64,000 nucleotides of DNA. Source: Fodinibius roseus (lineage in GTDB: Bacteria; Bacteroidota; Rhodothermia; Balneolales; Balneolaceae). Below the pieces are notes generated by a model that was not told the DNA's origin, ran no database searches, and was given only the letters and a program-made list of their open reading frames with translations. Position numbers and translations under genes: made by a program. Of this stretch, positions 1 through 64,000 are shown piece by piece; the stretch's first letter is position 1, and the number at the start of each line of letters is the position of its first letter. The DNA lies in contig NZ_FQUS01000011.1 of NCBI RefSeq assembly GCF_900129315.1, forward strand, positions 1 through 64,000, read 5' to 3'.

Positions 1-2
1 TG

Positions 3-95
3 CATTATGCGTTTCCGAGCAATTACAGTGCACAGTGGGTCCGCCTGCGTTCGGACAAGGGAGGCAGGGTCACAGCGTATTTCATTTATGAGTAA
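3..95 (+). CDS. C-terminal end of an unidentified protein (cut by left edge)
   Basis: An open frame enters from the left edge and ends with TAA at 93-95. The last 30 codons read as protein, ending in WVRLRSDKGGRVTAYFIYE. A beta-strand-rich end of this kind is seen in large secreted proteins of Bacteroidota and Planctomycetota, but I cannot name the family from 30 residues. It lies on the same strand as the sulfatase that follows and is separated from it by a 141-bp repeat. That the frame is a real gene end is likely; its function is unknown. Confidence 0.5.
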   Translation, partial: HYAFPSNYSAQWVRLRSDKGGRVTAYFIYE

Positions 96-125
96 AATAA
101 CTATTTATAGGATGAAAATGGATAT

Positions 126-266
126 GAGAAGCCTTTGCAAAACCGTTCTTTGGCCAATGTCGCCGTTATCGGTCGATTGAAATCCTCATATATAGGCAAT
201 ATGATGCGAGGGCAACCTCCCTGGGGCCTTGACCTTGACCGAAATTCCTGGTTTTTCAACGGCTTC
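126..266 (-). repeat. Copy 1 of the ~140-bp intergenic repeat (reverse orientation)
   Basis: The left end reads GAGAAGCCTTTGCAAAACCG and the right end CCTGGTTTTTCAACGGCTTC, which are imperfect inverted repeats of each other. The reverse complement aligns along its length with the copy at 47613-47753, including a shared internal TATATGAGGATTT. It fills most of the space between the truncated first gene and the sulfatase. No protein is encoded. Confidence 0.8.
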
Positions 267-304
267 TGTGAAGCTCTTGTTATTTAATCTCTTGTTATTT
301 AATA

Positions 305-1783
305 ATGAACCTAAGGCTAAGATTAGGAATGAATAGATTTTTTTTAATTCTGCTGCTGGTTTTCAGCATTACAGCCTGTAGCAAATATTCACAAAACGAA
401 AAGCCAAATATTGTTTGGATTATTGCTGAAGATTTATCTCAGGATTTAGGCGTCTATGAAAATGAGTTGGTAAATACTCCAAATATTGACCAATTAGCGC
501 AAAAGGGAGTTACATTTACCAATGTTTTTACGACTGCTGCTGTATGTACTCCAAGTCGCACAGCATTAGCAACAGGCATGTATCAAACCTCTATAGGCGC
601 TCATCATATGGGGTATCCTGATGAGCTGAAACCAAATCTGCCTGACAGTATCCAAACAGTTCATCAAGTTTTTAAAGAAAATGGATATATAACAGCTAAT
701 ATTGAGGATGAACCTGCTAATGGGAAAACTCATTGGGCTTTTAAAGCAGATTTGAAGGCAAACTTTGACTACAATCATTGGAATAGTATCCTCTCACAAA
801 GTAAACCCTTTTTTGCGCAGATTAGTATTTCCAATACTCACCGACCTTTTCCGGAAGTGAAATCAAATGGGAATATCCTGGACAAGGTTAAAATACCTCC
901 GTACTATCCCGATCACGAAATTGTGAGAAAAGAGTTCATAAGATATTATGAGAGCATAAATATTTTAGATGACAAGGTTGGCCAAATTTTAAGTTTCCTT
1001 AAGAGGAGTAATTTAGCAAAGGATACTATCGTTATTTTATTTTCTGATCATGGGCGCCCGATGACTCGCGGAAAATATTGGAATTATGACAGTGGTATCC
1101 GAGTCCCCATGATTATACATATGCCAAGGGGTCTAACAGCTCCGGTGGAATACATTCCTGGAAGCACTGAAAATCAATTGATTAGCCATATAGATATTAC
1201 AGCTACAACATTATCCTTTGCCGGCATTCAAAAGCCGAATTATATGCAGGGAAGAATTTTTTGGGGTAAGGGTAAAGAAAAAGAACGGCAATATGTATTT
1301 AGTACTTCCGATCGTATTTCGGAATTACATTTCCAAAGCAGAGCGGTTAGGAGCCAAAAGTATAAATACATCCGGAATTATCGTCATAATTTTTCAATAA
1401 ACGGTGCATCAACTGCTTACAGAAAGGCTAATCATCCCGTTTATCATGTGCTGAATATTTTACATAAAGAAGATAAATTAACTTCCGAACAATTAAGATT
1501 GTTAGAGACACTACCTAAAGAAGAGTTGTATTACTTAGATAATGATCCTCATGAGTTATATAATCTTGCTGCTGATTCAAGCTATTTAGAGCAATTACAA
1601 ATCCATCGTAAAGCGTTAGATAACTGGATTGCAACAACACAGGATAAAGGCATGGAAGCTGATGATGAAGAAGTCATTTCTGCATTTAATGAAATTGGAA
1701 AACAATCGTATGAGCGATTTCAGGATCAAATTCAACAACTACATGAGCAGATAGGAAAAGAATTAAATAGAAGCATGAGATAA
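305..1783 (+). CDS. Sulfatase (S1 family), predicted lipoprotein
   Basis: Probably hydrolyses a sulfate ester or sulfamate, at the outer membrane or periplasm. The second Met (residue 9, base 329) starts a signal peptide ending in a lipobox, ITAC, with Cys25, so translation may really begin at 329. The sulfatase signature CTPSR is at residues 81-85, where Cys81 would be matured to formylglycine. The metal-binding motif SDHGRPMTRGK lies about residue 248, followed by the usual substrate-side YDSGIRVP and a C-terminal DNDPHELYNL motif. The E-D pair near residue 42 and the SDHGRP form recall N-sulfoglucosamine sulfohydrolase-like members, but substrate is not readable. The gene is clearly more AT-rich than its neighbours, which suggests horizontal acquisition. 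No formylglycine-generating enzyme is seen in the window. Confidence 0.88.
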   Translation: MNLRLRLGMNRFFLILLLVFSITACSKYSQNEKPNIVWIIAEDLSQDLGVYENELVNTPNIDQLAQKGVTFTNVFTTAAVCTPSRTALATGMYQTSIGAHHMGYPDELKPNLPDSIQTVHQVFKENGYITANIEDEPANGKTHWAFKADLKANFDYNHWNSILSQSKPFFAQISISNTHRPFPEVKSNGNILDKVKIPPYYPDHEIVRKEFIRYYESINILDDKVGQILSFLKRSNLAKDTIVILFSDHGRPMTRGKYWNYDSGIRVPMIIHMPRGLTAPVEYIPGSTENQLISHIDITATTLSFAGIQKPNYMQGRIFWGKGKEKERQYVFSTSDRISELHFQSRAVRSQKYKYIRNYRHNFSINGASTAYRKANHPVYHVLNILHKEDKLTSEQLRLLETLPKEELYYLDNDPHELYNLAADSSYLEQLQIHRKALDNWIATTQDKGMEADDEEVISAFNEIGKQSYERFQDQIQQLHEQIGKELNRSMR

Positions 1784-1927
1784 AAGGCAATACCAAGTAT
1801 TTTATATTGAGATACTGGTTGGTTTGGATAAGGTAGTTGGTTTGAAATTGATCAGAGTGTAGACCGGACTTAATACAGTGTCTGTCTTTATGTAGCATTT
1901 CCAATTCAATATTAATGTATATGCACA

Positions 1928-2142
1928 ATGTATGAAGGGGAGGCAGCCGTTATCACCGACTACCTGTCGCAGACCGGCGCCCGCTTTCCCAGGACAGACC
2001 TGCAGTATGACCCCGCCGAGGAGGCGGCCTATCTGGAAAAGATCGAGCAGGACTGCTGCCGAAGCTGGAAAAGCAGTGGCTGGAGTTTTTGTCCCCGGAT
2101 TATAATCCCGGCAACAACTGGTGTGGCAGCGGGGTGGATTAA
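1928..2142 (+). pseudogene. C-terminal remnant of a second sulfatase, frameshifted
   Basis: From 1928 one frame reads ITDYLSQTGARFPRTDLQYD and then PAEEAAYLEKIEQ, a typical end of a sulfatase-like protein. Near 2046-2052 sense moves into another frame, which continues LLPKLEKQWLEFLSPDYNPG and then NNWCGSGVD to the TAA at 2140-2142. A single-base deletion around the EQ/LLP junction restores one continuous tail. The base composition is GC-rich, unlike the AT-rich sulfatase before it, so this is not simply that gene's displaced end. It abuts the stop codon of the convergent ABC permease (2144). The N-terminal catalytic part is absent. Assignment to sulfatases rests on recognition of the tail only. 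Confidence 0.55.
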
Positions 2143-2143
2143 C

Positions 2144-3430
2144 CTACTCCCTCACCCACTTCCACAGCTCTTTAAAGCCGGCGCTTTGCCCGTAACTGAG
2201 GATGCCCACGCTGTAAATCTTGGCGCTCAGCCACATGGTGAGGGCGAAAGTTGCGATCATCAGCAGGATGGACAGCCAGATCTGCCAGAAGGGCACATCC
2301 GTGATGGCAATGCGCGTGATCATCACGATGGGTGTGCAGAAGGGGACCAGCGAGCCTGCGACCGCCAGCGTGCTGTCCGGGTTTTCCATGGCCCGGAACA
2401 TAATGAAGTAGCCGATCATAACGGGAATCATAACGGGAAACATAAACTGCTGAGTGTCGGTTTCTGAATCGACGGCCGACCCGATAGCGGCAAACAGGGA
2501 GCTGTAGAGCAGGTATCCGAGGATGAAAAAGAGAAGGAAGTAGAGAATCAGCGAGGGCGCGATATCGGGCATGGCAAAGCTGTCGGGATTGAAATTCCCC
2601 GCAGCCGCCTCGCCGCCGGGCACCATTTCAGGTCCCAGCATCATCCCGGCCAGGGGTCCCGCTGCCGCTGCCAGCGCAAAGAAAGAGGCCAGCCAGAAGA
2701 CCAGCTGGGAGAGGGCAAGAGCCCCGACGCCCCCCATTTTACCCAGCAGCAGCTCGATCGGCCTGACGGAAGAGGTGATGACTTCAATGATACGGTTCGT
2801 CTTTTCCTCGATGACGCTGCGCGTGAGCATGCCGCCGTATCCCAATACGGAACCGAAAATGATGATTCCCATGACCAGGCCTACAATAGTCAGAAACCCG
2901 GTATCATCCTCGGTGGCCTCACCCTGTTCGGTAAGCTTGGTGGTCGACAGGCTGATATCCGCCTCAAAAATCTGCTGTACTTCCTCGGATACGCTGGCAC
3001 GGCTGATGCGTTCATCCCGGATCACCTGCCGGAGGTCCGACCGGATGCGTGACTGCAGACTGATTCCCCCGGCTCCGCTGGAGACATATTCCGGGTCCTC
3101 CTGCAGGGTGACATGGGCTTCTGTCAGCAGGATATAGCCGTCAAGCTGCTCGCTCGCGACCATGTGCCGCAGGGAATCTTCCGTAGTGGCTGAAAAATCT
3201 TTATATCGCTCACCTGCCAGCTCTTCCAGGCGGGGATAGAGGCTGTTGGTTTGGTCCACAATGCCAATCGTATGTTCCGAACCGGTATCCCAGACGGCAA
3301 TGCCGATACCGGCGCCTACAAAAGCGATCATCCCCAGCGGGATAAGAATGGTAGCAATAATAAAACCCCTGGAGCGCAGACGAGTCACGTACTCGCGCTT
3401 AAGGACCAATAAAATTTGTTGAAAATTCAT
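2144..3430 (-). CDS. ABC-2 type transporter permease, NatB-like
   Basis: Inner-membrane subunit of an ABC exporter. The protein has 428 residues. A first membrane segment lies at about 20-48 (RSRGFIIATILIPLGMIAFV), followed by a large external domain (about 50-175) and then five further hydrophobic segments from about 180 to 415. This is the ABC2_membrane_3 layout known from NatB, a Na+ exporter subunit. TRSVIEEKTNRIIEVITSSV just after the second segment is the conserved cytoplasmic coupling stretch of this family. The partner ATPase lies upstream on the same strand, separated by about 330 bp that contain a 142-bp repeat. Substrate could be Na+, drugs or something else; the sequence does not decide. 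Confidence 0.88.
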   Translation of the reverse strand: MNFQQILLVLKREYVTRLRSRGFIIATILIPLGMIAFVGAGIGIAVWDTGSEHTIGIVDQTNSLYPRLEELAGERYKDFSATTEDSLRHMVASEQLDGYILLTEAHVTLQEDPEYVSSGAGGISLQSRIRSDLRQVIRDERISRASVSEEVQQIFEADISLSTTKLTEQGEATEDDTGFLTIVGLVMGIIIFGSVLGYGGMLTRSVIEEKTNRIIEVITSSVRPIELLLGKMGGVGALALSQLVFWLASFFALAAAAGPLAGMMLGPEMVPGGEAAAGNFNPDSFAMPDIAPSLILYFLLFFILGYLLYSSLFAAIGSAVDSETDTQQFMFPVMIPVMIGYFIMFRAMENPDSTLAVAGSLVPFCTPIVMITRIAITDVPFWQIWLSILLMIATFALTMWLSAKIYSVGILSYGQSAGFKELWKWVRE

Positions 3431-3608
3431 GGTTTAGCGTCGTTATTCATAAAGAAATTTCACTGTTATAGTTTTTAGCCTAAAAAACGATATAAAATTT
3501 ATCATGTATCATGAGATTACAACAATACATTGTAAATCCTGGTGACATATTCGGGCTCATTATATTCTAAGGCTTTATTGAATAGTTAATAATTCCATAT
3601 GATATCAT

Positions 3609-3750
3609 GAGAAACCTTTTCAAAATCGCTCTTTTGCCCAATGTCGGCGTTATCGCTCGGTTGAAATCCTTGCATATGAGCTATATGCTGCGAGGGCAAC
3701 CTTCCTCTGGTCTTGAACCTTGGCCAAAATTCCTGGGTTTCAAAGGCTAC
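3609..3750 (-). repeat. Copy 2 of the ~140-bp intergenic repeat (reverse orientation)
   Basis: The left end reads GAGAAACCTTTTCAAAATCG and the right end CCTGGGTTTCAAAGGCTAC. Bases 3609-3750 align with copy 1 at 126-266 in the same orientation, including the central ATATGCTGCGAGGGCAACCT-like stretch. It sits between the ATPase and permease genes of the ABC exporter and stops 15 bp short of the ATPase stop codon, so it interrupts what was probably a compact operon. Confidence 0.82.
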
Positions 3751-3765
3751 CATGAATATTTGTGG

Positions 3766-4692
3766 TTATGTCAGTTCATTGGGATTAATATTGTCCTCGC
3801 CGACGGTGGAGATAAAAATTTCAGTCAGGGAGGGCTCAACGCGCTCGTACCGGTAGATTTCGGTATGATCCATAGCCGTTTTGAGAATTTGCTGCATATC
3901 CTGTCCGTCGAGCACCCGAATTTCCGCAAAATTGGTGGACCGGTTGTTAATGCGCACATTTTCGATGCGGTCCAGGAAGCTGGAGTCGCCCTGAAATTCT
4001 ATGACGATCGTATTTTTGCCGAATGACTTCCTGATCCGCCGCAGGTCGCCCTTAAGTACCACTCTTCCGTTGTTAAACAGGCAGATATCATCACACATCT
4101 GTTCCACCTGCTCCATCCGGTGTGTCGAGAAGAGGACTGTCTTACCGCGATCGCGCAGTTCGATCACAATCTCCCTGAGCATCTTGCTGTTGATGGGATC
4201 GAGTCCGCTAAACGGCTCGTCAAATATATAGATATCCGGCTCATGTGCAATTGTCGCAATAAACTGGATTTTTTGGGACATCCCTTTTGAAAGTTCACCG
4301 ACCTTTTTATGGTACCAGTCGGATGCCTCAAAGCGGTCGAGCCAGTATCTCGTTTTCTCCTTCGCCTCCCCGTGTGTCAGTCCCTTGAGGCGGGCAAGGT
4401 AGATGAGCTGTTCGCCGACCTTCATCTTTTTATAAAGCCCACGTTCTTCGGGCAGATAGCCGATCATCCTTTGGGTACGGGGACTCGCTTTCAGGCCGTT
4501 GATGGTGATGGTGCCGGCATCGGGGATAAGAATATGGTTGATCATCCGGATAGCGGTGGTCTTGCCGGCGCCGTTGGGACCCAGGAGCCCGAAAATACGT
4601 CCCTTCTCCACGTTAAAACTTGCATCTCTGACGGCCTGGGTTTTGCCGAATGATTTGGCGATATCCTTAACTTCTATAACCGCCATAGGCAC
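3766..4692 (-). CDS. ABC transporter ATP-binding protein, NatA-like
   Basis: Cytoplasmic ATPase of an ABC exporter, partner of the permease that follows. Walker A is GPNGAGKTT at about residue 38, the Q-loop region is GYLPEERGLYKKM at about 83, the signature is LSKGMSQK at about 133, Walker B is IYIFDEPFSGLDP at about 153 and the H-loop is STHRMEQ at about 189. The roughly 85-residue extension after the nucleotide-binding domain is a DUF4162-type tail common in NatA/YhaQ-like proteins. Met3 is an alternative start. The next gene on the strand is the permease, but the 142-bp repeat lies between them. Confidence 0.92.
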   Translation of the reverse strand: MPMAVIEVKDIAKSFGKTQAVRDASFNVEKGRIFGLLGPNGAGKTTAIRMINHILIPDAGTITINGLKASPRTQRMIGYLPEERGLYKKMKVGEQLIYLARLKGLTHGEAKEKTRYWLDRFEASDWYHKKVGELSKGMSQKIQFIATIAHEPDIYIFDEPFSGLDPINSKMLREIVIELRDRGKTVLFSTHRMEQVEQMCDDICLFNNGRVVLKGDLRRIRKSFGKNTIVIEFQGDSSFLDRIENVRINNRSTNFAEIRVLDGQDMQQILKTAMDHTEIYRYERVEPSLTEIFISTVGEDNINPNELT

Positions 4693-5177
4693 GTAACTTT
4701 ATGTTGGAAACAGAGGCTTTTGTCATTTTTGGTCATAATTATCGTTCTTTTTCAAGTAGTACTTTTCCAGGCTGAAATACAGAGTTTCGCAAAGGATATG
4801 CACCGGTGTGCCGAAGCAGCCCACTTCGCCGAAATAGCCCAACCATGCATAAGGGCCCACTACGCCGGGGTTGCATTGGCTACACAGACTTAAACTTCGG
4901 TGCGAAAGCACAGCGTTATTGGAGGAAAAGTTGCATCCCTTTGTACCAGGTTTTAACTCGGTGGTTCTGTGGGAAATAACCTTCTGTGGCTAAGTATAAA
5001 TGATTAACATAATCTTAGTTAAAACTTTATAGTTGATTAATGCAAACCTCAAAAAAAATAAAGATTTTGAATGCAGCGCAAACTTTAATTAATTAGTCAA
5101 TGAGATAAGGACGGTTAATGTCGTATGAGTATGCCGTCGTGGTAACATACGAACAACGTGAAAAGGTGTTTCAATAT
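4693..5177. other. Intergenic region before glgA
   Basis: This is 485 bp between the divergent ABC ATPase and glgA genes. It holds an open frame on the minus strand (4723-4911, 62 codons) with the plausible stretch VVGPYAWLGYFGEVGCFGTP, but no upstream signal or family that I recognise. The part nearest glgA (about 4980-5100) is strongly AT-rich, as expected for a promoter. A purine-rich TAAGGA at about 5105 precedes an ATG at 5118 that is in frame with glgA. Confidence 0.4.
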
Positions 5178-6614
5178 ATGAAAATAATTCATCTCAGTGC
5201 AGAGTGCTATCCGGTCGCCAAAGCGGGGGGACTCGCGGATGTGGTGGGGGCATTGCCGAAGTATCTGATTCAGGAAGAAGCGGAGGCTTCGGTCGTCATG
5301 CCCAAATACGCCAATGACTGGATGGCCGGCCAGCAGTTTGAGACGGTGTTTGAGGGACAGGCGCCGCTGGGGGACTGGCAGTTTGATTTTCGTATCCAGC
5401 GCGAGTCGGATGATACGCTGGGCTTCCCGCTGTATGTGGTTGATATTCCCGGCCGTTTTGACCGTCCGGGTATCTACGTAGAACAGCAGAGCGGGATACC
5501 TTACGAAGATGATTTTGAGCGGTTCATAGGTTTCCAGGTCGCGATACTGGACTGGTTTAACCAGATGCGGGTGTCACCCGATGTGATCCATTGCCACGAC
5601 CATCATACGGCCCTGGTTCCTTTTATGCTTACCCAGTGTTACCGGTACCGTGACCTGGAACAGATCCCCACAGTACTTACGGTCCACAATGGAGAATACC
5701 AGGGCATTTACGACCACGGCATGCAAAACCTGTTGCCTTATTTCGATTATCAGAATGCGGGACTGCTGGACTGGGACGGCCGGTTGAATTGCCTGGCTGC
5801 GGGACTTAAAACCTGCTGGGAGATTACGACCGTTTCGCCTACGTATATGAAGGAACTCAGCTATAGCAGCCACGGCCTGGAAGGACTGTTCCGCAGCGAG
5901 CAGCAGAAATCGCGCGGCATCATCAACGGTATCGATACGGAGGTATGGGATCCTGAAACGGACCCGATGATAGCACACCATTACAACAGCCGGAAAATGG
6001 CCGGGGGCAAACGCAAAAACAAGCAGTTGTTGTGTGAAAAGTTCGGACTGGATCCGCAGTACCCGACGATCTCTTATATCGGCCGCCTGGCGTATGAAAA
6101 AGGGGCCGACCTGCTCCCCGATCTTTTCCGCAGTTTTCTGGAGTCGCCCCAGACCGTAAATTTTATCGTGCTGGGAACCGGGGACCGCAGCCTGCACTAC
6201 CAGTTTGAGGCGATGTCCGACCGGTTCGTCGGGTATTTCGATGCCGCCCTGGACTATAACGAGCCGCTCGCCCATCAGATTTACGCGGGCAGTGATTTTA
6301 TGATTATGCCCTCCCGTGTTGAACCCTGCGGACTGAATCAAATGTATTCCATGCGCTACGGGACGGTTCCCATCGTCCGCAGTATAGGCGGGTTGAAAGA
6401 TACGGTGGTGGATCTGGGCGAGCCCGACGGATATGGTATCACTTTTTACGACTTTTCCCTCGAAGCGGCAAGGCATGCCGTTCAAAGAGCAGTCGACCTG
6501 TTTGGACAGGGGCGTACCATGGCCGGCCTGCGAAAAAGAATTATGAATCTCGATTTTTCTTGGAATGCTTCGGCTAAAAAGTATATTGCATTATATGAGG
6601 AACTGTCAACTTAA
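5178..6614 (+). CDS. glgA: Glycogen (starch) synthase, GT5
   Basis: Adds glucose from ADP-glucose to the non-reducing end of alpha-1,4-glucan in the cytoplasm. From the chosen start, MKIIHLSAECYPVAKAGGLA carries the conserved KxGGLADVV sugar-nucleotide loop, and the C-terminal half holds EPCGLNQMYSMRYGTVPIV, the catalytic Glu region of family GT5. Length is 478 residues, normal for GlgA. An in-frame ATG at 5118 would add 20 residues without family counterpart; it has a better Shine-Dalgarno-like TAAGGA, so the longer form cannot be excluded. glgC follows after 19 bp on the same strand, forming a two-gene glycogen operon. Confidence 0.93.
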   Translation: MKIIHLSAECYPVAKAGGLADVVGALPKYLIQEEAEASVVMPKYANDWMAGQQFETVFEGQAPLGDWQFDFRIQRESDDTLGFPLYVVDIPGRFDRPGIYVEQQSGIPYEDDFERFIGFQVAILDWFNQMRVSPDVIHCHDHHTALVPFMLTQCYRYRDLEQIPTVLTVHNGEYQGIYDHGMQNLLPYFDYQNAGLLDWDGRLNCLAAGLKTCWEITTVSPTYMKELSYSSHGLEGLFRSEQQKSRGIINGIDTEVWDPETDPMIAHHYNSRKMAGGKRKNKQLLCEKFGLDPQYPTISYIGRLAYEKGADLLPDLFRSFLESPQTVNFIVLGTGDRSLHYQFEAMSDRFVGYFDAALDYNEPLAHQIYAGSDFMIMPSRVEPCGLNQMYSMRYGTVPIVRSIGGLKDTVVDLGEPDGYGITFYDFSLEAARHAVQRAVDLFGQGRTMAGLRKRIMNLDFSWNASAKKYIALYEELST

Positions 6615-6633
6615 CCGTTAAAATCAATCATTT

Positions 6634-7905
6634 ATGCGTAGATCAACTATCGCTCTTATTCTTGGCGGGGGACAGGGAACTCGTCTTTATCCACTGACAA
6701 AAATGCGTTCGAAGCCGGCTGTTCCCATTGCAGGTAAATATCGACTCGTGGATATCCCCATTTCAAACTGCCTGAATTCCGGGATACGCCGTATTTATGT
6801 GCTCACGCAGTTCAACTCGGCCTCTCTGAATCGCCATATCAAGAATACCTATAATTTTGACGTATTCAGCAGTGGTTTTGTCGATATCCTGGCTGCTGAA
6901 CAGACGCCTCACAGTAAGAACTGGTACCAGGGGACGGCGGATGCGGTACGCCAGTCTATGTACCATATGGAAAATAAGGATCACAAGCATGTAGCTATCC
7001 TGTCGGGCGATCAGCTCTACCAGATGGACTACCAGAAAATGATCGACAAGCATGAAGAAAATGATGCGGACCTCACCGTCGCTACGATTCCGGTTGTGGC
7101 GGAGGATGCCACGGCATTCGGCATTATGAAAACGAATGAAGAGGGTATAATCGAGCGTTTTGTGGAGAAGCCGGATAAGGAGGAACTGGATCAGTGGAAA
7201 TCGGAGACCCCTGAAAAATTCAGCAGCGAAGGCCGTCACTACCTGGCTTCCATGGGTATATACATTTTCAAGAAGGAAATTCTCACCGAGCTGTTGGACA
7301 AGCACGAGGATTCCACCGATTTTGGGAAGGGGATTATTCCCAGGGCCATTGAAGGAGATTACCGGGTGCAGAGTTATGAATTTGACGGCTATTGGACCGA
7401 TATCGGGACGGTGAAGTCCTTTTTCAAGGCCAACCTGGAATTGACCGACGACCTGCCCAGGTTTAATCTCTACGATAATGAGGATTTTATCTATACGCGG
7501 GCGCGGCTGCTGCCGGCTTCCAAACTTTCGGGAACCACCTTCGATCACTCGGTCCTGGCCGAGGCGTGTTTGATCGAGGCCAGCCGTATCGAGCGATCTG
7601 TTATCGGTATTCGCTCGCGTATCGGAAAAGGGACGACGATAGAGCGTTCTATCATCATGGGAAATGACTACTTCCAGTCGCGTGAAGAGCTGGAAAACAG
7701 GGAAGATGACCAGCCGCCCATGGCTATCGGCCAGCGCTGCTTTATCAGTAATGCGATTATCGACAAGAATTGCCGGATCGGAGATGACGTGCGCATTGCC
7801 GGGGGCGACCATCTGGAAGATGGCGACTACGGCGAGTACCATGTGGTGGATGGCATTGTGGTGGTCCCAAAACGGTCGGTGATACCGGACGGTACCAAGA
7901 TTTAG
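6634..7905 (+). CDS. glgC: Glucose-1-phosphate adenylyltransferase (ADP-glucose pyrophosphorylase)
   Basis: Makes ADP-glucose from ATP and glucose 1-phosphate, the committed step of glycogen synthesis, feeding GlgA encoded just upstream. The N-terminal nucleotide-binding motif LGGGQGTRLYPLTKMRSKPA (residues about 10-29) is complete. YQGTADAVRQ, SGDQLYQMDY, FVEKPDKEEL and the sugar-phosphate motif SMGIYIFKKE follow in the expected order. The last 130 residues form the left-handed beta-helix domain, with the hexapeptide pattern visible in RIGKGTTIERSIIMGND. The 423-residue length is normal. No branching enzyme or glycogen phosphorylase gene is seen in the window. Confidence 0.95.
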   Translation: MRRSTIALILGGGQGTRLYPLTKMRSKPAVPIAGKYRLVDIPISNCLNSGIRRIYVLTQFNSASLNRHIKNTYNFDVFSSGFVDILAAEQTPHSKNWYQGTADAVRQSMYHMENKDHKHVAILSGDQLYQMDYQKMIDKHEENDADLTVATIPVVAEDATAFGIMKTNEEGIIERFVEKPDKEELDQWKSETPEKFSSEGRHYLASMGIYIFKKEILTELLDKHEDSTDFGKGIIPRAIEGDYRVQSYEFDGYWTDIGTVKSFFKANLELTDDLPRFNLYDNEDFIYTRARLLPASKLSGTTFDHSVLAEACLIEASRIERSVIGIRSRIGKGTTIERSIIMGNDYFQSREELENREDDQPPMAIGQRCFISNAIIDKNCRIGDDVRIAGGDHLEDGDYGEYHVVDGIVVVPKRSVIPDGTKI

Positions 7906-8231
7906 TTCCCGTTTCTAAGTTATGGTTGCAAATAAACCGGGTATTGAGGGCTATCCCGTATTTCTCGCAAAGATGTATGGTACATTGCTGTAACCTTATG
8001 ATACAGATAAATTCATATTGATTTTTTAGGCTAAAAAATAATAACAGCGCGTAACATACTTCAAATATTGCCGGTCAGCGGCGTTAAAGATAAAATAGCG
8101 TGCCGGGCACAGCAGGTCAGGTCTCCGCTGTTTTTTTCCTTCGCCTTGCTGAAGTACAAATTTCCTGGTGAGAAATCCGGGCTATACAAGGAAGTAAGTG
8201 GGAGCGGTGTTTTATTTAATGTTAAACTGAT
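7906..8231. other. Intergenic region between convergent glgC and thioesterase
   Basis: No gene is supported in these 326 bp. A palindromic AT-rich element TTTTTTAGGCTAAAAAA occupies 8022-8038; its reverse complement is nearly repeated at 3472-3487, before the ABC permease. It may be a weak bidirectional terminator for glgC and the thioesterase. An open frame from 8068 runs into the opposite-strand thioesterase gene and looks non-coding. Confidence 0.35.
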
Positions 8232-8678
8232 TTATGACTTCCCGACAATGGCCAGCGTACATCTTGACACGCACACCAGCTTGTCGCTGGGAGTCCATAT
8301 GTTAGTCTCCCACACGTGGATGTTCCGTCCCCGCTGAATGGCCGTGGCAGTGGCATGGACATGCGTCCCCTTTTTTACGGGGCGAATGTGGTTGGCATTG
8401 ATCTCGATACCCACCGCGGTTCTGTCATCCCGGTCGAGATTCAGCCAGGCGCCAATCGAAGCGAGGGTCTCTGCCAGGGCGACGGATGCCCCGCCGTGTA
8501 ACACACCGAACGGCTGGACGGTACGTTCGTCGACGGGCATAGTCGCCTTTACCTCCTTCTTCTTAAAAGAGGTATAGGCGATACCGAGAGTATCACCCAT
8601 ATTTTTTTGGGCGGAATCAAATAACAGCTGCACACGTTCTTGGATATCAGGATGGATATACATAATATTATTTATCAT
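8232..8678 (-). CDS. Hotdog-fold acyl-CoA thioesterase (PaaI/YdiI type)
   Basis: A small cytoplasmic thioesterase of 148 residues that likely hydrolyses acyl-CoA or aryl-CoA thioesters. The conserved HGG motif with the following helix, FGVLHGGASVALAETLAS, is at about residue 58. The C-terminal strand pattern GRNIHVWETNIW followed by DKLVCVSRCTLAIV fits the 4HBT/PaaI family, close to the 1,4-dihydroxy-2-naphthoyl-CoA hydrolase group. Met6 (MYIHPDIQERV) is an equally good start. It lies next to beta-oxidation genes on the other strand, which would suit a role in clearing acyl-CoA, but a menaquinone-pathway role is also possible. Confidence 0.87.
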   Translation of the reverse strand: MINNIMYIHPDIQERVQLLFDSAQKNMGDTLGIAYTSFKKKEVKATMPVDERTVQPFGVLHGGASVALAETLASIGAWLNLDRDDRTAVGIEINANHIRPVKKGTHVHATATAIQRGRNIHVWETNIWTPSDKLVCVSRCTLAIVGKS

Positions 8679-8871
8679 TCAGTGGGAAGTGTAGATAATA
8701 GCATGGATTTTTCACAAAGAAGACTCTGCTATATGCTAAGCATTTAATAAATGACAGGATAACGAATGATTCCTTATTATTCATGAATAATCCATGATAG
8801 TAACAGCAACAGGGAAATAAAATTCCACTTTGAAGCCGGTGATAAAGATTTATATTGAGTTATAATAACGG

Positions 8872-9010
8872 AGAGCTTTTGAAAAACCAGGCGTTTTGAT
8901 CAATATCAAAACCTGAGCAAATTCAAATCCGCAGATATAAAGAATACCTGAGAATGTTGAATGCGCGAAGATGAAGCAATTGGCCAAAAGAACGGTTTTT
9001 AAAGGCTTTA
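8872..9010 (+). repeat. Copy 3 of the ~140-bp intergenic repeat (forward orientation)
   Basis: It begins GAGAGCTTTTGAAAAACCAG and ends AAGAACGGTTTTTAAAGGCT, the same two ends as the other copies. The interior is the most diverged of the five but keeps TTTTGATCAATATCAA, shared with copy 5, and GCGCGAA, shared with copy 4. It lies between the thioesterase gene and the divergent acyl-CoA ligase gene, ending 25 bp before the ligase start, so it overlaps the expected leader of that mRNA. Confidence 0.75.
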
Positions 9011-9034
9011 TAACATTTATTGACTGAATAAGAG

Positions 9035-10846
9035 ATGATTATGGAATATCAGCCTACGACCATTCTGAATGAAGTTGATAAAGGGTTACGACTTCACAAT
9101 AAAAAGGTGCTTTTCGCGACCAAAAGGGGCGGGAAATGGATAGAGACCGGGAAAGAAGAATTTCAGACGAAGGTTCGTAATCTTACGCTGGGATTGTATG
9201 AGCTGGGCATAAGGCGCGGCGACCGGGTAAGCCTGCACTCCGAAAACAGTGCTGAATGGCTGATCTGCGATCAGGCTATTTTATCGCTCGGGGCCATTGA
9301 CGTTCCGATTTATGAAACGCAGCCCGCCGAACAGATTAAATATATTCTGGAAAACGCCGATGTAAAAGTGCATATCGTATCCAATGAAGAACTTTACGGA
9401 GAGAGCAGGCCGCTGGTCAGGGATATTGAGAACGTCGAACAGGTAATCAGGATTTTTGAGGCGGAAAACCAGGATGTGCTCTCCTTCGGGGATGTTTTGG
9501 AAAGAGGAGCAACCAAACACAAGGAAGATCCGGAGCTTTTCGAGCGGTTGCGGTCGGAGGTGGATCCCGATGATCTGGCTACGCTTATTTATACCTCGGG
9601 CACCACCGGCGACCCGAAGGGAGTCATGCTTACCCAGTGGAATATCGCCTCCAATCTGCTGGCTTCGCTGGAACGGGTGCCTTTTGATGAAAATGTCGGG
9701 GAGGACCAGCGGATGCTCTCTTATTTGCCGCTGTCGCATGTATTCGAACGGCTCATCACCTACCTGTATATCCGGCTGGGATACCCGATCTACTATATTG
9801 AAGATATAAACGAGATCCGGGAAGATTTTGAACACATCCAGCCGTACTACCTGGCTACCGTTCCCCGTCTCCTGGAAAAAATACACACGGGAGTCAAGGT
9901 GAAGGGCCAGGAGATGAGCGGGATCAAAAAGCAGCTCTACTACTGGGCGCTTAACCTGGCCGAAGAATATGATCCCGAACACCCGCCCTCTGGTCTGGGG
10001 GCCCTAAAACATGCCATTGCCGATAAGCTGGTATATTCCAAAATTCGCGCTCTTTTCGGCGGCAAGCTTTTGGGGGTAGTCAGCGGCGGAGCGGCCCTTT
10101 CTTCGAATTTGTTTCGTTTTATGAATGCGCTCGGCATTATCTGCCTGCAGGGGTACGGGCTTACGGAAACCTCTCCGGTGCTGTCGGTCCACGACAGGGA
10201 TCATATGCGGGTGGGAAGCTCGGGTCCCCCCCTGTCGAACGTGGAGATCAAGATCGCCGAAGACGGTGAAATCCTGGCAAAAGGGCCTAATATTATGAAA
10301 GGATACTACCGCAACAAAGATAAAACGGATGAAGTATTTACCGAAGATGGCTGGTTGATGACCGGCGATGTGGGCAAGCTGGAAGATAACTATCTCTATA
10401 TCACAGATCGCAAAAAATCGGTATTTAAGCTTTCGACCGGCAAGTATGTGGCCCCGCAAACCATCGAGAACCTGCTCATCGAAAGCGGCTTTATCGAACA
10501 GGCGATGGTGGTAGGATATAAACGAAAATTTTGCTCCGCACTGATCGTCCCCAACTATGAGAATGTAAAAAAGCGACTGAAGGGAAGGGGACAGTCGGTA
10601 TCAGAGGAGCCGGCCAAAGACCCGCAGGTGCGGGAACTGCTCCAGGAGGAAGTGGACAAGGTCAACAGGAATCTTTCTCCCTGGGAGACCGTCAAGAAAT
10701 TTGTTGTGCTTGCGGAGCCGTTTAGCATGGAGTCGGGCGAACTTACCCCGACGATGAAGGTTAAACGATCGAAGGTAAAGGAACATTATGAAGAGGAAAT
10801 TGATTCAATGTATGAAGAAGAGGCGGAGCAGGCGGATAAGGCCTGA
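9035..10846 (+). CDS. Long-chain-fatty-acid--CoA ligase (AMP-forming)
   Basis: Activates fatty acids to acyl-CoA with ATP, feeding the beta-oxidation genes that follow. Of the 603 residues, the AMP-binding P-loop YTSGTTGDPKGVML is at about residue 188, GYGLTETSPV at about 373, and the hinge/adenine region GDVGKLEDNYLYITDRKKSV with the following FKLSTGKYVAPQ at about 450. This FAA1/FadD15 type has an insertion typical of long-chain and very-long-chain enzymes (EYDPEHPPSGLGALKHAIAD region). Met3 (MEYQPTTIL) is the alternative start. The FadN-like gene begins 54 bp downstream on the same strand. Confidence 0.93.
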   Translation: MIMEYQPTTILNEVDKGLRLHNKKVLFATKRGGKWIETGKEEFQTKVRNLTLGLYELGIRRGDRVSLHSENSAEWLICDQAILSLGAIDVPIYETQPAEQIKYILENADVKVHIVSNEELYGESRPLVRDIENVEQVIRIFEAENQDVLSFGDVLERGATKHKEDPELFERLRSEVDPDDLATLIYTSGTTGDPKGVMLTQWNIASNLLASLERVPFDENVGEDQRMLSYLPLSHVFERLITYLYIRLGYPIYYIEDINEIREDFEHIQPYYLATVPRLLEKIHTGVKVKGQEMSGIKKQLYYWALNLAEEYDPEHPPSGLGALKHAIADKLVYSKIRALFGGKLLGVVSGGAALSSNLFRFMNALGIICLQGYGLTETSPVLSVHDRDHMRVGSSGPPLSNVEIKIAEDGEILAKGPNIMKGYYRNKDKTDEVFTEDGWLMTGDVGKLEDNYLYITDRKKSVFKLSTGKYVAPQTIENLLIESGFIEQAMVVGYKRKFCSALIVPNYENVKKRLKGRGQSVSEEPAKDPQVRELLQEEVDKVNRNLSPWETVKKFVVLAEPFSMESGELTPTMKVKRSKVKEHYEEEIDSMYEEEAEQADKA

Positions 10847-10899
10847 CGGACTTAGCCCTGTATTCTGTATGCTGGAATGTTAAAATCACAACTGTTTTT

Positions 10900-13272
10900 A
10901 TGGCTCAATCAACATATGCTATTCAAAAAGTCGCAGTTTTGGGATCCGGTACCATGGGCAGCCAGATTGCGGCCCATTGCGTTAACGCCGGACTCCAGGT
11001 ATGGCTGCTTGACCTGAAGGATGAGGAGGAGGATGATCCGAACAGCCGGGTGAAAGAGAGCATCAAAAAACTGGGGGAAATGAAACCCTCGCCGCTGGGG
11101 GACCCGGGGGACGCCAGGCATATTCGTCCCGGTAACTTCAGCGACGACCTGGATGTTATCGGGGAAGTCGACTGGGTTTGCGAGGCCATTATTGAAAAAA
11201 TGGATATCAAGAAACAGATGATGAGCGATATCCAGGAGGTCCGCGGGGAAAAGACGATCGTAACCTCCAATACATCGGGACTGCCGATCAGTGATATCAG
11301 TGCGGACTGCTCGGATGAGTTTCGAAGCCATTTTCTGGGTACGCACTTTTTTAACCCGCCGCGCTATATGAAGCTGCTGGAGGTAATTCCCACGGAGGCT
11401 ACCGCCGAAGAGGTGACGGATTACATGGCCGCCTTTTGCGAGAAAACCCTGGGCAAGGGAGTGGTGCGCTGCAAGGATACGCCCAACTTTATTGCCAACC
11501 GCATCGGTATTTTCTCCATGGCCAGTATGATGCCCTACTTTTTTGACGGCGATTTCCGGGCGGAGGAGATCGATTTCCTTACGGGAACGCTAACCGGTTA
11601 TTCCAAAGCCGCTACCTTTCGCACCGCCGATATGGCGGGCCTGGATATCATCCATCACGTGTCTAATAATTTGTACCCCTCCATTCCCGATGATGAGCGG
11701 CGCGAGGTCTTTCAGCTGCCGGAAGGGTTCAACAGGATGATTGAACAGGAAAAGTTCGGCAACAAGGCGGGAGAGGGCTTCTATAAAAAAGTGCGGACCG
11801 ACTCCGGCAGGGAATACAAGGTCATTGATCCCGATACGCAGGATTATGAATCGCAAATTGACCCGGAATTTGAAAGTGCCACGCAGGCGAAGAAAAAATT
11901 TGAAACCCCGGGAGAGCGACTGAAGTTTTTGGTGGAGCAGGATGATGAAGCGGGACGTTTTTTGTGGGATATCCACTGCGACCTGCTGCTGTATGCGGCT
12001 CACCGGGTGCCCGGGATTACGGATTCGGTGGAATCGATCGACCGCGCGATGAAGTGGGGCTTTAACTGGGAACTGGGTCCCTTCGAACGCTGGGATGCCA
12101 TTGGCGTACGCGAATCGGTGGAACGCATGCGGGAAGAGGGAAGAGAGGTGCCGGAACCGGTGCTGGAGATGCTGGAATCGGGACGTGAGCAGTTTTATGA
12201 TCCCGACCAGCGCACGGTGTACAACCTCGCTACCGGGAAGGTCGAAGCATGGACGCCGCCTGCCGCCGGGGCGATCCGGGTGGCTGAGCTTCAGTCCGAA
12301 GGTAAAGAAGTATTCGGCAACGACAGCGCGGGCTTGTATGACCTGGGAGACGGGGTGGCCCTTTTTGAATTCCGAACCAAAAAGCAGACGCTCGGTTTTG
12401 AACTGGTCCGCTCGCTGGATGAATCCTGTAAGATCGTCAACGAGCAGTTCGACGCCCTGGTTATAAGTCACGATAACGACAACTTCACCTACGGGGCAAA
12501 CCTGATGGAGGCGATACAAACGTGGCAGCAGGGCGACAAGGACCGTGTCGCGGAGGCCGCTGAAAATTTTCAGCGTGTAGCGGTCGGACTTCGCTACCAG
12601 CCGTTTCCGGTGGTTGTGGCTCCTTTCGGACGATCGCTGGGCGGCGGGGTGGAGTTCATCCTCCACGCGGATAAGGTCGTGGCCCACTATGAGCTGTATG
12701 CGGGACTCGTTGAGGTGGGCGTCGGGCTTATTCCGGCGGGCGGGGGGACCAAGGAGATGCTCCGCCGCGTGATGCAGCAGGTGATGGATGACGAGCAGGT
12801 CGATCCGCTGCCGAATATCAAAGAAGTATTTAAAACGATCGGCATGGCCGAGGTTTCCGACGGCGCGCCCAAAGCCCGGAAGTACCGGTACCTGCGGGAC
12901 TCCGATTCCGTGATTATGAATCGCGATCTGCTGATCGCCAATGCCAGGGCGGAAGCGCTGCGCATGGTCAAAGCGGGTTACCATCCCCCGCAGAAGCCGG
13001 AGATCAGGGTGCTGGGCAAAAAGGCATTAAGTGCTCTTCGCCTGATGCTCTATATCATGCACGAGGCGAACTATATTACGGATTACGACAAGGTGGTGGC
13101 CGATAAGGTGGCCTGGGTTATGAGCGGGGGCGACCTGAGCGAGCCGCAAAAGGTGCCTGAAGAGTACCTGCTCCGGCTCGAACGCGAGGCCTTCCTGGAA
13201 CTCCTTGAAGATGAGCGAACACAGGCCCGCATCGAACACATGCTGAAGAAAGGAAAACCATTAAGGAATTAG
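10900..13272 (+). CDS. fadN: 3-hydroxyacyl-CoA dehydrogenase/enoyl-CoA hydratase, FadN type
   Basis: A cytoplasmic multifunctional enzyme of fatty-acid beta-oxidation, 790 residues. Unlike FadB/FadJ, the dehydrogenase part comes first: Rossmann motif VAVLGSGTMGSQIAAHC at about residue 12, the catalytic-His segment FLGTHFFNPPRYMKLLEV at about 147, then two C-terminal dehydrogenase domains (about 195-430). The crotonase-like domain is at the C-terminal side, with the oxyanion-loop stretch APFGRSLGGGVEFILHAD at about 570 and AGLVEVGVGLIPAGGGTKEM at about 603. This order is known from Bacillus FadN. A thiolase gene follows after 88 bp, giving a fadN-fadA pair. The sequence is markedly acidic. Confidence 0.93.
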   Translation: MAQSTYAIQKVAVLGSGTMGSQIAAHCVNAGLQVWLLDLKDEEEDDPNSRVKESIKKLGEMKPSPLGDPGDARHIRPGNFSDDLDVIGEVDWVCEAIIEKMDIKKQMMSDIQEVRGEKTIVTSNTSGLPISDISADCSDEFRSHFLGTHFFNPPRYMKLLEVIPTEATAEEVTDYMAAFCEKTLGKGVVRCKDTPNFIANRIGIFSMASMMPYFFDGDFRAEEIDFLTGTLTGYSKAATFRTADMAGLDIIHHVSNNLYPSIPDDERREVFQLPEGFNRMIEQEKFGNKAGEGFYKKVRTDSGREYKVIDPDTQDYESQIDPEFESATQAKKKFETPGERLKFLVEQDDEAGRFLWDIHCDLLLYAAHRVPGITDSVESIDRAMKWGFNWELGPFERWDAIGVRESVERMREEGREVPEPVLEMLESGREQFYDPDQRTVYNLATGKVEAWTPPAAGAIRVAELQSEGKEVFGNDSAGLYDLGDGVALFEFRTKKQTLGFELVRSLDESCKIVNEQFDALVISHDNDNFTYGANLMEAIQTWQQGDKDRVAEAAENFQRVAVGLRYQPFPVVVAPFGRSLGGGVEFILHADKVVAHYELYAGLVEVGVGLIPAGGGTKEMLRRVMQQVMDDEQVDPLPNIKEVFKTIGMAEVSDGAPKARKYRYLRDSDSVIMNRDLLIANARAEALRMVKAGYHPPQKPEIRVLGKKALSALRLMLYIMHEANYITDYDKVVADKVAWVMSGGDLSEPQKVPEEYLLRLEREAFLELLEDERTQARIEHMLKKGKPLRN

Positions 13273-13360
13273 AACACTGATTAAACAGATTGTCACGGAT
13301 TAAATCTGTGGCTATCAGTCCAGTCTGTTTTATCCGAGTTTAAAAGTAAAAACCAATATT

Positions 13361-14542
13361 ATGAAGGAAGCTGTCATTGTAGCTGCTGCGCGAACACCAA
13401 CCGGAAAAGCCAACAAAGGATCCCTGCGGTTTACTCCGCCCGATCGTCTGGGGGGAGAGGTAATCAAAGCGCTCCTGGAGCGTGCCCCGAATCTCCAGCC
13501 CGAAATGGTGGATGATGTCATCCTGGGATGTGCGTTCCCGGAGGCTGCGCAGGGATTGAATGTCGCCCGCCAGTGTGCCGCACTGGGAGGACTGCCGCCA
13601 TCGGTTCCGGCCGCCACCATGAACCGGTTTTGTTCGTCAGGCCTGCAGACCATTGCACAGGCCGCCGAACGCATTATGGTCGGTGGGGCCGAGGTAATGA
13701 TCGCCGGCGGAGTGGAATCGATGTCCCTGGTACCTATGGGTGGGTATGTGGTGCATCCGAATCCCGACCTGGTGGATAATTACCCGGAAATTTATATCAA
13801 TATGGGACTGACGGCTGAAAATGTGGCGGACCAGTTTGAGATAAGCCGCAAGGACCAGGATGCGTTTGCCTACCGCAGTCACCGGCGCGCCATCAAGGCG
13901 TGGGAAGAGGGCTATTTTGAGGATCAGATCGTGCCGGTCGAAGTTCATGAAAAGAAAGTAACCGCAGGCGGTGAGGTTGAGGAAACGGAGTTTTTGTTTA
14001 AAACCGACGAGGGGCCCCGCCGCGATACCTCCGAGGAAATTCTGGCGAAACTGAGTCCCGCCTTTAAACAGGGAGGATCGGTCACGGCCGGAAACTCCTC
14101 CCAGATGAACGACGCCGCTGCAGCCGTTATCGTGATGAGCCGGGAAAAAGCGGATGAGCTCGGGCTTGATCCCATCGCCCGGTATGTCGGCTTTTCCGTT
14201 GCCGGCGTCCCCCCGGAGATTATGGGCATCGGCCCCGTCGAGGCCGTCCCCAAGGTGCTGGGCAAAGCGGGGATGGATTTGAGCGAAATCGACCTGATTG
14301 AGCTGAATGAAGCGTTTGCGGCGCAGTCCGTTGCCGTGATTCGCGAGCTCGGTATGGATGAGGATTTGGTCAATATTAACGGCGGTGCCATCGCCATGGG
14401 ACACCCGCTCGGCTGTACCGGCGCGAAGCTCACGACCCAGATCCTGTACGACCTCATGCGCCTCGACAAGCGCTACGGCCTGGTCACCATGTGCGTGGGC
14501 GGCGGTATGGGCGCGGCGGGCATTTTTGAAAATTTACGGTAA
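13361..14542 (+). CDS. fadA: Acetyl-CoA acyltransferase (thiolase), FadA type
   Basis: Carries out the last step of beta-oxidation, cleaving 3-ketoacyl-CoA with CoA. The nucleophile is Cys91 in TMNRFCSSGLQTI; the other active-site residues are in GHPLGCTGAK (about residue 347) and MCVGGGMGAAGIFE near the C-terminus. The 393-residue length is standard. It follows the FadN-like gene on the same strand, and such pairs form the trifunctional set. The second thiolase of the window (56764-57945) is more like the biosynthetic acetyl-CoA C-acetyltransferases. Confidence 0.94.
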   Translation: MKEAVIVAAARTPTGKANKGSLRFTPPDRLGGEVIKALLERAPNLQPEMVDDVILGCAFPEAAQGLNVARQCAALGGLPPSVPAATMNRFCSSGLQTIAQAAERIMVGGAEVMIAGGVESMSLVPMGGYVVHPNPDLVDNYPEIYINMGLTAENVADQFEISRKDQDAFAYRSHRRAIKAWEEGYFEDQIVPVEVHEKKVTAGGEVEETEFLFKTDEGPRRDTSEEILAKLSPAFKQGGSVTAGNSSQMNDAAAAVIVMSREKADELGLDPIARYVGFSVAGVPPEIMGIGPVEAVPKVLGKAGMDLSEIDLIELNEAFAAQSVAVIRELGMDEDLVNINGGAIAMGHPLGCTGAKLTTQILYDLMRLDKRYGLVTMCVGGGMGAAGIFENLR

Positions 14543-14789
14543 AGCGACTACAGATGGTCCGGATGGCACGAACGGTACGGGTACACGTCAAACTGAATCA
14601 TTAATACGGATGAACTTTACAGCATCAGTTCCGAGTATTCGGGAAGTGGTCAGGGTAACAGATAGCGAAAAACCGCGGGAGGGCAGGACCAGTCGTTTGA
14701 CGGAATTTTCAAAGTTCTCTGGGTAATAATAAACACCAAACCGCGACAATTCGCTTTATCTGAGTTTAATCAATGAGTACGAGCAGAAC

Positions 14790-15653
14790 ATGTTTACAGC
14801 TGATACTTTAGAAGGGCAGACGATCCTTATCACGGGCGGCGGTAGCGGACTGGGGCTCGCCATGGCAAAAAAATTCGCTGCGCTTGGCAGTAATGTTGCA
14901 ATCTGCGGGCGGACCGAGGACAAGCTTCGGCGGGCGGTCAGGGAGATCGAGGGAGAGCGCAAAGGGGGACAGGTGGAGTATTATGTAGCCGATGTTCGCA
15001 GCTACGAACGTATGGAGGAAGTCCTAAATGAAATCATTTCAGATTTCGGAACGATGACCGGACTCGTCAATAACGCCGCCGGTAACTTCTTGTCGGCTTC
15101 CGAAGACCTGAGTCCGGGTGGCTTTAAGGCGGTGGTGGATATCGTGCTGTACGGCTCCTTTAACTGCACGCATCTGTTCGGGAACTACCTGATTGACCAG
15201 GGACAGGAGGGCAGTATCCTGAATATGGTGACTACCTATTCGGAATCCACCGGGTCTGCTTTTGTGCTGCCTTCCGCCTGCGGGAAGGCGGGGGTGCTGG
15301 CGATGACCCGGTCACTGGCCTATGAGTGGGCCACATACGGCATCCGGCTGAACGCCATCGCACCGGGACCCTTTCCCACAAAGGGAGCCTGGAAGCGGCT
15401 GATACCGGATGAGAGGGCTGAAGAACAATTTTTGTCCAACATTCCGGCCGGCCGGTATGGGGATAAAGAGGAGTTGGCCAACCTGGCAACTTTTTTAATG
15501 TCCGATATGGCGCCCTATATCACCGGGGAATGCGTGGTCATCGACGGCGGGGAGCGTCTGTCGGCGGGACAGTTTAATTTTATCGACCGGCTGGGATCGC
15601 GGGAAGAGCTGAAAAACTTCTTCAGGGGGATGCGGGAAAAGGGCAGTGAATAG
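14790..15653 (+). CDS. SDR oxidoreductase, 2,4-dienoyl-CoA reductase (DECR) type
   Basis: Probably reduces 2,4-dienoyl-CoA with NADPH so that polyunsaturated fatty acids can enter beta-oxidation; it stands directly after the fadN-fadA genes. The cofactor loop TGGGSGLG is at residues 15-22 and NNAAGNF at about 94. The usual SDR Tyr of YxxxK is Ser162 (PSACGK, Lys166). Mitochondrial DECR1 has the same arrangement and uses an upstream Tyr; here Tyr150 in MVTTYSESTGSAF matches it. PGPFPTKGAWKRL also resembles DECR1. The 247 bp before it hold no recognisable gene. Confidence 0.87.
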   Translation: MFTADTLEGQTILITGGGSGLGLAMAKKFAALGSNVAICGRTEDKLRRAVREIEGERKGGQVEYYVADVRSYERMEEVLNEIISDFGTMTGLVNNAAGNFLSASEDLSPGGFKAVVDIVLYGSFNCTHLFGNYLIDQGQEGSILNMVTTYSESTGSAFVLPSACGKAGVLAMTRSLAYEWATYGIRLNAIAPGPFPTKGAWKRLIPDERAEEQFLSNIPAGRYGDKEELANLATFLMSDMAPYITGECVVIDGGERLSAGQFNFIDRLGSREELKNFFRGMREKGSE

Positions 15654-15843
15654 TTATCAGAGATTTTGTACAATCGGCTATTTGGCCTATGTTGGGTTCG
15701 AGAGAATCTTTCCCTTAACACTCCTAACTTTTACTTTTCTCTTTTCGTAACTACTCTCATGACCGTTGAAAATAAATAACTAAAGTTAATCCTTGGTACG
15801 TAGTTAGAAATCGTCAATCTCCGATAATCGATAACTACCCCAC

Positions 15844-16692
15844 CTATCCCAGCCGCCTGTCTATTTTATCCAGGGTCTTGTTAAGCTCCATCAGGTGATA
15901 ACCGTTGTAGATAGTCGGACGTTTTAGCTGTATGGACTTGATGAATTCCATCGCGGCCAGCTCGGCGGATTTGGAGGCATCAAACGACTGGCGGTTAAAA
16001 AAAAGATGTCCGCTTTCGTTTTCCTCCCCGAGACGTACGCTTTGCTCCGTTACGTCACAGTCAGCCAGGTAGTGTTGATCAGCGGCCAGGCGATGATGGT
16101 TGGTCGCCAGGGAGGCGGTATTGACATAGATGTTGGCCGTAGCGCCGCTGTCAAATCGTACAAACAGGTGCAGTACATGAGGTTTTCGGCTGTTTAGTTC
16201 CACGGATTTCAATTCGATATGATGAACGGCCCCATTGATCCAGCGCAGGCTGAAGGCCAGCTCATTAATCCAAAAATAATCGAAACTGAAGTCGGACTCC
16301 ATGCTTTGAGCATGAGTAATTTCCCGGACAACCTGTACGAAAGAAGGTTTGATGATCTTTTTGGCCATCCACTTGGAAGCGGGGGCCAACGTGGGCCAGT
16401 GCGAAAACTGGAGCTGAATATTGGCTTCCTCAGCAGCGTGATACACCTTTTCAACAAGCTGCGTGTTACGCGTAGGCAGGGGACCGATAAGAAAGGCATG
16501 GATTCCCTTTTTGACGATTTCCAACAGGCGCCGGAGCCGGTTTTTTGTGTCATCGAGCAAGAAACAGGCATCCACCGAGCCGATGGCGTTCAGTTTGGCT
16601 GCGATGGTTACTTCAGAAACGGACTGGTGGGTCCGCAAGTGTTTTTCCCAGGCTATAGCCCGTTCGGCAGAACCAATGATTCCGATTTTCAT
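15844..16692 (-). CDS. Gfo/Idh/MocA-like protein, short and divergent
   Basis: A 282-residue protein that starts with a Rossmann-like MKIGIIGSAERAIAWEKHL. The middle segment GIHAFLIGPLPTRNTQLVEK occupies the place where sugar dehydrogenases have the catalytic EKP lysine, which is missing. The C-terminal half (HHIELKSVELNSRKPHVLHL and following) looks like the beta-sheet domain of the family, ending with a helix HLMELNKTLDKIDRRL. It may be a non-catalytic or altered-activity member. Its neighbours (PspC, phosphatidylcholine synthase) give no pathway. Family placement is moderately sure, function unknown. Confidence 0.65.
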   Translation of the reverse strand: MKIGIIGSAERAIAWEKHLRTHQSVSEVTIAAKLNAIGSVDACFLLDDTKNRLRRLLEIVKKGIHAFLIGPLPTRNTQLVEKVYHAAEEANIQLQFSHWPTLAPASKWMAKKIIKPSFVQVVREITHAQSMESDFSFDYFWINELAFSLRWINGAVHHIELKSVELNSRKPHVLHLFVRFDSGATANIYVNTASLATNHHRLAADQHYLADCDVTEQSVRLGEENESGHLFFNRQSFDASKSAELAAMEFIKSIQLKRPTIYNGYHLMELNKTLDKIDRRLG

Positions 16693-16783
16693 AAAGAGGG
16701 ACTCCTGTGTGTATTTAACAATCCATAATTATGAAATAGGAACCTATTTTCAAAACGTTTTATTTGGTTGATGATTGGATCAC

Positions 16784-16966
16784 TCAGTCCGGCATGACCA
16801 GTGCAAGGATAAAATAGAGAAGTACGGGACTTCCCCACCCCAGGAATGTTAATATGACAAAAATAATACGGACGATGGTTGGGTCCCAACCGAGATACTC
16901 TGCGATACCCCCGCATACCCCTGAAATCATCCGGTCGCTGTGTGATTTACTTAAACGAGCTGCCAT
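16784..16966 (-). CDS. PspC-domain membrane protein
   Basis: A small protein of 60 residues made of a single PspC domain: RMISGVCGGIAEYLGWDPTI at about 12-31, then a hydrophobic hairpin VRIIFVILTFLGWGSPVLLY. PspC is the inner-membrane partner of phage-shock regulation in enterobacteria; stand-alone copies of this length are common in Bacteroidota and their role is not established. It is encoded next to phosphatidylcholine synthase on the same strand, so a link to membrane state is possible but inferred. Confidence 0.9.
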   Translation of the reverse strand: MAARLSKSHSDRMISGVCGGIAEYLGWDPTIVRIIFVILTFLGWGSPVLLYFILALVMPD

Positions 16967-17020
16967 AAAAGTACGGTTAATTAACTTGGTTATATTGTTT
17001 GATTATATGATACGCACGAG

Positions 17021-17704
17021 CTATGCCGATGTTTCAATTGTTTTAACATTCAAGTAAAACGAAAGCCCAAAATAATAGAAAGGAAACAAAAATGAACCAT
17101 AGATTAACAGCGGGGGAGATCTGTCAAACAGATAGACTAATGCCAGTATTTGTATGACAAAGATTGAACCCAACAGCAGGGTCAGCCTGCGAAGGAACGA
17201 GGTGCGTGTGGGATATACAAACTTGACGGGGAGGAAGGTTGTCAGGGCGAACGCCAGCAGTATTATCGAAGCTGTGGTAGTCGAAAGCCCGAGCAGAAAA
17301 ATATAGAATACCACGATGTTCCAGTAGGAGGGAAAACCCAGGAAAAAGTGGTCGTCGGTCTTGGCCCGGGTATTTGAAAAGCCGAACACACTGGCGGTGG
17401 CACAAATCAGGAGTACCCAAAAGGGGAGGCCCATCACGGCATAAATCCAGAAGAGCGGGGCTACGGTCCAGGTTAGAAAATCTACGATATTGTCCATTAG
17501 TCCCCCGTCAAACCTGGCGGCATATTCTTTGGTTCGGACCAGCCGTGCGAGCGCGCCATCGATGGAATCGATAAGCGCCGCTCCCGCAAGCGCCCACAAT
17601 GCTGTTTGATAAGCCCCTTCAAATGTGAGAATCAGTGCCCACAACCCCAGGGCTGCGCCCGTTGCGGTCAGCAGGTGAACGCCATATGCTGCTATTTTCT
17701 TCAC
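17021..17704 (-). CDS. pcs: Phosphatidylcholine synthase (CDP-alcohol phosphatidyltransferase)
   Basis: Integral membrane enzyme expected to condense choline with CDP-diacylglycerol. The CDP-alcohol motif is Asp46, Asp49-Gly50, Ala53-Arg54, Gly67, Asp71 and Asp75. The spacing between Arg54 and Gly67 is 12 residues, not the usual 8; as I recall it, Pcs proteins have this longer spacing. The Pcs-like segments KTDDHFFLGFPSYWNIVVFY (about 115) and FLPVKFVYPTR (about 157) support the specific assignment. About seven membrane segments are visible in 227 residues. A general phosphatidyltransferase such as PgsA is less likely. If correct, the organism would need exogenous or own choline. Confidence 0.85.
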   Translation of the reverse strand: MKKIAAYGVHLLTATGAALGLWALILTFEGAYQTALWALAGAALIDSIDGALARLVRTKEYAARFDGGLMDNIVDFLTWTVAPLFWIYAVMGLPFWVLLICATASVFGFSNTRAKTDDHFFLGFPSYWNIVVFYIFLLGLSTTTASIILLAFALTTFLPVKFVYPTRTSFLRRLTLLLGSIFVIQILALVYLFDRSPPLLIYGSFLFPFYYFGLSFYLNVKTIETSA

Positions 17705-17770
17705 GAACGGTCTATGTCTAATGGGTTCTTGCTCCTGTTACATCCACCTTATGATAACATAATAAAATAA

Positions 17771-17800
17771 AAAAAGCGGAACCTATGAAAGTTCCGCTTT
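17771..17800 (-). terminator. Rho-independent terminator after the BlaR1-like gene
   Basis: The + strand reads AAAAGCGGAAC, loop CTATGAAA, GTTCCGCTTT. Read on the minus strand, the stem is followed by a run of T (CCGCTTTTTTTATTTTATT), which fits termination of the BlaI/BlaR1 transcript that runs leftward from 20233. Confidence 0.8.
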
Positions 17801-17825
17801 GGAAAAAGGGTAACAGTTGAAAAAT

Positions 17826-17882
17826 CTATTCAACCGTTAGTTCAGTCAAAGCGCTCTGGTAGCCGATCCGTGAGATAACCAG
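17826..17882 (-). pseudogene. Remnant tail of a second carboxypeptidase-regulatory-like domain
   Basis: On the minus strand an 18-codon stretch reads LVISRIGYQSALTELTVE and ends in TAG (17826-17828). It matches the end of the BlaR1-like protein just upstream, LVISYVGYEPAMTEVNIE, in 10 of 18 positions including both stop positions. The DNA has diverged well beyond the protein. It lies between that gene's stop (17910) and the terminator (17771-17800), so the original 3' end of the transcription unit may be here, with the present end of the gene derived from a paralogue. Confidence 0.55.
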
Positions 17883-17909
17883 CTATATTTCCTCTCAGGG
17901 AGATTAAAT

Positions 17910-19853
17910 TTATTCTATGTTGACCTCTGTCATGGCTGGCTCATATCCGACGTAACTGATTACCAGGTTATGAGTGCCCTTTTCCAAATTCCGGAGCAAG
18001 AATTCTCCATTCCGGTTCGTGGATGATCCTTTGCTGGTGCCTTCAATAACAACATTTGCTCCCGCAAGCGGGGCGTCCCCCCGAGTGGCAATTACGGTAC
18101 CCGAGAGCGTCCCGTTATCCGTAATGCGCAATTTTTTAATGTTCATGTCAGCCTCTTCCATGGTCGGAGACTCCACGTTCACTGCTGATTCCTCCCCGGG
18201 AGCTGCTGATGGTAATTTAAATATAATTGGCAAAGAATACTGTACGGGCACTGGCTGCCCGCGCTGCTTGCCGGGCTTGAACCGGGCTTGCCTAACCACG
18301 CGCAGGGCTTCCTTATCGGCACCGCCTCCGATTCCTCGTATTATTTGTGGTTTCTCAACTTCACCTTGCTTGTTTACGATGAATTGCACAATTACTCGTC
18401 CTTCGATGCCAGCTCTTTTTGCTCTTTCTGGATAATTAATGTTGCGCTGTACTGATTCAAGACCACCGATCAGCTCCGGCATTTGTTCCACGGCCACGAA
18501 AAATTCTTTGTTGGACTCATCCTGCTGATTGCCGGATGTGGCTCCCGGCGCTTCCTTCAGGTCAGAAAATACGGTTTCTTTACTAATATCATCCAGTAAT
18601 TGGATCTCTATAACACCGTTTTGCCCAGCTTCCCCGTATTCGTTTGTGGCTTTTTCTCCTTTGAGTACGTCGATAGATTTGATGTATTCTCCCTTAATCC
18701 GGGAAAGTGCGTCCGGGGGATCAGTTTCGGTGATTCGCTCTCCATTGATGATATATAAGGGCTGCTGATCACTTTTGGCCTGGGCTTCCATTTGTTCCTG
18801 CGCCTGTTGGAATTCGGTATTGGTAATTCCATCAGCATCGTTGAGGTCGCTGCAGGAGATCGTTACTACCAGCAGTCCCGCGGTTACAAGCGTCAGCAGA
18901 AAGCTCGATCGAAAGGTGGATGGGGAGATATTTTGCGTAGTCATAATCCGGATGCGTTTTTTGAGTGAGGAAGGGTTAACCGCCATGCTCTTGGCAAGTG
19001 TACTGTTCTGGTACTCCCGCTTGGCCAGTTCGTGAAGGAGGGCGGCATAGCGTTTTTTGGAAATTCGTTCATCTGACAATACTTCGCCGTCACAGGTTAT
19101 TTCACGGAACTCCTGGCTGCTGTTGTACAAGTGATGAACCAGCGGGTGAAACCAGAAAAAGGCTTTGAGCACCAGCAGGATGCCGTTCAGCAGGAAATCC
19201 TTGTGCCTGATATGCATCAGCTCATGCCGGATAGCCATGGCCATCTTGTCCGGACTCTCTTTCAGTTCGGCCGGAATGACAATCTTTGTGTTCTTCCACC
19301 CGTATGTAAAGGGAATATTTGCCTGCTGAGAAAAAGCGACCAGGGGATTCAGGTTGGGAAATTCATTTTTTCCGATGTCAACTGCCTCAACCTGATGCAA
19401 GGTCTCGAATGCCAGCTCGCTGCCCAGCTTCTTTAGTTGTATGCTGTTGAACAGGATCCTTCCAAGATAATAAACAGCCCCGGCAGCCAGGACGACCGTG
19501 GTCAGGCCGATCCAGAGCAGGGGATCGGACAGGCTGTTCCAAAAGGTGTTCTCTGAAGTTGCCGCTGTGACGGTGATGGGATTTTGTACGACAATAAATT
19601 TCGCAGCAGCTGTCTGGCTGGAGCTCAAGGCTTCCCCAGCCACTTCCACCAGGTACGATCCCGCCATACCCAACGGTAACGCTGCCAACAACGCCATCCG
19701 GCTGTGGTATTGATAGACGGGCGGGATCCGTTCGGTTCGCAGCAGGAACAGCGTGACGGGCAGGGCAATGAGGGTCCATACGATGATCGGGAACCACAAG
19801 TATGCCAGGGTTGCATCTCCGGTTGCTTGCAAGAGATCGATGAGTTCTATCAT
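17910..19853 (-). CDS. BlaR1/MecR1-type M56 sensor protease with TonB and CarboxypepD_reg-like domains
   Basis: A membrane sensor-protease expected to inactivate the repressor encoded just before it. Membrane segments lie at about 17-39, 53-70, 110-135 and, after the protease domain, about 315-335. The zinc motif HELMH is at residues 210-214, with further conserved EITCDGEVL at about 252. In place of the penicillin-binding domain of classical BlaR1, residues about 375-440 resemble a TonB-receptor plug segment (NGVIEIQLLDD). About 470-555 form a TonB C-terminal domain (YPERAKRAGIEGRVIVQFIV) and about 580-647 a carboxypeptidase-regulatory-like fold. Such fusions are known in Bacteroidota. It starts 2 bp after the BlaI stop. 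The signal sensed is unknown. Confidence 0.88.
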   Translation of the reverse strand: MIELIDLLQATGDATLAYLWFPIIVWTLIALPVTLFLLRTERIPPVYQYHSRMALLAALPLGMAGSYLVEVAGEALSSSQTAAAKFIVVQNPITVTAATSENTFWNSLSDPLLWIGLTTVVLAAGAVYYLGRILFNSIQLKKLGSELAFETLHQVEAVDIGKNEFPNLNPLVAFSQQANIPFTYGWKNTKIVIPAELKESPDKMAMAIRHELMHIRHKDFLLNGILLVLKAFFWFHPLVHHLYNSSQEFREITCDGEVLSDERISKKRYAALLHELAKREYQNSTLAKSMAVNPSSLKKRIRIMTTQNISPSTFRSSFLLTLVTAGLLVVTISCSDLNDADGITNTEFQQAQEQMEAQAKSDQQPLYIINGERITETDPPDALSRIKGEYIKSIDVLKGEKATNEYGEAGQNGVIEIQLLDDISKETVFSDLKEAPGATSGNQQDESNKEFFVAVEQMPELIGGLESVQRNINYPERAKRAGIEGRVIVQFIVNKQGEVEKPQIIRGIGGGADKEALRVVRQARFKPGKQRGQPVPVQYSLPIIFKLPSAAPGEESAVNVESPTMEEADMNIKKLRITDNGTLSGTVIATRGDAPLAGANVVIEGTSKGSSTNRNGEFLLRNLEKGTHNLVISYVGYEPAMTEVNIE

Positions 19854-19855
19854 AA

Positions 19856-20233
19856 TCAGTCCTCCATTTTATCAATCATCTGTTTGATTTCATTGAGATC
19901 TTTCTGAGTTAAATCTTTGCTCTTAACCAGCGTCTGCACCAGCTCTTTGGGGGATCCCTTGAATACTTTTTTCATCAGGTCGCCGATGAGGCTTGAGCGG
20001 ACGGATTCGGGCTTGCGGGCGGGACTGTAAACGTAGGTTACGCCCTCTTTGCGATATTTCAGGTAGCCTTTTTCAGCCAGGTTTTTCATGACGGTCATGA
20101 TGGTGGTATAGGCCACCTCCCGGTTCTCTAAAATCCGTTCCCTTACCTCCCTGACCGTTGCTTCCTCGAGGTCCCACACATGATGCAATACTTCCATTTC
20201 GGTTTCTCCCAGGGGAGTCAGTGATTTTTTCAT
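19856..20233 (-). CDS. BlaI/MecI/CopY-family transcriptional repressor
   Basis: A 125-residue winged-helix repressor. The N-terminal DNA-binding part reads LTPLGETEMEVLHHVWDLEE then ATVREVRERILENREVAYTT, followed by the wing KGYLKYRKEGVTYVYSPA; the C-terminal helices for dimerisation contain KSKDLTQKDLNEIKQMIDK. It is co-transcribed with the M56 sensor (2-bp spacing), the usual BlaI-BlaR1 pairing in which the protease relieves repression. A perfect 18-bp palindrome lies 40 bp upstream of its start. Confidence 0.94.
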   Translation of the reverse strand: MKKSLTPLGETEMEVLHHVWDLEEATVREVRERILENREVAYTTIMTVMKNLAEKGYLKYRKEGVTYVYSPARKPESVRSSLIGDLMKKVFKGSPKELVQTLVKSKDLTQKDLNEIKQMIDKMED

Positions 20234-20272
20234 TATGACAAGGTGATTAATTCAAGGTTCATTCTATTTGTA

Positions 20273-20290
20273 TATCTTAGTACTAAGATA
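20273..20290. promoter_or_regulatory. Candidate BlaI operator
   Basis: TATCTTAGTACTAAGATA is a perfect 18-bp palindrome in the AT-rich leader of the BlaI/BlaR1 operon, 40 bp before the repressor's start codon. A second half-site-like TAGTATTAAGATA follows at 20293-20305. BlaI/MecI repressors are known to autoregulate through such symmetric TA-rich sites. Confidence 0.6.
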
Positions 20291-20590
20291 ATAGTATTAA
20301 GATAAAAGTCAAATAACTTCTTCTGTTTACCCGATGATATTTAAGGTATACCGCAACGTTTGGGAGAGATAGAGCGGCTCAAAGGGGAGAATAAGTACTG
20401 GGTTTACTTGCTTCACGGGCCATTTGGAGACAGGGGAGGGTTGTCGTGAGGGAACAGGCAGGGTGAAATCCTTCGCCTTGTAGATGGAAATGGCAAGTCC
20501 CCGTTTAACGGGCAATTACTTTTAAAATATCCAGATCCGCAAAGTTTCTGAATCTCTGCGGACCTGAAGCATATGTTTACCAGGCCAAAT
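20291..20590. other. Intergenic region upstream of blaI
   Basis: Besides the second half-site of the putative BlaI operator (20293-20305), I see no convincing feature. A minus-strand open frame at 20327-20515 (62 codons) has no recognisable motif and no clear start signal. Confidence 0.35.
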
Positions 20591-21715
20591 TCAGTCCAGC
20601 GTAAAGTCCGGCAGGTGCTTTATGTCCCCGCCCGCCATGGCCGACTCGTGGGCCAGCAGTCCCACGCAGGTCCAGTTGGCCGCCTCCACGGCATTCGGGT
20701 AGGGATCCCGGCCTTCCCGGATCGCTGCCACAAACTCATGGGCCAGGTGCGGGTGCGAGCCCCCGTGTCCCCCGCCCTGGATAAAGGAGAGGTGGGCGTG
20801 TTCCTCGGCATCGTAGACCCCTTCCCGGGTGAACTCCTGGATCTCCTCCGGCAGCCGGTGGCCGTAATCCGGCACTTCCACCCGCTCGGGGATCTCCGGC
20901 TCCGGCTTTTTGGCGGTGTGGATTACGGGCCGTTCTCCTTCAATGAGCGGCCATTCAAAGGATTTTTTGGACCCGTAGGCGTCAAAGCTTTCCCGGTACT
21001 GCCGGGCCGTGTCAAACAGCGAGCGGTAGATGTGGGCGGACAGGTCCGAATCCTTTAATTTAATATGACAGGTTTCCACGGCAAAAGGGGAGCTCGACTT
21101 TTCGACCAGGTCCTCGCTGATCCGGCCCGAGCCGAAGCACGATACGTATTCGGCCCGCGCATCTGTTAGCCCGAGCACCGGACTGACCACGTGGGTGGCA
21201 TAGTGCATCGGTTTCATCCGCTCCCAGTAGGCCGGCCAGCCTTCCATATCCTGCGGGTGGGAGGCCTGCAGGTACTGGATTTTGCCCAGCTCGCCCTTGT
21301 CATACAACTCCTTGACAAACAGGTACTCCCGGCTGTAGACGACCGTCTCGGCCATCATATATTTTAACCCCGTTTCGCGGGCCGTATCAATGATTTCCCG
21401 GCAGTCTTCGATGCTGGTGGCCATGGGGACCGTGCAGGAAACGTGCTTGCCGGCCCGCAGGGCCATTAGCGAGTGCTCGGCGTGCAGCTGGATGGGCGTA
21501 TTGATATGGACAGCGTCAATGGCCGGGTCCTCCAGCAGCTCCTCGTAGGAGCTGTACCGGGTTTCGATGCCAAACGCATCGCCCACCTCATTCAGCTCCG
21601 ACTGGGTACGCTGACAGATCGCTTGCACCCTCGCAGCCGGATGCTTCTGAAAAATAGGGATGAATTCCGCTCCGAATCCCAGTCCTATAATCGCAATATT
21701 TACTTTGTCTGCCAT
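20591..21715 (-). CDS. Gfo/Idh/MocA-family oxidoreductase
   Basis: A 374-residue NAD(P)-dependent-type sugar dehydrogenase homologue. The Rossmann motif is VNIAIIGLGFGAEFIP at residues 4-19, and DAVHINTPIQLHAEHSLMAL at about 70 is the usual second strand-helix. The position of the catalytic EKP motif reads CTVPMATSIEDCR, so the lysine is replaced. The C-terminal domain contains HPQDMEGWPAYWERMKPMHY and a His-rich tail IQGGGHGGSHPHLAHEF that resembles the active-site end of the glycosidase-like and dehydrogenase members in Bacteroidota. It is transcribed towards blaI and stands alone. Substrate is unknown. Confidence 0.85.
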   Translation of the reverse strand: MADKVNIAIIGLGFGAEFIPIFQKHPAARVQAICQRTQSELNEVGDAFGIETRYSSYEELLEDPAIDAVHINTPIQLHAEHSLMALRAGKHVSCTVPMATSIEDCREIIDTARETGLKYMMAETVVYSREYLFVKELYDKGELGKIQYLQASHPQDMEGWPAYWERMKPMHYATHVVSPVLGLTDARAEYVSCFGSGRISEDLVEKSSSPFAVETCHIKLKDSDLSAHIYRSLFDTARQYRESFDAYGSKKSFEWPLIEGERPVIHTAKKPEPEIPERVEVPDYGHRLPEEIQEFTREGVYDAEEHAHLSFIQGGGHGGSHPHLAHEFVAAIREGRDPYPNAVEAANWTCVGLLAHESAMAGGDIKHLPDFTLD

Positions 21716-21888
21716 GATTCTGTGTTTAATGGTTTAAGTGGTTACGATTAATGTACAATAATCTTCGCGGGTATGTATAATCTGTAAGTGCCCGGGGGGA
21801 GGTCCAAACCCATGTACTTGTGCCAAATTGTATATCCACTGTATATTATATTTTTTTGAGATGTTACGTCATTATCAGGCTATTATTA

Positions 21889-22027
21889 GAACCCTTTACA
21901 AAACCGTTTTTTTTGCCAGTCTCTGCATTTTCGCGCTTCCCACGTCCTCACGTATGTCTTAAATGCTGTGGTTTTGACTGCGCTCAGGCTTTGACGATGA
22001 CTGAAAATCCTTTCTTTCAAAGATTCC
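21889..22027 (-). repeat. Copy 4 of the ~140-bp intergenic repeat (reverse orientation)
   Basis: It begins GAACCCTTTACAAAACCG and ends CTTTCTTTCAAAGATTCC. The reverse complement aligns with copy 5 (47613-47753) over the core, including AAACCACAGCATTTAAGACA against AAACCACGGCACATAAGGCA, and GCGAAAATGC in both. It lies in the 471-bp space between the Gfo/Idh gene's start (21715) and the stop of the ThuA-domain gene (22187); nothing else is seen there. Confidence 0.78.
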
Positions 22028-22186
22028 AATATATGTTTTTGAAAACTTTTGCTGAAAATACGCTTTTACAGGCCCTGGTTATTCCTGATGGGTTATCATC
22101 TATTCTGTATTGGTCCTGCTGCTCTTAGATTTTCAGGAACCGCAATGCTGTACCAATAAATTGTAAACAATGATATCATATGATTG

Positions 22187-25100
22187 CTACTCTTTCACAA
22201 TCATCGTGCCCTGCATGGTGCGCCAGTGGCCCGGGAACGTACAGACATACGGGTATTCTCCCGGCTGGTCAGGAGCGGTAAAGGTCAATGTAACGGTATT
22301 ATTGGGATTGACCAGCGAGGTTGCAAAAAGAACTTCGGATATATCAGGCACATAATCCTTTTCTGCGGCATCCGTTTCTCCGGCCATATCATCGGCCGCC
22401 TCTCCTACTTTCTCCAGTGCGCCCGGCTCGGTTATGAGCAGGTTGTGCTGCATGAAATCCGGATTTTCAAAAACAATTTCCACCTTTTCGCCGGCCTGCA
22501 CCGAAAATTCCGATACGTCAAATTGAAGTTTATTCACCACGGCCTTGATGCGGATCGTCTTTGCATTCGATTCGGAACTCTGATCTGAAGCTGTTTGTCC
22601 CCCGGCAGACGATGTGCTGGCGGCCGTTCTATAGCCTGCCGCGTGTTTATTTCCCGCCAGCTTCAGCGCTTCCGCCAGCCACTCGTCCTGCACAACATTG
22701 CTGTCCCTGCTTAGTGCAAAGAGCGCCTGTCCTACCTGCTCAGAAGGATCCATTTCGACCGTGGCTAAAATAGCCGCCAGTTGCGTTCTACCGTTTGGAT
22801 CCTCAAGAACCCCTGATTCCATAATGGCCTGCCGGGCCTCCCCGGTTTGCGGCAGAACCTGAATGGCAGCTTTCCGCACGCCGGCCGCAGGATGCTCGAG
22901 CGCCCCGAGGGCGGTTTCCAGTGCTTCCTCATTGGAACCGTCGAGCGCGTCCAGCCCGTGAATCGTCCACAGGGCGTGCAGGGCTGCGCTGTTCAGGCCG
23001 AGTTCGTCTGTTTCTGTATTCTCGACAAGCCCGTACAGCTCGGGAAGCACATCGGTTTCTCCCCGCTCAACCAGCAGCCGCTGGGCCGTCAATCGCCAGA
23101 ACATGTTGTCATGATTCAACGCGTCTACCAGCGCATCCGGGTCATCTTTACTGAGGCTCATCGATTCACCGGATTCCGCCCCCTTATAAGTGAGCCGGTA
23201 AATACGTCCGTGCTTCCGGTCCCTGTTCGGGTTTACATGGGCATTGCCTTCGCCGGTTTCGGCATCGTATCCGCCTCGCTCTTCCGTGGGCGTCGGGTTG
23301 TGCTGTACAATAAAGTTATACCAGTCGGCGATCCAGAGCGAGCCGTCGGGACCTACTTTGGCCTGAACAGGGGATACCCACTCGTCGTGGGCGGCAAAGA
23401 TGTTCCACCCGTCTTTTTCAGTGAAACCGGCACCATTTTCTTCAATGATCGCCCGGTGCGTCAGTCCCCCGGTCGGCTCACTCACAAAAGCAATGCGATT
23501 CCAGTACTCCTCAGGAAACTGCCGGGCCGTGTAAAACCGGAAGCCGGAGGCCGCGGTAAATCCACCGAATACATCCACCTGCCGGTAGTTGCGGGTGATG
23601 GGATGCATCCCGTAGTGCCCGTCTATTTTCTTTTGGCCCGCGCCCCATTGCTGCCGCCCGGTGCCCACAGGCCCGTCATAGTCCTCGTAATAGCGCTTCG
23701 GGATGCCCATATATACAACGTGCGTGTTGTTGGCCGTGGATCCGAATACGTCGAAGGTTTCGTTGAAGCCCAGTCCCCAGGTATTATTGCTCGTGGTCGT
23801 CAGGTATTCGAAATCGATATCATCAAAATCGGTGGTGAACTTGTAAAATCCCTGGGGAAATTTGACCGAATCGCCGCCCATAACTCCTTCATAGCCGGAA
23901 TAACCGACGGAGCCCCATATCTGATTGTCGAAGCCATACTGGAGGTTGGAGGGACCCGCATGGGTGTCGTAGGTTCCCCAGCCGGAGAGGATCTCTTTCC
24001 GGCTGTCCGCTTGATCATCGCCGTCCGTATCTTTGAGGAACAGGAAATGCGGGGCCTGCGCGACCAGTACGCCGTCATTCACAAAGGTCAGGCCGGTCGG
24101 GATGTTCAGGCTATCGGCAAAGACCGTCACTTTATCGGCCCTGCCATCCTTATCGGTGTCCTCCAGAATTTTTATTTTGTCATCGCCCACGCCCGTTTCG
24201 TTTCGGACGGTATTGGGATAGTCGACCGTTTCTATAACCCAAAGCCGTCCCTTTTCATCCCAGGCCATGTCCACCGGATTAACAATGTCTGGCTCGGCGG
24301 CAAAAAGTTCGAGCTTAAATCCCACCGGCACCTGGATATGTTTTTGCGATTCTTCCGGGGAGAGCGGAAGCTGAAAGCGGGGCGGGGGATCCCGCTCCTC
24401 ATAATTGGGAATGTTGTCCCGCTCCTCATATTGCAGTTTGGGAATGGTTGACGCAAAGGACTTCCAGTTTTCCCGGACCCGATCACTGACCGACCACACA
24501 ATCCCGTTTTTGATCAGCTCCTGGAATCCCGGTTTCGTCCACGTCCGTTCATCGTGTCCGTAGGCCGTATAAAAAACCCTGCCCTCTCCGTGCGTACGCA
24601 CCCAGGTCCATGGTTCCGTATGATCTTCACCTTCCCGTTCCATCAACACCGTGCGGTTTTCGTCGTTATGCCTGGTATGAACGTAGGTTTCATCCCAGGT
24701 TTTAAACTCCTCGAGATCTTCGGTAACGGGATGGTCTCTGTTCACGATCTCCGCTGTAAATGTACCGGTGCCGTGGTCTTCGAATTGAGCGCCGACCAGA
24801 TCCACAAAGTCCCCGGAGTTTCTAAAACAATAACTGGCCGAGTGAACAGGTAAAAAGCCCTTGCCGTTCGCCACAAATTCCAGCAGGGCTTGTTCCTGGG
24901 AGGCGGAAATGCTGTCGTGATTTGCATAAAGGAGGAGCGCATCATACCTCTCTAAATTTTCCTGATTTAAATCCTCCGGGTTTTCGCTGTATGTAAAATT
25001 AATGCCGTTGCCGGCCAGGGCAGAGGCAAGGATGGGAGCATAGGCGGCGCTGTTGTGATGGTCACTGTCGTGCCCGAGAAACAGGACTTCAATTTTGCGG

Positions 25101-25195
25101 GGATGATTATCGGGCTTTTGCTTTTCGGTTGTATCGCATCCAACCGCTGACAAGGCTAAGTAAACAAGTGCAACCCATCCCGTTATTATTTTCAT
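22187..25195 (-). CDS. ThuA domain / membrane-bound sugar-dehydrogenase-like / HEAT / cupredoxin lipoprotein
   Basis: A 1002-residue exported protein. The signal peptide ends in a lipobox SAVGC near residue 20. Order of parts: a ThuA (glutamine-amidotransferase-like) domain at about 35-240 (GHDSDHHNSAAYAPILASAL, PVHSASYCFRNSGDF); a PQQ-type beta-propeller of the putative membrane-bound dehydrogenase family at about 285-665 (WDEKGRLWVIETVDYPN, DGSLWIADWYNFIV); HEAT-like helical repeats at about 690-870; and an azurin-like copper domain at about 905-1002, with Cys985, His990 and Met994 as copper ligands in VCTFPGHWRTM plus a His in FMQHNLL. Probably an electron-transferring carbohydrate oxidation lipoprotein in the periplasm. 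A candidate arabinose-regulon operator lies 39 bp before its start. Confidence 0.87.
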   Translation of the reverse strand: MKIITGWVALVYLALSAVGCDTTEKQKPDNHPRKIEVLFLGHDSDHHNSAAYAPILASALAGNGINFTYSENPEDLNQENLERYDALLLYANHDSISASQEQALLEFVANGKGFLPVHSASYCFRNSGDFVDLVGAQFEDHGTGTFTAEIVNRDHPVTEDLEEFKTWDETYVHTRHNDENRTVLMEREGEDHTEPWTWVRTHGEGRVFYTAYGHDERTWTKPGFQELIKNGIVWSVSDRVRENWKSFASTIPKLQYEERDNIPNYEERDPPPRFQLPLSPEESQKHIQVPVGFKLELFAAEPDIVNPVDMAWDEKGRLWVIETVDYPNTVRNETGVGDDKIKILEDTDKDGRADKVTVFADSLNIPTGLTFVNDGVLVAQAPHFLFLKDTDGDDQADSRKEILSGWGTYDTHAGPSNLQYGFDNQIWGSVGYSGYEGVMGGDSVKFPQGFYKFTTDFDDIDFEYLTTTSNNTWGLGFNETFDVFGSTANNTHVVYMGIPKRYYEDYDGPVGTGRQQWGAGQKKIDGHYGMHPITRNYRQVDVFGGFTAASGFRFYTARQFPEEYWNRIAFVSEPTGGLTHRAIIEENGAGFTEKDGWNIFAAHDEWVSPVQAKVGPDGSLWIADWYNFIVQHNPTPTEERGGYDAETGEGNAHVNPNRDRKHGRIYRLTYKGAESGESMSLSKDDPDALVDALNHDNMFWRLTAQRLLVERGETDVLPELYGLVENTETDELGLNSAALHALWTIHGLDALDGSNEEALETALGALEHPAAGVRKAAIQVLPQTGEARQAIMESGVLEDPNGRTQLAAILATVEMDPSEQVGQALFALSRDSNVVQDEWLAEALKLAGNKHAAGYRTAASTSSAGGQTASDQSSESNAKTIRIKAVVNKLQFDVSEFSVQAGEKVEIVFENPDFMQHNLLITEPGALEKVGEAADDMAGETDAAEKDYVPDISEVLFATSLVNPNNTVTLTFTAPDQPGEYPYVCTFPGHWRTMQGTMIVKE

Positions 25196-25233
25196 AATCT
25201 CATTTTTGATTGTGCCAGTTCCTGAAAATTGAA

Positions 25234-25252
25234 AAGTGTAATAAATACACTC
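25234..25252. promoter_or_regulatory. Candidate AraR-type operator before the ThuA gene
   Basis: The + strand reads AAGTGT-AATAAAT-ACACTC, a 19-bp inverted repeat with one mismatch. It matches the sites at 25917-25935 (before susC) and 35266-35284 (before araB) in both arm sequence and 7-bp spacing. It lies 39-57 bp upstream of the start codon of the ThuA-domain gene on the minus strand. Confidence 0.5.
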
Positions 25253-25402
25253 AAAAAAGATGGAATATTTTTGAAAATTGCAAAATATTTTTTAATCCTG
25301 CGAAAAAGGGAGAGGAAATGCTATCCGGAGAAGGCGGTTAATACCGGCACGTATGTTGCCGATCATCCCGAATAATATTCTATTCCACAGCACTGACAGT
25401 TA

Positions 25403-25630
25403 TTATTTTTTCTCGTTTTTTGCTGATTTTATCGGATTTCGCAAAGGCCTGCCAAAACCTTCAAAGAATACATTCATCTGATCTCTGCCCCGCAGCCGGA
25501 TATCCGCGCCAAAGGGAAAGGCATCGGCTCCGAGAAAATGAATATGAATCATGCCCGGAATCCGATGTTGCTCATACTTAAAATGATGGTATTCCGGATT
25601 TTCCAGGAAATGGGCACGCCTTTTCGACAC
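25403..25630 (-). pseudogene. C-terminal fragment of an AraD1/GguC-like (FAH-fold) gene
   Basis: The 75-codon frame reads ENPEYHHFKYEQHRIPGMIH, then IHFLGADAFPFGADIRL, and ends near FFEGFGRPLRNPI. I recognise this as the end of the AraD1/GguC branch of the fumarylacetoacetate-hydrolase family, several members of which act in L-arabinose or sugar-acid oxidation. Intact members have about 300 or more residues, so the N-terminal three quarters are missing; no more of it is seen in the upstream 370 bp. A candidate AraR-type operator (25638-25656) lies just before the fragment. An independent small protein is less likely. The assignment is from memory of the family tail. Confidence 0.55.
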
Positions 25631-25637
25631 TGCTTAT

Positions 25638-25656
25638 AAGTGTTTTATGCACAATT
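25638..25656. promoter_or_regulatory. Weaker candidate AraR-type operator
   Basis: AAGTGT-TTTATGC-ACAATT keeps the left arm and the 7-bp spacing of the other sites, with two mismatches in the right arm. It lies 8-26 bp before the AraD1-like fragment on the minus strand. Confidence 0.35.
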
Positions 25657-26010
25657 AACGGGAGATAATTTGCCTGTTTTTCCAAAATAAAGGCTTTGTC
25701 ATGAAATAAATGACTAATGATTTTATTTATTCATCATTAAACTTTTAAATATTTCATAAAAAATAATATTCTATAAATGCTTGGTTAGCAATAGGATATA
25801 GTGATATAAAATTTTTAATTTCCCACTTCATTTCTCCTTCGGAATAATATTTCTGCCCATATTCATCTGTTGTTTAAAATTTCTTGCATAATATTTCTAT
25901 AATTCTTAAAAATAATAAGTGTGTAAAAAACACTTAGAAAGTTGATCGTTTTTCACAGCTGACAAGGGTGGGATACACTTCACTATCACGTCAATCAAAA
26001 TTGGGGATTT
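25657..26010. other. AT-rich leader region of the SusC/SusD transcript
   Basis: No gene is supported. The region is strongly AT-rich and contains an inverted repeat around 25699-25735 (ATGAAATAAA and TTTATTTATTCAT) and the AAGTGT-N7-ACACTT palindrome at 25917-25935. GGGGATTT just before the susC ATG is not a clear Shine-Dalgarno site, as is usual for Bacteroidota-type genes. Confidence 0.4.
25917..25935. promoter_or_regulatory. Candidate AraR-type operator before susC
   Basis: AAGTGT-GTAAAAA-ACACTT is a perfect 6-bp inverted repeat with a 7-bp spacer, 76-94 bp before the susC start codon. It is the best copy of the motif also present before araB and before the ThuA gene. Confidence 0.55.
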
Positions 26011-29000
26011 ATGAAATTACTACGACACAGTAAATACCTGTTGTTGATAGCATTTCTTTTTTGCTTTTCGGCAGCGGGAGTATTTGCACAGCACACGGTG
26101 AGGGGTACGGTTACGGATGCAAGTTCATCTGAATCATTGCCCGGAGTGAATATTCTTGTAAAGGGTACTTCGCAAGGAACGTCGACCAACGCGGATGGGC
26201 ATTATGAATTGCAGGTGTCCTCTTCCTCGGATACGTTGGTTTTTTCTTTTGTGGGATACGAATCGCAGGAAATACCGATTAATGGCAGAGAGGAAATCGA
26301 TGTTAATCTGCAACCTCAGGCTTTTATGGGGGAAGATGTCGTGGTTGTCGGTTACGGCACGCAACAGAAAGTGAATCTCACCGGTTCGGTAGCCTCGGTC
26401 TCGACTGACGAAATGGCGGAAATCCCGGTACCGACGGTGACGCACGCACTGCAGGGAATGGCGCCGGGAATGCAGATTCTGGATGGCGGAGATATGCCGG
26501 GCCATAACCAGCTGGACGTCTTGGTTCGCGGCCAGGGATCCCTGGGACGCGATGCCGATGGAAGTGGTGACGTAGGCAGTGCCGATGCCTCCCGACCGCT
26601 GGTACTGATTGACGGGATCGAAGGGAGTCTCAGTGATGTCGACATAGGGGACGTCGACAACATTTCGGTGCTGAAAGACGCGGCATCGGCGGCGATCTAC
26701 GGTTCACGTGCTGCGAATGGCGTGATTCTGGTCACCACGAAGCGCGGGTCAGCCGGCGATCTGCAGGTCACGTACAACGGGTATATGGGAACCCAGGACA
26801 TTACGGCATGGCCGGAGCGGGTCGACACCGAGACCCATATGCGGCTCGCAAACCTGGCCCGGGAGAATCTCCTGAATTCATGCCTTGACGGTCGCGAGGG
26901 ACAGACGGAAGCGGAGTGCCACGCAAACACGAACTACGCCCCGCGTTACACGGAGGAATATATCCAAAACACACTCGCCGGAGATCAGCCGGACCAGTAC
27001 CCGGATAACGAATTGGTAGATGAAATCTTTAACCGGGCACCGATCCAGGATCATTCGCTTAGAGTGTCCGGCGGGAATACGGCGGCACGTTACTCGCTCT
27101 CCCTCAACTATATGGAAGAGGGGGGATTAATGGCGAATACGGGCACTGACCGGTATGGCATACGCCTCAATACCGATTTCCAGCTGAACGAAGAAATCTC
27201 GGGTGGCCTGGATTTGTCGGCTAATCGCAGTTGGGATACCCGACCGGCGGAGGAATGGGCGTCGAACTTCTACATCGTCCACGACACCCCGCCGACGGTT
27301 AGGACCCGTTTTTCCGACGGAACCTACGGCACAAATTTGTTCGGACGCAGTGCCCTTGCCTCCGCCGAGGTCAGCGGTAACGAACAGCGGGTATTCTGGG
27401 ATGGCACCGTCACCGGTCGCCTTAACTACCGAATAGCGCCATGGGCGGAGATACAGACGCAGGCCTCCTTCGACTACGGCAGTATGGACTGGGAGCTTTT
27501 CCGGACCGATCCTGACCTCATTGAAGAGTATCCCGACGATGGATACTACTGGGGTCCCAGTTACGGTGAGAATCGTACCTACACGGATAAACAAACGACG
27601 CTCCGGGCGCTGATTGACTATGACCACACCTTTATGGAGTATCATAATATTTCTGGTGTAGTCGGATACGAGCAGACCGAGTCCAACTTTGAGGAATTTC
27701 GGGCTTCGCGAGACCAGTTTTATAACAACGATCTACGCCAGCTCGACCTGGGTAACGAAACGAACGACTCGAACGAGGGTTTCGGTAACAGTTGGGCGCT
27801 GCGCTCGATATTCGGGAGGCTCAACTATGAGCTGATGGATCGTTACCTGTTCGAATTCAACGCCCGTTACGACGGATCAAGCCGGTTCGCTGAGGGACAC
27901 AGATACGGTTTCTTTCCATCATTCTCACTCGGCTGGCGGATTACTGAGGAGTCGTTCTTCAACGTCGACTGGGTGGACGAGCTGAAAATTCGCGGATCCT
28001 GGGGGCAGTTGGGTAACCAGGACGTGCCGCTGTACTCGTATTACTCTTCCATCGATCTGAGTATTCCGTATCATATGGGCAATGCCAGTAGTGCACAGTC
28101 CACGGGCGGCGCTGCCACAGCACTCGTCAATGAAGAACTTTCGTGGGAAACGACTACGGTCACCAATATCGGAATCGATGCGGCATTCCTGAACAATCGT
28201 CTGAGCGTGACGGGTGAGTTGTACGAGCGGCGAACCGAGGACATTCTCCTGGCACTTTCGGTTCCCGATATGGTCGGTCTCAACGCACCCTTTCAGAACG
28301 CGGGTATCGTCGAAAACAAGGGCTGGGAGGTACAGGTCGGCTGGCAGGATAATATCGGAGAGGTCAGCTATGGTATCGACTTCAACCTTTCCGACAACCG
28401 GAACGAGGTCATTGATTTGGTCGACACCGGCCCGTATATCGAGGGTGATCTTAACCTTAGTCAAAACGTGATCCAGGAGGGGTCGCCTATCGGCGCGTGG
28501 TACGGCTATGAGACCGAGGGTCTATACAGCTCGTATCAACAAATCGATAGCCACGCGGACGTTCCGGGCGAAGGGGCACGTCTGGGGGATATCATTTTCA
28601 AGGATCAAAACGATGATGGGATTATCAATGATGAGGACCGTGTGGTAATAGGCGATCCCAATCCCCACTATATTTTCGGTGTGAACATCAACGCTGGCTG
28701 GAGAAACTTCGATTTTACGGCGCTCTTGCAAGGTGTGGGTGACAGGGAGCAGTACATAGGTCTTGGATTCGCCCAGGGCCCGGTGTGGGAGAACTACACC
28801 TCTGAGTGGCATAAGGACTACTGGACGCCGGACAACCAGGACGCCCGGCACCCGGCCTACTACTCCAACGCCAACCGGAACTACTACAATATGAATGATT
28901 GGTGGATCCTGGACGGAAGTTTTGTGAAGCTGCGTAATGTACAGCTCGGCTATACGCTGCCTCAGGAGTTGGTCAGCCGCTTAGGTATTCAGCGCCTGCG

Positions 29001-29136
29001 GCTGTATGCAACCGGTAAAAACCTTTGGATGAAAAATAATCTGGGTATCGGCCTGGATCCGGAGTATCCATGGACAACCGGCGACTACTATCCACAGACG
29101 AAGGTGATCAGCTTAGGCGCCAATATCAGCTTCTAA
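26011..29136 (+). CDS. SusC/RagA-family TonB-linked outer-membrane transporter
   Basis: Outer-membrane importer, likely for arabino-oligosaccharides judging from its locus. It has 1041 residues. The signal peptide runs to about residue 27 (CFSAAGVFAQ). A carboxypeptidase-regulatory-like domain follows (about 30-105, GTVTDASSSESLPGVNILVK and SFVGYESQEIPING). The plug domain is at about 120-235 (VVVGYGTQQKVNLTGSVASV, and ASAAIYGSRAANGVILVTTK). The remainder is a 22-strand barrel, ending in the expected aromatic-terminated strand KVISLGANISF. The SusD partner starts 2 bp after its stop. A perfect palindromic operator candidate lies upstream. Confidence 0.95.
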   Translation: MKLLRHSKYLLLIAFLFCFSAAGVFAQHTVRGTVTDASSSESLPGVNILVKGTSQGTSTNADGHYELQVSSSSDTLVFSFVGYESQEIPINGREEIDVNLQPQAFMGEDVVVVGYGTQQKVNLTGSVASVSTDEMAEIPVPTVTHALQGMAPGMQILDGGDMPGHNQLDVLVRGQGSLGRDADGSGDVGSADASRPLVLIDGIEGSLSDVDIGDVDNISVLKDAASAAIYGSRAANGVILVTTKRGSAGDLQVTYNGYMGTQDITAWPERVDTETHMRLANLARENLLNSCLDGREGQTEAECHANTNYAPRYTEEYIQNTLAGDQPDQYPDNELVDEIFNRAPIQDHSLRVSGGNTAARYSLSLNYMEEGGLMANTGTDRYGIRLNTDFQLNEEISGGLDLSANRSWDTRPAEEWASNFYIVHDTPPTVRTRFSDGTYGTNLFGRSALASAEVSGNEQRVFWDGTVTGRLNYRIAPWAEIQTQASFDYGSMDWELFRTDPDLIEEYPDDGYYWGPSYGENRTYTDKQTTLRALIDYDHTFMEYHNISGVVGYEQTESNFEEFRASRDQFYNNDLRQLDLGNETNDSNEGFGNSWALRSIFGRLNYELMDRYLFEFNARYDGSSRFAEGHRYGFFPSFSLGWRITEESFFNVDWVDELKIRGSWGQLGNQDVPLYSYYSSIDLSIPYHMGNASSAQSTGGAATALVNEELSWETTTVTNIGIDAAFLNNRLSVTGELYERRTEDILLALSVPDMVGLNAPFQNAGIVENKGWEVQVGWQDNIGEVSYGIDFNLSDNRNEVIDLVDTGPYIEGDLNLSQNVIQEGSPIGAWYGYETEGLYSSYQQIDSHADVPGEGARLGDIIFKDQNDDGIINDEDRVVIGDPNPHYIFGVNINAGWRNFDFTALLQGVGDREQYIGLGFAQGPVWENYTSEWHKDYWTPDNQDARHPAYYSNANRNYYNMNDWWILDGSFVKLRNVQLGYTLPQELVSRLGIQRLRLYATGKNLWMKNNLGIGLDPEYPWTTGDYYPQTKVISLGANISF

Positions 29137-29137
29137 A

Positions 29138-30931
29138 ATGACCAAGACAATGATTTATAAAAAAAACAAGATTATGATTTATAAGATAACCAAGACAACG
29201 AATGTAGTGCTTTCAAGCATGCTGCTTCTGTGTATCGCTCTTGGAATCACAGGATGTGATGATAATTTTCTGACGACCGTACCGTCGGACAGGGTCTCTT
29301 CAGCGACCTTCTGGTCTAACGAGCGTGACTTCAATACTGCTCTTAACGGCACCTATAACGAGATGACAGGGCGGGACCTTGATCCCCTTTATTTTGACGG
29401 CGCCACCGATATCGGTTATTCACACGCCGACTGGAGGCGCCAGCACGAGTACGTGATGGGGCGTGCCAACGCTCAGTCCGGCTGGTCGGGCGGGTTGTGG
29501 TCCCAGTTGTACACCGGCATCAGCCGCGCCAACGAGATTCTTTTTCAGCTCAATGAGGTAGGCGGTGATGTACTTTCGCAGGAAGCCGCCGACCGGATTC
29601 GCGGGGAAGCCTTGTTTTTACGCGGCTACTTTTACCACGAGTTGCTGTGGATGTTTGGTGAGGTGCCCGTATTTACGAGTGTTCCAACCGTGGAAGAAGC
29701 GCGCAGCGTGAGTCGGTCTTCGCGGGAAGATGTATATACACGGATTACAACAGACCTGTCGGAAGCAGCAGGCCTGCTGCCTACTCGCGCCGAGCTGCCG
29801 TCTTCCGATTACGGTCGCGCCACCAGCGAGGCTGCCGTGGCTTATCATGCACGGACCGCCCTCTACGAAGCAAGCTGGCAGGAGAACCACGAGGACAACA
29901 CATCCCGTGCCAACACCCTATACGGTACTGCAAGAGACATGGCTGCGACTGTTATGAACGACGCCGCATACTCTCACATTACGTTGCATCCCAATTTCCG
30001 GGATCTCTTCACCTATTCAGGTGAGACGAGCAACGAGATCATTTTGGACTACCAGAAGGTATCGGGACAGAATGGATGGCCGGCCTGGTCGGATTTCGCC
30101 CCCAAATCCATGGGTAGTGAGGTCAACATCGCACCGACGCGAGAGCTGGTGGATCGATTTCCGATGGAAGATGGCTTGTCTATCGATGATTCGCCTATGT
30201 ACGATGATTCTCCCCCGGAGATTACCTACAACAACGGCAACCCGGCTGTACAGACGATCGGCATGTATGCTAATCGTGATCCGAGATTCTATGGAACGGT
30301 CTTGTTTCCAGGTGCTCAGTTCAATGGAATCGTCTATAACTCATATCCGTCTTGCAGTGAAACGAATGCACCAGATGGTTATTGCAGTCCAACCGGCGAT
30401 CCGATAGACCAATCGGATTATAACAATACGTACACTGGCTACATCGCCATGAAATATGTGGATCCGCAGGACGAGTCGTCTCCACAAAACAGCGGTCTCA
30501 ATTTCATAAAGATGCGGTACGCCGACGTCCTGCTGATGTACGCAGAGGCAAAGGTCGAACTCGGTGAGCTGGACCAGTCTGTAAACGATGCGGTCCAAGA
30601 GATTCGCGACCGGGTAGATCTGCCCATGCCCCAGGATATTACCACGATGACACAGGAGGAGGCTATAGAATTTGTCCGAAACGAGCGGATCATTGAGCTG
30701 GCCTGGGAGGGTCTCCACCTGGCAGATATCCGCCGATGGAATACCGCTGAAAATGTGCTCAACGGTAATATACACGGGATTGAGATTGCCAATGATCAAA
30801 CTGGTAATAGTTTCAGTAGGTTACAAGGACAGCATACCCGGTCGTTCGATGCACCGCGGGATTACTTGTGGCCCATACCATCAAATGAGCGGGACCTGAA
30901 CGACAACTTGTCACAGAACACGGGATATTAA
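29138..30931 (+). CDS. SusD/RagB-family nutrient-binding outer-membrane lipoprotein
   Basis: Surface lipoprotein that captures glycan for the SusC partner encoded immediately before it. Met13 (base 29174) begins a normal signal peptide that ends in the lipobox GITGC; the first 12 codons are probably not translated or are a variant start. The mature protein opens with DDNFLTTVPSDRVSSATFWS, the typical SusD N-terminus. RGEALFLRGYFYHELLWMFG is the TPR-like region and the C-terminal RNERIIELAWEGLHLADIRR is the RagB/SusD signature. Length of about 585 residues is normal. Ligand not readable; arabinan or arabinoxylan fragments fit the neighbours. Confidence 0.94.
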   Translation: MTKTMIYKKNKIMIYKITKTTNVVLSSMLLLCIALGITGCDDNFLTTVPSDRVSSATFWSNERDFNTALNGTYNEMTGRDLDPLYFDGATDIGYSHADWRRQHEYVMGRANAQSGWSGGLWSQLYTGISRANEILFQLNEVGGDVLSQEAADRIRGEALFLRGYFYHELLWMFGEVPVFTSVPTVEEARSVSRSSREDVYTRITTDLSEAAGLLPTRAELPSSDYGRATSEAAVAYHARTALYEASWQENHEDNTSRANTLYGTARDMAATVMNDAAYSHITLHPNFRDLFTYSGETSNEIILDYQKVSGQNGWPAWSDFAPKSMGSEVNIAPTRELVDRFPMEDGLSIDDSPMYDDSPPEITYNNGNPAVQTIGMYANRDPRFYGTVLFPGAQFNGIVYNSYPSCSETNAPDGYCSPTGDPIDQSDYNNTYTGYIAMKYVDPQDESSPQNSGLNFIKMRYADVLLMYAEAKVELGELDQSVNDAVQEIRDRVDLPMPQDITTMTQEEAIEFVRNERIIELAWEGLHLADIRRWNTAENVLNGNIHGIEIANDQTGNSFSRLQGQHTRSFDAPRDYLWPIPSNERDLNDNLSQNTGY

Positions 30932-30948
30932 AAGCATTGGTAATGCTT
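30932..30948 (+). terminator. Weak hairpin after SusD
   Basis: AAGCATT-GGT-AATGCTT is a perfect 7-bp stem starting 1 bp after the SusD stop, followed by GCTTTATAAAG without a real T-run. It may slow or partly end the susCD transcript or protect its 3' end. Confidence 0.35.
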
Positions 30949-31077
30949 GCTTTATAAAGTGACTTATTAAACAAGGATAAGCTGCCTGCGGGTTATAAGT
31001 GTCTACAGGTAGTTCTAAACAGTAAGATGTATTTTCGAAGTACTACGACAGATATCATCTCCAGTGGAGCTTCATTC

Positions 31078-31423
31078 ATGTCTAAAATACTTTTCATAAT
31101 GAGCCTGGCTGCAGGTATAACCCTGCGCTGTGGCAAGGATTCTGTCGATCCGGACAACAATGGAGTGGGAGCAAATTTTGCTGGAGTCGGTGAAAAATGG
31201 GACGGTTAAGAACCAATCGACGACGGTAGAATATTTAGAGGACGGACAAATGGCCGGCAACCCGGCTGCGTGGGAGCTGCAGGATAAAATATTGAGGATC
31301 AATCGAAATGGCGACATATTGAGGCTTCATCTGCGCCGCGGTTTTGACTGGGAAAGTAACCGACCCACCCTGATATATACCGGTTTGAACGACCAAGAAT
31401 GCTCGGTATGGGGTAAAAAATAA
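31078..31423 (+). pseudogene. Frameshifted small lipoprotein-like gene
   Basis: An ATG at 31078 opens MSKILFIMSLAAGITLRCGK, a signal-peptide-like stretch with Cys at residue 18, and continues to VGEKWDG before a TAA at 31207-31209. In another frame the text carries on as VKNQSTTVEYLEDGQMAGNP, AWELQDKILRINRNGDILRL and finally ECSVWGKK with a stop at 31421-31423. One extra base near 31190-31207 would account for the break. Together this gives a lipoprotein of about 115 residues, perhaps lipocalin-like in style, but I recognise no family. It lies between SusD and the mutarotase in the arabinose locus. Sequencing error and true decay both remain possible. Confidence 0.45.
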
Positions 31424-31589
31424 AGTGAGTTAGGCGGTACCTGGATATATCTTCTCCGGTCAATATGAAACGTGAAAGGACCTTATGGCCCAAGAAGGTA
31501 TCCCATTTTTTTAATGAAAGGGGATCCAGGATTTAGTATCCTTTTGAGGAATCGCTAACATAATTAAAACACAATTAAACAGCTAAATT

Positions 31590-32771
31590 ATGAAAACAGC
31601 ATTATTTCTAAACGGTGGTGGCAGTTATTGGATAGGCGGCATAACGGTTAGCCTGGTTATCCTGCTGATGACGGGGGGATGTGCGGGAGAGGAGTCCGAG
31701 CCGTCCCCTGAAAAGCAGGACACGAAAACCCCTGATCGAATAACCGAAAGGCCGTTCGGTTCGCTCGAAGACGGCCGCCAGGTGCATCTGTATACGCTTG
31801 CCAATGCTCATGGCATGGAGGTCGATATAACCAATTACGGAGGGATTGTCACCGCTATCAGGACGCCGGACAACGAGGGAACTATTGAAAATGTAGCCCT
31901 GGGCTTCGATTCGCTCGATAACTATTTAAGCGGACATCCCAACTTCGGGGCCCTGATCGGCCGCTACGGCAACCGCATTGCCGGTGGCGAATTTGAGCTC
32001 AACGGGGAAACCTATACCCTTGCTCAAAATGATGGTGACAACCACCTGCACGGGGGAGAAGTTGGCTTCGATGATGTGCTCTGGGACGCCACCATTACCC
32101 CGGACAGTACCTTGCGGCTCACCTATGTAAGCGAGGATATGGAAGAGGGATATCCCGGCCGGCTGGATGTGACGGTCATTTATTCCCTGACGGATGATAA
32201 TGAGCTTAAGATTGAGTACAAGGCTACAACGACCAAAGCCACGCCCGTCAACCTCACAAATCACACCTACTTTAATCTTACCGGCGATATGGACAGTACC
32301 ATTCTGGATCATCAGGTGAAGCTCAATGCCGACCAATATACACCAGTGGATGATGAGTTAATTCCTACCGGAGAGATTGCGTCTGTAGAAGGTACGGCAT
32401 TTGATTTTACGGAGTTTCACAGCATTGGAGAACGCATCGATCAGGTAGACGGCAGGGGATACGACCATAATTTTGTGCTGAATCAACCGGCATCCGATTC
32501 CCTGTTTCATGCTGCAACAGTCTATTCCCCGGGAAGCGGGCGGGAGATGAAGGTCTTTACCACCGAGCCGGGCGTACAGTTTTACACCGGCAATTTTTTG
32601 GATGGCACCCTGGAAAGCCCGGGGGGGATTCCTTTTGAGCAACACTCCGGATTTTGTCTTGAGACCCAGCATTTCCCGAATTCACCCAATGAACCCGATT
32701 TCCCTTCTACGATATTAGAGCCCGGAGAAACCTATCTGACCACAACCATTTACCAATTTTCAATCCGATAA
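31590..32771 (+). CDS. Aldose 1-epimerase (mutarotase), predicted lipoprotein
   Basis: Interconverts alpha and beta anomers of aldoses, here probably L-arabinose released outside the cytoplasm. The first 35 residues include a hydrophobic segment and a lipobox-like MTGGCAGEE. Catalytic and binding motifs: FGALIGRYGNRIAGG at about 115, HLHGGEVGFDDVLWDA at about 150, the catalytic-His region LTNHTYFNLTGD at about 221, and the C-terminal catalytic-Glu region GFCLETQHFPNSPN at about 350. The 393-residue length matches extracellular mutarotases. The GH51 gene follows after 13 bp, so the two are probably translated from one mRNA. Confidence 0.93.
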   Translation: MKTALFLNGGGSYWIGGITVSLVILLMTGGCAGEESEPSPEKQDTKTPDRITERPFGSLEDGRQVHLYTLANAHGMEVDITNYGGIVTAIRTPDNEGTIENVALGFDSLDNYLSGHPNFGALIGRYGNRIAGGEFELNGETYTLAQNDGDNHLHGGEVGFDDVLWDATITPDSTLRLTYVSEDMEEGYPGRLDVTVIYSLTDDNELKIEYKATTTKATPVNLTNHTYFNLTGDMDSTILDHQVKLNADQYTPVDDELIPTGEIASVEGTAFDFTEFHSIGERIDQVDGRGYDHNFVLNQPASDSLFHAATVYSPGSGREMKVFTTEPGVQFYTGNFLDGTLESPGGIPFEQHSGFCLETQHFPNSPNEPDFPSTILEPGETYLTTTIYQFSIR

Positions 32772-32784
32772 ATACAACTACACC

Positions 32785-34368
32785 ATGTCATTTTTTAATC
32801 ATCCCCGGATTATTACCATGCGAATGGTCCTCCTGTCCCTGTCCCTGTTCCTTTTTAGTTTCAGCGGTATGATCCCGCTGAAAGCGCAAAATACGATGAC
32901 GATCAATGCCGATCAGCCCCAAAATAAAATCAGCCGCCATATTTACGGGCAGTTTTCAGAACACCTGGGCACCGGCATGTACGGGGGACTCTGGGTAGGG
33001 GAGGATTCCGATATCCCCAACACGGATGGTTTCCGGGATGATGTGGTGGAAGCGCTCAAGGCTCTGGAAATACCGAACCTGCGCTGGCCGGGCGGCTGCT
33101 TTGCGGACGAATACCACTGGAGAGATGGGATCGGTCCCCGTGAAGATCGTCCCACCCGCATCAACACGCACTGGGGCATGGTTGAGGAACATAACGAAGT
33201 GGGCACGCATGAATTCATGCGGCTTACCGAACTGCTCGATACTGAACCCTATATTTCTGCAAACGTAGGGAGCGGCACCCCCGAAGAGATGGCCCACTGG
33301 GTTGAATATATGACCTACGACGGCAACAGCACACTGGCCAACCTGCGCCGGGAAAATGGACAGGAGAAGGCCTGGGACGTCAAGTTCTGGGGCATTGGGA
33401 ATGAGAGCTGGGGTTGCGGCGGTAATATGGAGGCGGGTTATTACGCCGATCTTTACCGCCGTTACGCTACCTTTGCCAAAGACTACAGCGGCAACGAATT
33501 GTATAAAATCGCCAGCGGTTTTTCGGACGACAATTACGGGTGGACGGAGACCGTGGTGGAACAGGCGGGATGGATGATGGATGCGATTTCCCTTCACTAT
33601 TATACCATTCCGACGGGGAACTGGGAACAGAAAGGTCCCTCCAAAGATTTTGGGGAAGGGATGTATTTTGCAGGTCTTAAGCAGGGACTGGCAATGGACG
33701 AGTATGTGTCCCGTCATTCCACGATTATGGACAAATACGATCCGGAAAAACGAATCTCGCTGGCCGTGGATGAGTGGGGAATTTGGACAGACCCGCTTCC
33801 CGATACCAATCCCGGATTTCTGCAGCAGCAAAATTCTGTCCGGGATGCCCTCATCGCATCCACCACCCTGGATATCCTGAACAAGCACAGCGACCGGGTT
33901 CGGCTGGCCAATATTGCACAGACGGTCAATGTACTGCAGGCGATGATCCTGACCGATGGCAACCGGATGTTGAAAACACCAACCTACCATGTGTTCGATT
34001 TTTACAGGGTCCACCACGATGCGATGTTATTGCCGCTGCACCTGGATGCGGCCAACTATACGTATGAGGGTGAACACATCCCGGCTATCAGTGCCACCGC
34101 CTCCAGGGATGAAGCGGGGACGATCCATCTTACGGTGACCAACCTGCACGCCACCGACCCCCAGGAGGTTACGGTTAATATTCTGGGGTCAGATGCTGAT
34201 GAGATAAGCGAGAGCCGTATTCTGTCAGCAGACGCTGTGGATGCCGTTAACACCTTTGATAATCCCGACAGGGTGGCCCCCCAAAGCTTTGAAGACTATA
34301 CGCTGAATGATGACGAGCTGACGTTGCGCTTACCCTCAAAATCTGTTATAGTCATAGGGGTAGAATAA
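32785..34368 (+). CDS. GH51 alpha-L-arabinofuranosidase, secreted
   Basis: Releases terminal L-arabinofuranose from arabinan, arabinoxylan or oligosaccharides. Met12 (base 32818) starts a signal peptide ending near PLKAQ, so the enzyme is exported to the periplasm or surface, whereas many GH51 enzymes are cytoplasmic. Conserved parts: HIYGQFSEHLGTGMYGGLW at about 53, NLRWPGGCFADEYHW at about 98, the acid/base Glu in WGIGNESWGCGG at about 207, and the nucleophile Glu in LAVDEWGIW at about 333. The C-terminal beta domain reads TVNILGSDADEISESRIL. Length about 515 residues after start choice, as expected. It links the SusC/D import pair with the arabinose catabolic genes. Confidence 0.93.
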   Translation: MSFFNHPRIITMRMVLLSLSLFLFSFSGMIPLKAQNTMTINADQPQNKISRHIYGQFSEHLGTGMYGGLWVGEDSDIPNTDGFRDDVVEALKALEIPNLRWPGGCFADEYHWRDGIGPREDRPTRINTHWGMVEEHNEVGTHEFMRLTELLDTEPYISANVGSGTPEEMAHWVEYMTYDGNSTLANLRRENGQEKAWDVKFWGIGNESWGCGGNMEAGYYADLYRRYATFAKDYSGNELYKIASGFSDDNYGWTETVVEQAGWMMDAISLHYYTIPTGNWEQKGPSKDFGEGMYFAGLKQGLAMDEYVSRHSTIMDKYDPEKRISLAVDEWGIWTDPLPDTNPGFLQQQNSVRDALIASTTLDILNKHSDRVRLANIAQTVNVLQAMILTDGNRMLKTPTYHVFDFYRVHHDAMLLPLHLDAANYTYEGEHIPAISATASRDEAGTIHLTVTNLHATDPQEVTVNILGSDADEISESRILSADAVDAVNTFDNPDRVAPQSFEDYTLNDDELTLRLPSKSVIVIGVE

Positions 34369-34420
34369 ACAAAGGATTAGCCCGGTTTTAATATCCCGAA
34401 TAGGGGAAACAAACTGCAAA

Positions 34421-35215
34421 ATGGACCGTGTGCTGTACTGGAGCTTCCAGATTGCAGGGCATGAGGATTCCGGGTTAGTAGAAAAAAGATATAAGAACAG
34501 CCATATTTTTATGAAAAATCACTATGAAGAACACGATCGAATCCTGGTGGCCCTTGATTGCATCATTTTCGGATTTGATCGGAGCGGACTAAAACTGCTG
34601 CTCATCAAAAGAGACTTCGAACCCGAGAAAGGGAACTGGTCGCTGATGGGCGGGTTCCTGAAACGGGAGGAAAGTCTTGACGAGGCTGCAGACCGTATTC
34701 TGCATAAGCTGACCGGGCTTAAAAATGTCTATCTCGAGCAGCTCTATGGATTTGGTGAGGTAGACCGCGATCCGGTGGAGCGAACGGTGTCCATCGCTTA
34801 TTATGCGCTTATCAATATTCAGGAGCATGACAAGGAGCTCATGGATAAATACGGGGCGCGCTGGTTTCCGATTAATGAATTGCCCGACCTTATTTTCGAT
34901 CACCCTCAAATGGTTGAAGCCGCTAAGTCCCGCCTGCAGTACCGGGCTTCTCATGAACCGGTGGGATTCGAGCTGCTGCCTGAGAAATTTACCATGCCTG
35001 AGCTTCAGATTTTATACGAAGCCATCTACGAAACGGAGCTGGACAAGCGAAATTTCCGCCGGCGTATCCTGTCGATGGATGTGCTGGTAAAAACGGATGA
35101 GAAACAGAAGAAATACTCTAAAAAAGGGGCCTACTTCTATAAATTCAATGAGGAGAAGTACCGTGCAAAAATCAATAATGGGGATAACTTGGTTTTCAAA
35201 CCGATAAAACTTTAA
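34421..35215 (+). CDS. Nudix-type transcriptional regulator, AraR-like
   Basis: Probably the L-arabinose-responsive repressor of this locus. Met31 (base 34511) gives MKNHYEEHDRILVALDCIIF, the usual start of this family; the 30 codons before it have no counterpart. A Nudix-like domain follows (KGNWSLMGGFLKREESLDEA), where the Nudix box is degenerate: ADRILHKLTGL lacks the REVxEExGxE residues needed for hydrolysis. The C-terminal half is a winged helix (TMPELQILYEAIYETELDKR, then NFRRRILSMDVLVKTDE). In Bacteroides thetaiotaomicron a Nudix-related AraR controls arabinose genes. It is encoded between the glycosidase and araB, with candidate operators nearby. Confidence 0.9.
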   Translation: MDRVLYWSFQIAGHEDSGLVEKRYKNSHIFMKNHYEEHDRILVALDCIIFGFDRSGLKLLLIKRDFEPEKGNWSLMGGFLKREESLDEAADRILHKLTGLKNVYLEQLYGFGEVDRDPVERTVSIAYYALINIQEHDKELMDKYGARWFPINELPDLIFDHPQMVEAAKSRLQYRASHEPVGFELLPEKFTMPELQILYEAIYETELDKRNFRRRILSMDVLVKTDEKQKKYSKKGAYFYKFNEEKYRAKINNGDNLVFKPIKL

Positions 35216-35265
35216 GGAACGCGATTTTGAATTCATTCCTGTAATTGTATATTGCCTTTTTTTAA

Positions 35266-35284
35266 AAGCGTTATTATAACACTT
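35266..35284. promoter_or_regulatory. Candidate AraR-type operator before araB
   Basis: AAGCGT-TATTATA-ACACTT is a 19-bp inverted repeat with one mismatch, 39-57 bp before the araB start. A possible promoter overlaps it: TTGCCT at 35252-35257 and TATAAC at 35275-35280 with a 17-bp spacer, so a bound repressor would cover the -10 element. The promoter reading is tentative because this lineage may use other consensus sequences. Confidence 0.5.
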
Positions 35285-35322
35285 ATTAAATACCGGGAAC
35301 GAGATTATAATGTATATCAACC

Positions 35323-37044
35323 ATGCCTATGAATATGAAGAAGAATGATAACTGCGTCATCGGGATCGACTACGGCACGGATTCGGTGCGATCGGTGCTG
35401 GTAGATGCCGGGGGCAACCAGCTTGCGGAAGCGGTCCACCGCTATAGCCGCTGGTCCGAGGGCCTGTACTGCGACAGCACCCAAAATCAGTTCAGGCACC
35501 ATCCCCTCGATTATCTGGAGGGACTGGAGCATACGCTGAGGGATGTGCTTTCCCGGGTGCCGGAGCAAACGGCCGGTCGGGTAAAAGGTATTGCCGTTGA
35601 TACCACCGGTTCTACGCCGGTAGCCGTGGATCAAAGCGGAACCCCCCTGGCCCTGAAGGAGAAGTTCGCTGACAATCCCAATGCGATGTTTATCTTGTGG
35701 AAAGACCATACGGCGGTCGGGGAGGCCAGTGAGATCACCGGGCTTGCCAGATCCTGGGACGGTCCGGACTATACCAAATATGTGGGCGGTATCTATTCCT
35801 CGGAATGGTTCTGGGCCAAGATGTTGCATACGATCCGGAATGATGAAAGCGTGCGGGAGGCTGCTTATTCGTGGGTGGAACTGTGCGACTGGATTCCCTA
35901 TGAGCTGACCGGCAAAACGGATGTGCACGCCATGAAACGCAGCCGCTGTGCGGCGGGACATAAAGCCATGTGGAACGAAGAATTCGACGGCCTGCCCAGC
36001 CAGGAGTTTCTAAACCGTCTCGACCCGCTGCTGGAGGGGATCCGGGAGCGGCTGTATCAGCAGACCTTTACGTCCGACTGTCCGGCCGGAACACTCTCTT
36101 CCGAGTGGGCCCGAAAACTGGGCCTTTCGGAGGAGGTTGTTGTTGGGGTCGGAGCTTTTGACGCTCACATGGGCGCTGTGGGAGGAGAGATCGAACCGTA
36201 TTATTTGAGCCGCGTCATGGGCACTTCGACCTGCGACATTTTGGTGGCGCCCTATGACGACCTCGGGGACAACCTGGTGGAGGGAATTTGCGGGCAGGTG
36301 GATGGGTCGGTGATCCCGGGATTGGTGGGACTTGAAGCGGGACAGTCGGCTTTCGGTGATGTGTATGCCTGGTTCAGGGATCTGATTAGCGATCCGGCCG
36401 AATCGATTATCAGTGAAAGCGAGCTGCTGACTGAGGAACAGAAGGCGGCGCTGGCTGAGGAGCTGCATGAGAAGCTGCTGGTAATCCTGTCTGAGAAAGC
36501 CTCCGGCCTGGAGGATGTTGATACCGGCATTGTGGCACTGGATTGGCTGAACGGCCGTCGAACGCCGGATGCCAATCAATGGCTCAAAGGAGCGATCGAA
36601 GGACTGGATCTGGGTACGGATGCACCGCGTATATTTAAAGCCCTGGTGGAGGCGACCTGCTTTGGGGCAAGAGCCATTGTAGAGCGATTTCAGCAGGAAG
36701 GTGTTCGTATCGATGGTATCATCGGACTGGGCGGGGTCGCTAAAAAATCGCCCTATGTCATGCAGACGCTGGCCAATATCCTGGGGATGCCCATCAAGAT
36801 AGTTAAATCCGAGCAGGCTTGCGCGATGGGGGCGGCTATGTTTGCCGCCACTGCGGCGGGACTTTTTGAGGATGTCCGGGAGGCTATGGCGTCGATGGGC
36901 AATGGATTCGGGAAGATCTACGAGCCCGACGAGGAGAAAGCAGCCGTTTATGATGGCTTGTATGATCAGTACCGGTCACTGGGCGAAGTTGTGGAAGAGC
37001 GGCTTGAGCTGAACCAAACCATTAAACAGGAGCAGAATGAGTGA
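35323..37044 (+). CDS. araB: Ribulokinase
   Basis: Phosphorylates L-ribulose to L-ribulose 5-phosphate in the cytoplasm. The FGGY-kinase N-terminus is CVIGIDYGTDSVRSVLVDAG, and the ribulokinase-specific TGSTPVAVDQSGTPLAL lies at about 95. Substrate-side motifs include MFILWKDHTAV (about 126) and GIYSSEWFWAKMLH (about 160). The C-terminal ATP-binding region contains FGARAIVERFQQEGVRIDGI and GLGGVAKKSPYVMQTLAN, with AMGAAMFAATAAG near the end. Length 573 residues is normal for AraB. araD begins 8 bp before its stop codon, so the two are translationally coupled. Confidence 0.95.
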   Translation: MPMNMKKNDNCVIGIDYGTDSVRSVLVDAGGNQLAEAVHRYSRWSEGLYCDSTQNQFRHHPLDYLEGLEHTLRDVLSRVPEQTAGRVKGIAVDTTGSTPVAVDQSGTPLALKEKFADNPNAMFILWKDHTAVGEASEITGLARSWDGPDYTKYVGGIYSSEWFWAKMLHTIRNDESVREAAYSWVELCDWIPYELTGKTDVHAMKRSRCAAGHKAMWNEEFDGLPSQEFLNRLDPLLEGIRERLYQQTFTSDCPAGTLSSEWARKLGLSEEVVVGVGAFDAHMGAVGGEIEPYYLSRVMGTSTCDILVAPYDDLGDNLVEGICGQVDGSVIPGLVGLEAGQSAFGDVYAWFRDLISDPAESIISESELLTEEQKAALAEELHEKLLVILSEKASGLEDVDTGIVALDWLNGRRTPDANQWLKGAIEGLDLGTDAPRIFKALVEATCFGARAIVERFQQEGVRIDGIIGLGGVAKKSPYVMQTLANILGMPIKIVKSEQACAMGAAMFAATAAGLFEDVREAMASMGNGFGKIYEPDEEKAAVYDGLYDQYRSLGEVVEERLELNQTIKQEQNE

Positions 37045-37741
37045 TTTTAAGGAGTTAAAACAGGTTGCCTATGAGAGTAATATGCGGCTTCCCGAGCTCA
37101 ACCTGGTGTTATTTACATTTGGAAATGCCAGTGCTGCAGACCGGGACCGGAGCGTATTTGCTATAAAGCCGAGTGGCGTACCCTACGAGGAGCTGCGGGC
37201 CGATGATATGGTGATCGTTGATTTCGACGGCAAGGTGGTGGAGGGGGGGATGCGTCCCTCTTCGGATACCGAAACACATGCGGTGCTGTACAGGCAGTGG
37301 GACGGTATCGGTGGGATCGCACATACTCACTCTACGTACGGAACAGCCTGGGCCCAGACACAGCGGGACATTCCTATCCTGGGAACCACCCATGCCGACC
37401 ATTTGACAGAGGACATTCCCTGCGCCCCACCGATGAGCGATGAAATGATCGAGGGCGATTATGAAAGGCAAACCGGCCACCAAATTATTGATGCCTTTGA
37501 CAGCCGGCAGCTCTCCTATGAGGAAGTGGAGATGATACTCGTAGCGAATCATGCACCTTTCACGTGGGGAAAAACGGCGGAAAAGGCCGTATATAACAGT
37601 GCTGTCTTAGAGGAGGTGGCCAAAATGGCGTACATCACCCTTCAGATTCATCCCGATGCCCCGCGGTTAAAGGAACCGCTCATTAACAAACACTGGGAGC
37701 GTAAACACGGCGACAGCGCTTACTACGGGCAGGAAAAGTAA
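37037..37741 (+). CDS. araD: L-ribulose-5-phosphate 4-epimerase
   Basis: Converts L-ribulose 5-phosphate to D-xylulose 5-phosphate by a metal-dependent retro-aldol mechanism, the last step of the arabinose pathway. Class II aldolase features: TFGNASAADRDRSVFAIKPS at about 29, the zinc ligands in GIAHTHSTYGTAWAQ at about 95, the Glu-like region LGTTHADHL at about 116, and the third His in LVANHAPFTWGKTA at about 171. Length 234 residues is standard. The gene overlaps araB by 8 bp and is followed after 207 bp by araA. Confidence 0.95.
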   Translation: MSDFKELKQVAYESNMRLPELNLVLFTFGNASAADRDRSVFAIKPSGVPYEELRADDMVIVDFDGKVVEGGMRPSSDTETHAVLYRQWDGIGGIAHTHSTYGTAWAQTQRDIPILGTTHADHLTEDIPCAPPMSDEMIEGDYERQTGHQIIDAFDSRQLSYEEVEMILVANHAPFTWGKTAEKAVYNSAVLEEVAKMAYITLQIHPDAPRLKEPLINKHWERKHGDSAYYGQEK

Positions 37742-37948
37742 AAAAGTTTATGAATTACATGTGGCTCTTGATTTACCGATGCTTTTATACGAGAGGAAAG
37801 ATAAAAGTATAACTTTTGAGCGCCCACAAAAGGGCTGAATGACTTTGATAGCCTTTATGTGATCTCCTGGAGAGGATTGACTCAAAGAGCTATTGTATTC
37901 TTAACCGTTAGCGACCTTAATAATAACCACAGTTAGATTGACCGGAAA

Positions 37949-39352
37949 ATGACAGAACAGCGTAAGCCCAAAATCGGGCTCTTAGGCATAATGCAGGAAT
38001 TGTATGACGATGATATCCCCAATATTACAGAGCACCAGGAGCATTTCGCCCGGGAGGTGTGTGACCGGCTATCTGAGGTGGCTGACTGGGAATTCCCGCG
38101 GGCAGCCCGGAATCGCGACGATATCGAGGAAATTTTAGGGAGCTTTAATCACCGGGACCTGGACGGCGTTATGATTGTAATGCTTACTTATGGTCCCGCT
38201 ATGCGGAGCGTCCGCGCCCTGCAAAACAACCATTTGCCGCTACTGCTGGCCAATATCCAACCCGAGCCTGAAGTGACAACCGACTGGAATATGGATGACT
38301 TGACCTATAACCAGGGTATCCACGGCGCGCAGGATATGGCGAACGCAATGCTTCGAACCATGGGCGACCATTTTGAGGTGATTTCTGCCGATTGGAAAAG
38401 CAACGCGTTTGCGGAATATGTCGCAGACTGGGCCCGTGCGGCGCAGGCGGTATCCGCTTTAAAAAAAATGAAGATTGCCTCGATCGGGAAAATGCATGGT
38501 ATGGGCGATACGCTGACCGACGAGGCGGCCTTCACCCGGGTCATCGGTCCCGAAGTAAATCGCGAGTATATCGGCCGGGTTTTTCGGAATATGGAAACAA
38601 CTACCCGGGAGGAGGTCGAGCAGCAGATGAGAATCGATCGCGAACGGTTTGATGTCGATGAAGATATGCCTGATAAAAATTTTCGGTATGCAGTCCGTAT
38701 GTACCTGGGTTTTAAAAAACTACTGGAAGAGGGACCATATGCCGGATTCTCCGCCCATTTTGATACGTTTAAAGGAGACGGGCGATTCGAACAGATCAAC
38801 ATGCTTGCGGCTTCCAACCTGATGGCCGACGGTTATGGTTATGCGGCGGAAGGAGATACCAATACGGCCAGCATGGTGGCAGCGGGACATCTTCTGGATG
38901 GAGGAAAAGCGCACTTTACTGAAATGTATGCCATGGACTTCAAACGCAATTCTATGCTGATGAGTCACATGGGGGAAGGAAACTGGAAGGTCGCCCGCAG
39001 GGATGAGCCCATTCGTCTGGCTGACCGCGAGTTGGGGATCGGAGATCTGAATAACCCGCCGACCACCGTTTTCCGGGTCGAACCGGGTCCGGCTACCATC
39101 GTCTCACTGGTACATCTGACCGGCGAGAACTTTCGGCTTGTTGTGGCTCAGGGTGAGGTGTTGGACTCGCAGAAATACCCGGCCATTGAGATGCCTTATT
39201 TTCATTTCAGACCGGATTCCGGGTTGCGGGACTGCAATGACGGCTGGCTGAAAGCGGGCGGCACGCACCACCAAACCCTGCTTTTGGGCGACCAACGTCA
39301 AAAATGGCAAATGCTTAGTAACATACTGGGGGTCGAATATGTGGAAGTTTGA
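37949..39352 (+). CDS. araA: L-arabinose isomerase family protein
   Basis: Expected to isomerise L-arabinose to L-ribulose, the first intracellular step. The fold is that of the L-fucose/L-arabinose isomerases, but the sequence is shorter (467 residues against about 500) and divergent from the E. coli enzyme. Metal ligands can still be placed: Glu in YAAEGDTNTASM at about 292, Glu in HFTEMYAMDF at about 314, His in MLMSHMGEGNWK at about 333 and His in KAGGTHHQTLL at about 434. The N-terminal half has NQGIHGAQDMANAML at about 120. Position right after araBD supports the function; activity on another aldose cannot be excluded. Confidence 0.88.
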   Translation: MTEQRKPKIGLLGIMQELYDDDIPNITEHQEHFAREVCDRLSEVADWEFPRAARNRDDIEEILGSFNHRDLDGVMIVMLTYGPAMRSVRALQNNHLPLLLANIQPEPEVTTDWNMDDLTYNQGIHGAQDMANAMLRTMGDHFEVISADWKSNAFAEYVADWARAAQAVSALKKMKIASIGKMHGMGDTLTDEAAFTRVIGPEVNREYIGRVFRNMETTTREEVEQQMRIDRERFDVDEDMPDKNFRYAVRMYLGFKKLLEEGPYAGFSAHFDTFKGDGRFEQINMLAASNLMADGYGYAAEGDTNTASMVAAGHLLDGGKAHFTEMYAMDFKRNSMLMSHMGEGNWKVARRDEPIRLADRELGIGDLNNPPTTVFRVEPGPATIVSLVHLTGENFRLVVAQGEVLDSQKYPAIEMPYFHFRPDSGLRDCNDGWLKAGGTHHQTLLLGDQRQKWQMLSNILGVEYVEV

Positions 39353-39703
39353 GAATTATTTGCATTAAATGTCAAAAATTTTCAATAGTGTTAAATTTTT
39401 TTCTATAATTAGATTTTAATGGCAACCCGTTGTGCGGCTGGTTTGTAATCAAGCTGTCAATATCTACAGTTAATTTTAACCGGACAGCGGGCTATTACGG
39501 TAATCAGAAATGAAACTAAAAATGTCTGTTAAACGATAACTTCATGCTTTGCGGGTAAAAAATTATATTGCCGCAAGTCCAAGCATAATTCTGCTACAGG
39601 TAAGGCTATTTAGAAGGGAATAAACATAGATCCGACCGCTTAGCCCGCGAATGATGCGGGTTGTTTCGTTGCAATCTTAATTTAATATCTATACAGGGAT
39701 TCC
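39353..39703. other. Intergenic region between araA and the symporter gene
   Basis: No gene is supported in 351 bp. A short hairpin CCCGC-GAATGAT-GCGGG at 39644-39660, followed by TTGTTTCGTT, lies 40 bp before the symporter start; it could be a weak attenuator or simply chance. No copy of the AAGTGT-N7-ACACTT motif was found here. Confidence 0.3.
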
Positions 39704-41458
39704 ATGGGAACATTAGCAGTAGTTGACTGGATAGTCATTGGGCTGTACTTCCTGCTTATTGCAGGCCTGGCCTGGTGGGTCATCAAACAAAAAACCGATA
39801 CCACAACAGATTATTTTCTGGCAGGACGCCATCTCGGATGGATTATTGTCGGGACGTCGATATTTGCCTCTAATATCGGCTCCGAACACCTGGTGGGATT
39901 AACCGGGACGGGAGCAACGGACGGGGTGGCAATGGCTCATTATGAGCTGCACGCCTGGTGCCTGTTAGTACTGGGGTGGGTGATGCTCCCCTTTTATATA
40001 CGCTCCAGGGTGTTTACGATGCCGGAATTCCTGGAAAAGCGGTTTTCTCCATTGGCGCGAACCTTACTTTCGGGCGTCTCCTTGCTCGCCTATGTTCTTA
40101 CGAAAATTGCCGTCGGGATTTTTGCCGGTGGTATCGTGTTCAGTGTGTTGATCCCGGAACTCAGCTTCATGGGAATGAACAGCTTCTGGATCGGGTCGAT
40201 CCTTGTCATTGTTTTTACGGGATTGTATACCGTTTTGGGAGGGCTTCGTGCGGTGGCCTATACCGAAGCCGTTCAGACCCTGGTGCTTATCTTTGGATCC
40301 GTGATGGTGCTATATTATGGCTTGGATGCCATTGGTGGCTGGAACCGGCTGTATGAGGTAGCGGGACCCGAGATGTTTGACTTGTGGAAACCGATCGTGC
40401 CCGACGGATACAGTGCCACCTGGGCCCCGGTCCTGGGAGAGGGAGAAATGGCCTGGTACTTTAACAGCAATTATCCCTGGCTCGGGATGCTGTTCGCAGC
40501 TCCTATTGTGGGATTGTGGTATTGGACGACCGACCAGTATATTGTACAGCGCGCCCTGGGAGCTCCCAATGAAAAGGAAGGCCGTCGCGGGACGATCGCG
40601 GCTGCTTTCCTGAAGCTTCTGCCGGTGTTCCTTTTCATTATCCCCGGCATCATCGCTTTTGCTCTTGCCAAGTCAGGGGAGATAGCCGTTCTTCAGGAGG
40701 CCTTGATGAATCAGCAGGGTGAGATTATTAATGAGAATGCGCAGGCTTCATTTCCCTTGCTGGTGGCCCATATCCTGCCGGTGGGTATCCGCGGTATCGT
40801 GGTAGCGGGACTCCTGGCGGCGCTGATGAGTTCCTTGGCCGGGGTTTTCAATGCTTCATCCACGCTCTTTACGATGGATTTTTACAGTAAGTTCAGGCCC
40901 GACGCCTCCGAACAGCACCTGGTTTGGATGGGACGACTGGCAACGGTTGTCATGGTGGTTATCGGCTTGCTCTGGATCCCGGTCATCCAGGGCAGCCGTG
41001 GATTGTACGATTACCTGCAGGGCGTGCAGGCGTATTTGGCGCCCCCGATATTTGTGGTCTTCTTCTTCGGTATCTTTTTTAAAAGGCTAAACAAACAGGG
41101 GGCTTTGTCAGCTCTGGTAGTGGGACTGTTCCTGGGGATATTCCGCCTGGCCATCGATACGCCTGTGATGCTGGGCGAGGGCTTTGCCTATGCTGAAGGG
41201 TCTTTTTTCTGGATCGTCAATAATATTTTCTTCCAGTACTACAGCCTGTTTATTTTCCTGGTCTGTATTGCCGTAATGTTTGGCGTGAGCTATATGACGG
41301 ATCCGCCGAAATACGAGAAAATATCCGGGTTGACCTACGGGACGCTCACCGATGAAGACAAGCGCATGTCCCGGGAAAGCTGGAACTGGGTGGATATTTC
41401 GCTTTCGGTTCTGCTTGTTGCCGTTATAGGGTTCATTTATATTTACTTCAGCGGGTAG
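39704..41458 (+). CDS. Sodium/solute symporter (SSS family, SGLT-like sugar transporter)
   Basis: Inner-membrane Na+-coupled importer, probably for L-arabinose from its place at the end of the ara genes. It has 584 residues and about 14 hydrophobic segments. SGLT-type landmarks are TTDYFLAGRHLGWIIVGTSI at about 32, SEHLVGLTGTGATDGVAMAH at about 62, LGGLRAVAYTEAVQTLVLIF at about 177, YWTTDQYIVQRALGA at about 273 and the sodium-site region GLLAALMSSLAGVFNASSTL at about 370. The N-terminal start MGTLAVVDWIVIGLYFLL is normal for the family. A strong inverted repeat follows its stop codon. Confidence 0.94.
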   Translation: MGTLAVVDWIVIGLYFLLIAGLAWWVIKQKTDTTTDYFLAGRHLGWIIVGTSIFASNIGSEHLVGLTGTGATDGVAMAHYELHAWCLLVLGWVMLPFYIRSRVFTMPEFLEKRFSPLARTLLSGVSLLAYVLTKIAVGIFAGGIVFSVLIPELSFMGMNSFWIGSILVIVFTGLYTVLGGLRAVAYTEAVQTLVLIFGSVMVLYYGLDAIGGWNRLYEVAGPEMFDLWKPIVPDGYSATWAPVLGEGEMAWYFNSNYPWLGMLFAAPIVGLWYWTTDQYIVQRALGAPNEKEGRRGTIAAAFLKLLPVFLFIIPGIIAFALAKSGEIAVLQEALMNQQGEIINENAQASFPLLVAHILPVGIRGIVVAGLLAALMSSLAGVFNASSTLFTMDFYSKFRPDASEQHLVWMGRLATVVMVVIGLLWIPVIQGSRGLYDYLQGVQAYLAPPIFVVFFFGIFFKRLNKQGALSALVVGLFLGIFRLAIDTPVMLGEGFAYAEGSFFWIVNNIFFQYYSLFIFLVCIAVMFGVSYMTDPPKYEKISGLTYGTLTDEDKRMSRESWNWVDISLSVLLVAVIGFIYIYFSG

Positions 41459-41463
41459 GGATA

Positions 41464-41493
41464 GTTCATTTTTTGAACGGCCAAAAAATGAAC
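41464..41493. terminator. 12-bp perfect stem after the symporter gene
   Basis: GTTCATTTTTTG, loop AACGGC, CAAAAAATGAAC forms an uninterrupted 12-bp stem 6 bp after the symporter stop. It lies between convergent genes (symporter and eboC) and could work in both directions. I recall similar TTCATTTTTTG...CAAAAAATGAA stems in other Bacteroidota spacers. Confidence 0.6.
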
Positions 41494-41500
41494 CAAAAAA

Positions 41501-41544
41501 AGCCGCCGGCTGAGAAAAGTCAGCGCCCGGCGGTTACGGCGGCT
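41501..41544. terminator. GC-rich hairpin in the symporter/eboC spacer
   Basis: AGCCGCCG and CGGCGGCT at the two ends are exact inverted repeats, with an inner GCTGA-GAAAAG-TCAGC hairpin. The nearer CGGCGG (41529-41534) could also pair with the left arm, so two alternative stems exist. No T-run follows it on either strand. It probably adds to transcript termination between the converging genes. Confidence 0.45.
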
Positions 41545-41658
41545 CCGGAGAAAAACACAAATTTACCCGACAGGTCGGGTTCAAACATATATTTTTCTTC
41601 ATTTCTCCGCCTTGCCCCCCGCCACCCGGTACGCTGACTTTTTAAGGCCGGGAAATGA

Positions 41659-42618
41659 TCAGGTCACGGCAAAGAGCTTGGAGATAAGCAGGGAGAGCGG
41701 GAGTAAAAGTACCACGATGATTCCCACCGGAAAGCCGCCGAAACCGGCCGCTATAGCGGCGTTTAATAGTATAAGCGACAAAACGCCACGTTTAATTGCC
41801 TTTTTTATAAGGTCCGGTTCGGGCTTAAACGCCGCTTTCCAGAAGGGCGGGATGACCATCACGGCAAAAAGCACAATAAAAAGGGAAGCGGTGCCTGCCG
41901 TATAACCGGGGAAGAGGCCCAGGAAGAATAAGCAGAGCGTCACCAGTATAATGAGTGCCAGTGCCCCCAATCCCGATCTCTTGTCCCCGCCGTGCACCTC
42001 ACCCTGGCTCACCAGTGTAATAGATCCGATATATGCTACCGGCAGCAGGGCCAGGAACCATAGTGAAAAAAGAGAAGCAGGGATAATGCTGCATCCCAGC
42101 AGCAGATTTCCGCCCCTGCAGCCTCCCATGAAAAGAGGTCCCCACAGGGCAGAATGCTTGGCCCAATAGTCGTATAACAGCGCCCCGCAGCTGATCGCGA
42201 TAGCCAGAAATCCCGCATACCTGTTCACTTGAAAAGCTGTAAGCATGCCGGCAAGAAGCAGGACGGAGCCGGCCAGGGTTGCCCCGGACTTCGAGGCTCG
42301 TCCGCTGGGGATCGGGCGCTCGGGACGCTCTTTGGCATCCAACCCGGCATCAAAGACATCATTAAATACCACCCCGCCGCCATAGAGACCAAAGGTCGAA
42401 AGGAGCAGCCACCCAAGATTCGGATGAGAAACCGACAAGGCGCTCCCTGAGACGAGAATGGCCCCGCCCGCCGCCGAAAAGCCGGCCAATATATCGGCAA
42501 AAGCGGTAACGATGTTAGGGGGACGCATGAGCTCGCCGTAGGCCCGGAGGCGGGAGAAGAAGGAAAGATCGGTTGATGTTGAGGTAGTCAATGATTTGAT
42601 ATAGTTATTGGCTATCAT
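41659..42618 (-). CDS. eboC: EboC, UbiA-family prenyltransferase
   Basis: A polytopic membrane protein of the UbiA superfamily, which moves prenyl groups onto acceptor molecules. The first Asp-rich motif is NDVFDAGLD at residues 86-94, followed by the substrate-binding ERPIPSGRAS at about 100. The second Asp motif is reduced to YDYWAKH at about 149, and the third hydrophilic loop has LVSQGEVHGGDKRSG at about 203. Eight or nine membrane segments are visible. In ebo clusters this member is EboC; its acceptor is not known. It is the last of three minus-strand genes (eboA, eboB, eboC), with 169 bp after eboB. Confidence 0.87.
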   Translation of the reverse strand: MIANNYIKSLTTSTSTDLSFFSRLRAYGELMRPPNIVTAFADILAGFSAAGGAILVSGSALSVSHPNLGWLLLSTFGLYGGGVVFNDVFDAGLDAKERPERPIPSGRASKSGATLAGSVLLLAGMLTAFQVNRYAGFLAIAISCGALLYDYWAKHSALWGPLFMGGCRGGNLLLGCSIIPASLFSLWFLALLPVAYIGSITLVSQGEVHGGDKRSGLGALALIILVTLCLFFLGLFPGYTAGTASLFIVLFAVMVIPPFWKAAFKPEPDLIKKAIKRGVLSLILLNAAIAAGFGGFPVGIIVVLLLPLSLLISKLFAVT

Positions 42619-42787
42619 TTAGTGCATTGAACGCAGCATGGATCTTGTTGAATTCAGGCGAAGAAAATTATAAATGAAAAATTAAAAATCGCGAAAATGC
42701 GATCCTGTTATCACGAGAAAACGGCGTTTCCGGCGGACCTTTCTTTCTGGCAGTTGAACATTCTGCTAAAGTTGAACCCACAACCCA

Positions 42788-43723
42788 TTATTCAATAATG
42801 ATATCATCCTTGTCGGGATCCTCTTTTTCAATGAACGGTTTGGATCCGCCGCGCAGTACGGAATTTCCGCCATAGGTTTTGCTTTGATCGATCAGCGGCC
42901 GGTCCAGCCAGTCTTCCTCCTTAATCTGGCCGCTTTGCTTATAGGCGTCCAGCGCATTTTGATAACATACCTTTTGGACATCCTCTTTACTGAGCCCGCG
43001 TTCCAGCATCAGCTGCGCCGTTTTGGGGACCCCCAGGGGGTCGCTTTTACCCCAGTCGGCAGCACTGTCCACAAAAATACGTTCCGTGCCATACTGTTTG
43101 ACAATCTCGACCATCCGTTCATTCCCCATTTTCGTACCCGGATAGATGGTAAAGGCCGTCCAGTAGCCGCGATCAAGCACCTCCTCGACCGTTTCTTCAT
43201 TGTTATGGTCGACAATAACTTTGGAAGGGTCCAATCCATGCTCCTCGCACAGGTCCATGCTGCGGCTGGTGCCCTGTTTCTTATTGCGGTGGGGGGTGTG
43301 AATAAGGACCAGCTTATCCATTTTCTTAGCGAGCTCCAGCTGCTTGTGGAAGTATTTTTCCTCGAGATCGGTCATGTCATCATAGCCGATTTCGCCGATA
43401 GCGACGACTCCCTCTTTGTTGGCAAAACGAGGAAGCAACTCCATCACATCTTCGGCCAGTTCTTCGTTGTTCGCTTCTTTCGCGTTCAGCCCGATGGTAC
43501 AATAGTGGCGCACGCCAAACTGTTCGGCCCGAAAACGCTCCCAGCCCACAATCATGCTGAAATAGTCAAGCATGGAGCTGGCATCCGTCCGCGGTTGTCC
43601 CAGCCAGAAAGCCGGTTCGATAACGGCCACCACGCCCGCCTGACGCATCGCTTCATAGTCGTCGGTTGTGCGTGAGATCATGTGAACATGCGGATCAATA
43701 AACTTCATTTCGTCAATGGACAT
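42788..43723 (-). CDS. eboB: EboB, TatD-like metal-dependent hydrolase
   Basis: An amidohydrolase-superfamily TIM barrel of 311 residues. The first metal pair is His12 and His14 in FIDPHVHM, a catalytic Glu lies in AIGEIGYDDMTDLEEKYFHK at about 115, His ligands are in LVLIHTPHRNKKQG at about 139 and KVIVDHNNEETVEE at about 168, and the final Asp is in RIFVDSAADWGKSDP at about 215. The set is complete, so the enzyme should be active. Family members otherwise process DNA, tRNA or small molecules. Its place between eboA and eboC identifies it as EboB. Substrate in the pathway is not established. Confidence 0.88.
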   Translation of the reverse strand: MSIDEMKFIDPHVHMISRTTDDYEAMRQAGVVAVIEPAFWLGQPRTDASSMLDYFSMIVGWERFRAEQFGVRHYCTIGLNAKEANNEELAEDVMELLPRFANKEGVVAIGEIGYDDMTDLEEKYFHKQLELAKKMDKLVLIHTPHRNKKQGTSRSMDLCEEHGLDPSKVIVDHNNEETVEEVLDRGYWTAFTIYPGTKMGNERMVEIVKQYGTERIFVDSAADWGKSDPLGVPKTAQLMLERGLSKEDVQKVCYQNALDAYKQSGQIKEEDWLDRPLIDQSKTYGGNSVLRGGSKPFIEKEDPDKDDIIIE

Positions 43724-43787
43724 AATGCGATATTATTTAATTTCAAATTGATTTGAGAAATAGTGAGACGGCATGAGAGAGCATGGG

Positions 43788-44690
43788 TCAGTTGTCATTA
43801 AACTGTGCACCGATATCATCCCACCCAACCGCGGCCTGCTTCACCTGCTGAACCGTTTCCCGGTGCTCTTCGAGTACCGCTGTCGCCTCCTCAGAGGGAC
43901 TGTCCGACAGGGCCAGCACAGCAGCCTGTTGCTGCAGGTTATCTTCGTGATGAAGCACCCGTTCGAGGTCGGCAATCATCTCCCCCTCTGCAAAAGGCCC
44001 CACCGGCCGCCACAGCTCGGGCGAGACGCTCCGGTCGGCCGCCCAGCGCTCATGAGCGTAATCGACCAGCATTCTTGCCAGCTTTTCATTCGCCCGGCGG
44101 TCAATACCGTCAATGAGATAGAGGGGACTCTCCACAAAAAGCGCTTTAAGCACCACCTGGTTCCACGCCCCCTCATCCATAAAATCAGCCGGGAAGGGGT
44201 TGCGCAGCGCCACCGCATTGAATACGGAGGTCATGTTGCTTCGGATTCCCTCGGCCGCCCGCTTGGTCAGCTGTTTGGGATAGGGCAGGACAGGGAGGCT
44301 CTGGTACAGGGCAATAGCCTCGCCCATGTCACTTGAAACAAACGTCTTTTCCAGAATATCCAAAAAGTCTTCCTGTGCTCTTCCCGTAATGCTCAACACC
44401 AGGTATGTCCGCCCCAGCTGGTCGAGTGTCCAGTGCCCGGGCTGCCAGCGGTCACGCCGCTGCCGGGCTTCTTTAAGGTCGTCCGGCGACAGATCCAGTG
44501 CTTCTTTGCCGGTATGCTGTGGTACGCCGCTGAACGAAGCAAAGAACTGCCAGTCCTCCGCCCCGGCATTCAACTCATCACTTGTTGAGGTTATCCACGA
44601 GAAGATTTCGCCATCCAGCCTTTCCCGCAGCCATGAGCGTATTAACAATTGCAGGGATGGGATATCGGTTTCCAGTTGAGATTCAGCCAT
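43788..44690 (-). CDS. eboA: EboA-domain protein
   Basis: A 300-residue, mostly helical, soluble protein without signal peptide. Characteristic of EboA are the N-terminal LLIRSWLRERLDGEIFSWIT, the middle segment DQLGRTYLVLSITGRAQEDF at about 89 and KALFVESPLYLIDGIDRRAN at about 190 followed by MLVDYAHERWAADRSVSPEL. No enzymatic motif can be recognised. EboA is always found with the other ebo genes and is needed, with them, for export of the scytonemin monomer in cyanobacteria. It is the first gene of the minus-strand arm, divergent from eboD. Confidence 0.85.
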   Translation of the reverse strand: MAESQLETDIPSLQLLIRSWLRERLDGEIFSWITSTSDELNAGAEDWQFFASFSGVPQHTGKEALDLSPDDLKEARQRRDRWQPGHWTLDQLGRTYLVLSITGRAQEDFLDILEKTFVSSDMGEAIALYQSLPVLPYPKQLTKRAAEGIRSNMTSVFNAVALRNPFPADFMDEGAWNQVVLKALFVESPLYLIDGIDRRANEKLARMLVDYAHERWAADRSVSPELWRPVGPFAEGEMIADLERVLHHEDNLQQQAAVLALSDSPSEEATAVLEEHRETVQQVKQAAVGWDDIGAQFNDN

Positions 44691-45117
44691 TATAGCATAT
44701 TTTTTCTTTGATTATAAAAGTAACTTATGCGGTAGTCCAATTGCCAACAGTAATATTATTTATTTTATTATCTTTGCAGGATGCTACTGTAACAATGATT
44801 TCAGAAAATTTCCAGTCTGATTTTTTATTTCCCATAATATTACCATCTTTGCATCGGTTTTATAACCTGAAGTGTTCATGACTAATACAGAATCATTCGT
44901 TATTCTATTCCATCTTAAAGTTAAAATCTTAGCATATAAGAGGGCTTTGCAAAACCCTGATTTTTCAAGGCCCTCTATAAAATGGTCTTTTTTTGAAGAA
45001 TTAAAATGAGAACTGTGAAATTTTTTTGTGAATAATCCAGGTTAAAGGATGAAAAACATCACCAGATATATTTAATCCTGTTGCACTTATTGACCTATAT
45101 GAATAGGTTCGCTAATT
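44691..45117. promoter_or_regulatory. Divergent promoter region of eboA and eboD
   Basis: These 427 bp separate the two arms of the ebo cluster and are very AT-rich. TATCTTTG at 44769-44776 fits the Bacteroidota -7 element TAnnTTTG on the plus strand, but the nearest upstream TTG is 25 bp away, longer than usual. A similar CATCTTTGCATCGG occurs near 44849. Between these and eboD lies a 36-bp hairpin built from the ends of the window's repeat family (44940-44975). No gene is seen. Confidence 0.45.
44940..44975. repeat. Minimal (ends-only) version of the intergenic repeat
   Basis: GAGGGCTTTGCAAAACC is joined directly to CTGATTTTTCAAGGCCCTC. The two halves correspond to the outer ends of copy 1 (GAAGCCTTTGCAAAACCG and CCTGGTTTTTCAACGGCTTC), with the interior of about 100 bp gone. 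As RNA it would form a compact hairpin in the eboD leader. An ordinary unrelated hairpin is the alternative. Confidence 0.5.
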
Positions 45118-46299
45118 ATGAAAGTTATAGAACAAGAAGTACCGGTTTCCTTTAATTACAACGTTTATTTTACCCGCGGATTGTTTGAACGTGATAATTC
45201 ACTGTTTTCGGACATCATAGCAAAAGCTTCCCCCGAAGTGGCCCGGAAGGTCCTGTTTATCATTGATTCGGGAGTGACAGAGCACCACCCCGGCCTTCCG
45301 GAACAGATCAAAGGATACGCCGAGGCGTATGAAGATCATTTCAGGATGGTTCCGGAGCTGCAGGTTATTCCGGGGGGAGAGGAAGCCAAGAATGATCCGG
45401 ATATCGTCGGTCAGCTGCATGAGGCTGTCAACAGAGCCAACCTGGACCGTCATTCGTATATTGCCGCTGTAGGAGGGGGAGCGGTGCTGGATACGGCCGG
45501 GTACGCCGCAGGTACCGCTCACCGGGGAATCCGCCTTGTTCGCATCCCGACGACCGTTCTGGCTCAAAATGATGCGGGCATAGGCGTTAAAAACGGCGTG
45601 AATGCTTTTGGGAAGAAAAATTTTCTCGGCACCTTCGCGCCTCCTTTTGCGGTGCTGAATGATGCTTCGTTCCTGCAGACGCTTGATCACCGGGATTGGC
45701 GCTCCGGCATATCGGAGGCGGTTAAAGTTGCGCTTCTGAAGGATGCCGCTTTTTTTGAATTTTTGGAAGAGCAGGCCACAGCACTGAATAACCGCGACGA
45801 AGAAGTGATGGACCATCTTATCTATCGCTGCGCCGAGTTGCATATGCAGCATATTGCGACTTCGGGTGACCCGTTTGAAATGGGGTCATCGCGTCCCCTC
45901 GACTTCGGACACTGGTCGGCCCACAAACTGGAGCAGCTTACCGATTATAATCTGCGTCACGGGGAAGCAGTGGCGATCGGACTCGCATTGGACTGTATTT
46001 ATTCGACCCTGGCGGGGATGCTCTCCGAAGAAGAATGCCGGCGTATCCTGCGGATGTTAAAGGCGGCAGGCTTCAGATTATTTACGCCGGAACTGAGCAA
46101 TCGGACTGATGAACCGGAAAACCCCGCCTCCATTTTTTACGGGCTGGAGGAATTCCGGGAGCACCTCGGCGGAGAACTGACCATCATGCTGCTGGAAGGG
46201 ATCGGCAAAGGCCGGGAAGTCCATGAGGTGGATTTCGATTTGTATCGTGAAGCGATTGCGGAATTAAAGTTATTTGAAGAGCAATGCATTGAAGTATAA
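45118..46299 (+). CDS. eboD: EboD, 3-dehydroquinate synthase-like sugar phosphate cyclase
   Basis: A member of the sugar-phosphate cyclase superfamily (393 residues), which cyclise sugar phosphates using NAD+ and a divalent metal. The NAD-binding glycines are in YIAAVGGGAVLDTAGYAAGT at about 114, and the metal ligands Glu200, His264 and His280 are all present (GISEAVKVALL, DFGHWSAHKLE, LRHGEAVAIG). Where dehydroquinate synthases have DSSVGGKTGIN, this protein reads DAGIGVKNGVN (residues 152-162), so the substrate pocket differs and ordinary shikimate function is unlikely. EboD is the expected name by context. It starts the plus-strand arm; eboE follows after 12 bp. Confidence 0.88.
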   Translation: MKVIEQEVPVSFNYNVYFTRGLFERDNSLFSDIIAKASPEVARKVLFIIDSGVTEHHPGLPEQIKGYAEAYEDHFRMVPELQVIPGGEEAKNDPDIVGQLHEAVNRANLDRHSYIAAVGGGAVLDTAGYAAGTAHRGIRLVRIPTTVLAQNDAGIGVKNGVNAFGKKNFLGTFAPPFAVLNDASFLQTLDHRDWRSGISEAVKVALLKDAAFFEFLEEQATALNNRDEEVMDHLIYRCAELHMQHIATSGDPFEMGSSRPLDFGHWSAHKLEQLTDYNLRHGEAVAIGLALDCIYSTLAGMLSEEECRRILRMLKAAGFRLFTPELSNRTDEPENPASIFYGLEEFREHLGGELTIMLLEGIGKGREVHEVDFDLYREAIAELKLFEEQCIEV

Positions 46300-46311
46300 T
46301 TACCGACAGGA

Positions 46312-47538
46312 ATGCAATTAAACAATTACCCGACATTTCATCTTACCTATTGCACAAATATCCATCCCGGGGAGCGATGGGAGGAAGTGCTGGAGCAGCT
46401 CAAAACACATATTCCCGACCTGAAGCAGCGGCTGTCGCCGGGTCGCCCGTTCGGAATCGGACTTCGCCTCTCATCGCGGGCCGCAAGTGAGTTGAAGCAA
46501 AGGGACCGGCTGGATGAATTCAGGCAGTGGCTGGGTCAGGAGGACTGTTATGTTTTTACGATGAATGGCTTTCCCTACGGGGATTTCCACCGCCGGCGGG
46601 TGAAAGACCTGGTGTACAGCCCCGACTGGCGAACCGAAGAGCGCGTGGCCTATACGATGAACCTGGCTGATATTTTAGCCGAGCTGGTTCCGATAGGGAT
46701 GGATGGGGGTATTTCCACTTCCCCGATCTCCTATAAATACTGGCTGCAGCAGCATTCGTTAAAAGAGCAGGCTTTTCGAGAAGGAAGTAAAAACCTCGCC
46801 CGGGTGGCCTATTCCCTGGCCGGGATCCGCCGGGAAAAAGGCAAGCTCCTTCATATTGATATCGAGCCGGAACCCGACTGCCTGCTGGAAAACAGCCGGG
46901 AGACGATTGATTTTTTTAAGCACTGGCTGCTGCCGGTGGGCAGCACGTTTTTGACCGATGAATACGGCATCGATCCGGTGGAAGCGGAGGTCATGCTAAA
47001 GGAGCACATCCGGCTGTGTTATGACACCTGTCACTTTGCGGTTGAATATGAAGATCCCGCGGAAGTCCTCCGGGAAATGAAGGAAGCAGGTATCAAGGTG
47101 GGAAAGGTGCAGGTCAGCGCCGCATTGAAGGTTGAACTTCCCGGCTCGGACGAAGGACGCCGGCAGATTGAAAAACAGCTTCAAGATTTTGATGAAGCCA
47201 CCTATTTGCACCAGGTGGTGGAACGCAGGGGGAATGACTTGCTTTTCCGGTACCGCGACCTGGACCAGGCCCTGCCGCATATTTTTGAGGAGCAGGCCCG
47301 CGAGTGGCGCATTCATTATCATGTGCCTCTCTTTGTGGATGCCTACGGGAGACTGAATTCCACGCAGTCGGATATACGAAAGAGCCTCGATTTTTTGAAA
47401 GAAAACGCTGCGATGTGCCGCCATTTTGAAATAGAAACCTATACCTGGGAGGTCCTGCCCGAAGAGCTCAAAAAAGACTCCGCCGACTCCATCGAGCGGG
47501 AATATCGATGGGTGCTCGGGGAGTTTCGGGACGAGTAA
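46312..47538 (+). CDS. eboE: EboE, xylose-isomerase-like TIM-barrel protein
   Basis: A 408-residue soluble protein of the metabolite-traffic EboE family, related to sugar isomerase/endonuclease IV-type TIM barrels. Typical stretches are LTYCTNIHPGERWEEVLEQL at the N-terminus, FTMNGFPYGDFHRRRVKDLV at about 82, LLHIDIEPEPDCLLENSRET at about 182 and CYDTCHFAVEYEDPAEV at about 240, which supply possible metal ligands (Glu, Asp, His). The C-terminal WRIHYHVPLFVDAYGRLNST is also conserved. Reaction not established. It follows eboD by 12 bp; the path to eboF is interrupted by the 141-bp repeat (47613-47753). Confidence 0.87.
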   Translation: MQLNNYPTFHLTYCTNIHPGERWEEVLEQLKTHIPDLKQRLSPGRPFGIGLRLSSRAASELKQRDRLDEFRQWLGQEDCYVFTMNGFPYGDFHRRRVKDLVYSPDWRTEERVAYTMNLADILAELVPIGMDGGISTSPISYKYWLQQHSLKEQAFREGSKNLARVAYSLAGIRREKGKLLHIDIEPEPDCLLENSRETIDFFKHWLLPVGSTFLTDEYGIDPVEAEVMLKEHIRLCYDTCHFAVEYEDPAEVLREMKEAGIKVGKVQVSAALKVELPGSDEGRRQIEKQLQDFDEATYLHQVVERRGNDLLFRYRDLDQALPHIFEEQAREWRIHYHVPLFVDAYGRLNSTQSDIRKSLDFLKENAAMCRHFEIETYTWEVLPEELKKDSADSIEREYRWVLGEFRDE

Positions 47539-47612
47539 GGTCGGTTACTTGCCGGCTTTCCAAAAAAATGGCTGGTACGGACCTGTGCCTGCCTCAAAGA
47601 GTATGTCTTATA

Positions 47613-47753
47613 GAGGCTTTTGAAAAATCAGGAATTTTAATCAATATCAACCCCTCAGTGCATTCGAAACCACGGCACATAAGGCATATATGAGGATTTT
47701 GAAGGTGCGAAAATGCGGTTAGTAGCTCAAAAGAACGGTTTCGCAAAGGCTTC
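47613..47753 (+). repeat. Copy 5 of the ~140-bp intergenic repeat (forward orientation)
   Basis: It begins GAGGCTTTTGAAAAATCAGG and ends AACGGTTTCGCAAAGGCTTC, imperfect inverted repeats of each other. Used here as the reference copy: it aligns best with copies 1 and 4 in reverse complement. It lies between eboE and eboF, 24 bp before the eboF start, and so would be transcribed inside the ebo mRNA. Confidence 0.82.
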
Positions 47754-47777
47754 CAAGACTGAAAGACACAAGTAACC

Positions 47778-49163
47778 ATGGAGAAAACAGCAGTACTGAA
47801 TGTAGTCGGTTTAACCCCGGATCTGATTGGCGAGCATACCCCTTTCCTCCGACAATGGTTTGGCGAAGGAAAATCAGCCACCGTAAAATCGATGCTCCCG
47901 GCGGTCACTTGTCCCGTCCAGGCGACCTACCTGACCGGAACCATGCCCGATGAGCACGGGATAGTCGGCAACGGCTGGTATTTCCGGGATACCGGCGAAA
48001 TTCGATTCTGGATGCGTTCCGGCAAGCTGATACAGCAGCCGGCTGTTTGGGATATCGCCCGCCGGCGGAATCCGGACTTTACCTGTGCCAATCTTTTCTG
48101 GCGGTATGCCACCTACTCCGGGGCCGATTATGTGGCGGTAGAGCGCCCCATGTACCGCAAGGACGGGGTGAAAGTGCCCGATATTTACGCAAAGCCGATG
48201 TCGATGCGCGATAAGCTGCAGGATGAACTGGGACAGTTCCCGCTATTTAATTTCTGGGGGCCGAATACCACGATCGATTCCAGCCAGTGGATTGCCGATG
48301 CCGCCAAAATGATGACTGAAGCATACGATCCCACCCTGACCTTGATCTATTTGCCTCACCTGGATTATTGTCTGCAGCGTGTGGGTCCCGATACCCAAAA
48401 TATACAAAATGACCTGCGGGAAATTGACCGGGTATGCGAAGATCTTGTTACCTATTACGAGCAGCGAGACACCGGGGTAATTGTACTATCGGAATACGGC
48501 ATCACTTCCGTCAATCAGCCTGTTTCGTTAAACAGGGTGCTGCGAAGGGAAGGATTTATCACCGTGCGCGAGGAGCGCGGGGGCGAAGTGCTGGATGCCG
48601 GGGCCAGCGGCGCATTTGCGGTGGCTGATCACCAGGTGGCCCATATCTATATCGATGACCCGGCTGATATTGAACCGGTAAGGGAAATGCTGGAAGCGGT
48701 ACCGGGGGTAGAAACTATTTTAGGGGAGGATGGCAAGAAAAAATATCATCTCGACCACCCGCGGTCCGGTGAGCTGGTAGCTGTTGCCCGTCCCGGTGCC
48801 TGGTTTACCTATTACTACTGGCTGGATGACGATAAGGCCCCGGACTTTGCCCCGACGGTGGATATCCATGCCAAGCCCGGCTACGACCCGGCCGAAATGA
48901 TCCTGGACCCTGAGATTCCTTTCCCGACACTCAAAGCGGGATTTCGGCTGCTGCAAAAAAAACTGGGCTTCCGGTATGTGATGGACCTGATCCCCACGCA
49001 TGGCCGGGCGGTTAAGGGGTCGCATGGCCGGGTTTCCGCCGACCCGCAGGCCAGCCCGCTCCTGGCCACAAAACAGGTGCACTACCTCCCGGAATACTAC
49101 TTGAGTCCGACCGACGTGAGGCAAGTGATATTGCGGCATCTTTTTGGTGATGAAACCCAATGA
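47778..49163 (+). CDS. eboF: EboF, alkaline-phosphatase-superfamily (nucleotide pyrophosphatase-like) protein
   Basis: A 461-residue soluble protein with the fold of nucleotide pyrophosphatases/phosphodiesterases. The nucleophile position is Thr44 in PAVTCPVQATYLTG. Other canonical metal ligands look altered: LNVVGLTP at residue 8 has Val where the family has Asp (VDG), LPHLDYCLQRVGPD keeps Asp196 but has Gln200 in place of His, and the usual SDHG is SEYG at 238-241. As I recall the EboF sequences of cyanobacteria share these changes, so they are probably a family trait. The C-terminal region VDIHAKPGYDPAEM may supply a ligand. The photolyase gene overlaps its end by 4 bp (ATGA). Confidence 0.86.
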   Translation: MEKTAVLNVVGLTPDLIGEHTPFLRQWFGEGKSATVKSMLPAVTCPVQATYLTGTMPDEHGIVGNGWYFRDTGEIRFWMRSGKLIQQPAVWDIARRRNPDFTCANLFWRYATYSGADYVAVERPMYRKDGVKVPDIYAKPMSMRDKLQDELGQFPLFNFWGPNTTIDSSQWIADAAKMMTEAYDPTLTLIYLPHLDYCLQRVGPDTQNIQNDLREIDRVCEDLVTYYEQRDTGVIVLSEYGITSVNQPVSLNRVLRREGFITVREERGGEVLDAGASGAFAVADHQVAHIYIDDPADIEPVREMLEAVPGVETILGEDGKKKYHLDHPRSGELVAVARPGAWFTYYYWLDDDKAPDFAPTVDIHAKPGYDPAEMILDPEIPFPTLKAGFRLLQKKLGFRYVMDLIPTHGRAVKGSHGRVSADPQASPLLATKQVHYLPEYYLSPTDVRQVILRHLFGDETQ

Positions 49164-50650
49164 ACGCAGCCGGGCAGCCTATGGAAAATATTGATGATCA
49201 CCGCATTTTTAAGCGAAATGACCGTGAGCCCGACCCGGGGGGAGAATATGTATTGTACTGGATGCAAACCAGTCATCGCTTCCAGTACAATTATGCGCTT
49301 GAATATGCTGTATCCCGGGCTAATGAGCTGGATAAACCGCTTCTCATTTATGAAGAGCTGAGGTGCGATTATCCCTGGGCTTCCGATCGTATCCATGCCT
49401 TTTACCTGGAAGGGATGGCAGGGCATAAGGATATCGCAGAGCAGGAGGAGATCAACTGGCTTCCCGTTGTTGAAGAGGAGGGGGGAGAGAGCCGGGGGAT
49501 ATTAGATGGCCTTTTTGACAAGGCCTGTTGTTTGATTTCCGATGAGTACCCCGTGTATTTTATTCGTGACCGCAACAATATGTTGGCCGGCGAATTGGAC
49601 ATTGCGTTTGTCACCGTCGATTCCAATGGACTTATCCCCCTTGGGCTGACGGAGAAGGCCCCTTACAACGCCTACTTTTTTCGAAAGATTATGCAGCGGC
49701 ATTTTGTGGAGTGTTTCACCTCGCCTCCGAAGGAGCACCCGCTGGATGAGCTGGAAAAAAGATCCCCCCTCAACTGGACCAGGCGGCAAAAGGAAATACG
49801 GCAGGAAAGCCTGGACCGCATAGCGAATCCGACCGGTTTTATAGCTACGCTGGATATTGATCATGATGTCGCCCCGATTGGGTTAGAGGGAACCCGCCGG
49901 GCGGCAGTGGGACAGCTTGACCGTTTTGCCCGGCATAGTCTGAAACGCTATGACGATAAGCGCAATGACCCGGATGCGAACGCCACCAGCGGGTTGAGTC
50001 CCTGGCTGCATTTCGGTAAAATATCGGAGTATGAAGTGGTAAAGGAAGTGCTGGAGCATCAGCCGGAACAGTGGGATTTGAATAATATCACCTTCAATGG
50101 CGGGTCCACCGGCGGCTTTTTTAACGGGGATCCCAATGTAGACAGCTTCCTGGATGAGGTGATTACGTGGCGGGAGGTGGGTTTCCACTTTGCGCATCAC
50201 GAGCCGGAGTACGACCAGTATGAGTCGCTGCCCGGCTGGGCGCTGGAGACGCTGGAAAAGCACAGGGACGATCCACGGGATTATATCTATGAATTGGAAG
50301 AACTGGCACAGTCACAGACCCATGACGAACTCTGGAATGCAGCCCAGACCCAGCTACGCGAGGAAGGTGTGATGCACAACTACCTGCGCATGCTCTGGGG
50401 CAAGAACGTCATGCAGTGGACGCCCAACCCGGAGATTGCACTGGCCTACCTGATTGAACTCAACAACCGGTACGCGATAGATGGACGCGATCCGAATAGC
50501 TACTCCGGTATTTTTTGGTGTTTCGGGCGTTTTGACCGGGCGTGGCAGGAGCGTCCCATCTTTGGCAAGACGCGCTACATGACCAGCAAAAGTGCCCGGA
50601 GAAAATTAAAGCTGGACCGATTTCTGGAGCAATATGGCCACCGTGACTAA
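49160..50650 (+). CDS. Class II-type deoxyribodipyrimidine photolyase / cryptochrome-family protein
   Basis: A FAD-binding photolyase, expected to repair UV-induced cyclobutane pyrimidine dimers using light. It has 496 residues; Met8 (49181) is an alternative start, but ATG at 49160 overlaps the eboF stop as ATGA. Class II features: YVLYWMQTSHRFQYNYALEY at about 24, TSGLSPWLHFGKISEYEVVK at about 275, MHNYLRMLWGKNVMQWTPNP at about 410, NNRYAIDGRDPNSYSGIFWC at about 434 and RPIFGKTRYMTSKSARRKLK at about 465. A light-sensing or altered role cannot be excluded. Translational coupling to eboF places it in the ebo operon. Confidence 0.9.
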   Translation: MNAAGQPMENIDDHRIFKRNDREPDPGGEYVLYWMQTSHRFQYNYALEYAVSRANELDKPLLIYEELRCDYPWASDRIHAFYLEGMAGHKDIAEQEEINWLPVVEEEGGESRGILDGLFDKACCLISDEYPVYFIRDRNNMLAGELDIAFVTVDSNGLIPLGLTEKAPYNAYFFRKIMQRHFVECFTSPPKEHPLDELEKRSPLNWTRRQKEIRQESLDRIANPTGFIATLDIDHDVAPIGLEGTRRAAVGQLDRFARHSLKRYDDKRNDPDANATSGLSPWLHFGKISEYEVVKEVLEHQPEQWDLNNITFNGGSTGGFFNGDPNVDSFLDEVITWREVGFHFAHHEPEYDQYESLPGWALETLEKHRDDPRDYIYELEELAQSQTHDELWNAAQTQLREEGVMHNYLRMLWGKNVMQWTPNPEIALAYLIELNNRYAIDGRDPNSYSGIFWCFGRFDRAWQERPIFGKTRYMTSKSARRKLKLDRFLEQYGHRD

Positions 50651-50826
50651 TTGAATTTCAGCAAACTTATACTTCGGATAACAAGACCGGAAATTTCAAG
50701 CCTGTAAACGGCAAATGCAAACAAAATTCCTGACGCCGGGTCGGGGAAGCAGCTGGTTTTCCAGCAAGCTGAAGTGCCCTTTTCGCATACAATGACCTTC
50801 CCGGAAAATCCGCATTCACCACCTCT

Positions 50827-51654
50827 CTAAAACTGTTCGATCAGCGCCTTTACCAGCCGGGCAAAATCTTCTTTTCGGCTATCTGCAGCAGCTTTTACTT
50901 CCTGGTGATTGAGCTTGTTGGCGGTCACCCCCGACGCCATATTACTGATGAGCGAGATCCCAGCAGACTTCAGCTCGAGGCGGGCGGCCTCAAAGAGCTC
51001 CGGGGCGGTGGACATCCCCACGGCGTCGGCTCCCATCCGGCGGAACGCCCGTATTTCGGCTTTGGTTTCATAATTTGGTCCCTTGGCATAGATATACGTT
51101 CCCTGTCGGGTGGACAGATTTAAGCCGGCAGCTAAGGAGCGGACGGTCTCTACCCAGCGGTGGTGCCGGTAGGGGTGTCGGGGGTATCCGGTCGGAGAGA
51201 CCCGTTGATTGCCCCGGATGACATCCTCTATGACCATCAGGTCGCCGACTGAAAAGGAGGTGTTGATAGCCCCGGCGGCATTCGAAATGATCAGCTTCCG
51301 GGCCTCCATTTTTTGAGCCAGGTAGACCGGCGTTGCCGCCTGTGCATAGGAAAACCCTTCGTAGTGATGGAAGCGGCCCGAAAAAGCCAGTACCGCCCGG
51401 TCCCTGACAGTTCCAACAATAATTTTGCCTTCGTGTCCCGCTACCGACGTTTGAGGCATCCCGGGAATATCGGCATAGGGGAGGACCAGCGGGTGTTCGA
51501 TGTGAGCCGCAAACCCGCCCAGCCCGGATCCCAGGATAACCGCCGCTTCGATAGGAGCGGGAATGTCTCTGGTCCGGAGATACCGGGCTATGCTTTCTGC
51601 AAAATCGGGAACCGACATAGTGTATTGATATGCATTTATCCTGCGATCTGACAA
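50827..51654 (-). CDS. Purine nucleoside phosphorylase (PNP/MTAP family)
   Basis: Splits purine nucleosides with phosphate in the salvage pathway. VILGSGLGGFAAHIEHPL at about 40 is the phosphate loop; VAGHEGKIIVGTVRDRAVLA at about 72 and SGRFHHYEGFSYAQAATPV at about 93 hold the His and Tyr of the active site. ISNAAGAINTSFSVGDLMVI is at about 122, the purine-site Glu is in YAKGPNYETKAEIRAFR and Met in AVGMSTAPE at about 215, and SNMASGVTANKLNHQEV at about 240 carries the Asn that selects 6-oxopurines. The 275 residues fit the trimeric class. Met13 is an alternative start. Confidence 0.93.
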   Translation of the reverse strand: MSDRRINAYQYTMSVPDFAESIARYLRTRDIPAPIEAAVILGSGLGGFAAHIEHPLVLPYADIPGMPQTSVAGHEGKIIVGTVRDRAVLAFSGRFHHYEGFSYAQAATPVYLAQKMEARKLIISNAAGAINTSFSVGDLMVIEDVIRGNQRVSPTGYPRHPYRHHRWVETVRSLAAGLNLSTRQGTYIYAKGPNYETKAEIRAFRRMGADAVGMSTAPELFEAARLELKSAGISLISNMASGVTANKLNHQEVKAAADSRKEDFARLVKALIEQF

Positions 51655-51708
51655 TCGGTTACGGGGGTCAGCTGTCCGTGGGATACGATTGTCCGATGGA
51701 TGTTATTT

Positions 51709-52506
51709 TTAAACAGGCTCAATCTTATACCCCTGTTGTTCATCATAATCGGTCAGCCTGAAGAGCGGATGATGACTATCGTGGTATCCCATGATGGTAA
51801 AATTTTCCTCATATGCTTTGCGCGTCAGTTCTTTACGTATCTGCATGCTTCGCCTGGGATCGACGTCATATTTAGCCTCAAACGTTCTGTTTACCTCGCC
51901 GCGGTTGGCTAATACATCTCCGGCCATAAGATATTTTTGCTGCCCGTCGTCAAAAAGGAGAAGCTGGGAATATTTTGTGTGACCGCCGATTTTTTTAACG
52001 GTAATTTCAGGGTGAGGCTGATCCTCTTCCTCCAGAAAGCTGATATTCGCTTTGGCGTCCAAAAAATGCGCAAATTGTGTTTTCTCCTCATCGTAATACT
52101 CCTCCGAGCCGATCACCTCTTTCCACCCGTTTCCGGAAACCCAGATGGTGGCCTCCGGGAAGGTCAGCTCCCAATACCCGGCACTGCGCCCGGCCAGTCC
52201 ACCGATATGGTCGTAGTGCAGGTGGCTGGCAAAAACATCCGTGATATCGTATTCTGTAAGATTATGTTCTTCGAGATTCTCTTTGATCGTTTCAGTACTG
52301 GTATCCTCGCCGAAGCCGCCCACCCCGACATCGAACAGGATATTTTTATCCCCGGACCGGATCAGGAAGGGATTGAGTGAGATTTTGAGTGCGCCTTTGG
52401 CGGGGGGATCTTCACGTTCGATGCGATTGAATTCTTTGTCGAGACCGACGCTGAAAGTGCCTTCGTAGAGGGGATGGGCTGCTGTTTTGGTCTGTGGATG
52501 TGCCAT
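51709..52506 (-). CDS. MBL-fold metallo-hydrolase
   Basis: A cytoplasmic metallo-beta-lactamase-fold hydrolase of 265 residues. The metal motif is HLHYDH in FASHLHYDHIGGLAGRS at about 112, with the Asp-containing strand MAGDVLANRGEVNRTFEAKY at about 200 and a final His in IMGYHDSHHPLFRLT near the C-terminus. Upstream strands FLIRSGDKNILFDVGVGGFG also fit. Such proteins include lactonases, RNases and thiol-ester hydrolases; the specific substrate cannot be read. No operon partner is evident: PhoH lies 80 bp upstream on the same strand. Confidence 0.88.
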   Translation of the reverse strand: MAHPQTKTAAHPLYEGTFSVGLDKEFNRIEREDPPAKGALKISLNPFLIRSGDKNILFDVGVGGFGEDTSTETIKENLEEHNLTEYDITDVFASHLHYDHIGGLAGRSAGYWELTFPEATIWVSGNGWKEVIGSEEYYDEEKTQFAHFLDAKANISFLEEEDQPHPEITVKKIGGHTKYSQLLLFDDGQQKYLMAGDVLANRGEVNRTFEAKYDVDPRRSMQIRKELTRKAYEENFTIMGYHDSHHPLFRLTDYDEQQGYKIEPV

Positions 52507-52586
52507 CTAATTATTACAATTAAAAATTATAAAATTAAATTGAAAAATATGAGAACGCACCACATGTTCGTATTTTTCATTTTTAA

Positions 52587-53513
52587 TTACTTCTTATTCT
52601 CATGGCGGTCATAGGCTTCAATGATTTCGCGTACCAAACGGTGTCGTACCACGTCATTCTCATCGAGGTAGACAAAGGAGATGCCCTCAATATCTTTCAG
52701 GATATGCTGGATGGATATGAGTCCTGAATGCTGCTTTTGAGGCAAGTCGGTCTGGGTAATATCTCCCGTAATGATGGCCCGGCTGTTAAAGCCGATGCGC
52801 GTCAGGAACATTTTCATCTGCATGTTGGTGGCATTCTGGGCTTCATCCAGGATGACGAACGCATTGTTAAGGGTACGTCCCCGCATATAGGCCAGGGGAG
52901 CAATCTCTATAATATTTTTTGCGAGGTGGAGTTCCAGCCGGTCGTACTCGATCATATCCTCCAGGGCGTCGTAAAGGGGACGCAAATAAGGGTCAATTTT
53001 TTCGCGCAGATCGCCGGGGAGAAATCCCAGCGTTTCTCCCGCTTCCACAGCGGGACGCGCCAGGATAATTTTTTTGACTTCCCGCGATTTCAACGCTTTT
53101 ACGGCCAGCGCAACCGAAGTATAGGTTTTGCCGGTTCCGGCCGGCCCGATGGTGAAGACAATATCATTGGTGGCCGATGCCTTGACAATCTGCTTTTGTC
53201 CCGGTGTCTTCGCGGTGATGGCATTGCCGTCGTGAGTATTGAGAATAAAATCACCGCTGGTATGCGGACTGCGCAGGGGATTGGCTTGTTTGGGGCTCTG
53301 ATCGTCCTGCTTAAGGGCAAGCACGGTATCCACATCCTGATCCGTAAGGTCACCGTTTTGCTTGGCCATGGACTCAAGCTCGGAAAAAATCTCAAGAAGT
53401 TCCTCCCGGTCTTTTTCCGGGCCGGAAATTTTGATGCCGTTGCCCCGTGCTGTAAGCTTGGTATCCGGATACGAATTTTCCAGTTTTTTTAGATGTTCAT
53501 CCCGGAATCCCAA
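52587..53513 (-). CDS. PhoH-family ATPase
   Basis: A cytoplasmic P-loop ATPase of 308 residues, of the YbeZ/PhoH type associated with RNA and ribosome maturation. An N-terminal KH-like segment is visible (TKLTARGNGIKISGPEKDRE). Walker A is FTIGPAGTGKTYTSVALAVK at about 128, PAVEAGETLGFLPGDLREKI follows at about 157, Walker B is NAFVILDEAQNATNMQMKMF at about 220, and TRIGFNSRAIITGDITQTDL at about 240. These are the diagnostic PhoH motifs. The usual neighbour ybeY is not seen next to it; Rpe lies 157 bp upstream. Confidence 0.93.
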   Translation of the reverse strand: MGFRDEHLKKLENSYPDTKLTARGNGIKISGPEKDREELLEIFSELESMAKQNGDLTDQDVDTVLALKQDDQSPKQANPLRSPHTSGDFILNTHDGNAITAKTPGQKQIVKASATNDIVFTIGPAGTGKTYTSVALAVKALKSREVKKIILARPAVEAGETLGFLPGDLREKIDPYLRPLYDALEDMIEYDRLELHLAKNIIEIAPLAYMRGRTLNNAFVILDEAQNATNMQMKMFLTRIGFNSRAIITGDITQTDLPQKQHSGLISIQHILKDIEGISFVYLDENDVVRHRLVREIIEAYDRHENKK

Positions 53514-53669
53514 AATAAGAACCGGTTCTACCTCTTTTATCTGGTATGTTTGCTCGCTAACAGTTGATTGCTCTGCGATAGTTAAATTTTTTTTTGATAG
53601 GAAGTATTAAAATGTATGCAACGGATAAAATAAGGAAATTGTATGAAAATATTGTAAAGGAACATTTCC

Positions 53670-54356
53670 CTAAATGACCATTTCTTTTCCGGCCTTGGCT
53701 TCTCTTAACAGTTCGTTAATTCTTGCAGGGATATCAGGAGCCTTGAATACCGCACTGCCGGCAACAAAAACATCGGCGCCGGAACGACTTATTTTTTCAA
53801 TATTATCGAGATTCACCCCTCCGTCCACTTCGATAAAAAAATCAGCCTTGTGTTCCTCGCGCATCGTGCAGAGCCGCTGCAGGCGCTGATATGTTGACCG
53901 GATAAACGATTGCCCGCCGAAGCCGGGATTTACGCTCATAAGAAGCACAAGGTCAACGTCGTTGATAATAGGTTCTACGGTGTGCAGTGAGGTTGCCGGG
54001 TTGACGGCCACGCCGGCAGCAAGCCCGTGCCGGCGAATAGACTGGATAGTACGGTGCAGGTGGATACAGGCTTCCTGGTGTACGGTAATCTGGCCGGCCC
54101 CCGCCTCTGCAAAAGTCCCGATAAAGGCATCGGGATTTTCAATCATTAAGTGAACATCGATAAAGGCATCCGTGCTTTTTGCTGCGGCCCGGACAACAGA
54201 AGCACCATAACTGATATTGGGTACAAAATGGCCATCCATGATATCACAGTGGATCCATTGGATATCTGCTTTGTTACACTCTTCAATTTGTGCTCCAAGC
54301 CGGCTGTAATCTGCCGCTAAAATGGAAGGAGCTATAACAGGTTGTTTATTTTGCAT
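53670..54356 (-). CDS. rpe: Ribulose-phosphate 3-epimerase
   Basis: Interconverts D-ribulose 5-phosphate and D-xylulose 5-phosphate in the pentose phosphate pathway; it would also connect the arabinose product to central metabolism. The TIM-barrel starts with VIAPSILAADYSRLGAQIEE, and IQWIHCDIMDGHFVPNISYG at about 33 contains the metal-binding His, Asp and acid/base Asp. FIDVHLMIENPDAFIGTFAE at about 65, LVLLMSVNPGFGGQSFIRST at about 136 and the C-terminal DFFIEVDGGVNLDNI complete the motifs. Length 228 is normal. The PASTA-protein gene ends 11 bp upstream. Confidence 0.95.
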   Translation of the reverse strand: MQNKQPVIAPSILAADYSRLGAQIEECNKADIQWIHCDIMDGHFVPNISYGASVVRAAAKSTDAFIDVHLMIENPDAFIGTFAEAGAGQITVHQEACIHLHRTIQSIRRHGLAAGVAVNPATSLHTVEPIINDVDLVLLMSVNPGFGGQSFIRSTYQRLQRLCTMREEHKADFFIEVDGGVNLDNIEKISRSGADVFVAGSAVFKAPDIPARINELLREAKAGKEMVI

Positions 54357-54367
54357 AAAAAAAGGTA

Positions 54368-55171
54368 TTAGTTCTCTCCAGGGTTTGAGTCCGGCGTACC
54401 CCCGGTGGTGTCAATGGTAGCACCGGATTCGGATTCCTCCTGGTCGCCGTAGCGTTCAGAGACAATGAGTTTAAGGGTCTCTCCCTGGATAACCTGATCA
54501 TCTTGCGGAGAGTAATCGAGGATGATATTAGGAGCTGCTGCTTTCGTAGGCTCGTATTCAATTTCCTCGACGCGCAGTCCTACTTTCTGTAATTCCTGTT
54601 GAGCTTCTGAAAGTCGCAATCCTTTGATGTCGGGGACTGTAACCAGTTTTTCTCCCAGTCCGTCACTTACGGTAAGGTCGATTGATTCTCCCTGGGGGAC
54701 GACCGTCTGAGGGGGGATGGATTGTTGTAAAACAGCATCTTTAAAACGCGAGGATTCAAAACTGACTGTTCCAACGCTCAGTCCTTCATTACTTAGTTGG
54801 ATCCGGGCATTTCTCAGTGACAGGTCCACAACGTCAGGGACGGTAACGGTAGGGTTGGCTTCGGTGTTGACCGTAAGGTATATTTTTCGGTCGGGTTTTA
54901 CAATATTAGCGGCCTCAGGAGTTTGATCAATCACATAGTCCGCAGGATATGCTTCATTGGAGCGTCGCTCGGCTACCTCAAACCGGAGTCCACGGTCGGT
55001 AAGTTTATCTTCTGCATCGGCGAGTGAAAGTTCCGATACCTTGGGAACCGTGACCCCTTCGTTATAATTAGTATATGCGGGCATGATAAAGCTATCCATC
55101 AGAAACAGGAAAAGAATACCGGCAGCAATAACGCTGCCAACACCCACATATATTTTTTTATTTGTTCGCAT
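54368..55171 (-). CDS. Membrane-anchored PASTA-domain protein
   Basis: A 267-residue protein with one membrane segment (about 9-32, VGVGSVIAAGILFLFLMDSF) and three PASTA repeats outside: about 40-103 (VPKVSELSLADAEDKLTDRG), about 107-177 (VPDVVDLSLRNARIQLSNEG) and about 179-247 (VPDIKGLRLSEAQQELQKVG). PASTA domains bind peptidoglycan fragments or muropeptides. Unlike Stk kinases and penicillin-binding proteins, no kinase or transpeptidase part exists, which is common in Bacteroidota. The tail is rich in Glu, Ser, Thr and Gly. Encoded just before rpe with 11 bp between. Confidence 0.92.
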   Translation of the reverse strand: MRTNKKIYVGVGSVIAAGILFLFLMDSFIMPAYTNYNEGVTVPKVSELSLADAEDKLTDRGLRFEVAERRSNEAYPADYVIDQTPEAANIVKPDRKIYLTVNTEANPTVTVPDVVDLSLRNARIQLSNEGLSVGTVSFESSRFKDAVLQQSIPPQTVVPQGESIDLTVSDGLGEKLVTVPDIKGLRLSEAQQELQKVGLRVEEIEYEPTKAAAPNIILDYSPQDDQVIQGETLKLIVSERYGDQEESESGATIDTTGGTPDSNPGEN

Positions 55172-55372
55172 AGAGGTTAGCTACCATAGTTATTGTTTCG
55201 TTGATGAAAACGATATACCTACTGTAAAATTGTAGCAGGTCAAACATGTTCCGAAAAATAACGAATTATTTTGAAGATATTTGGAACTTTAACCAGGGGC
55301 ATACAGCAAAAACAGGGAAGGGAAGCATAATGCAGGTGGCCAGCTGACGCCGGGATATCTGATATATCTCTG

Positions 55373-56479
55373 CTAAAAGTCAAGGATCAATCCGAAACGA
55401 GTAGTGTTTGCAAGCGGATGATTTTCATCGCCGAGCGTGTAGATATAACTAAAGTCCACGCCAAAGAATTGGTGTCGAAGTCCGGCTCCAAGCGTCAAGA
55501 ATTGTCGATCACCGTTGTTAGGGTCTTCGTAGTAATAACCCGTCCGCACTGCAAATAGCTCATCGTACCAGTACTCCAGCCCGGTCGCTACCAGCAGTTG
55601 CTGAAACGTATTCAGTGTAGCCGTTCTCCCGTCGCCTATGTCACGGTTAAAGCTGCCCCACGAGGTGAAGAGCGAGCTGATGGCTCCTTCGTCCTTACGC
55701 GCCATCACTTTGGAATAGTCATTGGCAATCGTCAGCGTATTTATGCCCTTCCTGTCAAGATCGGTTTTAAAGGACCAGCCAATACGAAACATCGTGGGCA
55801 GCGGGTCTTTCTCGGCATTATTGGTATAGTTTACACCGGGACCGATGTTCGAGATATTGAGACCGGCACTCCAGGCGGCATCACGTTCTAAAAAAATAAA
55901 GGTGTCGGACTGGTACATCCCGGCCATATCAAAACCAACGCTCGATCCCGGCTCAATTTTATCTCCTTCGAAGTCTCCAATACCGTCCGCAAGACTGCTG
56001 TGGATAAATCTGAAACCCGTCCCCACAGACCAATGCTCATCAATCTGGTACCCGTAGGATATTCCCCCCGCAAATTCATAACTGTTAAATCGGCCCAATC
56101 TTTCTCCCGTAGGGTCTATTCGGGTTGTATGTTGCTGTTCCCCCAAGTTGAGGTAGGTAATATGGGCACCAAAAGTGCCGATGTCTTTAACGTGATATTT
56201 ACCTACCAAATAATCGTAAAACAGGTCCACATTAAACTGCGGCAGCCATTCACTGTGTGTGATGCTTACCTGGTTGCCATTTTGAAACGCAAGTCCCGCA
56301 GGATTCCAAAAAACGGCGGAAGCATTATCCGCGATGGCAACACCGGTGTTGCCCATACCTGCCGCCCGCGAATCAGGTTCAATCTGAAGAAAGGGGACCG
56401 ACGTGATACCCACTTGCGCCTGGCCGGCAGCGGCAAACAAAAGCAAGGGGACAAGGACTGAGAGTATTTTTTTTATCAT
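55373..56479 (-). CDS. PorV/PorQ-family outer-membrane protein
   Basis: A beta-barrel protein of the type linked to type IX secretion and outer-membrane transport. From the chosen Met (MIKKILSVLVPLLLFAAAGQ) a signal peptide ends at about 21; an upstream in-frame Met at 56536 lacks family support. The diagnostic N-terminus QIEPDSRAAGMGNTGVAIAD then ASAVFWNPAGLAF follows directly. The rest alternates barrel strands and ends LANTTRFGLILDF with a C-terminal Phe. The PorQ/PorV family name is a fold-level call: a direct role in type IX secretion is not shown, and no other por genes are in the window. Confidence 0.88.
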   Translation of the reverse strand: MIKKILSVLVPLLLFAAAGQAQVGITSVPFLQIEPDSRAAGMGNTGVAIADNASAVFWNPAGLAFQNGNQVSITHSEWLPQFNVDLFYDYLVGKYHVKDIGTFGAHITYLNLGEQQHTTRIDPTGERLGRFNSYEFAGGISYGYQIDEHWSVGTGFRFIHSSLADGIGDFEGDKIEPGSSVGFDMAGMYQSDTFIFLERDAAWSAGLNISNIGPGVNYTNNAEKDPLPTMFRIGWSFKTDLDRKGINTLTIANDYSKVMARKDEGAISSLFTSWGSFNRDIGDGRTATLNTFQQLLVATGLEYWYDELFAVRTGYYYEDPNNGDRQFLTLGAGLRHQFFGVDFSYIYTLGDENHPLANTTRFGLILDF

Positions 56480-56763
56480 AACAACAAATGAGTAGCCAGA
56501 AAGCCCAAAATAAATAAGTGCCGGTTCCTGGAACATGCTTATTTAGCAGCGTTAATGCACTGATTTCGTATCAGTATTATGAAAATATATGATTTATACG
56601 AATAATAAAAGATGTAAAGGTCTTTGCCTTCGTGTAAGGAAACGCGAGAACCATATAGTGCTAAAAAAAGCAGTTTTTTATATGATGAAGAGCGTTTATA
56701 TCTTAACTATTCCATGCAACAGGCGTTATTTCCGGTATTTTTTTAGCAGCCCGTCAACAGTGA

Positions 56764-57945
56764 TCAGTTGAGCCTCTCAATAACCATGGAAGAGGCGCCC
56801 CCACCGCCGTTACAGATACCCGCACAGCCGTAAGTCCCGCCCGAGTGCTTCAGGGCATGGATAAGCGTGACCATAATGCGTGCGCCGGAGCATCCGACAG
56901 GATGACCAATGCTTACCGCTCCCCCGTGAATATTCACCTTTTCGGGATTCAGTTCCATGATTTTATTATTGGCCAGGGAAACCACTGAAAACGCTTCATT
57001 GATCTCAAAGAGATCCATCTCTTCTTTCTGGAGTCCGGCGCGCTTTAACGCTTTGGGCATGGCATCGGAGGGGGCCGTGGTGAACCATTCGGGGTCTTTG
57101 GCCGTACTGGCCTGGCTGAGAATGCGGGCCAGCGGTGCGATGCCCATCTCTTCTGCTTTCTCCTCGCTCATCAACAGGACGGCCGCTGCGCCGTCATTGA
57201 TACTGCTGGCGTTCGCGGGTGTAACCGTGCCCTCGCTGTCAAAAACCGGCCGCAGCTGCGGGATTTTATCGAAATTGACGCGATCCAGCTCTTCATCCAT
57301 GCGTACCTTGCTCACATTACCTTTGCGATCCGTCACTTTCATCTCAATAATCTCGTCTGTAAAACGTCCCTCTTTGTGGGCCCTGATCGCCCGTTTGTAT
57401 GACGTAATGGCAAACTCGTCCTGTTCCTCACGGCTGATGTTACATTCCGAGGCGCATAATTCAGCAGCGTTGCCCATGTGAAAATCATTATAGATATCCC
57501 ACAGTCCATCCTTTATAATACCGTCCTCGACCTGCGTGTGACCCAGCTTTGAGCCAAATCGGTGTTCGGGGAGATAATAGGGGACATTGCTCATACTTTC
57601 CATGCCGCCGGCAGCAATAATGTCCGCTTCTCCCAGTTGAATCTGATTGGCTGCAATCATAATAGCTTTCATCCCGGAGGCACAGACCTTGTTGACCGTC
57701 GTAGCCGGTGTCAATTCGGAGAGCCCCGCTTTCAGGGCGGCCTGGCGGGCGGGGGCCTGACCGATTCCGGCGGTAAGTACATTGCCGAATACCACTTCCT
57801 GCACATCATCGGGCCTGATCCCGGATTTTTTTATAACCTCGGTGATGGTCACCGCTCCCAGTTCGGGGGCAGAAAAGGAGGAGAGAGTGCCTCCGAACGA
57901 TCCGACAGGCGTTCGCTTCGCGGCTATAATCACTACATTTTTCAT
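56764..57945 (-). CDS. Acetyl-CoA C-acetyltransferase (thiolase)
   Basis: A 393-residue thiolase. The nucleophile is Cys88 in TTVNKVCASGMKAI; the other active-site residues are in NIHGGAVSIGHPVGCSGARI at about 342 and the CAGICNGGGGASSMVIERL end. The QxxxAxxxAxxxxxxTPATTVNKVCASG form and the NGGGGA end are more like biosynthetic or PHB-type enzymes, which join two acetyl-CoA, than like FadA. It could also serve in ketone-body or short-chain degradation. It has no obvious operon partner. Confidence 0.92.
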   Translation of the reverse strand: MKNVVIIAAKRTPVGSFGGTLSSFSAPELGAVTITEVIKKSGIRPDDVQEVVFGNVLTAGIGQAPARQAALKAGLSELTPATTVNKVCASGMKAIMIAANQIQLGEADIIAAGGMESMSNVPYYLPEHRFGSKLGHTQVEDGIIKDGLWDIYNDFHMGNAAELCASECNISREEQDEFAITSYKRAIRAHKEGRFTDEIIEMKVTDRKGNVSKVRMDEELDRVNFDKIPQLRPVFDSEGTVTPANASSINDGAAAVLLMSEEKAEEMGIAPLARILSQASTAKDPEWFTTAPSDAMPKALKRAGLQKEEMDLFEINEAFSVVSLANNKIMELNPEKVNIHGGAVSIGHPVGCSGARIMVTLIHALKHSGGTYGCAGICNGGGGASSMVIERLN

Positions 57946-58187
57946 AGGGTAGTATATTAAGGGTTAAGTAGAAGGTACTAAGCTGTGAATCGATGTTTGT
58001 CAAAGATATTTTAAAAAAGAGCACTGAGTAAACCAGTAACCATTAACCAAATGAGTACAACAGCGTATGATAGTCAAATGGTAGTCATCGCAACCGTCTA
58101 AAAGGCGATAGCCTTTTTAATTTGCAGTTAACCTGCGGGTAATAATTCAACGTAATTTTTGACAAGGTCATTCGAAATTATCAGCCT

Positions 58188-58243
58188 CTGATAACTGATA
58201 ACTGATAACTGATAACTGATAACTGATAACTGATAACTGATAA
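58188..58243. repeat. Heptanucleotide tandem repeat (CTGATAA x8)
   Basis: Eight perfect units of CTGATAA occupy 58188-58243, seven bases short of the trans-sulfuration gene's stop codon on the minus strand. Because 7 is not a multiple of 3, the plus-strand reading carries stop codons in all frames, while the minus strand (TTATCAG) is stop-free. Perfect repetition suggests recent slippage. Short tandem heptamers of this kind are known in cyanobacteria and some other phyla. Confidence 0.9.
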
Positions 58244-58250
58244 CCCGGAT

Positions 58251-59390
58251 CTACCCAAAAGCCTGCTCCAGGTCCTCGACCAGGTCGTCTGCGTCTTCAA
58301 TCCCGATCGAAAGACGAATTAAAGAATCCTTGAGTCCGGCTTTTTTGCGAACCTCTTTGGGTATGGAGGCATGCGTCATCGATGCAGGGTGGCTGATGAG
58401 CGATTCTACGCCGCCGAGGCTTTCTGCAAGGGTAAAGATCGAGGTACGGCTCATAAATGCTTGCGCCTGCTCCTGAGAGTCGCCCTTTAGCGAGAAGGAG
58501 ACCATGGCACCAAAATCATCCATCTGTCTTTCAGCAATATCGTGTTGCGGGTGGTGCTGGAGTCCCGGATAGATCGTCTGGTCAACCTGTGGGTGCTCAT
58601 CTAAAAAAGCGGCCACTCTTTTGGCATTTTTTACCGACTCCCGCATGCGCACGGACAGTGTTTTGATGCCTCGCAAGGTGAGATAGCAGTCCATGGGACC
58701 GGGAACGGCGCCGGTTGTTTTTACCTGGAACCGGAGCTGCTCCATCACCTCTTTATTCGAAGATGCGACGGCTCCGCCGATGACGTCAGAATGTCCCCCG
58801 AGATATTTGGTTGTTGAATGAAGTACCGCGTCGGCGCCGAGCGTAAGCGGACGCTGCAGGCAGGGAGAAGCAAAAGTGTTGTCAACTACAGAGAGGATAT
58901 CATGATCCCGGGCAAAGGTTGCAAGCTCAGCAATATCGACAATGCGGAGAAGGGGATTGGTCGGTGTTTCAATCCAAAGCAGTTTGGTCTGATTGGTCTG
59001 CGCCTCTTCCACATCAGCCATATCGGTCATGTCTATGAATGAAAAATCAACACCCATCGGCTCAAACACCCGGGTAAACAGCCGGTAGGTCCCGCCGTAA
59101 AGGTCATTGGAGGCGATGATATGATCGCCGGGACGAAACATCTTCAGCACCGCATCTATAGCGGCGCACCCGCTGGCAAAGCAGGCACATTCATCGGCTT
59201 CTTCCAATCCCGCTATCAACTTTTCAAGGGCCGTGCGGGTGGGGTTGCCCACCCGGGCATAATCATATCCCTTATTGACGTTGGGAGCTTCCTGTGCATA
59301 GGTTGACGTTTGAAAAATCGGGGGCATAACGGCGCCCGACGTTTCTTCCGGCTGCTGGCCGGCATGAATGGTTTTGGTATTGAATCTCAT
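58251..59390 (-). CDS. Trans-sulfuration enzyme (cystathionine gamma-synthase/gamma-lyase family)
   Basis: A PLP enzyme of the Cys/Met metabolism family, 379 residues from the chosen Met (MRFNTKTIHAGQQPEETSGA); an upstream in-frame start at 59444 adds 18 residues without family match. GYDYARVGNPTRTALEKLIA at about 39 and ASGCAAIDAVLKMFRPGDHI at about 72 are the phosphate-side motifs. DNTFASPCLQRPL at about 168 and LHSTTKYLGGHSDVIGGA at about 190 carry the PLP-binding Lys. The C-terminal SLGGVESLISHPASMTHASI is typical of gamma-synthase and gamma-lyase. Which of the two reactions it carries out cannot be decided from sequence. Confidence 0.92.
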   Translation of the reverse strand: MRFNTKTIHAGQQPEETSGAVMPPIFQTSTYAQEAPNVNKGYDYARVGNPTRTALEKLIAGLEEADECACFASGCAAIDAVLKMFRPGDHIIASNDLYGGTYRLFTRVFEPMGVDFSFIDMTDMADVEEAQTNQTKLLWIETPTNPLLRIVDIAELATFARDHDILSVVDNTFASPCLQRPLTLGADAVLHSTTKYLGGHSDVIGGAVASSNKEVMEQLRFQVKTTGAVPGPMDCYLTLRGIKTLSVRMRESVKNAKRVAAFLDEHPQVDQTIYPGLQHHPQHDIAERQMDDFGAMVSFSLKGDSQEQAQAFMSRTSIFTLAESLGGVESLISHPASMTHASIPKEVRKKAGLKDSLIRLSIGIEDADDLVEDLEQAFG

Positions 59391-59400
59391 GATATGCGAT

Positions 59401-60630
59401 TTAGTAATTTGCTTTAGCTTTTTCGGCCTCTTCCTGCATGCCAAGATAGCTGTAGGTTCGGTAAAGGTATTTCCACAACTGTTCCGTAGGATGTTGTTCA
59501 GTCAGTTGTTCCAGCAATGGAACCGAAGCAGATATATTTTGTTCAATGCGTTTTTTGAGATCCGTTTCCCGTTGTTGATCCAGATAGGGCAGCAGCCGCT
59601 GGTACTGGGCAGCTTTGTTATGATAGAACTGTACGGTCTCATAGAGATGATGAGCGTCCCCGGATTGCCCGTCCACGATATCAACATAATGATCTTCAGC
59701 CTGGTTAAACAGTGAATCAGCAATAGCAAAATCAGCGGCATCGAACTCCTTGCCTTCTTTGAGTTCCCCGGTCATAGTGATCATTTTCTCCCGTCCGGCT
59801 TTGTAATACTCCGAAGCCAGGGAAGACCGGTATGTTATATTATCCGGCTTCCTGTCACTCAGCTCTCGAAGTATGGTAATAGCATTGTGGTGATCTTCTG
59901 CCTCTATATAAGCATTGGACAACCCATGCATCAGGCTGAAACTGTTTTTACGCTGCGACCGTGCCTGTTTGTAAATCGTAATTGCGTTTTGCAGCTGATC
60001 CGTTTCGACATACAGGAAAGCTAACGATTCCAGCAGGTCGACAGGGGGCGGGGATACGTTTATGCGGCCACGTTCGAGTACGACAATGGCCTGCTGTAAC
60101 TCATTCCCTTCGAAATAGGTTTTGCCGGCCATCTGATAAGAGACAGGTTCAGCCGGCATAATGAAGGTGGCGTTGTTAAAATGGATCGCTGCCTGCCGGT
60201 ATTCTCCTTCCGATGAAGCCTCCCGGTACTGTTCTATGCCCCGGTTGTGCTCACTGCTCCAGGCCACTTTACGGAGCTGATCGTAATGAAGGGTGTCGAC
60301 GCTGGAATCCGGTCGGGTTTCGAGCAGGCTGTCTGCCTTTTCGAGAACCAGGTCTGCTTCGGTGTATAAGGGCGTACGCTGGTCGGGATCATCTTTCTCC
60401 CGGGCCCACTTAATCAACAGTTCTCCCTTTTCAAAATATAAAGAAGGATTATACGGATCCGATTGAAGCTGCTGGTCGATGGCGGTGATCCGCTGCTCAA
60501 AATGGGCCTCCCCACTGTCACCGGAGGATATATTGTTAGTGTGGTCGGTGCTGCTCCGGGTAGCGGAACAACCAAAAAAGAACCCGAATGCAAGCATAAG
60601 GCTTGCTATTCGGGTATATGAATTTATCAT
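59401..60630 (-). CDS. TPR-repeat lipoprotein (first of two paralogues)
   Basis: A 409-residue exported lipoprotein with signal peptide and lipobox FFFGC near residue 21. The rest is helical repeat: FNNATFIMPAEPVSYQMAGK, TYFEGNELQQAIVVLERGR and AFLYVETDQLQNAITIYKQA are TPR-like units of 34 residues between about 140 and 240. It shares with the next gene a similar segment (KVAWSSEHNRGIEQY against NVLWQTEHNRAVELA) and a similar C-terminus (LGMQEEAEKAK against LGMDEKAQEAMKK), so they look like tandem duplicates. Partners and function are unknown. It lies 11 bp before the trans-sulfuration gene's start. Confidence 0.85.
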   Translation of the reverse strand: MINSYTRIASLMLAFGFFFGCSATRSSTDHTNNISSGDSGEAHFEQRITAIDQQLQSDPYNPSLYFEKGELLIKWAREKDDPDQRTPLYTEADLVLEKADSLLETRPDSSVDTLHYDQLRKVAWSSEHNRGIEQYREASSEGEYRQAAIHFNNATFIMPAEPVSYQMAGKTYFEGNELQQAIVVLERGRINVSPPPVDLLESLAFLYVETDQLQNAITIYKQARSQRKNSFSLMHGLSNAYIEAEDHHNAITILRELSDRKPDNITYRSSLASEYYKAGREKMITMTGELKEGKEFDAADFAIADSLFNQAEDHYVDIVDGQSGDAHHLYETVQFYHNKAAQYQRLLPYLDQQRETDLKKRIEQNISASVPLLEQLTEQHPTEQLWKYLYRTYSYLGMQEEAEKAKANY

Positions 60631-60650
60631 ATGGAGTGGCCAAGCGTATT

Positions 60651-61976
60651 TTATTGCATTCCGGCTTTTTTCATCGCCTCTTGTGCCTTTTCATCCATTC
60701 CCAAAGCAGTATAGATACTGAACAGGCTCTTCCAGTATCCCTGGTTATTGGGATCAATTTCAGCCGCTCTTTCATAATTATGCATTGCTTCTTTCAGAAA
60801 CTTCTGCCCCTGTTTATCTAACTCGGCCGCTTTCTGGTTGTCCGTTGTTTGATTTCGCTGATCGAACAAGGCTTTGGCTTTATTCTGGTAAATGATGCCC
60901 AGTGTATTGTAAGCGGCATCATCATTGGGACGGTATTCGAGTACGGTATTCAGCTCTTCCTCGGCACGATCCGTCAGCTCGTCAATTCTGGATTGCAGCT
61001 GCCGGTTTTCCTGCTGAAGATTCTCGATTTGCTGCTGAATATTTTGTTTCTCGGAATCACTGCTGTTATTAATCTCTTGGCGGAGGTTGATAATTTCATT
61101 GGAGTTCGCCGAGAGGCTGTCCGTCAGGGTCAGGGCCTGTTGGTAAATTTGAGTCCCTAACACAAGATGATACTGCGGGTTTTCAGGCTCCTGTTCCACA
61201 AGTTTTTCGACGGTGGCAATCGCCTTTTCCGGTTCACCGACTCTCTGGTAGGCATCGGCCAGATTGGAAACAATTTCCTGATTGTCGGGGAACTGGTCGT
61301 GGGCCTTTTCAAGGCTGTTGACAACTTCCTGCTGGTTATCCAGCTGAAAATGATAGCTGGCCAGCTGGAGGTAATCATTGGCTTCCAGCGAGGTATCCTG
61401 GGCCATAGAGATGAACTTCTCTTTGGCGTTGGCCGCTTCCTCAAAACTTTGATTCATTGCGGCCACCTGTGAGAGTACATCCCAGGACAGGAGACTATCG
61501 GGCTGAATACTGGTGGCATTCTTAAGATGATACATGGATTGCTCGAGGGGGTTATCCACCGTTTGTTTCAGACTGTCGTCGGTGGCCAGTTCAACCGCGC
61601 GGTTATGTTCCGTCTGCCACAGAACATTTTTGACATCATCAATACGTTCAATCTCGCCGGGCACCTCTTCTGCGGTCTCAGCGACTTCCTTGGCTTCGGC
61701 GAATGCGGCATTCATTTCCTTGTACGTCTCAGCACGAGCCTGGGGGTCTTCCTCCGCCCCGGCCATCTCGCCTAACGCCACTCCCTTGTAGTAATATCCG
61801 ATCGGATCTTGTGGATTCTGCTCTATAGATTTTTCTGCCGCGGCGAGTGCTTCCTCAAAATTTTGGCTTTCGATATTCGATTGTGCTTCATCAGCCAGGG
61901 GATTAGTACTTCCACAGCCGACTAAAATGCCGATAAGCAGTGTTAATAGTACGTGAGGTAATTTTTTTATTAACAT
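60651..61976 (-). CDS. TPR-repeat lipoprotein (second paralogue) with coiled coil
   Basis: A 441-residue lipoprotein: signal peptide with lipobox ILVGCG near residue 21, then TPR units from about 30 (QNFEEALAAAEKSIEQNPQD) and more at about 170-280 (LADAYQRVGEPEKAIATVEK). A Gln/Asn-rich coiled coil follows at about 295-345 (QQQIENLQQENRQLQSRIDE), then final TPRs ending in LGMDEKAQEAMKKAGMQ. It is the upstream paralogue of the 59401-60630 gene, 20 bp apart. Role in the periplasm or at the membrane is likely scaffold-like; no enzyme motif is present. Confidence 0.87.
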   Translation of the reverse strand: MLIKKLPHVLLTLLIGILVGCGSTNPLADEAQSNIESQNFEEALAAAEKSIEQNPQDPIGYYYKGVALGEMAGAEEDPQARAETYKEMNAAFAEAKEVAETAEEVPGEIERIDDVKNVLWQTEHNRAVELATDDSLKQTVDNPLEQSMYHLKNATSIQPDSLLSWDVLSQVAAMNQSFEEAANAKEKFISMAQDTSLEANDYLQLASYHFQLDNQQEVVNSLEKAHDQFPDNQEIVSNLADAYQRVGEPEKAIATVEKLVEQEPENPQYHLVLGTQIYQQALTLTDSLSANSNEIINLRQEINNSSDSEKQNIQQQIENLQQENRQLQSRIDELTDRAEEELNTVLEYRPNDDAAYNTLGIIYQNKAKALFDQRNQTTDNQKAAELDKQGQKFLKEAMHNYERAAEIDPNNQGYWKSLFSIYTALGMDEKAQEAMKKAGMQ

Positions 61977-62126
61977 GATAGTCTATTTCTGTTGTATTCA
62001 ATATTAAAAATCCAGTAAGTGGAAGGGAAAGTAACCATATATCGTCCTTTCTGCAATATAATCAATTAGAAATTGTTATATTACGCATCTGTTTTCATTA
62101 TTATTTTAATTGATCTGAGATAATGC

Positions 62127-62954
62127 ATGTTTGGAACGAGTGACTTTAAGGTACATGAAAAGAACGGTTTTGAGTATTTACATATTTCAACCGAAGCATC
62201 CAATGCACAGAATCTTATTCTGCTTCATGGCATGTTTGGAGGATTAAGTAATTATGATCCCCTTCTTAAACAAATACAGGGATATAACATTTTTGTTCCT
62301 AAAATTCCGATTTATGAGCTGGGAATGAGAGAAATATCTATCAGCAGGCTGACGAAATGGCTGCGTTCTTTTTGTGAAGCCCTGGATATTAAAAATCCCG
62401 TCCTCCTGGGAAATTCGATGGGGGGGCACCTGGCACTGGATTACGCACAAAAATATCAGGATGATATCGCGGCACTTGTTTTGACAGGCAGCTCGGGACT
62501 CCTGGAGAAAGATTTCGGGTCTACCTTTCCGCGGCGCAAAGACCGGGATTTTATTCGGAAACAGGCGAACCTCACCTTTTACGAGGACCTGATTGATGAT
62601 ACGGTCATGGATGAGATCATGACGGTTGTCAAGTCTCCCTCCAAGCTTACCAATTTGCTGGCGCTTACCCGCGACACCCACTCTTATAACATGGAGGAAC
62701 ACTTGCCGAAGATTAAGCAAAAGGTACTGCTTGTCTGGGGCAGGCAGGATGAGATTACGCCTCCGAAGGTCGCTCACATGTTTTTGGACAAGCTGCCGGA
62801 TGCCGAATTGCACTGGATTGACAAATGCGGACACGCTCCCATGATGGAACATCCGGAAAAGTTTGCATCCCTGTTAAAGGATTTTTTAATTCAACTTGAG
62901 AGTAACGCTAATTCCCCAAAAAGTCATTATGAAAAAGATCATCCACACCTCTGA
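62127..62954 (+). CDS. Alpha/beta-fold hydrolase
   Basis: A 275-residue alpha/beta hydrolase without signal peptide. The oxyanion strand is LILLHGMFGGLSNYDPLL at about 30, the nucleophile elbow is PVLLGNSMGGHLALDYAQ with Ser at about 97, the acid Asp lies in KVLLVWGRQDEITPPKVAHM at about 214, and the His is in IDKCGHAPMMEHPEKFASL at about 239. The triad is complete. The substrate cannot be read; esterase or thioesterase-like members are common. Its last 26 bp overlap the start of the RidA gene, indicating coupled translation. Confidence 0.92.
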   Translation: MFGTSDFKVHEKNGFEYLHISTEASNAQNLILLHGMFGGLSNYDPLLKQIQGYNIFVPKIPIYELGMREISISRLTKWLRSFCEALDIKNPVLLGNSMGGHLALDYAQKYQDDIAALVLTGSSGLLEKDFGSTFPRRKDRDFIRKQANLTFYEDLIDDTVMDEIMTVVKSPSKLTNLLALTRDTHSYNMEEHLPKIKQKVLLVWGRQDEITPPKVAHMFLDKLPDAELHWIDKCGHAPMMEHPEKFASLLKDFLIQLESNANSPKSHYEKDHPHL

Positions 62955-63306
62955 TGCCCCCGATGCCATCGGTCCCTATAGCCAGGCAGTCGTACACAAC
63001 GATCTGGTATACTGTTCGGGACAGATCGGTCTGGAGCCTGAAAGCATGGAGTTTGCAGGTTCGGATGTAGCCTCGCAGACCATACAAGTAATGGAAAATT
63101 TAAAAGCGGTGCTGGAGGAGGCGGGTTCCGGCTTCGACAAGGTTATCAAATGCGGTATCTACCTTGACGATATGGATAACTTTGCGACCGTCAATGATAT
63201 TTACGGCCGTTATTTTGACCAGCAACCTCCCGCACGCGAGACGGTAGCCGTTAAGACCCTTCCCAAAAACTGCAAGGTAGAAATCGGGTGCACGGCTTTT
63301 ATATAA
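62929..63306 (+). CDS. ridA: RidA-family reactive-imine deaminase
   Basis: Hydrolyses reactive enamines/imines made by PLP enzymes, protecting metabolism. The start is chosen at 62929 (MKKIIHTSDAPDAIGPYSQA), the family's usual N-terminus; an earlier in-frame ATG at 62896 lies inside the hydrolase gene. SGQIGLEPESMEF at about 34 and NLKAVLEEAGSGFDKVIKCG at about 62 match RidA. The active-site Arg is in PPARETVAVKTLPKNCKVEI at about 99, and the C-terminal Glu lies in KVEIGCTAFI. Length 125-126 residues is standard. It ends 10 bp before the convergent gene. Confidence 0.94.
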   Translation: MKKIIHTSDAPDAIGPYSQAVVHNDLVYCSGQIGLEPESMEFAGSDVASQTIQVMENLKAVLEEAGSGFDKVIKCGIYLDDMDNFATVNDIYGRYFDQQPPARETVAVKTLPKNCKVEIGCTAFI

Positions 63307-63316
63307 AAATCCCGTC

Positions 63317-64000
63317 CTATCTTCCCAGCTGGAAGGTTTCGCTGGTTTTGTTGCCCGTGCGATCATAGAGGGTGACCCGTATGTCCATCGTTGCTGTAGG
63401 AGTGAATTCGGGGTGATAATACGCCATACGCTGGTCCTCGGGCTCGTATTCGGCAAGCCCCCGCCGGTCGTTCACGCTGATTTCGGTCCGCTCATGATCA
63501 ATGCCGGAAAGATTGTCTGTTACGCTAATATAAACCAGCCATTGTCCGTCGGGCCGCCGGTGCAGCCGGGGACGGCTGACTTCGGGAGCCGTGGTATCCC
63601 TGCGGCTGATAAAGGTTCCGAGCGTTCTGCTCTCCGCTATAATATGCTCCTCCGTAAAGCGTGTGGTAACCGGATACCAGTTGTCGTATCGTTTACTATA
63701 CTTGTAAAAAGCCAACCCGGAGGTATCGGTCAACATGGAGTCTCGTTTTACACGCAACTCATAGGATTTGTCCACCGGATAGGCCTCGGGACCGACGGTA
63801 ACCTTGATAGAATCGGGAGCAAAACGTTTGGAGGAGAGGGTCACCGACACCGTATCATAAAACGTATGCTCCGGAAAGAGCGCCATCGCCTGTCGGTTTA
63901 CGGAGGTAATCAACCCTTTTTGTTCCGGCACCATCCGGTGAAAGATCGTGGGACTCATGCCGGGGATGTTCATGAAAAGATTATCCAGGGTCTTTAAATC
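63317..64000 (-). CDS. C-terminal part of an exported protein, probably M23-type metallopeptidase (cut by right edge)
   Basis: The frame enters from the right edge in phase (DLKTLDNLFMNIPG) and ends at 63317. About 228 residues are visible. AMALFPEHTFYDTVSVTLSS, a mid-region YNWYPVTTRFTEEHI-like stretch and TDNLSGIDHERTEISVNDR resemble the C-terminal Ig-like region of Bacteroidota M23 (lysostaphin-like) peptidases; the peptidase domain itself would lie beyond the edge. The family assignment is from memory of that C-terminus and is tentative. No stop or start is seen at the edge. Confidence 0.6.
   Translation of the reverse strand, partial: DLKTLDNLFMNIPGMSPTIFHRMVPEQKGLITSVNRQAMALFPEHTFYDTVSVTLSSKRFAPDSIKVTVGPEAYPVDKSYELRVKRDSMLTDTSGLAFYKYSKRYDNWYPVTTRFTEEHIIAESRTLGTFISRRDTTAPEVSRPRLHRRPDGQWLVYISVTDNLSGIDHERTEISVNDRRGLAEYEPEDQRMAYYHPEFTPTATMDIRVTLYDRTGNKTSETFQLGR

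What the first reader, a model, noticed from the sequence alone, without database searches (positions are those of the whole stretch)
25234..35284. A 19-bp palindrome AAGTGT-N7-ACACTT marks a putative arabinose regulon
Sites at 25234-25252 (before the ThuA gene), 25917-25935 (before susC, perfect) and 35266-35284 (before araB) share arms and spacing; a weaker one at 25638-25656 precedes the AraD1-like fragment. At araB the site overlaps a possible -10 element. The Nudix-type AraR-like regulator encoded at 34511-35215 is the obvious candidate to bind it.
Basis: partly seen in the sequence, partly recalled or inferred. Interest (0 to 1): 0.65.

Follow-up and report, generated by a model that had tools for sequence, protein, structure and literature searches.

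The report
Arabinose-switch operators in a salt-loving bacterium
Four copies of a short mirror-image DNA sequence mark genes for taking up and burning the plant sugar arabinose in a salt-loving bacterium; they match the docking site of a sugar-sensing switch protein already known from gut bacteria, so this is a new branch of a known control system rather than a new one.

Summary
In detail: all four palindromes lie at the stated coordinates. AAGTGT-N7-ACACTT is the published operator type of the Nudix-fold repressor AraR of Bacteroides thetaiotaomicron. The protein at 34511-35215 is 57% identical to it, keeps its three arabinose-contact residues and is the only NrtR-type hit in the genome. With at most one mismatch the palindrome occurs in 21 of 41 AraR loci but 2 of 39 loci of other NrtR proteins; the exact one in 7 of 7 araR-positive and 0 of 5 araR-negative genomes of the genus. 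Sites precede orthologous thuA, susC and araB genes. One correction: the weak site (25638) lies beside a gene remnant, not a gene start, and is better read as an auxiliary susC operator about 280 bp upstream of the main one, a spacing repeated in one related genome. Additions: an AraR regulon in Balneolota, a ThuA/DUF7133 protein as target, and a likely code, Lys179 with A before GTGT and Arg179 with T. Binding, induction and looping are inferred. New member of a known kind.

The parts
25234..25252 (.). AraR operator of the divergent thuA gene (AAGTGTAATAAATACACTC)
   Evidence: 39 bp before thuA; thuA of G011 and G015 has a one-mismatch site 56 and 52 bp before the start
25279..25283 (-). TTGCA element, probable promoter element of thuA
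   Evidence: 31 bp upstream of the operator; promoter role inferred
25638..25656 (.). probable auxiliary operator of susC, 279 bp upstream of the main one (AAGTGT-N7-ACAATT)
   Evidence: two susC copies in G015 have the same arms at 281 and 277 bp; role inferred
25884..25888 (+). TTGCA element, probable promoter element of susC
   Evidence: 33 bp upstream of the operator; promoter role inferred
25917..25935 (.). main susC operator, exact palindrome
   Evidence: exact sites 34 and 84 bp before susC in G011, 73 and 74 bp before two susC genes in G015
35266..35284 (.). araB operator (AAGCGTTATTATAACACTT)
   Evidence: sites with 1-2 mismatches 55-68 bp before araB in five of six other araR-bearing genomes of the genus (none in G016)
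22187..25195 (-). ThuA - DUF7133 - cupredoxin protein (predicted regulon member)
   Evidence: Pfam; homologs with upstream operators
26011..29136 (+). SusC/RagA outer-membrane transporter
29138..30931 (+). SusD-family lipoprotein
31590..32771 (+). aldose 1-epimerase (AraM-like mutarotase)
32785..34368 (+). alpha-L-arabinofuranosidase (only the C-terminal domain passes the Pfam cut-off)
34511..35215 (+). AraR, Nudix-fold NrtR-type regulator
35323..37044 (+). AraB ribulokinase
37037..37741 (+). AraD L-ribulose-5-phosphate 4-epimerase
37949..39352 (+). AraA L-arabinose isomerase
39704..41458 (+). sodium:solute symporter, probable arabinose importer
   Evidence: substrate inferred

Best explanation
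The palindromes are operators of the AraR encoded in the same cluster. Without arabinose an AraR dimer sits on each, its two recognition helices reading the GTGT half-sites, at or just downstream of the promoter, and keeps thuA, the susC-susD-araM-abf-araR unit and araB-araD-araA (and perhaps the symporter) off. L-arabinose binds the catalytically dead Nudix domain, the winged-helix domains turn and the dimer lets go. araR lies in the susC unit, so it is probably autoregulated. The weak site at 25638 most likely helps repress susC as a second, distant operator (possibly by a DNA loop). Shown here: the sites, gene content, orthology, residues, conservation. Inferred: binding, repression, arabinose as inducer, operon limits, looping.
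For: Regulator: 125 of 219 aligned residues identical to BtAraR (E 3.2e-83); the only NrtR_WHD hit in the genome; R34, R86, H131 and K179, R180, N181, K204 identical. Operator: same arms and 7-bp spacing as the BT0365 site that BtAraR shifts (PMC4666351 sections 7 and 12; GTGT contacts). Conservation: sites with at most 1 mismatch in 21 of 41 AraR loci against 2 of 39 other NrtR loci; spacing 7 gives 26 sites, spacings 3-6 and 8-12 give 0-3 each; 24 of the 26 are intergenic by ORF calling. Exact palindrome in 7 of 7 araR+ and 0 of 5 araR- genomes of the genus, 14 of 20 and 11 of 72 in the family. Sites before araM, araB, abf, susC, thuA, GH43 genes. TTGCA 25-50 bp upstream of 18 of 24 chosen operators (mononucleotide shuffles: mean 0.5, maximum 4). 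Within the AraR clade the operator tracks residue 179.
Against: At most 1 mismatch the whole genome shows 10 sites against 8 control. 20 of 41 AraR loci lack such a site in the DNA held, some on short contigs, and in the second set 18 of 36 Lys179 loci lack GTGT-N7-ACAC within about 4 kb. Of the six DNA-contact residues two differ by conservative changes (K184R, R205K). The araB site has one altered GTGT half (GCGT) and no TTGCA upstream. The two conservation tests share genomes and related species, so they are not independent. No expression or binding data were seen for this organism.
Confidence: 0.9

Rival explanations
1. The palindrome belongs to another transcription factor that happens to control sugar genes, and the neighbouring AraR binds elsewhere.
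For: No binding data; 11 of 72 araR-negative family genomes hold an exact palindrome; two own-genome intergenic sites precede a SusC of another locus and a DeoR-type regulator.
Against: In araR-negative genomes the 13 exact sites do not exceed the control (17); in araR-positive ones there are 32 against 6. Same arms and spacing as a site shifted by BtAraR. The operator letter follows residue 179 of AraR.
Confidence: 0.05
2. The weak site at 25638 is a chance match or a leftover beside the decayed AraD1-like gene, with no role.
For: Right arm degenerate (ACAATT); it lies at the edge of a gene remnant; G011 has its second operator 50 bp away, not 280; the susC genes of G017 and G065 show no second site in 400 bp.
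Against: Two susC copies of G015 have identical arms at 281 and 277 bp from the main operator, with only 12 to 25 of 60 identical bases in each flank; no site arose in 3000 Markov copies. The two G015 copies are paralogs and may be one event.
Confidence: 0.25
3. AraR acts here as an activator, or the operators serve both roles.
For: Some sites lie far upstream of their gene (162-200 bp before araM or abf).
Against: BtAraR is released by arabinose (PMC4666351 section 12); 14 of 24 chosen operators lie 28-34 bp downstream of a TTGCA, a place suited to blocking initiation if TTGCA is the upstream promoter element.
Confidence: 0.05

Closest known systems
AraR regulon of Bacteroides thetaiotaomicron (BT0354; PMC4666351; PDB 5BS6, 5DD4, 5DDG, 5DEQ)
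   Same: Nudix plus winged-helix regulator; GTGT-N7-ACAC operator with AAGTGT/ACACTT arms; araM, araB, araD, araA, sugar importer, abf and susCD targets; araR inside the regulated cluster
   Different: Balneolota host; the 3-bp or 42-nt tandem pairs described there are not seen in the window, instead pairs 50 to about 280 bp apart (start to start) before some susC genes; thuA as a target; K184R and R205K in the DNA-binding domain
Other NrtR-type regulators of Bacteroidota (the 39 loci at 34-41% identity to BtAraR; whether they are XylR was not tested)
   Same: domain family; GTGT-N7-ACAC in 11 of 39 loci, 9 of the 11 shortly before the regulator's own gene
   Different: T instead of A before GTGT in 11 of 11; position 34 is not Arg in any of 39 and position 36 is a gap
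NrtR of Shewanella oneidensis (3GZ5/3GZ6; the link of these entries to SoNrtR is recalled)
   Same: family and domain order
   Different: E 1.2e-27 against 3.2e-83 for AraR; NrtR controls NAD metabolism and senses ADP-ribose (PMC4666351)

Membership tests
AraR (NrtR family, arabinose branch) | Nudix domain followed by NrtR winged helix | tested here: met
   NUDIX 41 bits (cut-off 21.1), NrtR_WHD 94.9 (27), AraR_C 42.1 (23.8)
AraR (NrtR family, arabinose branch) | closer to BtAraR than to other solved NrtR proteins | tested here: met
   3.2e-83 against 1.2e-27; 125 of 219. NCBIfam's only NrtR-type model, ADPR-responsive repressor, scores 145.7 bits, below its cut-off of 400
AraR (NrtR family, arabinose branch) | arabinose contacts R34, R86, H131 | tested here: met
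   all three identical; also Y5, F36, G47, G48, F49, F129; V92 is T
AraR (NrtR family, arabinose branch) | impaired Nudix catalytic box | tested here: met
   RILHKL where REUXEE is expected (three Glu replaced)
AraR (NrtR family, arabinose branch) | DNA contacts K179, R180, N181, K184, K204, R205 | tested here: inconclusive
   four identical, K184R and R205K conservative; both letters also occur in AraR-clade loci that carry the same operator
AraR (NrtR family, arabinose branch) | GTGT-N7-ACAC operators before arabinose genes | tested here: met
   (two of the window's four sites have both GTGT halves intact); published sites
AraR (NrtR family, arabinose branch) | release from DNA by L-arabinose | not testable with these tools
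   needs gel shift or reporter

The most novel reading that the evidence does not exclude
AraR proteins carry a readable one-residue specificity code. Where the recognition helix has Lys at BtAraR position 179 (it contacts the first G of GTGT), the base before GTGT is A; where it has Arg, that base is T (TTGTGT-N7-ACACAA type); with other residues the exact GTGT-N7-ACAC was not found (0 of 14 loci). A likely reason (recalled, not tested) is that an arginine reading a G packs against the methyl group of a preceding T. In Fodinibius the Lys-type operator is used in widely spaced pairs that may loop the susC promoter.
Probability: 0.55. Interest if true: 0.5.

Novelty: new member of a known kind. 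Interest (0 to 1): 0.4.

Why it matters
It extends an experimentally known sugar switch from gut Bacteroides to halophilic Balneolota, links an uncharacterised ThuA/DUF7133 protein to arabinose metabolism, and supplies a natural series of AraR proteins and operators in which one amino acid appears to set one base of the target, which can be tested directly by gel shift.

Tried and rejected
Regulation of an AraD1 (GguC) gene by the 25638 site: rejected, only the C-terminal end of the gene remains. A site before araM, abf, araR, araA or the symporter in the window: best scores 6 to 9 of 12, so these genes most likely depend on the susC and araB operators. Own-genome sites inside open reading frames (L002, L007, L008, L010): taken as chance. 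The C23 site before another SusC and the C39 site before a DeoR-type regulator were left open. AraR proteins with His (1 locus) or Pro-Gly (3 loci) at 179-180 or Asp, Asn, Thr, Glu at 179 (10 loci): no exact GTGT-N7-ACAC; one of them, L040, has a one-mismatch AAGTGT-N7-ACACTT before its symporter; no other motif was established. Plain alignment of the araR-araB gap was too divergent to use; the best site per gap was used instead.

Papers: of PMC4666351 I read sections 7, 8, 11, 12, 14 and 15 and passages; of PMC3878776 and PMC5507952 passages only; of all others only search listings. The impression that a Balneolota AraR regulon, the ThuA target and the residue-179 link are not in print rests on the held library only, through; the lists showed 15 of 38, 10 of 83 and 10 of 1,018 papers, so it is not a proof of absence.

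Choices that shape the counts: the 24 operators were picked by me (auxiliary, distal and doubtful sites left out). In the alignment one of 41 rows (L047) was misread; I put it in the Arg179 group for and confirmed the residue only. In one search, 65 matches were listed; the 16 from the window's own family were left out and the other 49 fetched. Two of the 20 araR-bearing family genomes (G025, G067) have only a part or two pieces of araR.
Full report
Observation. One is exact (25917-25935), three have one mismatch. With up to two mismatches the window holds no more than these four, against a shuffle mean of 1.42; 6 of 100 shuffles reach four, so the window count alone is weak. The clustering is what stands out: of 10 sites with at most one mismatch in the 5.08-Mb genome (reversed control 8), four lie in about 10 kb of one locus, and four of the remaining six lie inside open reading frames.

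Setting. The regulator's closest relatives in a named collection are those of Fodinibius/Aliifodinibius species (84-88% identity), family Balneolaceae, phylum Balneolota in the NCBI taxonomy. Around the sites lie ThuA-DUF7133-cupredoxin (minus strand), SusC, SusD, aldose 1-epimerase, an arabinofuranosidase, the regulator, ribulokinase AraB, AraD, AraA and a sodium:solute symporter: an arabinose uptake and breakdown cluster.

The regulator. The protein at 34511-35215 has a Nudix domain and an NrtR-type winged helix, matches B. thetaiotaomicron AraR at E 3.2e-83, with 125 of 219 aligned residues identical, and is the only NrtR_WHD hit in the genome. The three arabinose-binding residues named in PMC4666351 (R34, R86, H131) and the DNA contacts K179, R180, N181 and K204 are identical; K184 and R205 are Arg and Lys. 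Three catalytic Glu of the Nudix box are replaced.

The motif is known. In PMC4666351 the BT0365 oligonucleotide contains AAGTGT-AAAAAAG-ACACTT, the same arms and spacing, and BtAraR shifts it; the crystal structure defines the GTGT half-site. The finding is therefore the AraR operator in a new lineage; that paper found AraR orthologs only in Bacteroidetes.

Footprinting. I fetched 80 loci encoding relatives of the regulator, the best 80 of 248: 41 AraR-like (48-88% identity to the window protein) and 39 other NrtR proteins (36-41%). Sites with at most one mismatch occur in 21 of 41 against 2 of 39 loci; with the same arms at other spacings (3-6, 8-12) there are 0-3 sites per spacing in the 41 loci, at spacing 7 there are 26. 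Of the 26, 24 are intergenic; the other two overlap the longest-frame start of araB or abf by about 35 bp. In the family (92 genomes) araR was found in 20; the exact palindrome occurs in 14 of these 20 (32 sites, control 6) and in 11 of the other 72 (13 sites, control 17); in the genus in 7 of 7 and 0 of 5. The genomes are related and some are in both tests, so the p-values overstate independence.

Targets. Orthologous genes carry sites: thuA in G011 and G015 (56 and 52 bp before the start), susC in both (34 and 84 bp; 73 and 74 bp). Before araB, sites with 1-2 mismatches lie 55-68 bp upstream in G009, G011, G013, G015 and G017; G016 has none there (best 8 of 12) but an exact one before araM. 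In relatives further sites precede araM, abf and GH43 glycosidase genes (GH43 by Pfam in L144, L154 and L158), the known kind of AraR target. ThuA-DUF7133 homologs occur in 14 of 92 family genomes (18 matches); 7 of the 10 araR-positive genomes among them have a site with at most one mismatch upstream of one, none of the 4 araR-negative ones (Fisher p 0.07). Four of the seven are only 48-52% identical to the window protein.

Promoter geometry. A TTGCA lies 25-50 bp upstream of 18 of 24 operators chosen (mononucleotide-shuffle mean 0.5, maximum 4), 28-34 bp upstream in 14 of them, but not of the window's araB site nor of four of the five other araB sites in the set. I read it as the upstream promoter element of this group (inference); the operator would then cover the start of transcription.

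The weak site. 25638 lies at the edge of a remnant of an AraD1 (GguC) gene, profile positions 253-323 of 329, so it does not precede a gene start. It lies 279 bp upstream of the main susC operator. In G015 two susC genes have a site with identical arms (AAGTGT/ACAATT) 281 and 277 bp upstream of theirs, while each flank shares only 12 to 25 of 60 bases. Other susC genes have second sites 50, 98 or 130 bp away, and those of G017 and G065 show none in 400 bp. I infer a second, auxiliary operator; the two G015 copies are paralogs, so the repeated spacing may be one event.

A specificity code. Among the AraR-like loci, sites with at most one mismatch are found with Lys179 in 20 of 28 and with other residues in 1 of 12, or 1 of 13 with L047. 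For exact GTGT-N7-ACAC in intergenic DNA, the preceding base is A in 17 of 18 hits for Lys179 (16 of 28 loci with a hit) and T in 10 of 11 hits for Arg179 (9 of 9 loci). The Arg179 pattern was first seen in these same loci, so it needs outside tests. The 39 control loci, 33 with Arg179 and 6 with Pro179, give T in 11 of 11 hits. In a second set of 49 loci from other families of the phylum, sharing no contig length, Lys179 gave A in 16 of 19 hits (18 of 36 loci had a hit; four of these hits are one identical sequence in one genus), Arg179 T in 2 of 2 hits (2 of 3 loci), other residues no hit in 10 loci. Thr204 does not explain it, since L025, L029 and L205 have Thr204 with Lys179 and an A-type site. 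Shared ancestry is not excluded as a partial cause.

Verdict. The kind of system is known; the lineage, the ThuA target, the distant operator pair and the residue-base link are additions.

Noticed in passing
window 25409-25621 (-): C-terminal remnant of an AraD1/GguC-type gene (profile positions 253-323 of 329); no copy above the family cut-off in the genome.
   Followed up: partly
window 30932-31589: About 660 bp between susD and araM with only short frames and no operator; possibly a decayed gene.
   Followed up: no
G000:C23:24535-24553 (L137:8536): One-mismatch palindrome 129 bp before a second SusC/SusD pair outside the ara locus.
   Followed up: partly
G000:C39:24561-24579 (L138:6562): One-mismatch palindrome 35 bp before a DeoR-family regulator.
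   Followed up: partly
G067:C4:406738-407434 and G025:C4:607526-607861: araR matches in two overlapping pieces in G067 and only the C-terminal half in G025, suggesting decay of the regulator.
   Followed up: no
L052, L054, L055, L056, L058, L074, L076, L079, L080: Other NrtR-type regulators have TGTGT-N7-ACACA 19-90 bp before their own gene, a probable autoregulatory operator.
   Followed up: partly
L195-L198, L202 (Asp179) and L201, L208, L218 (Asn179): AraR-like proteins with Asp or Asn at position 179 have no exact GTGT-N7-ACAC in the intergenic DNA held, about 4 kb either side; their operator is unknown.
   Followed up: no
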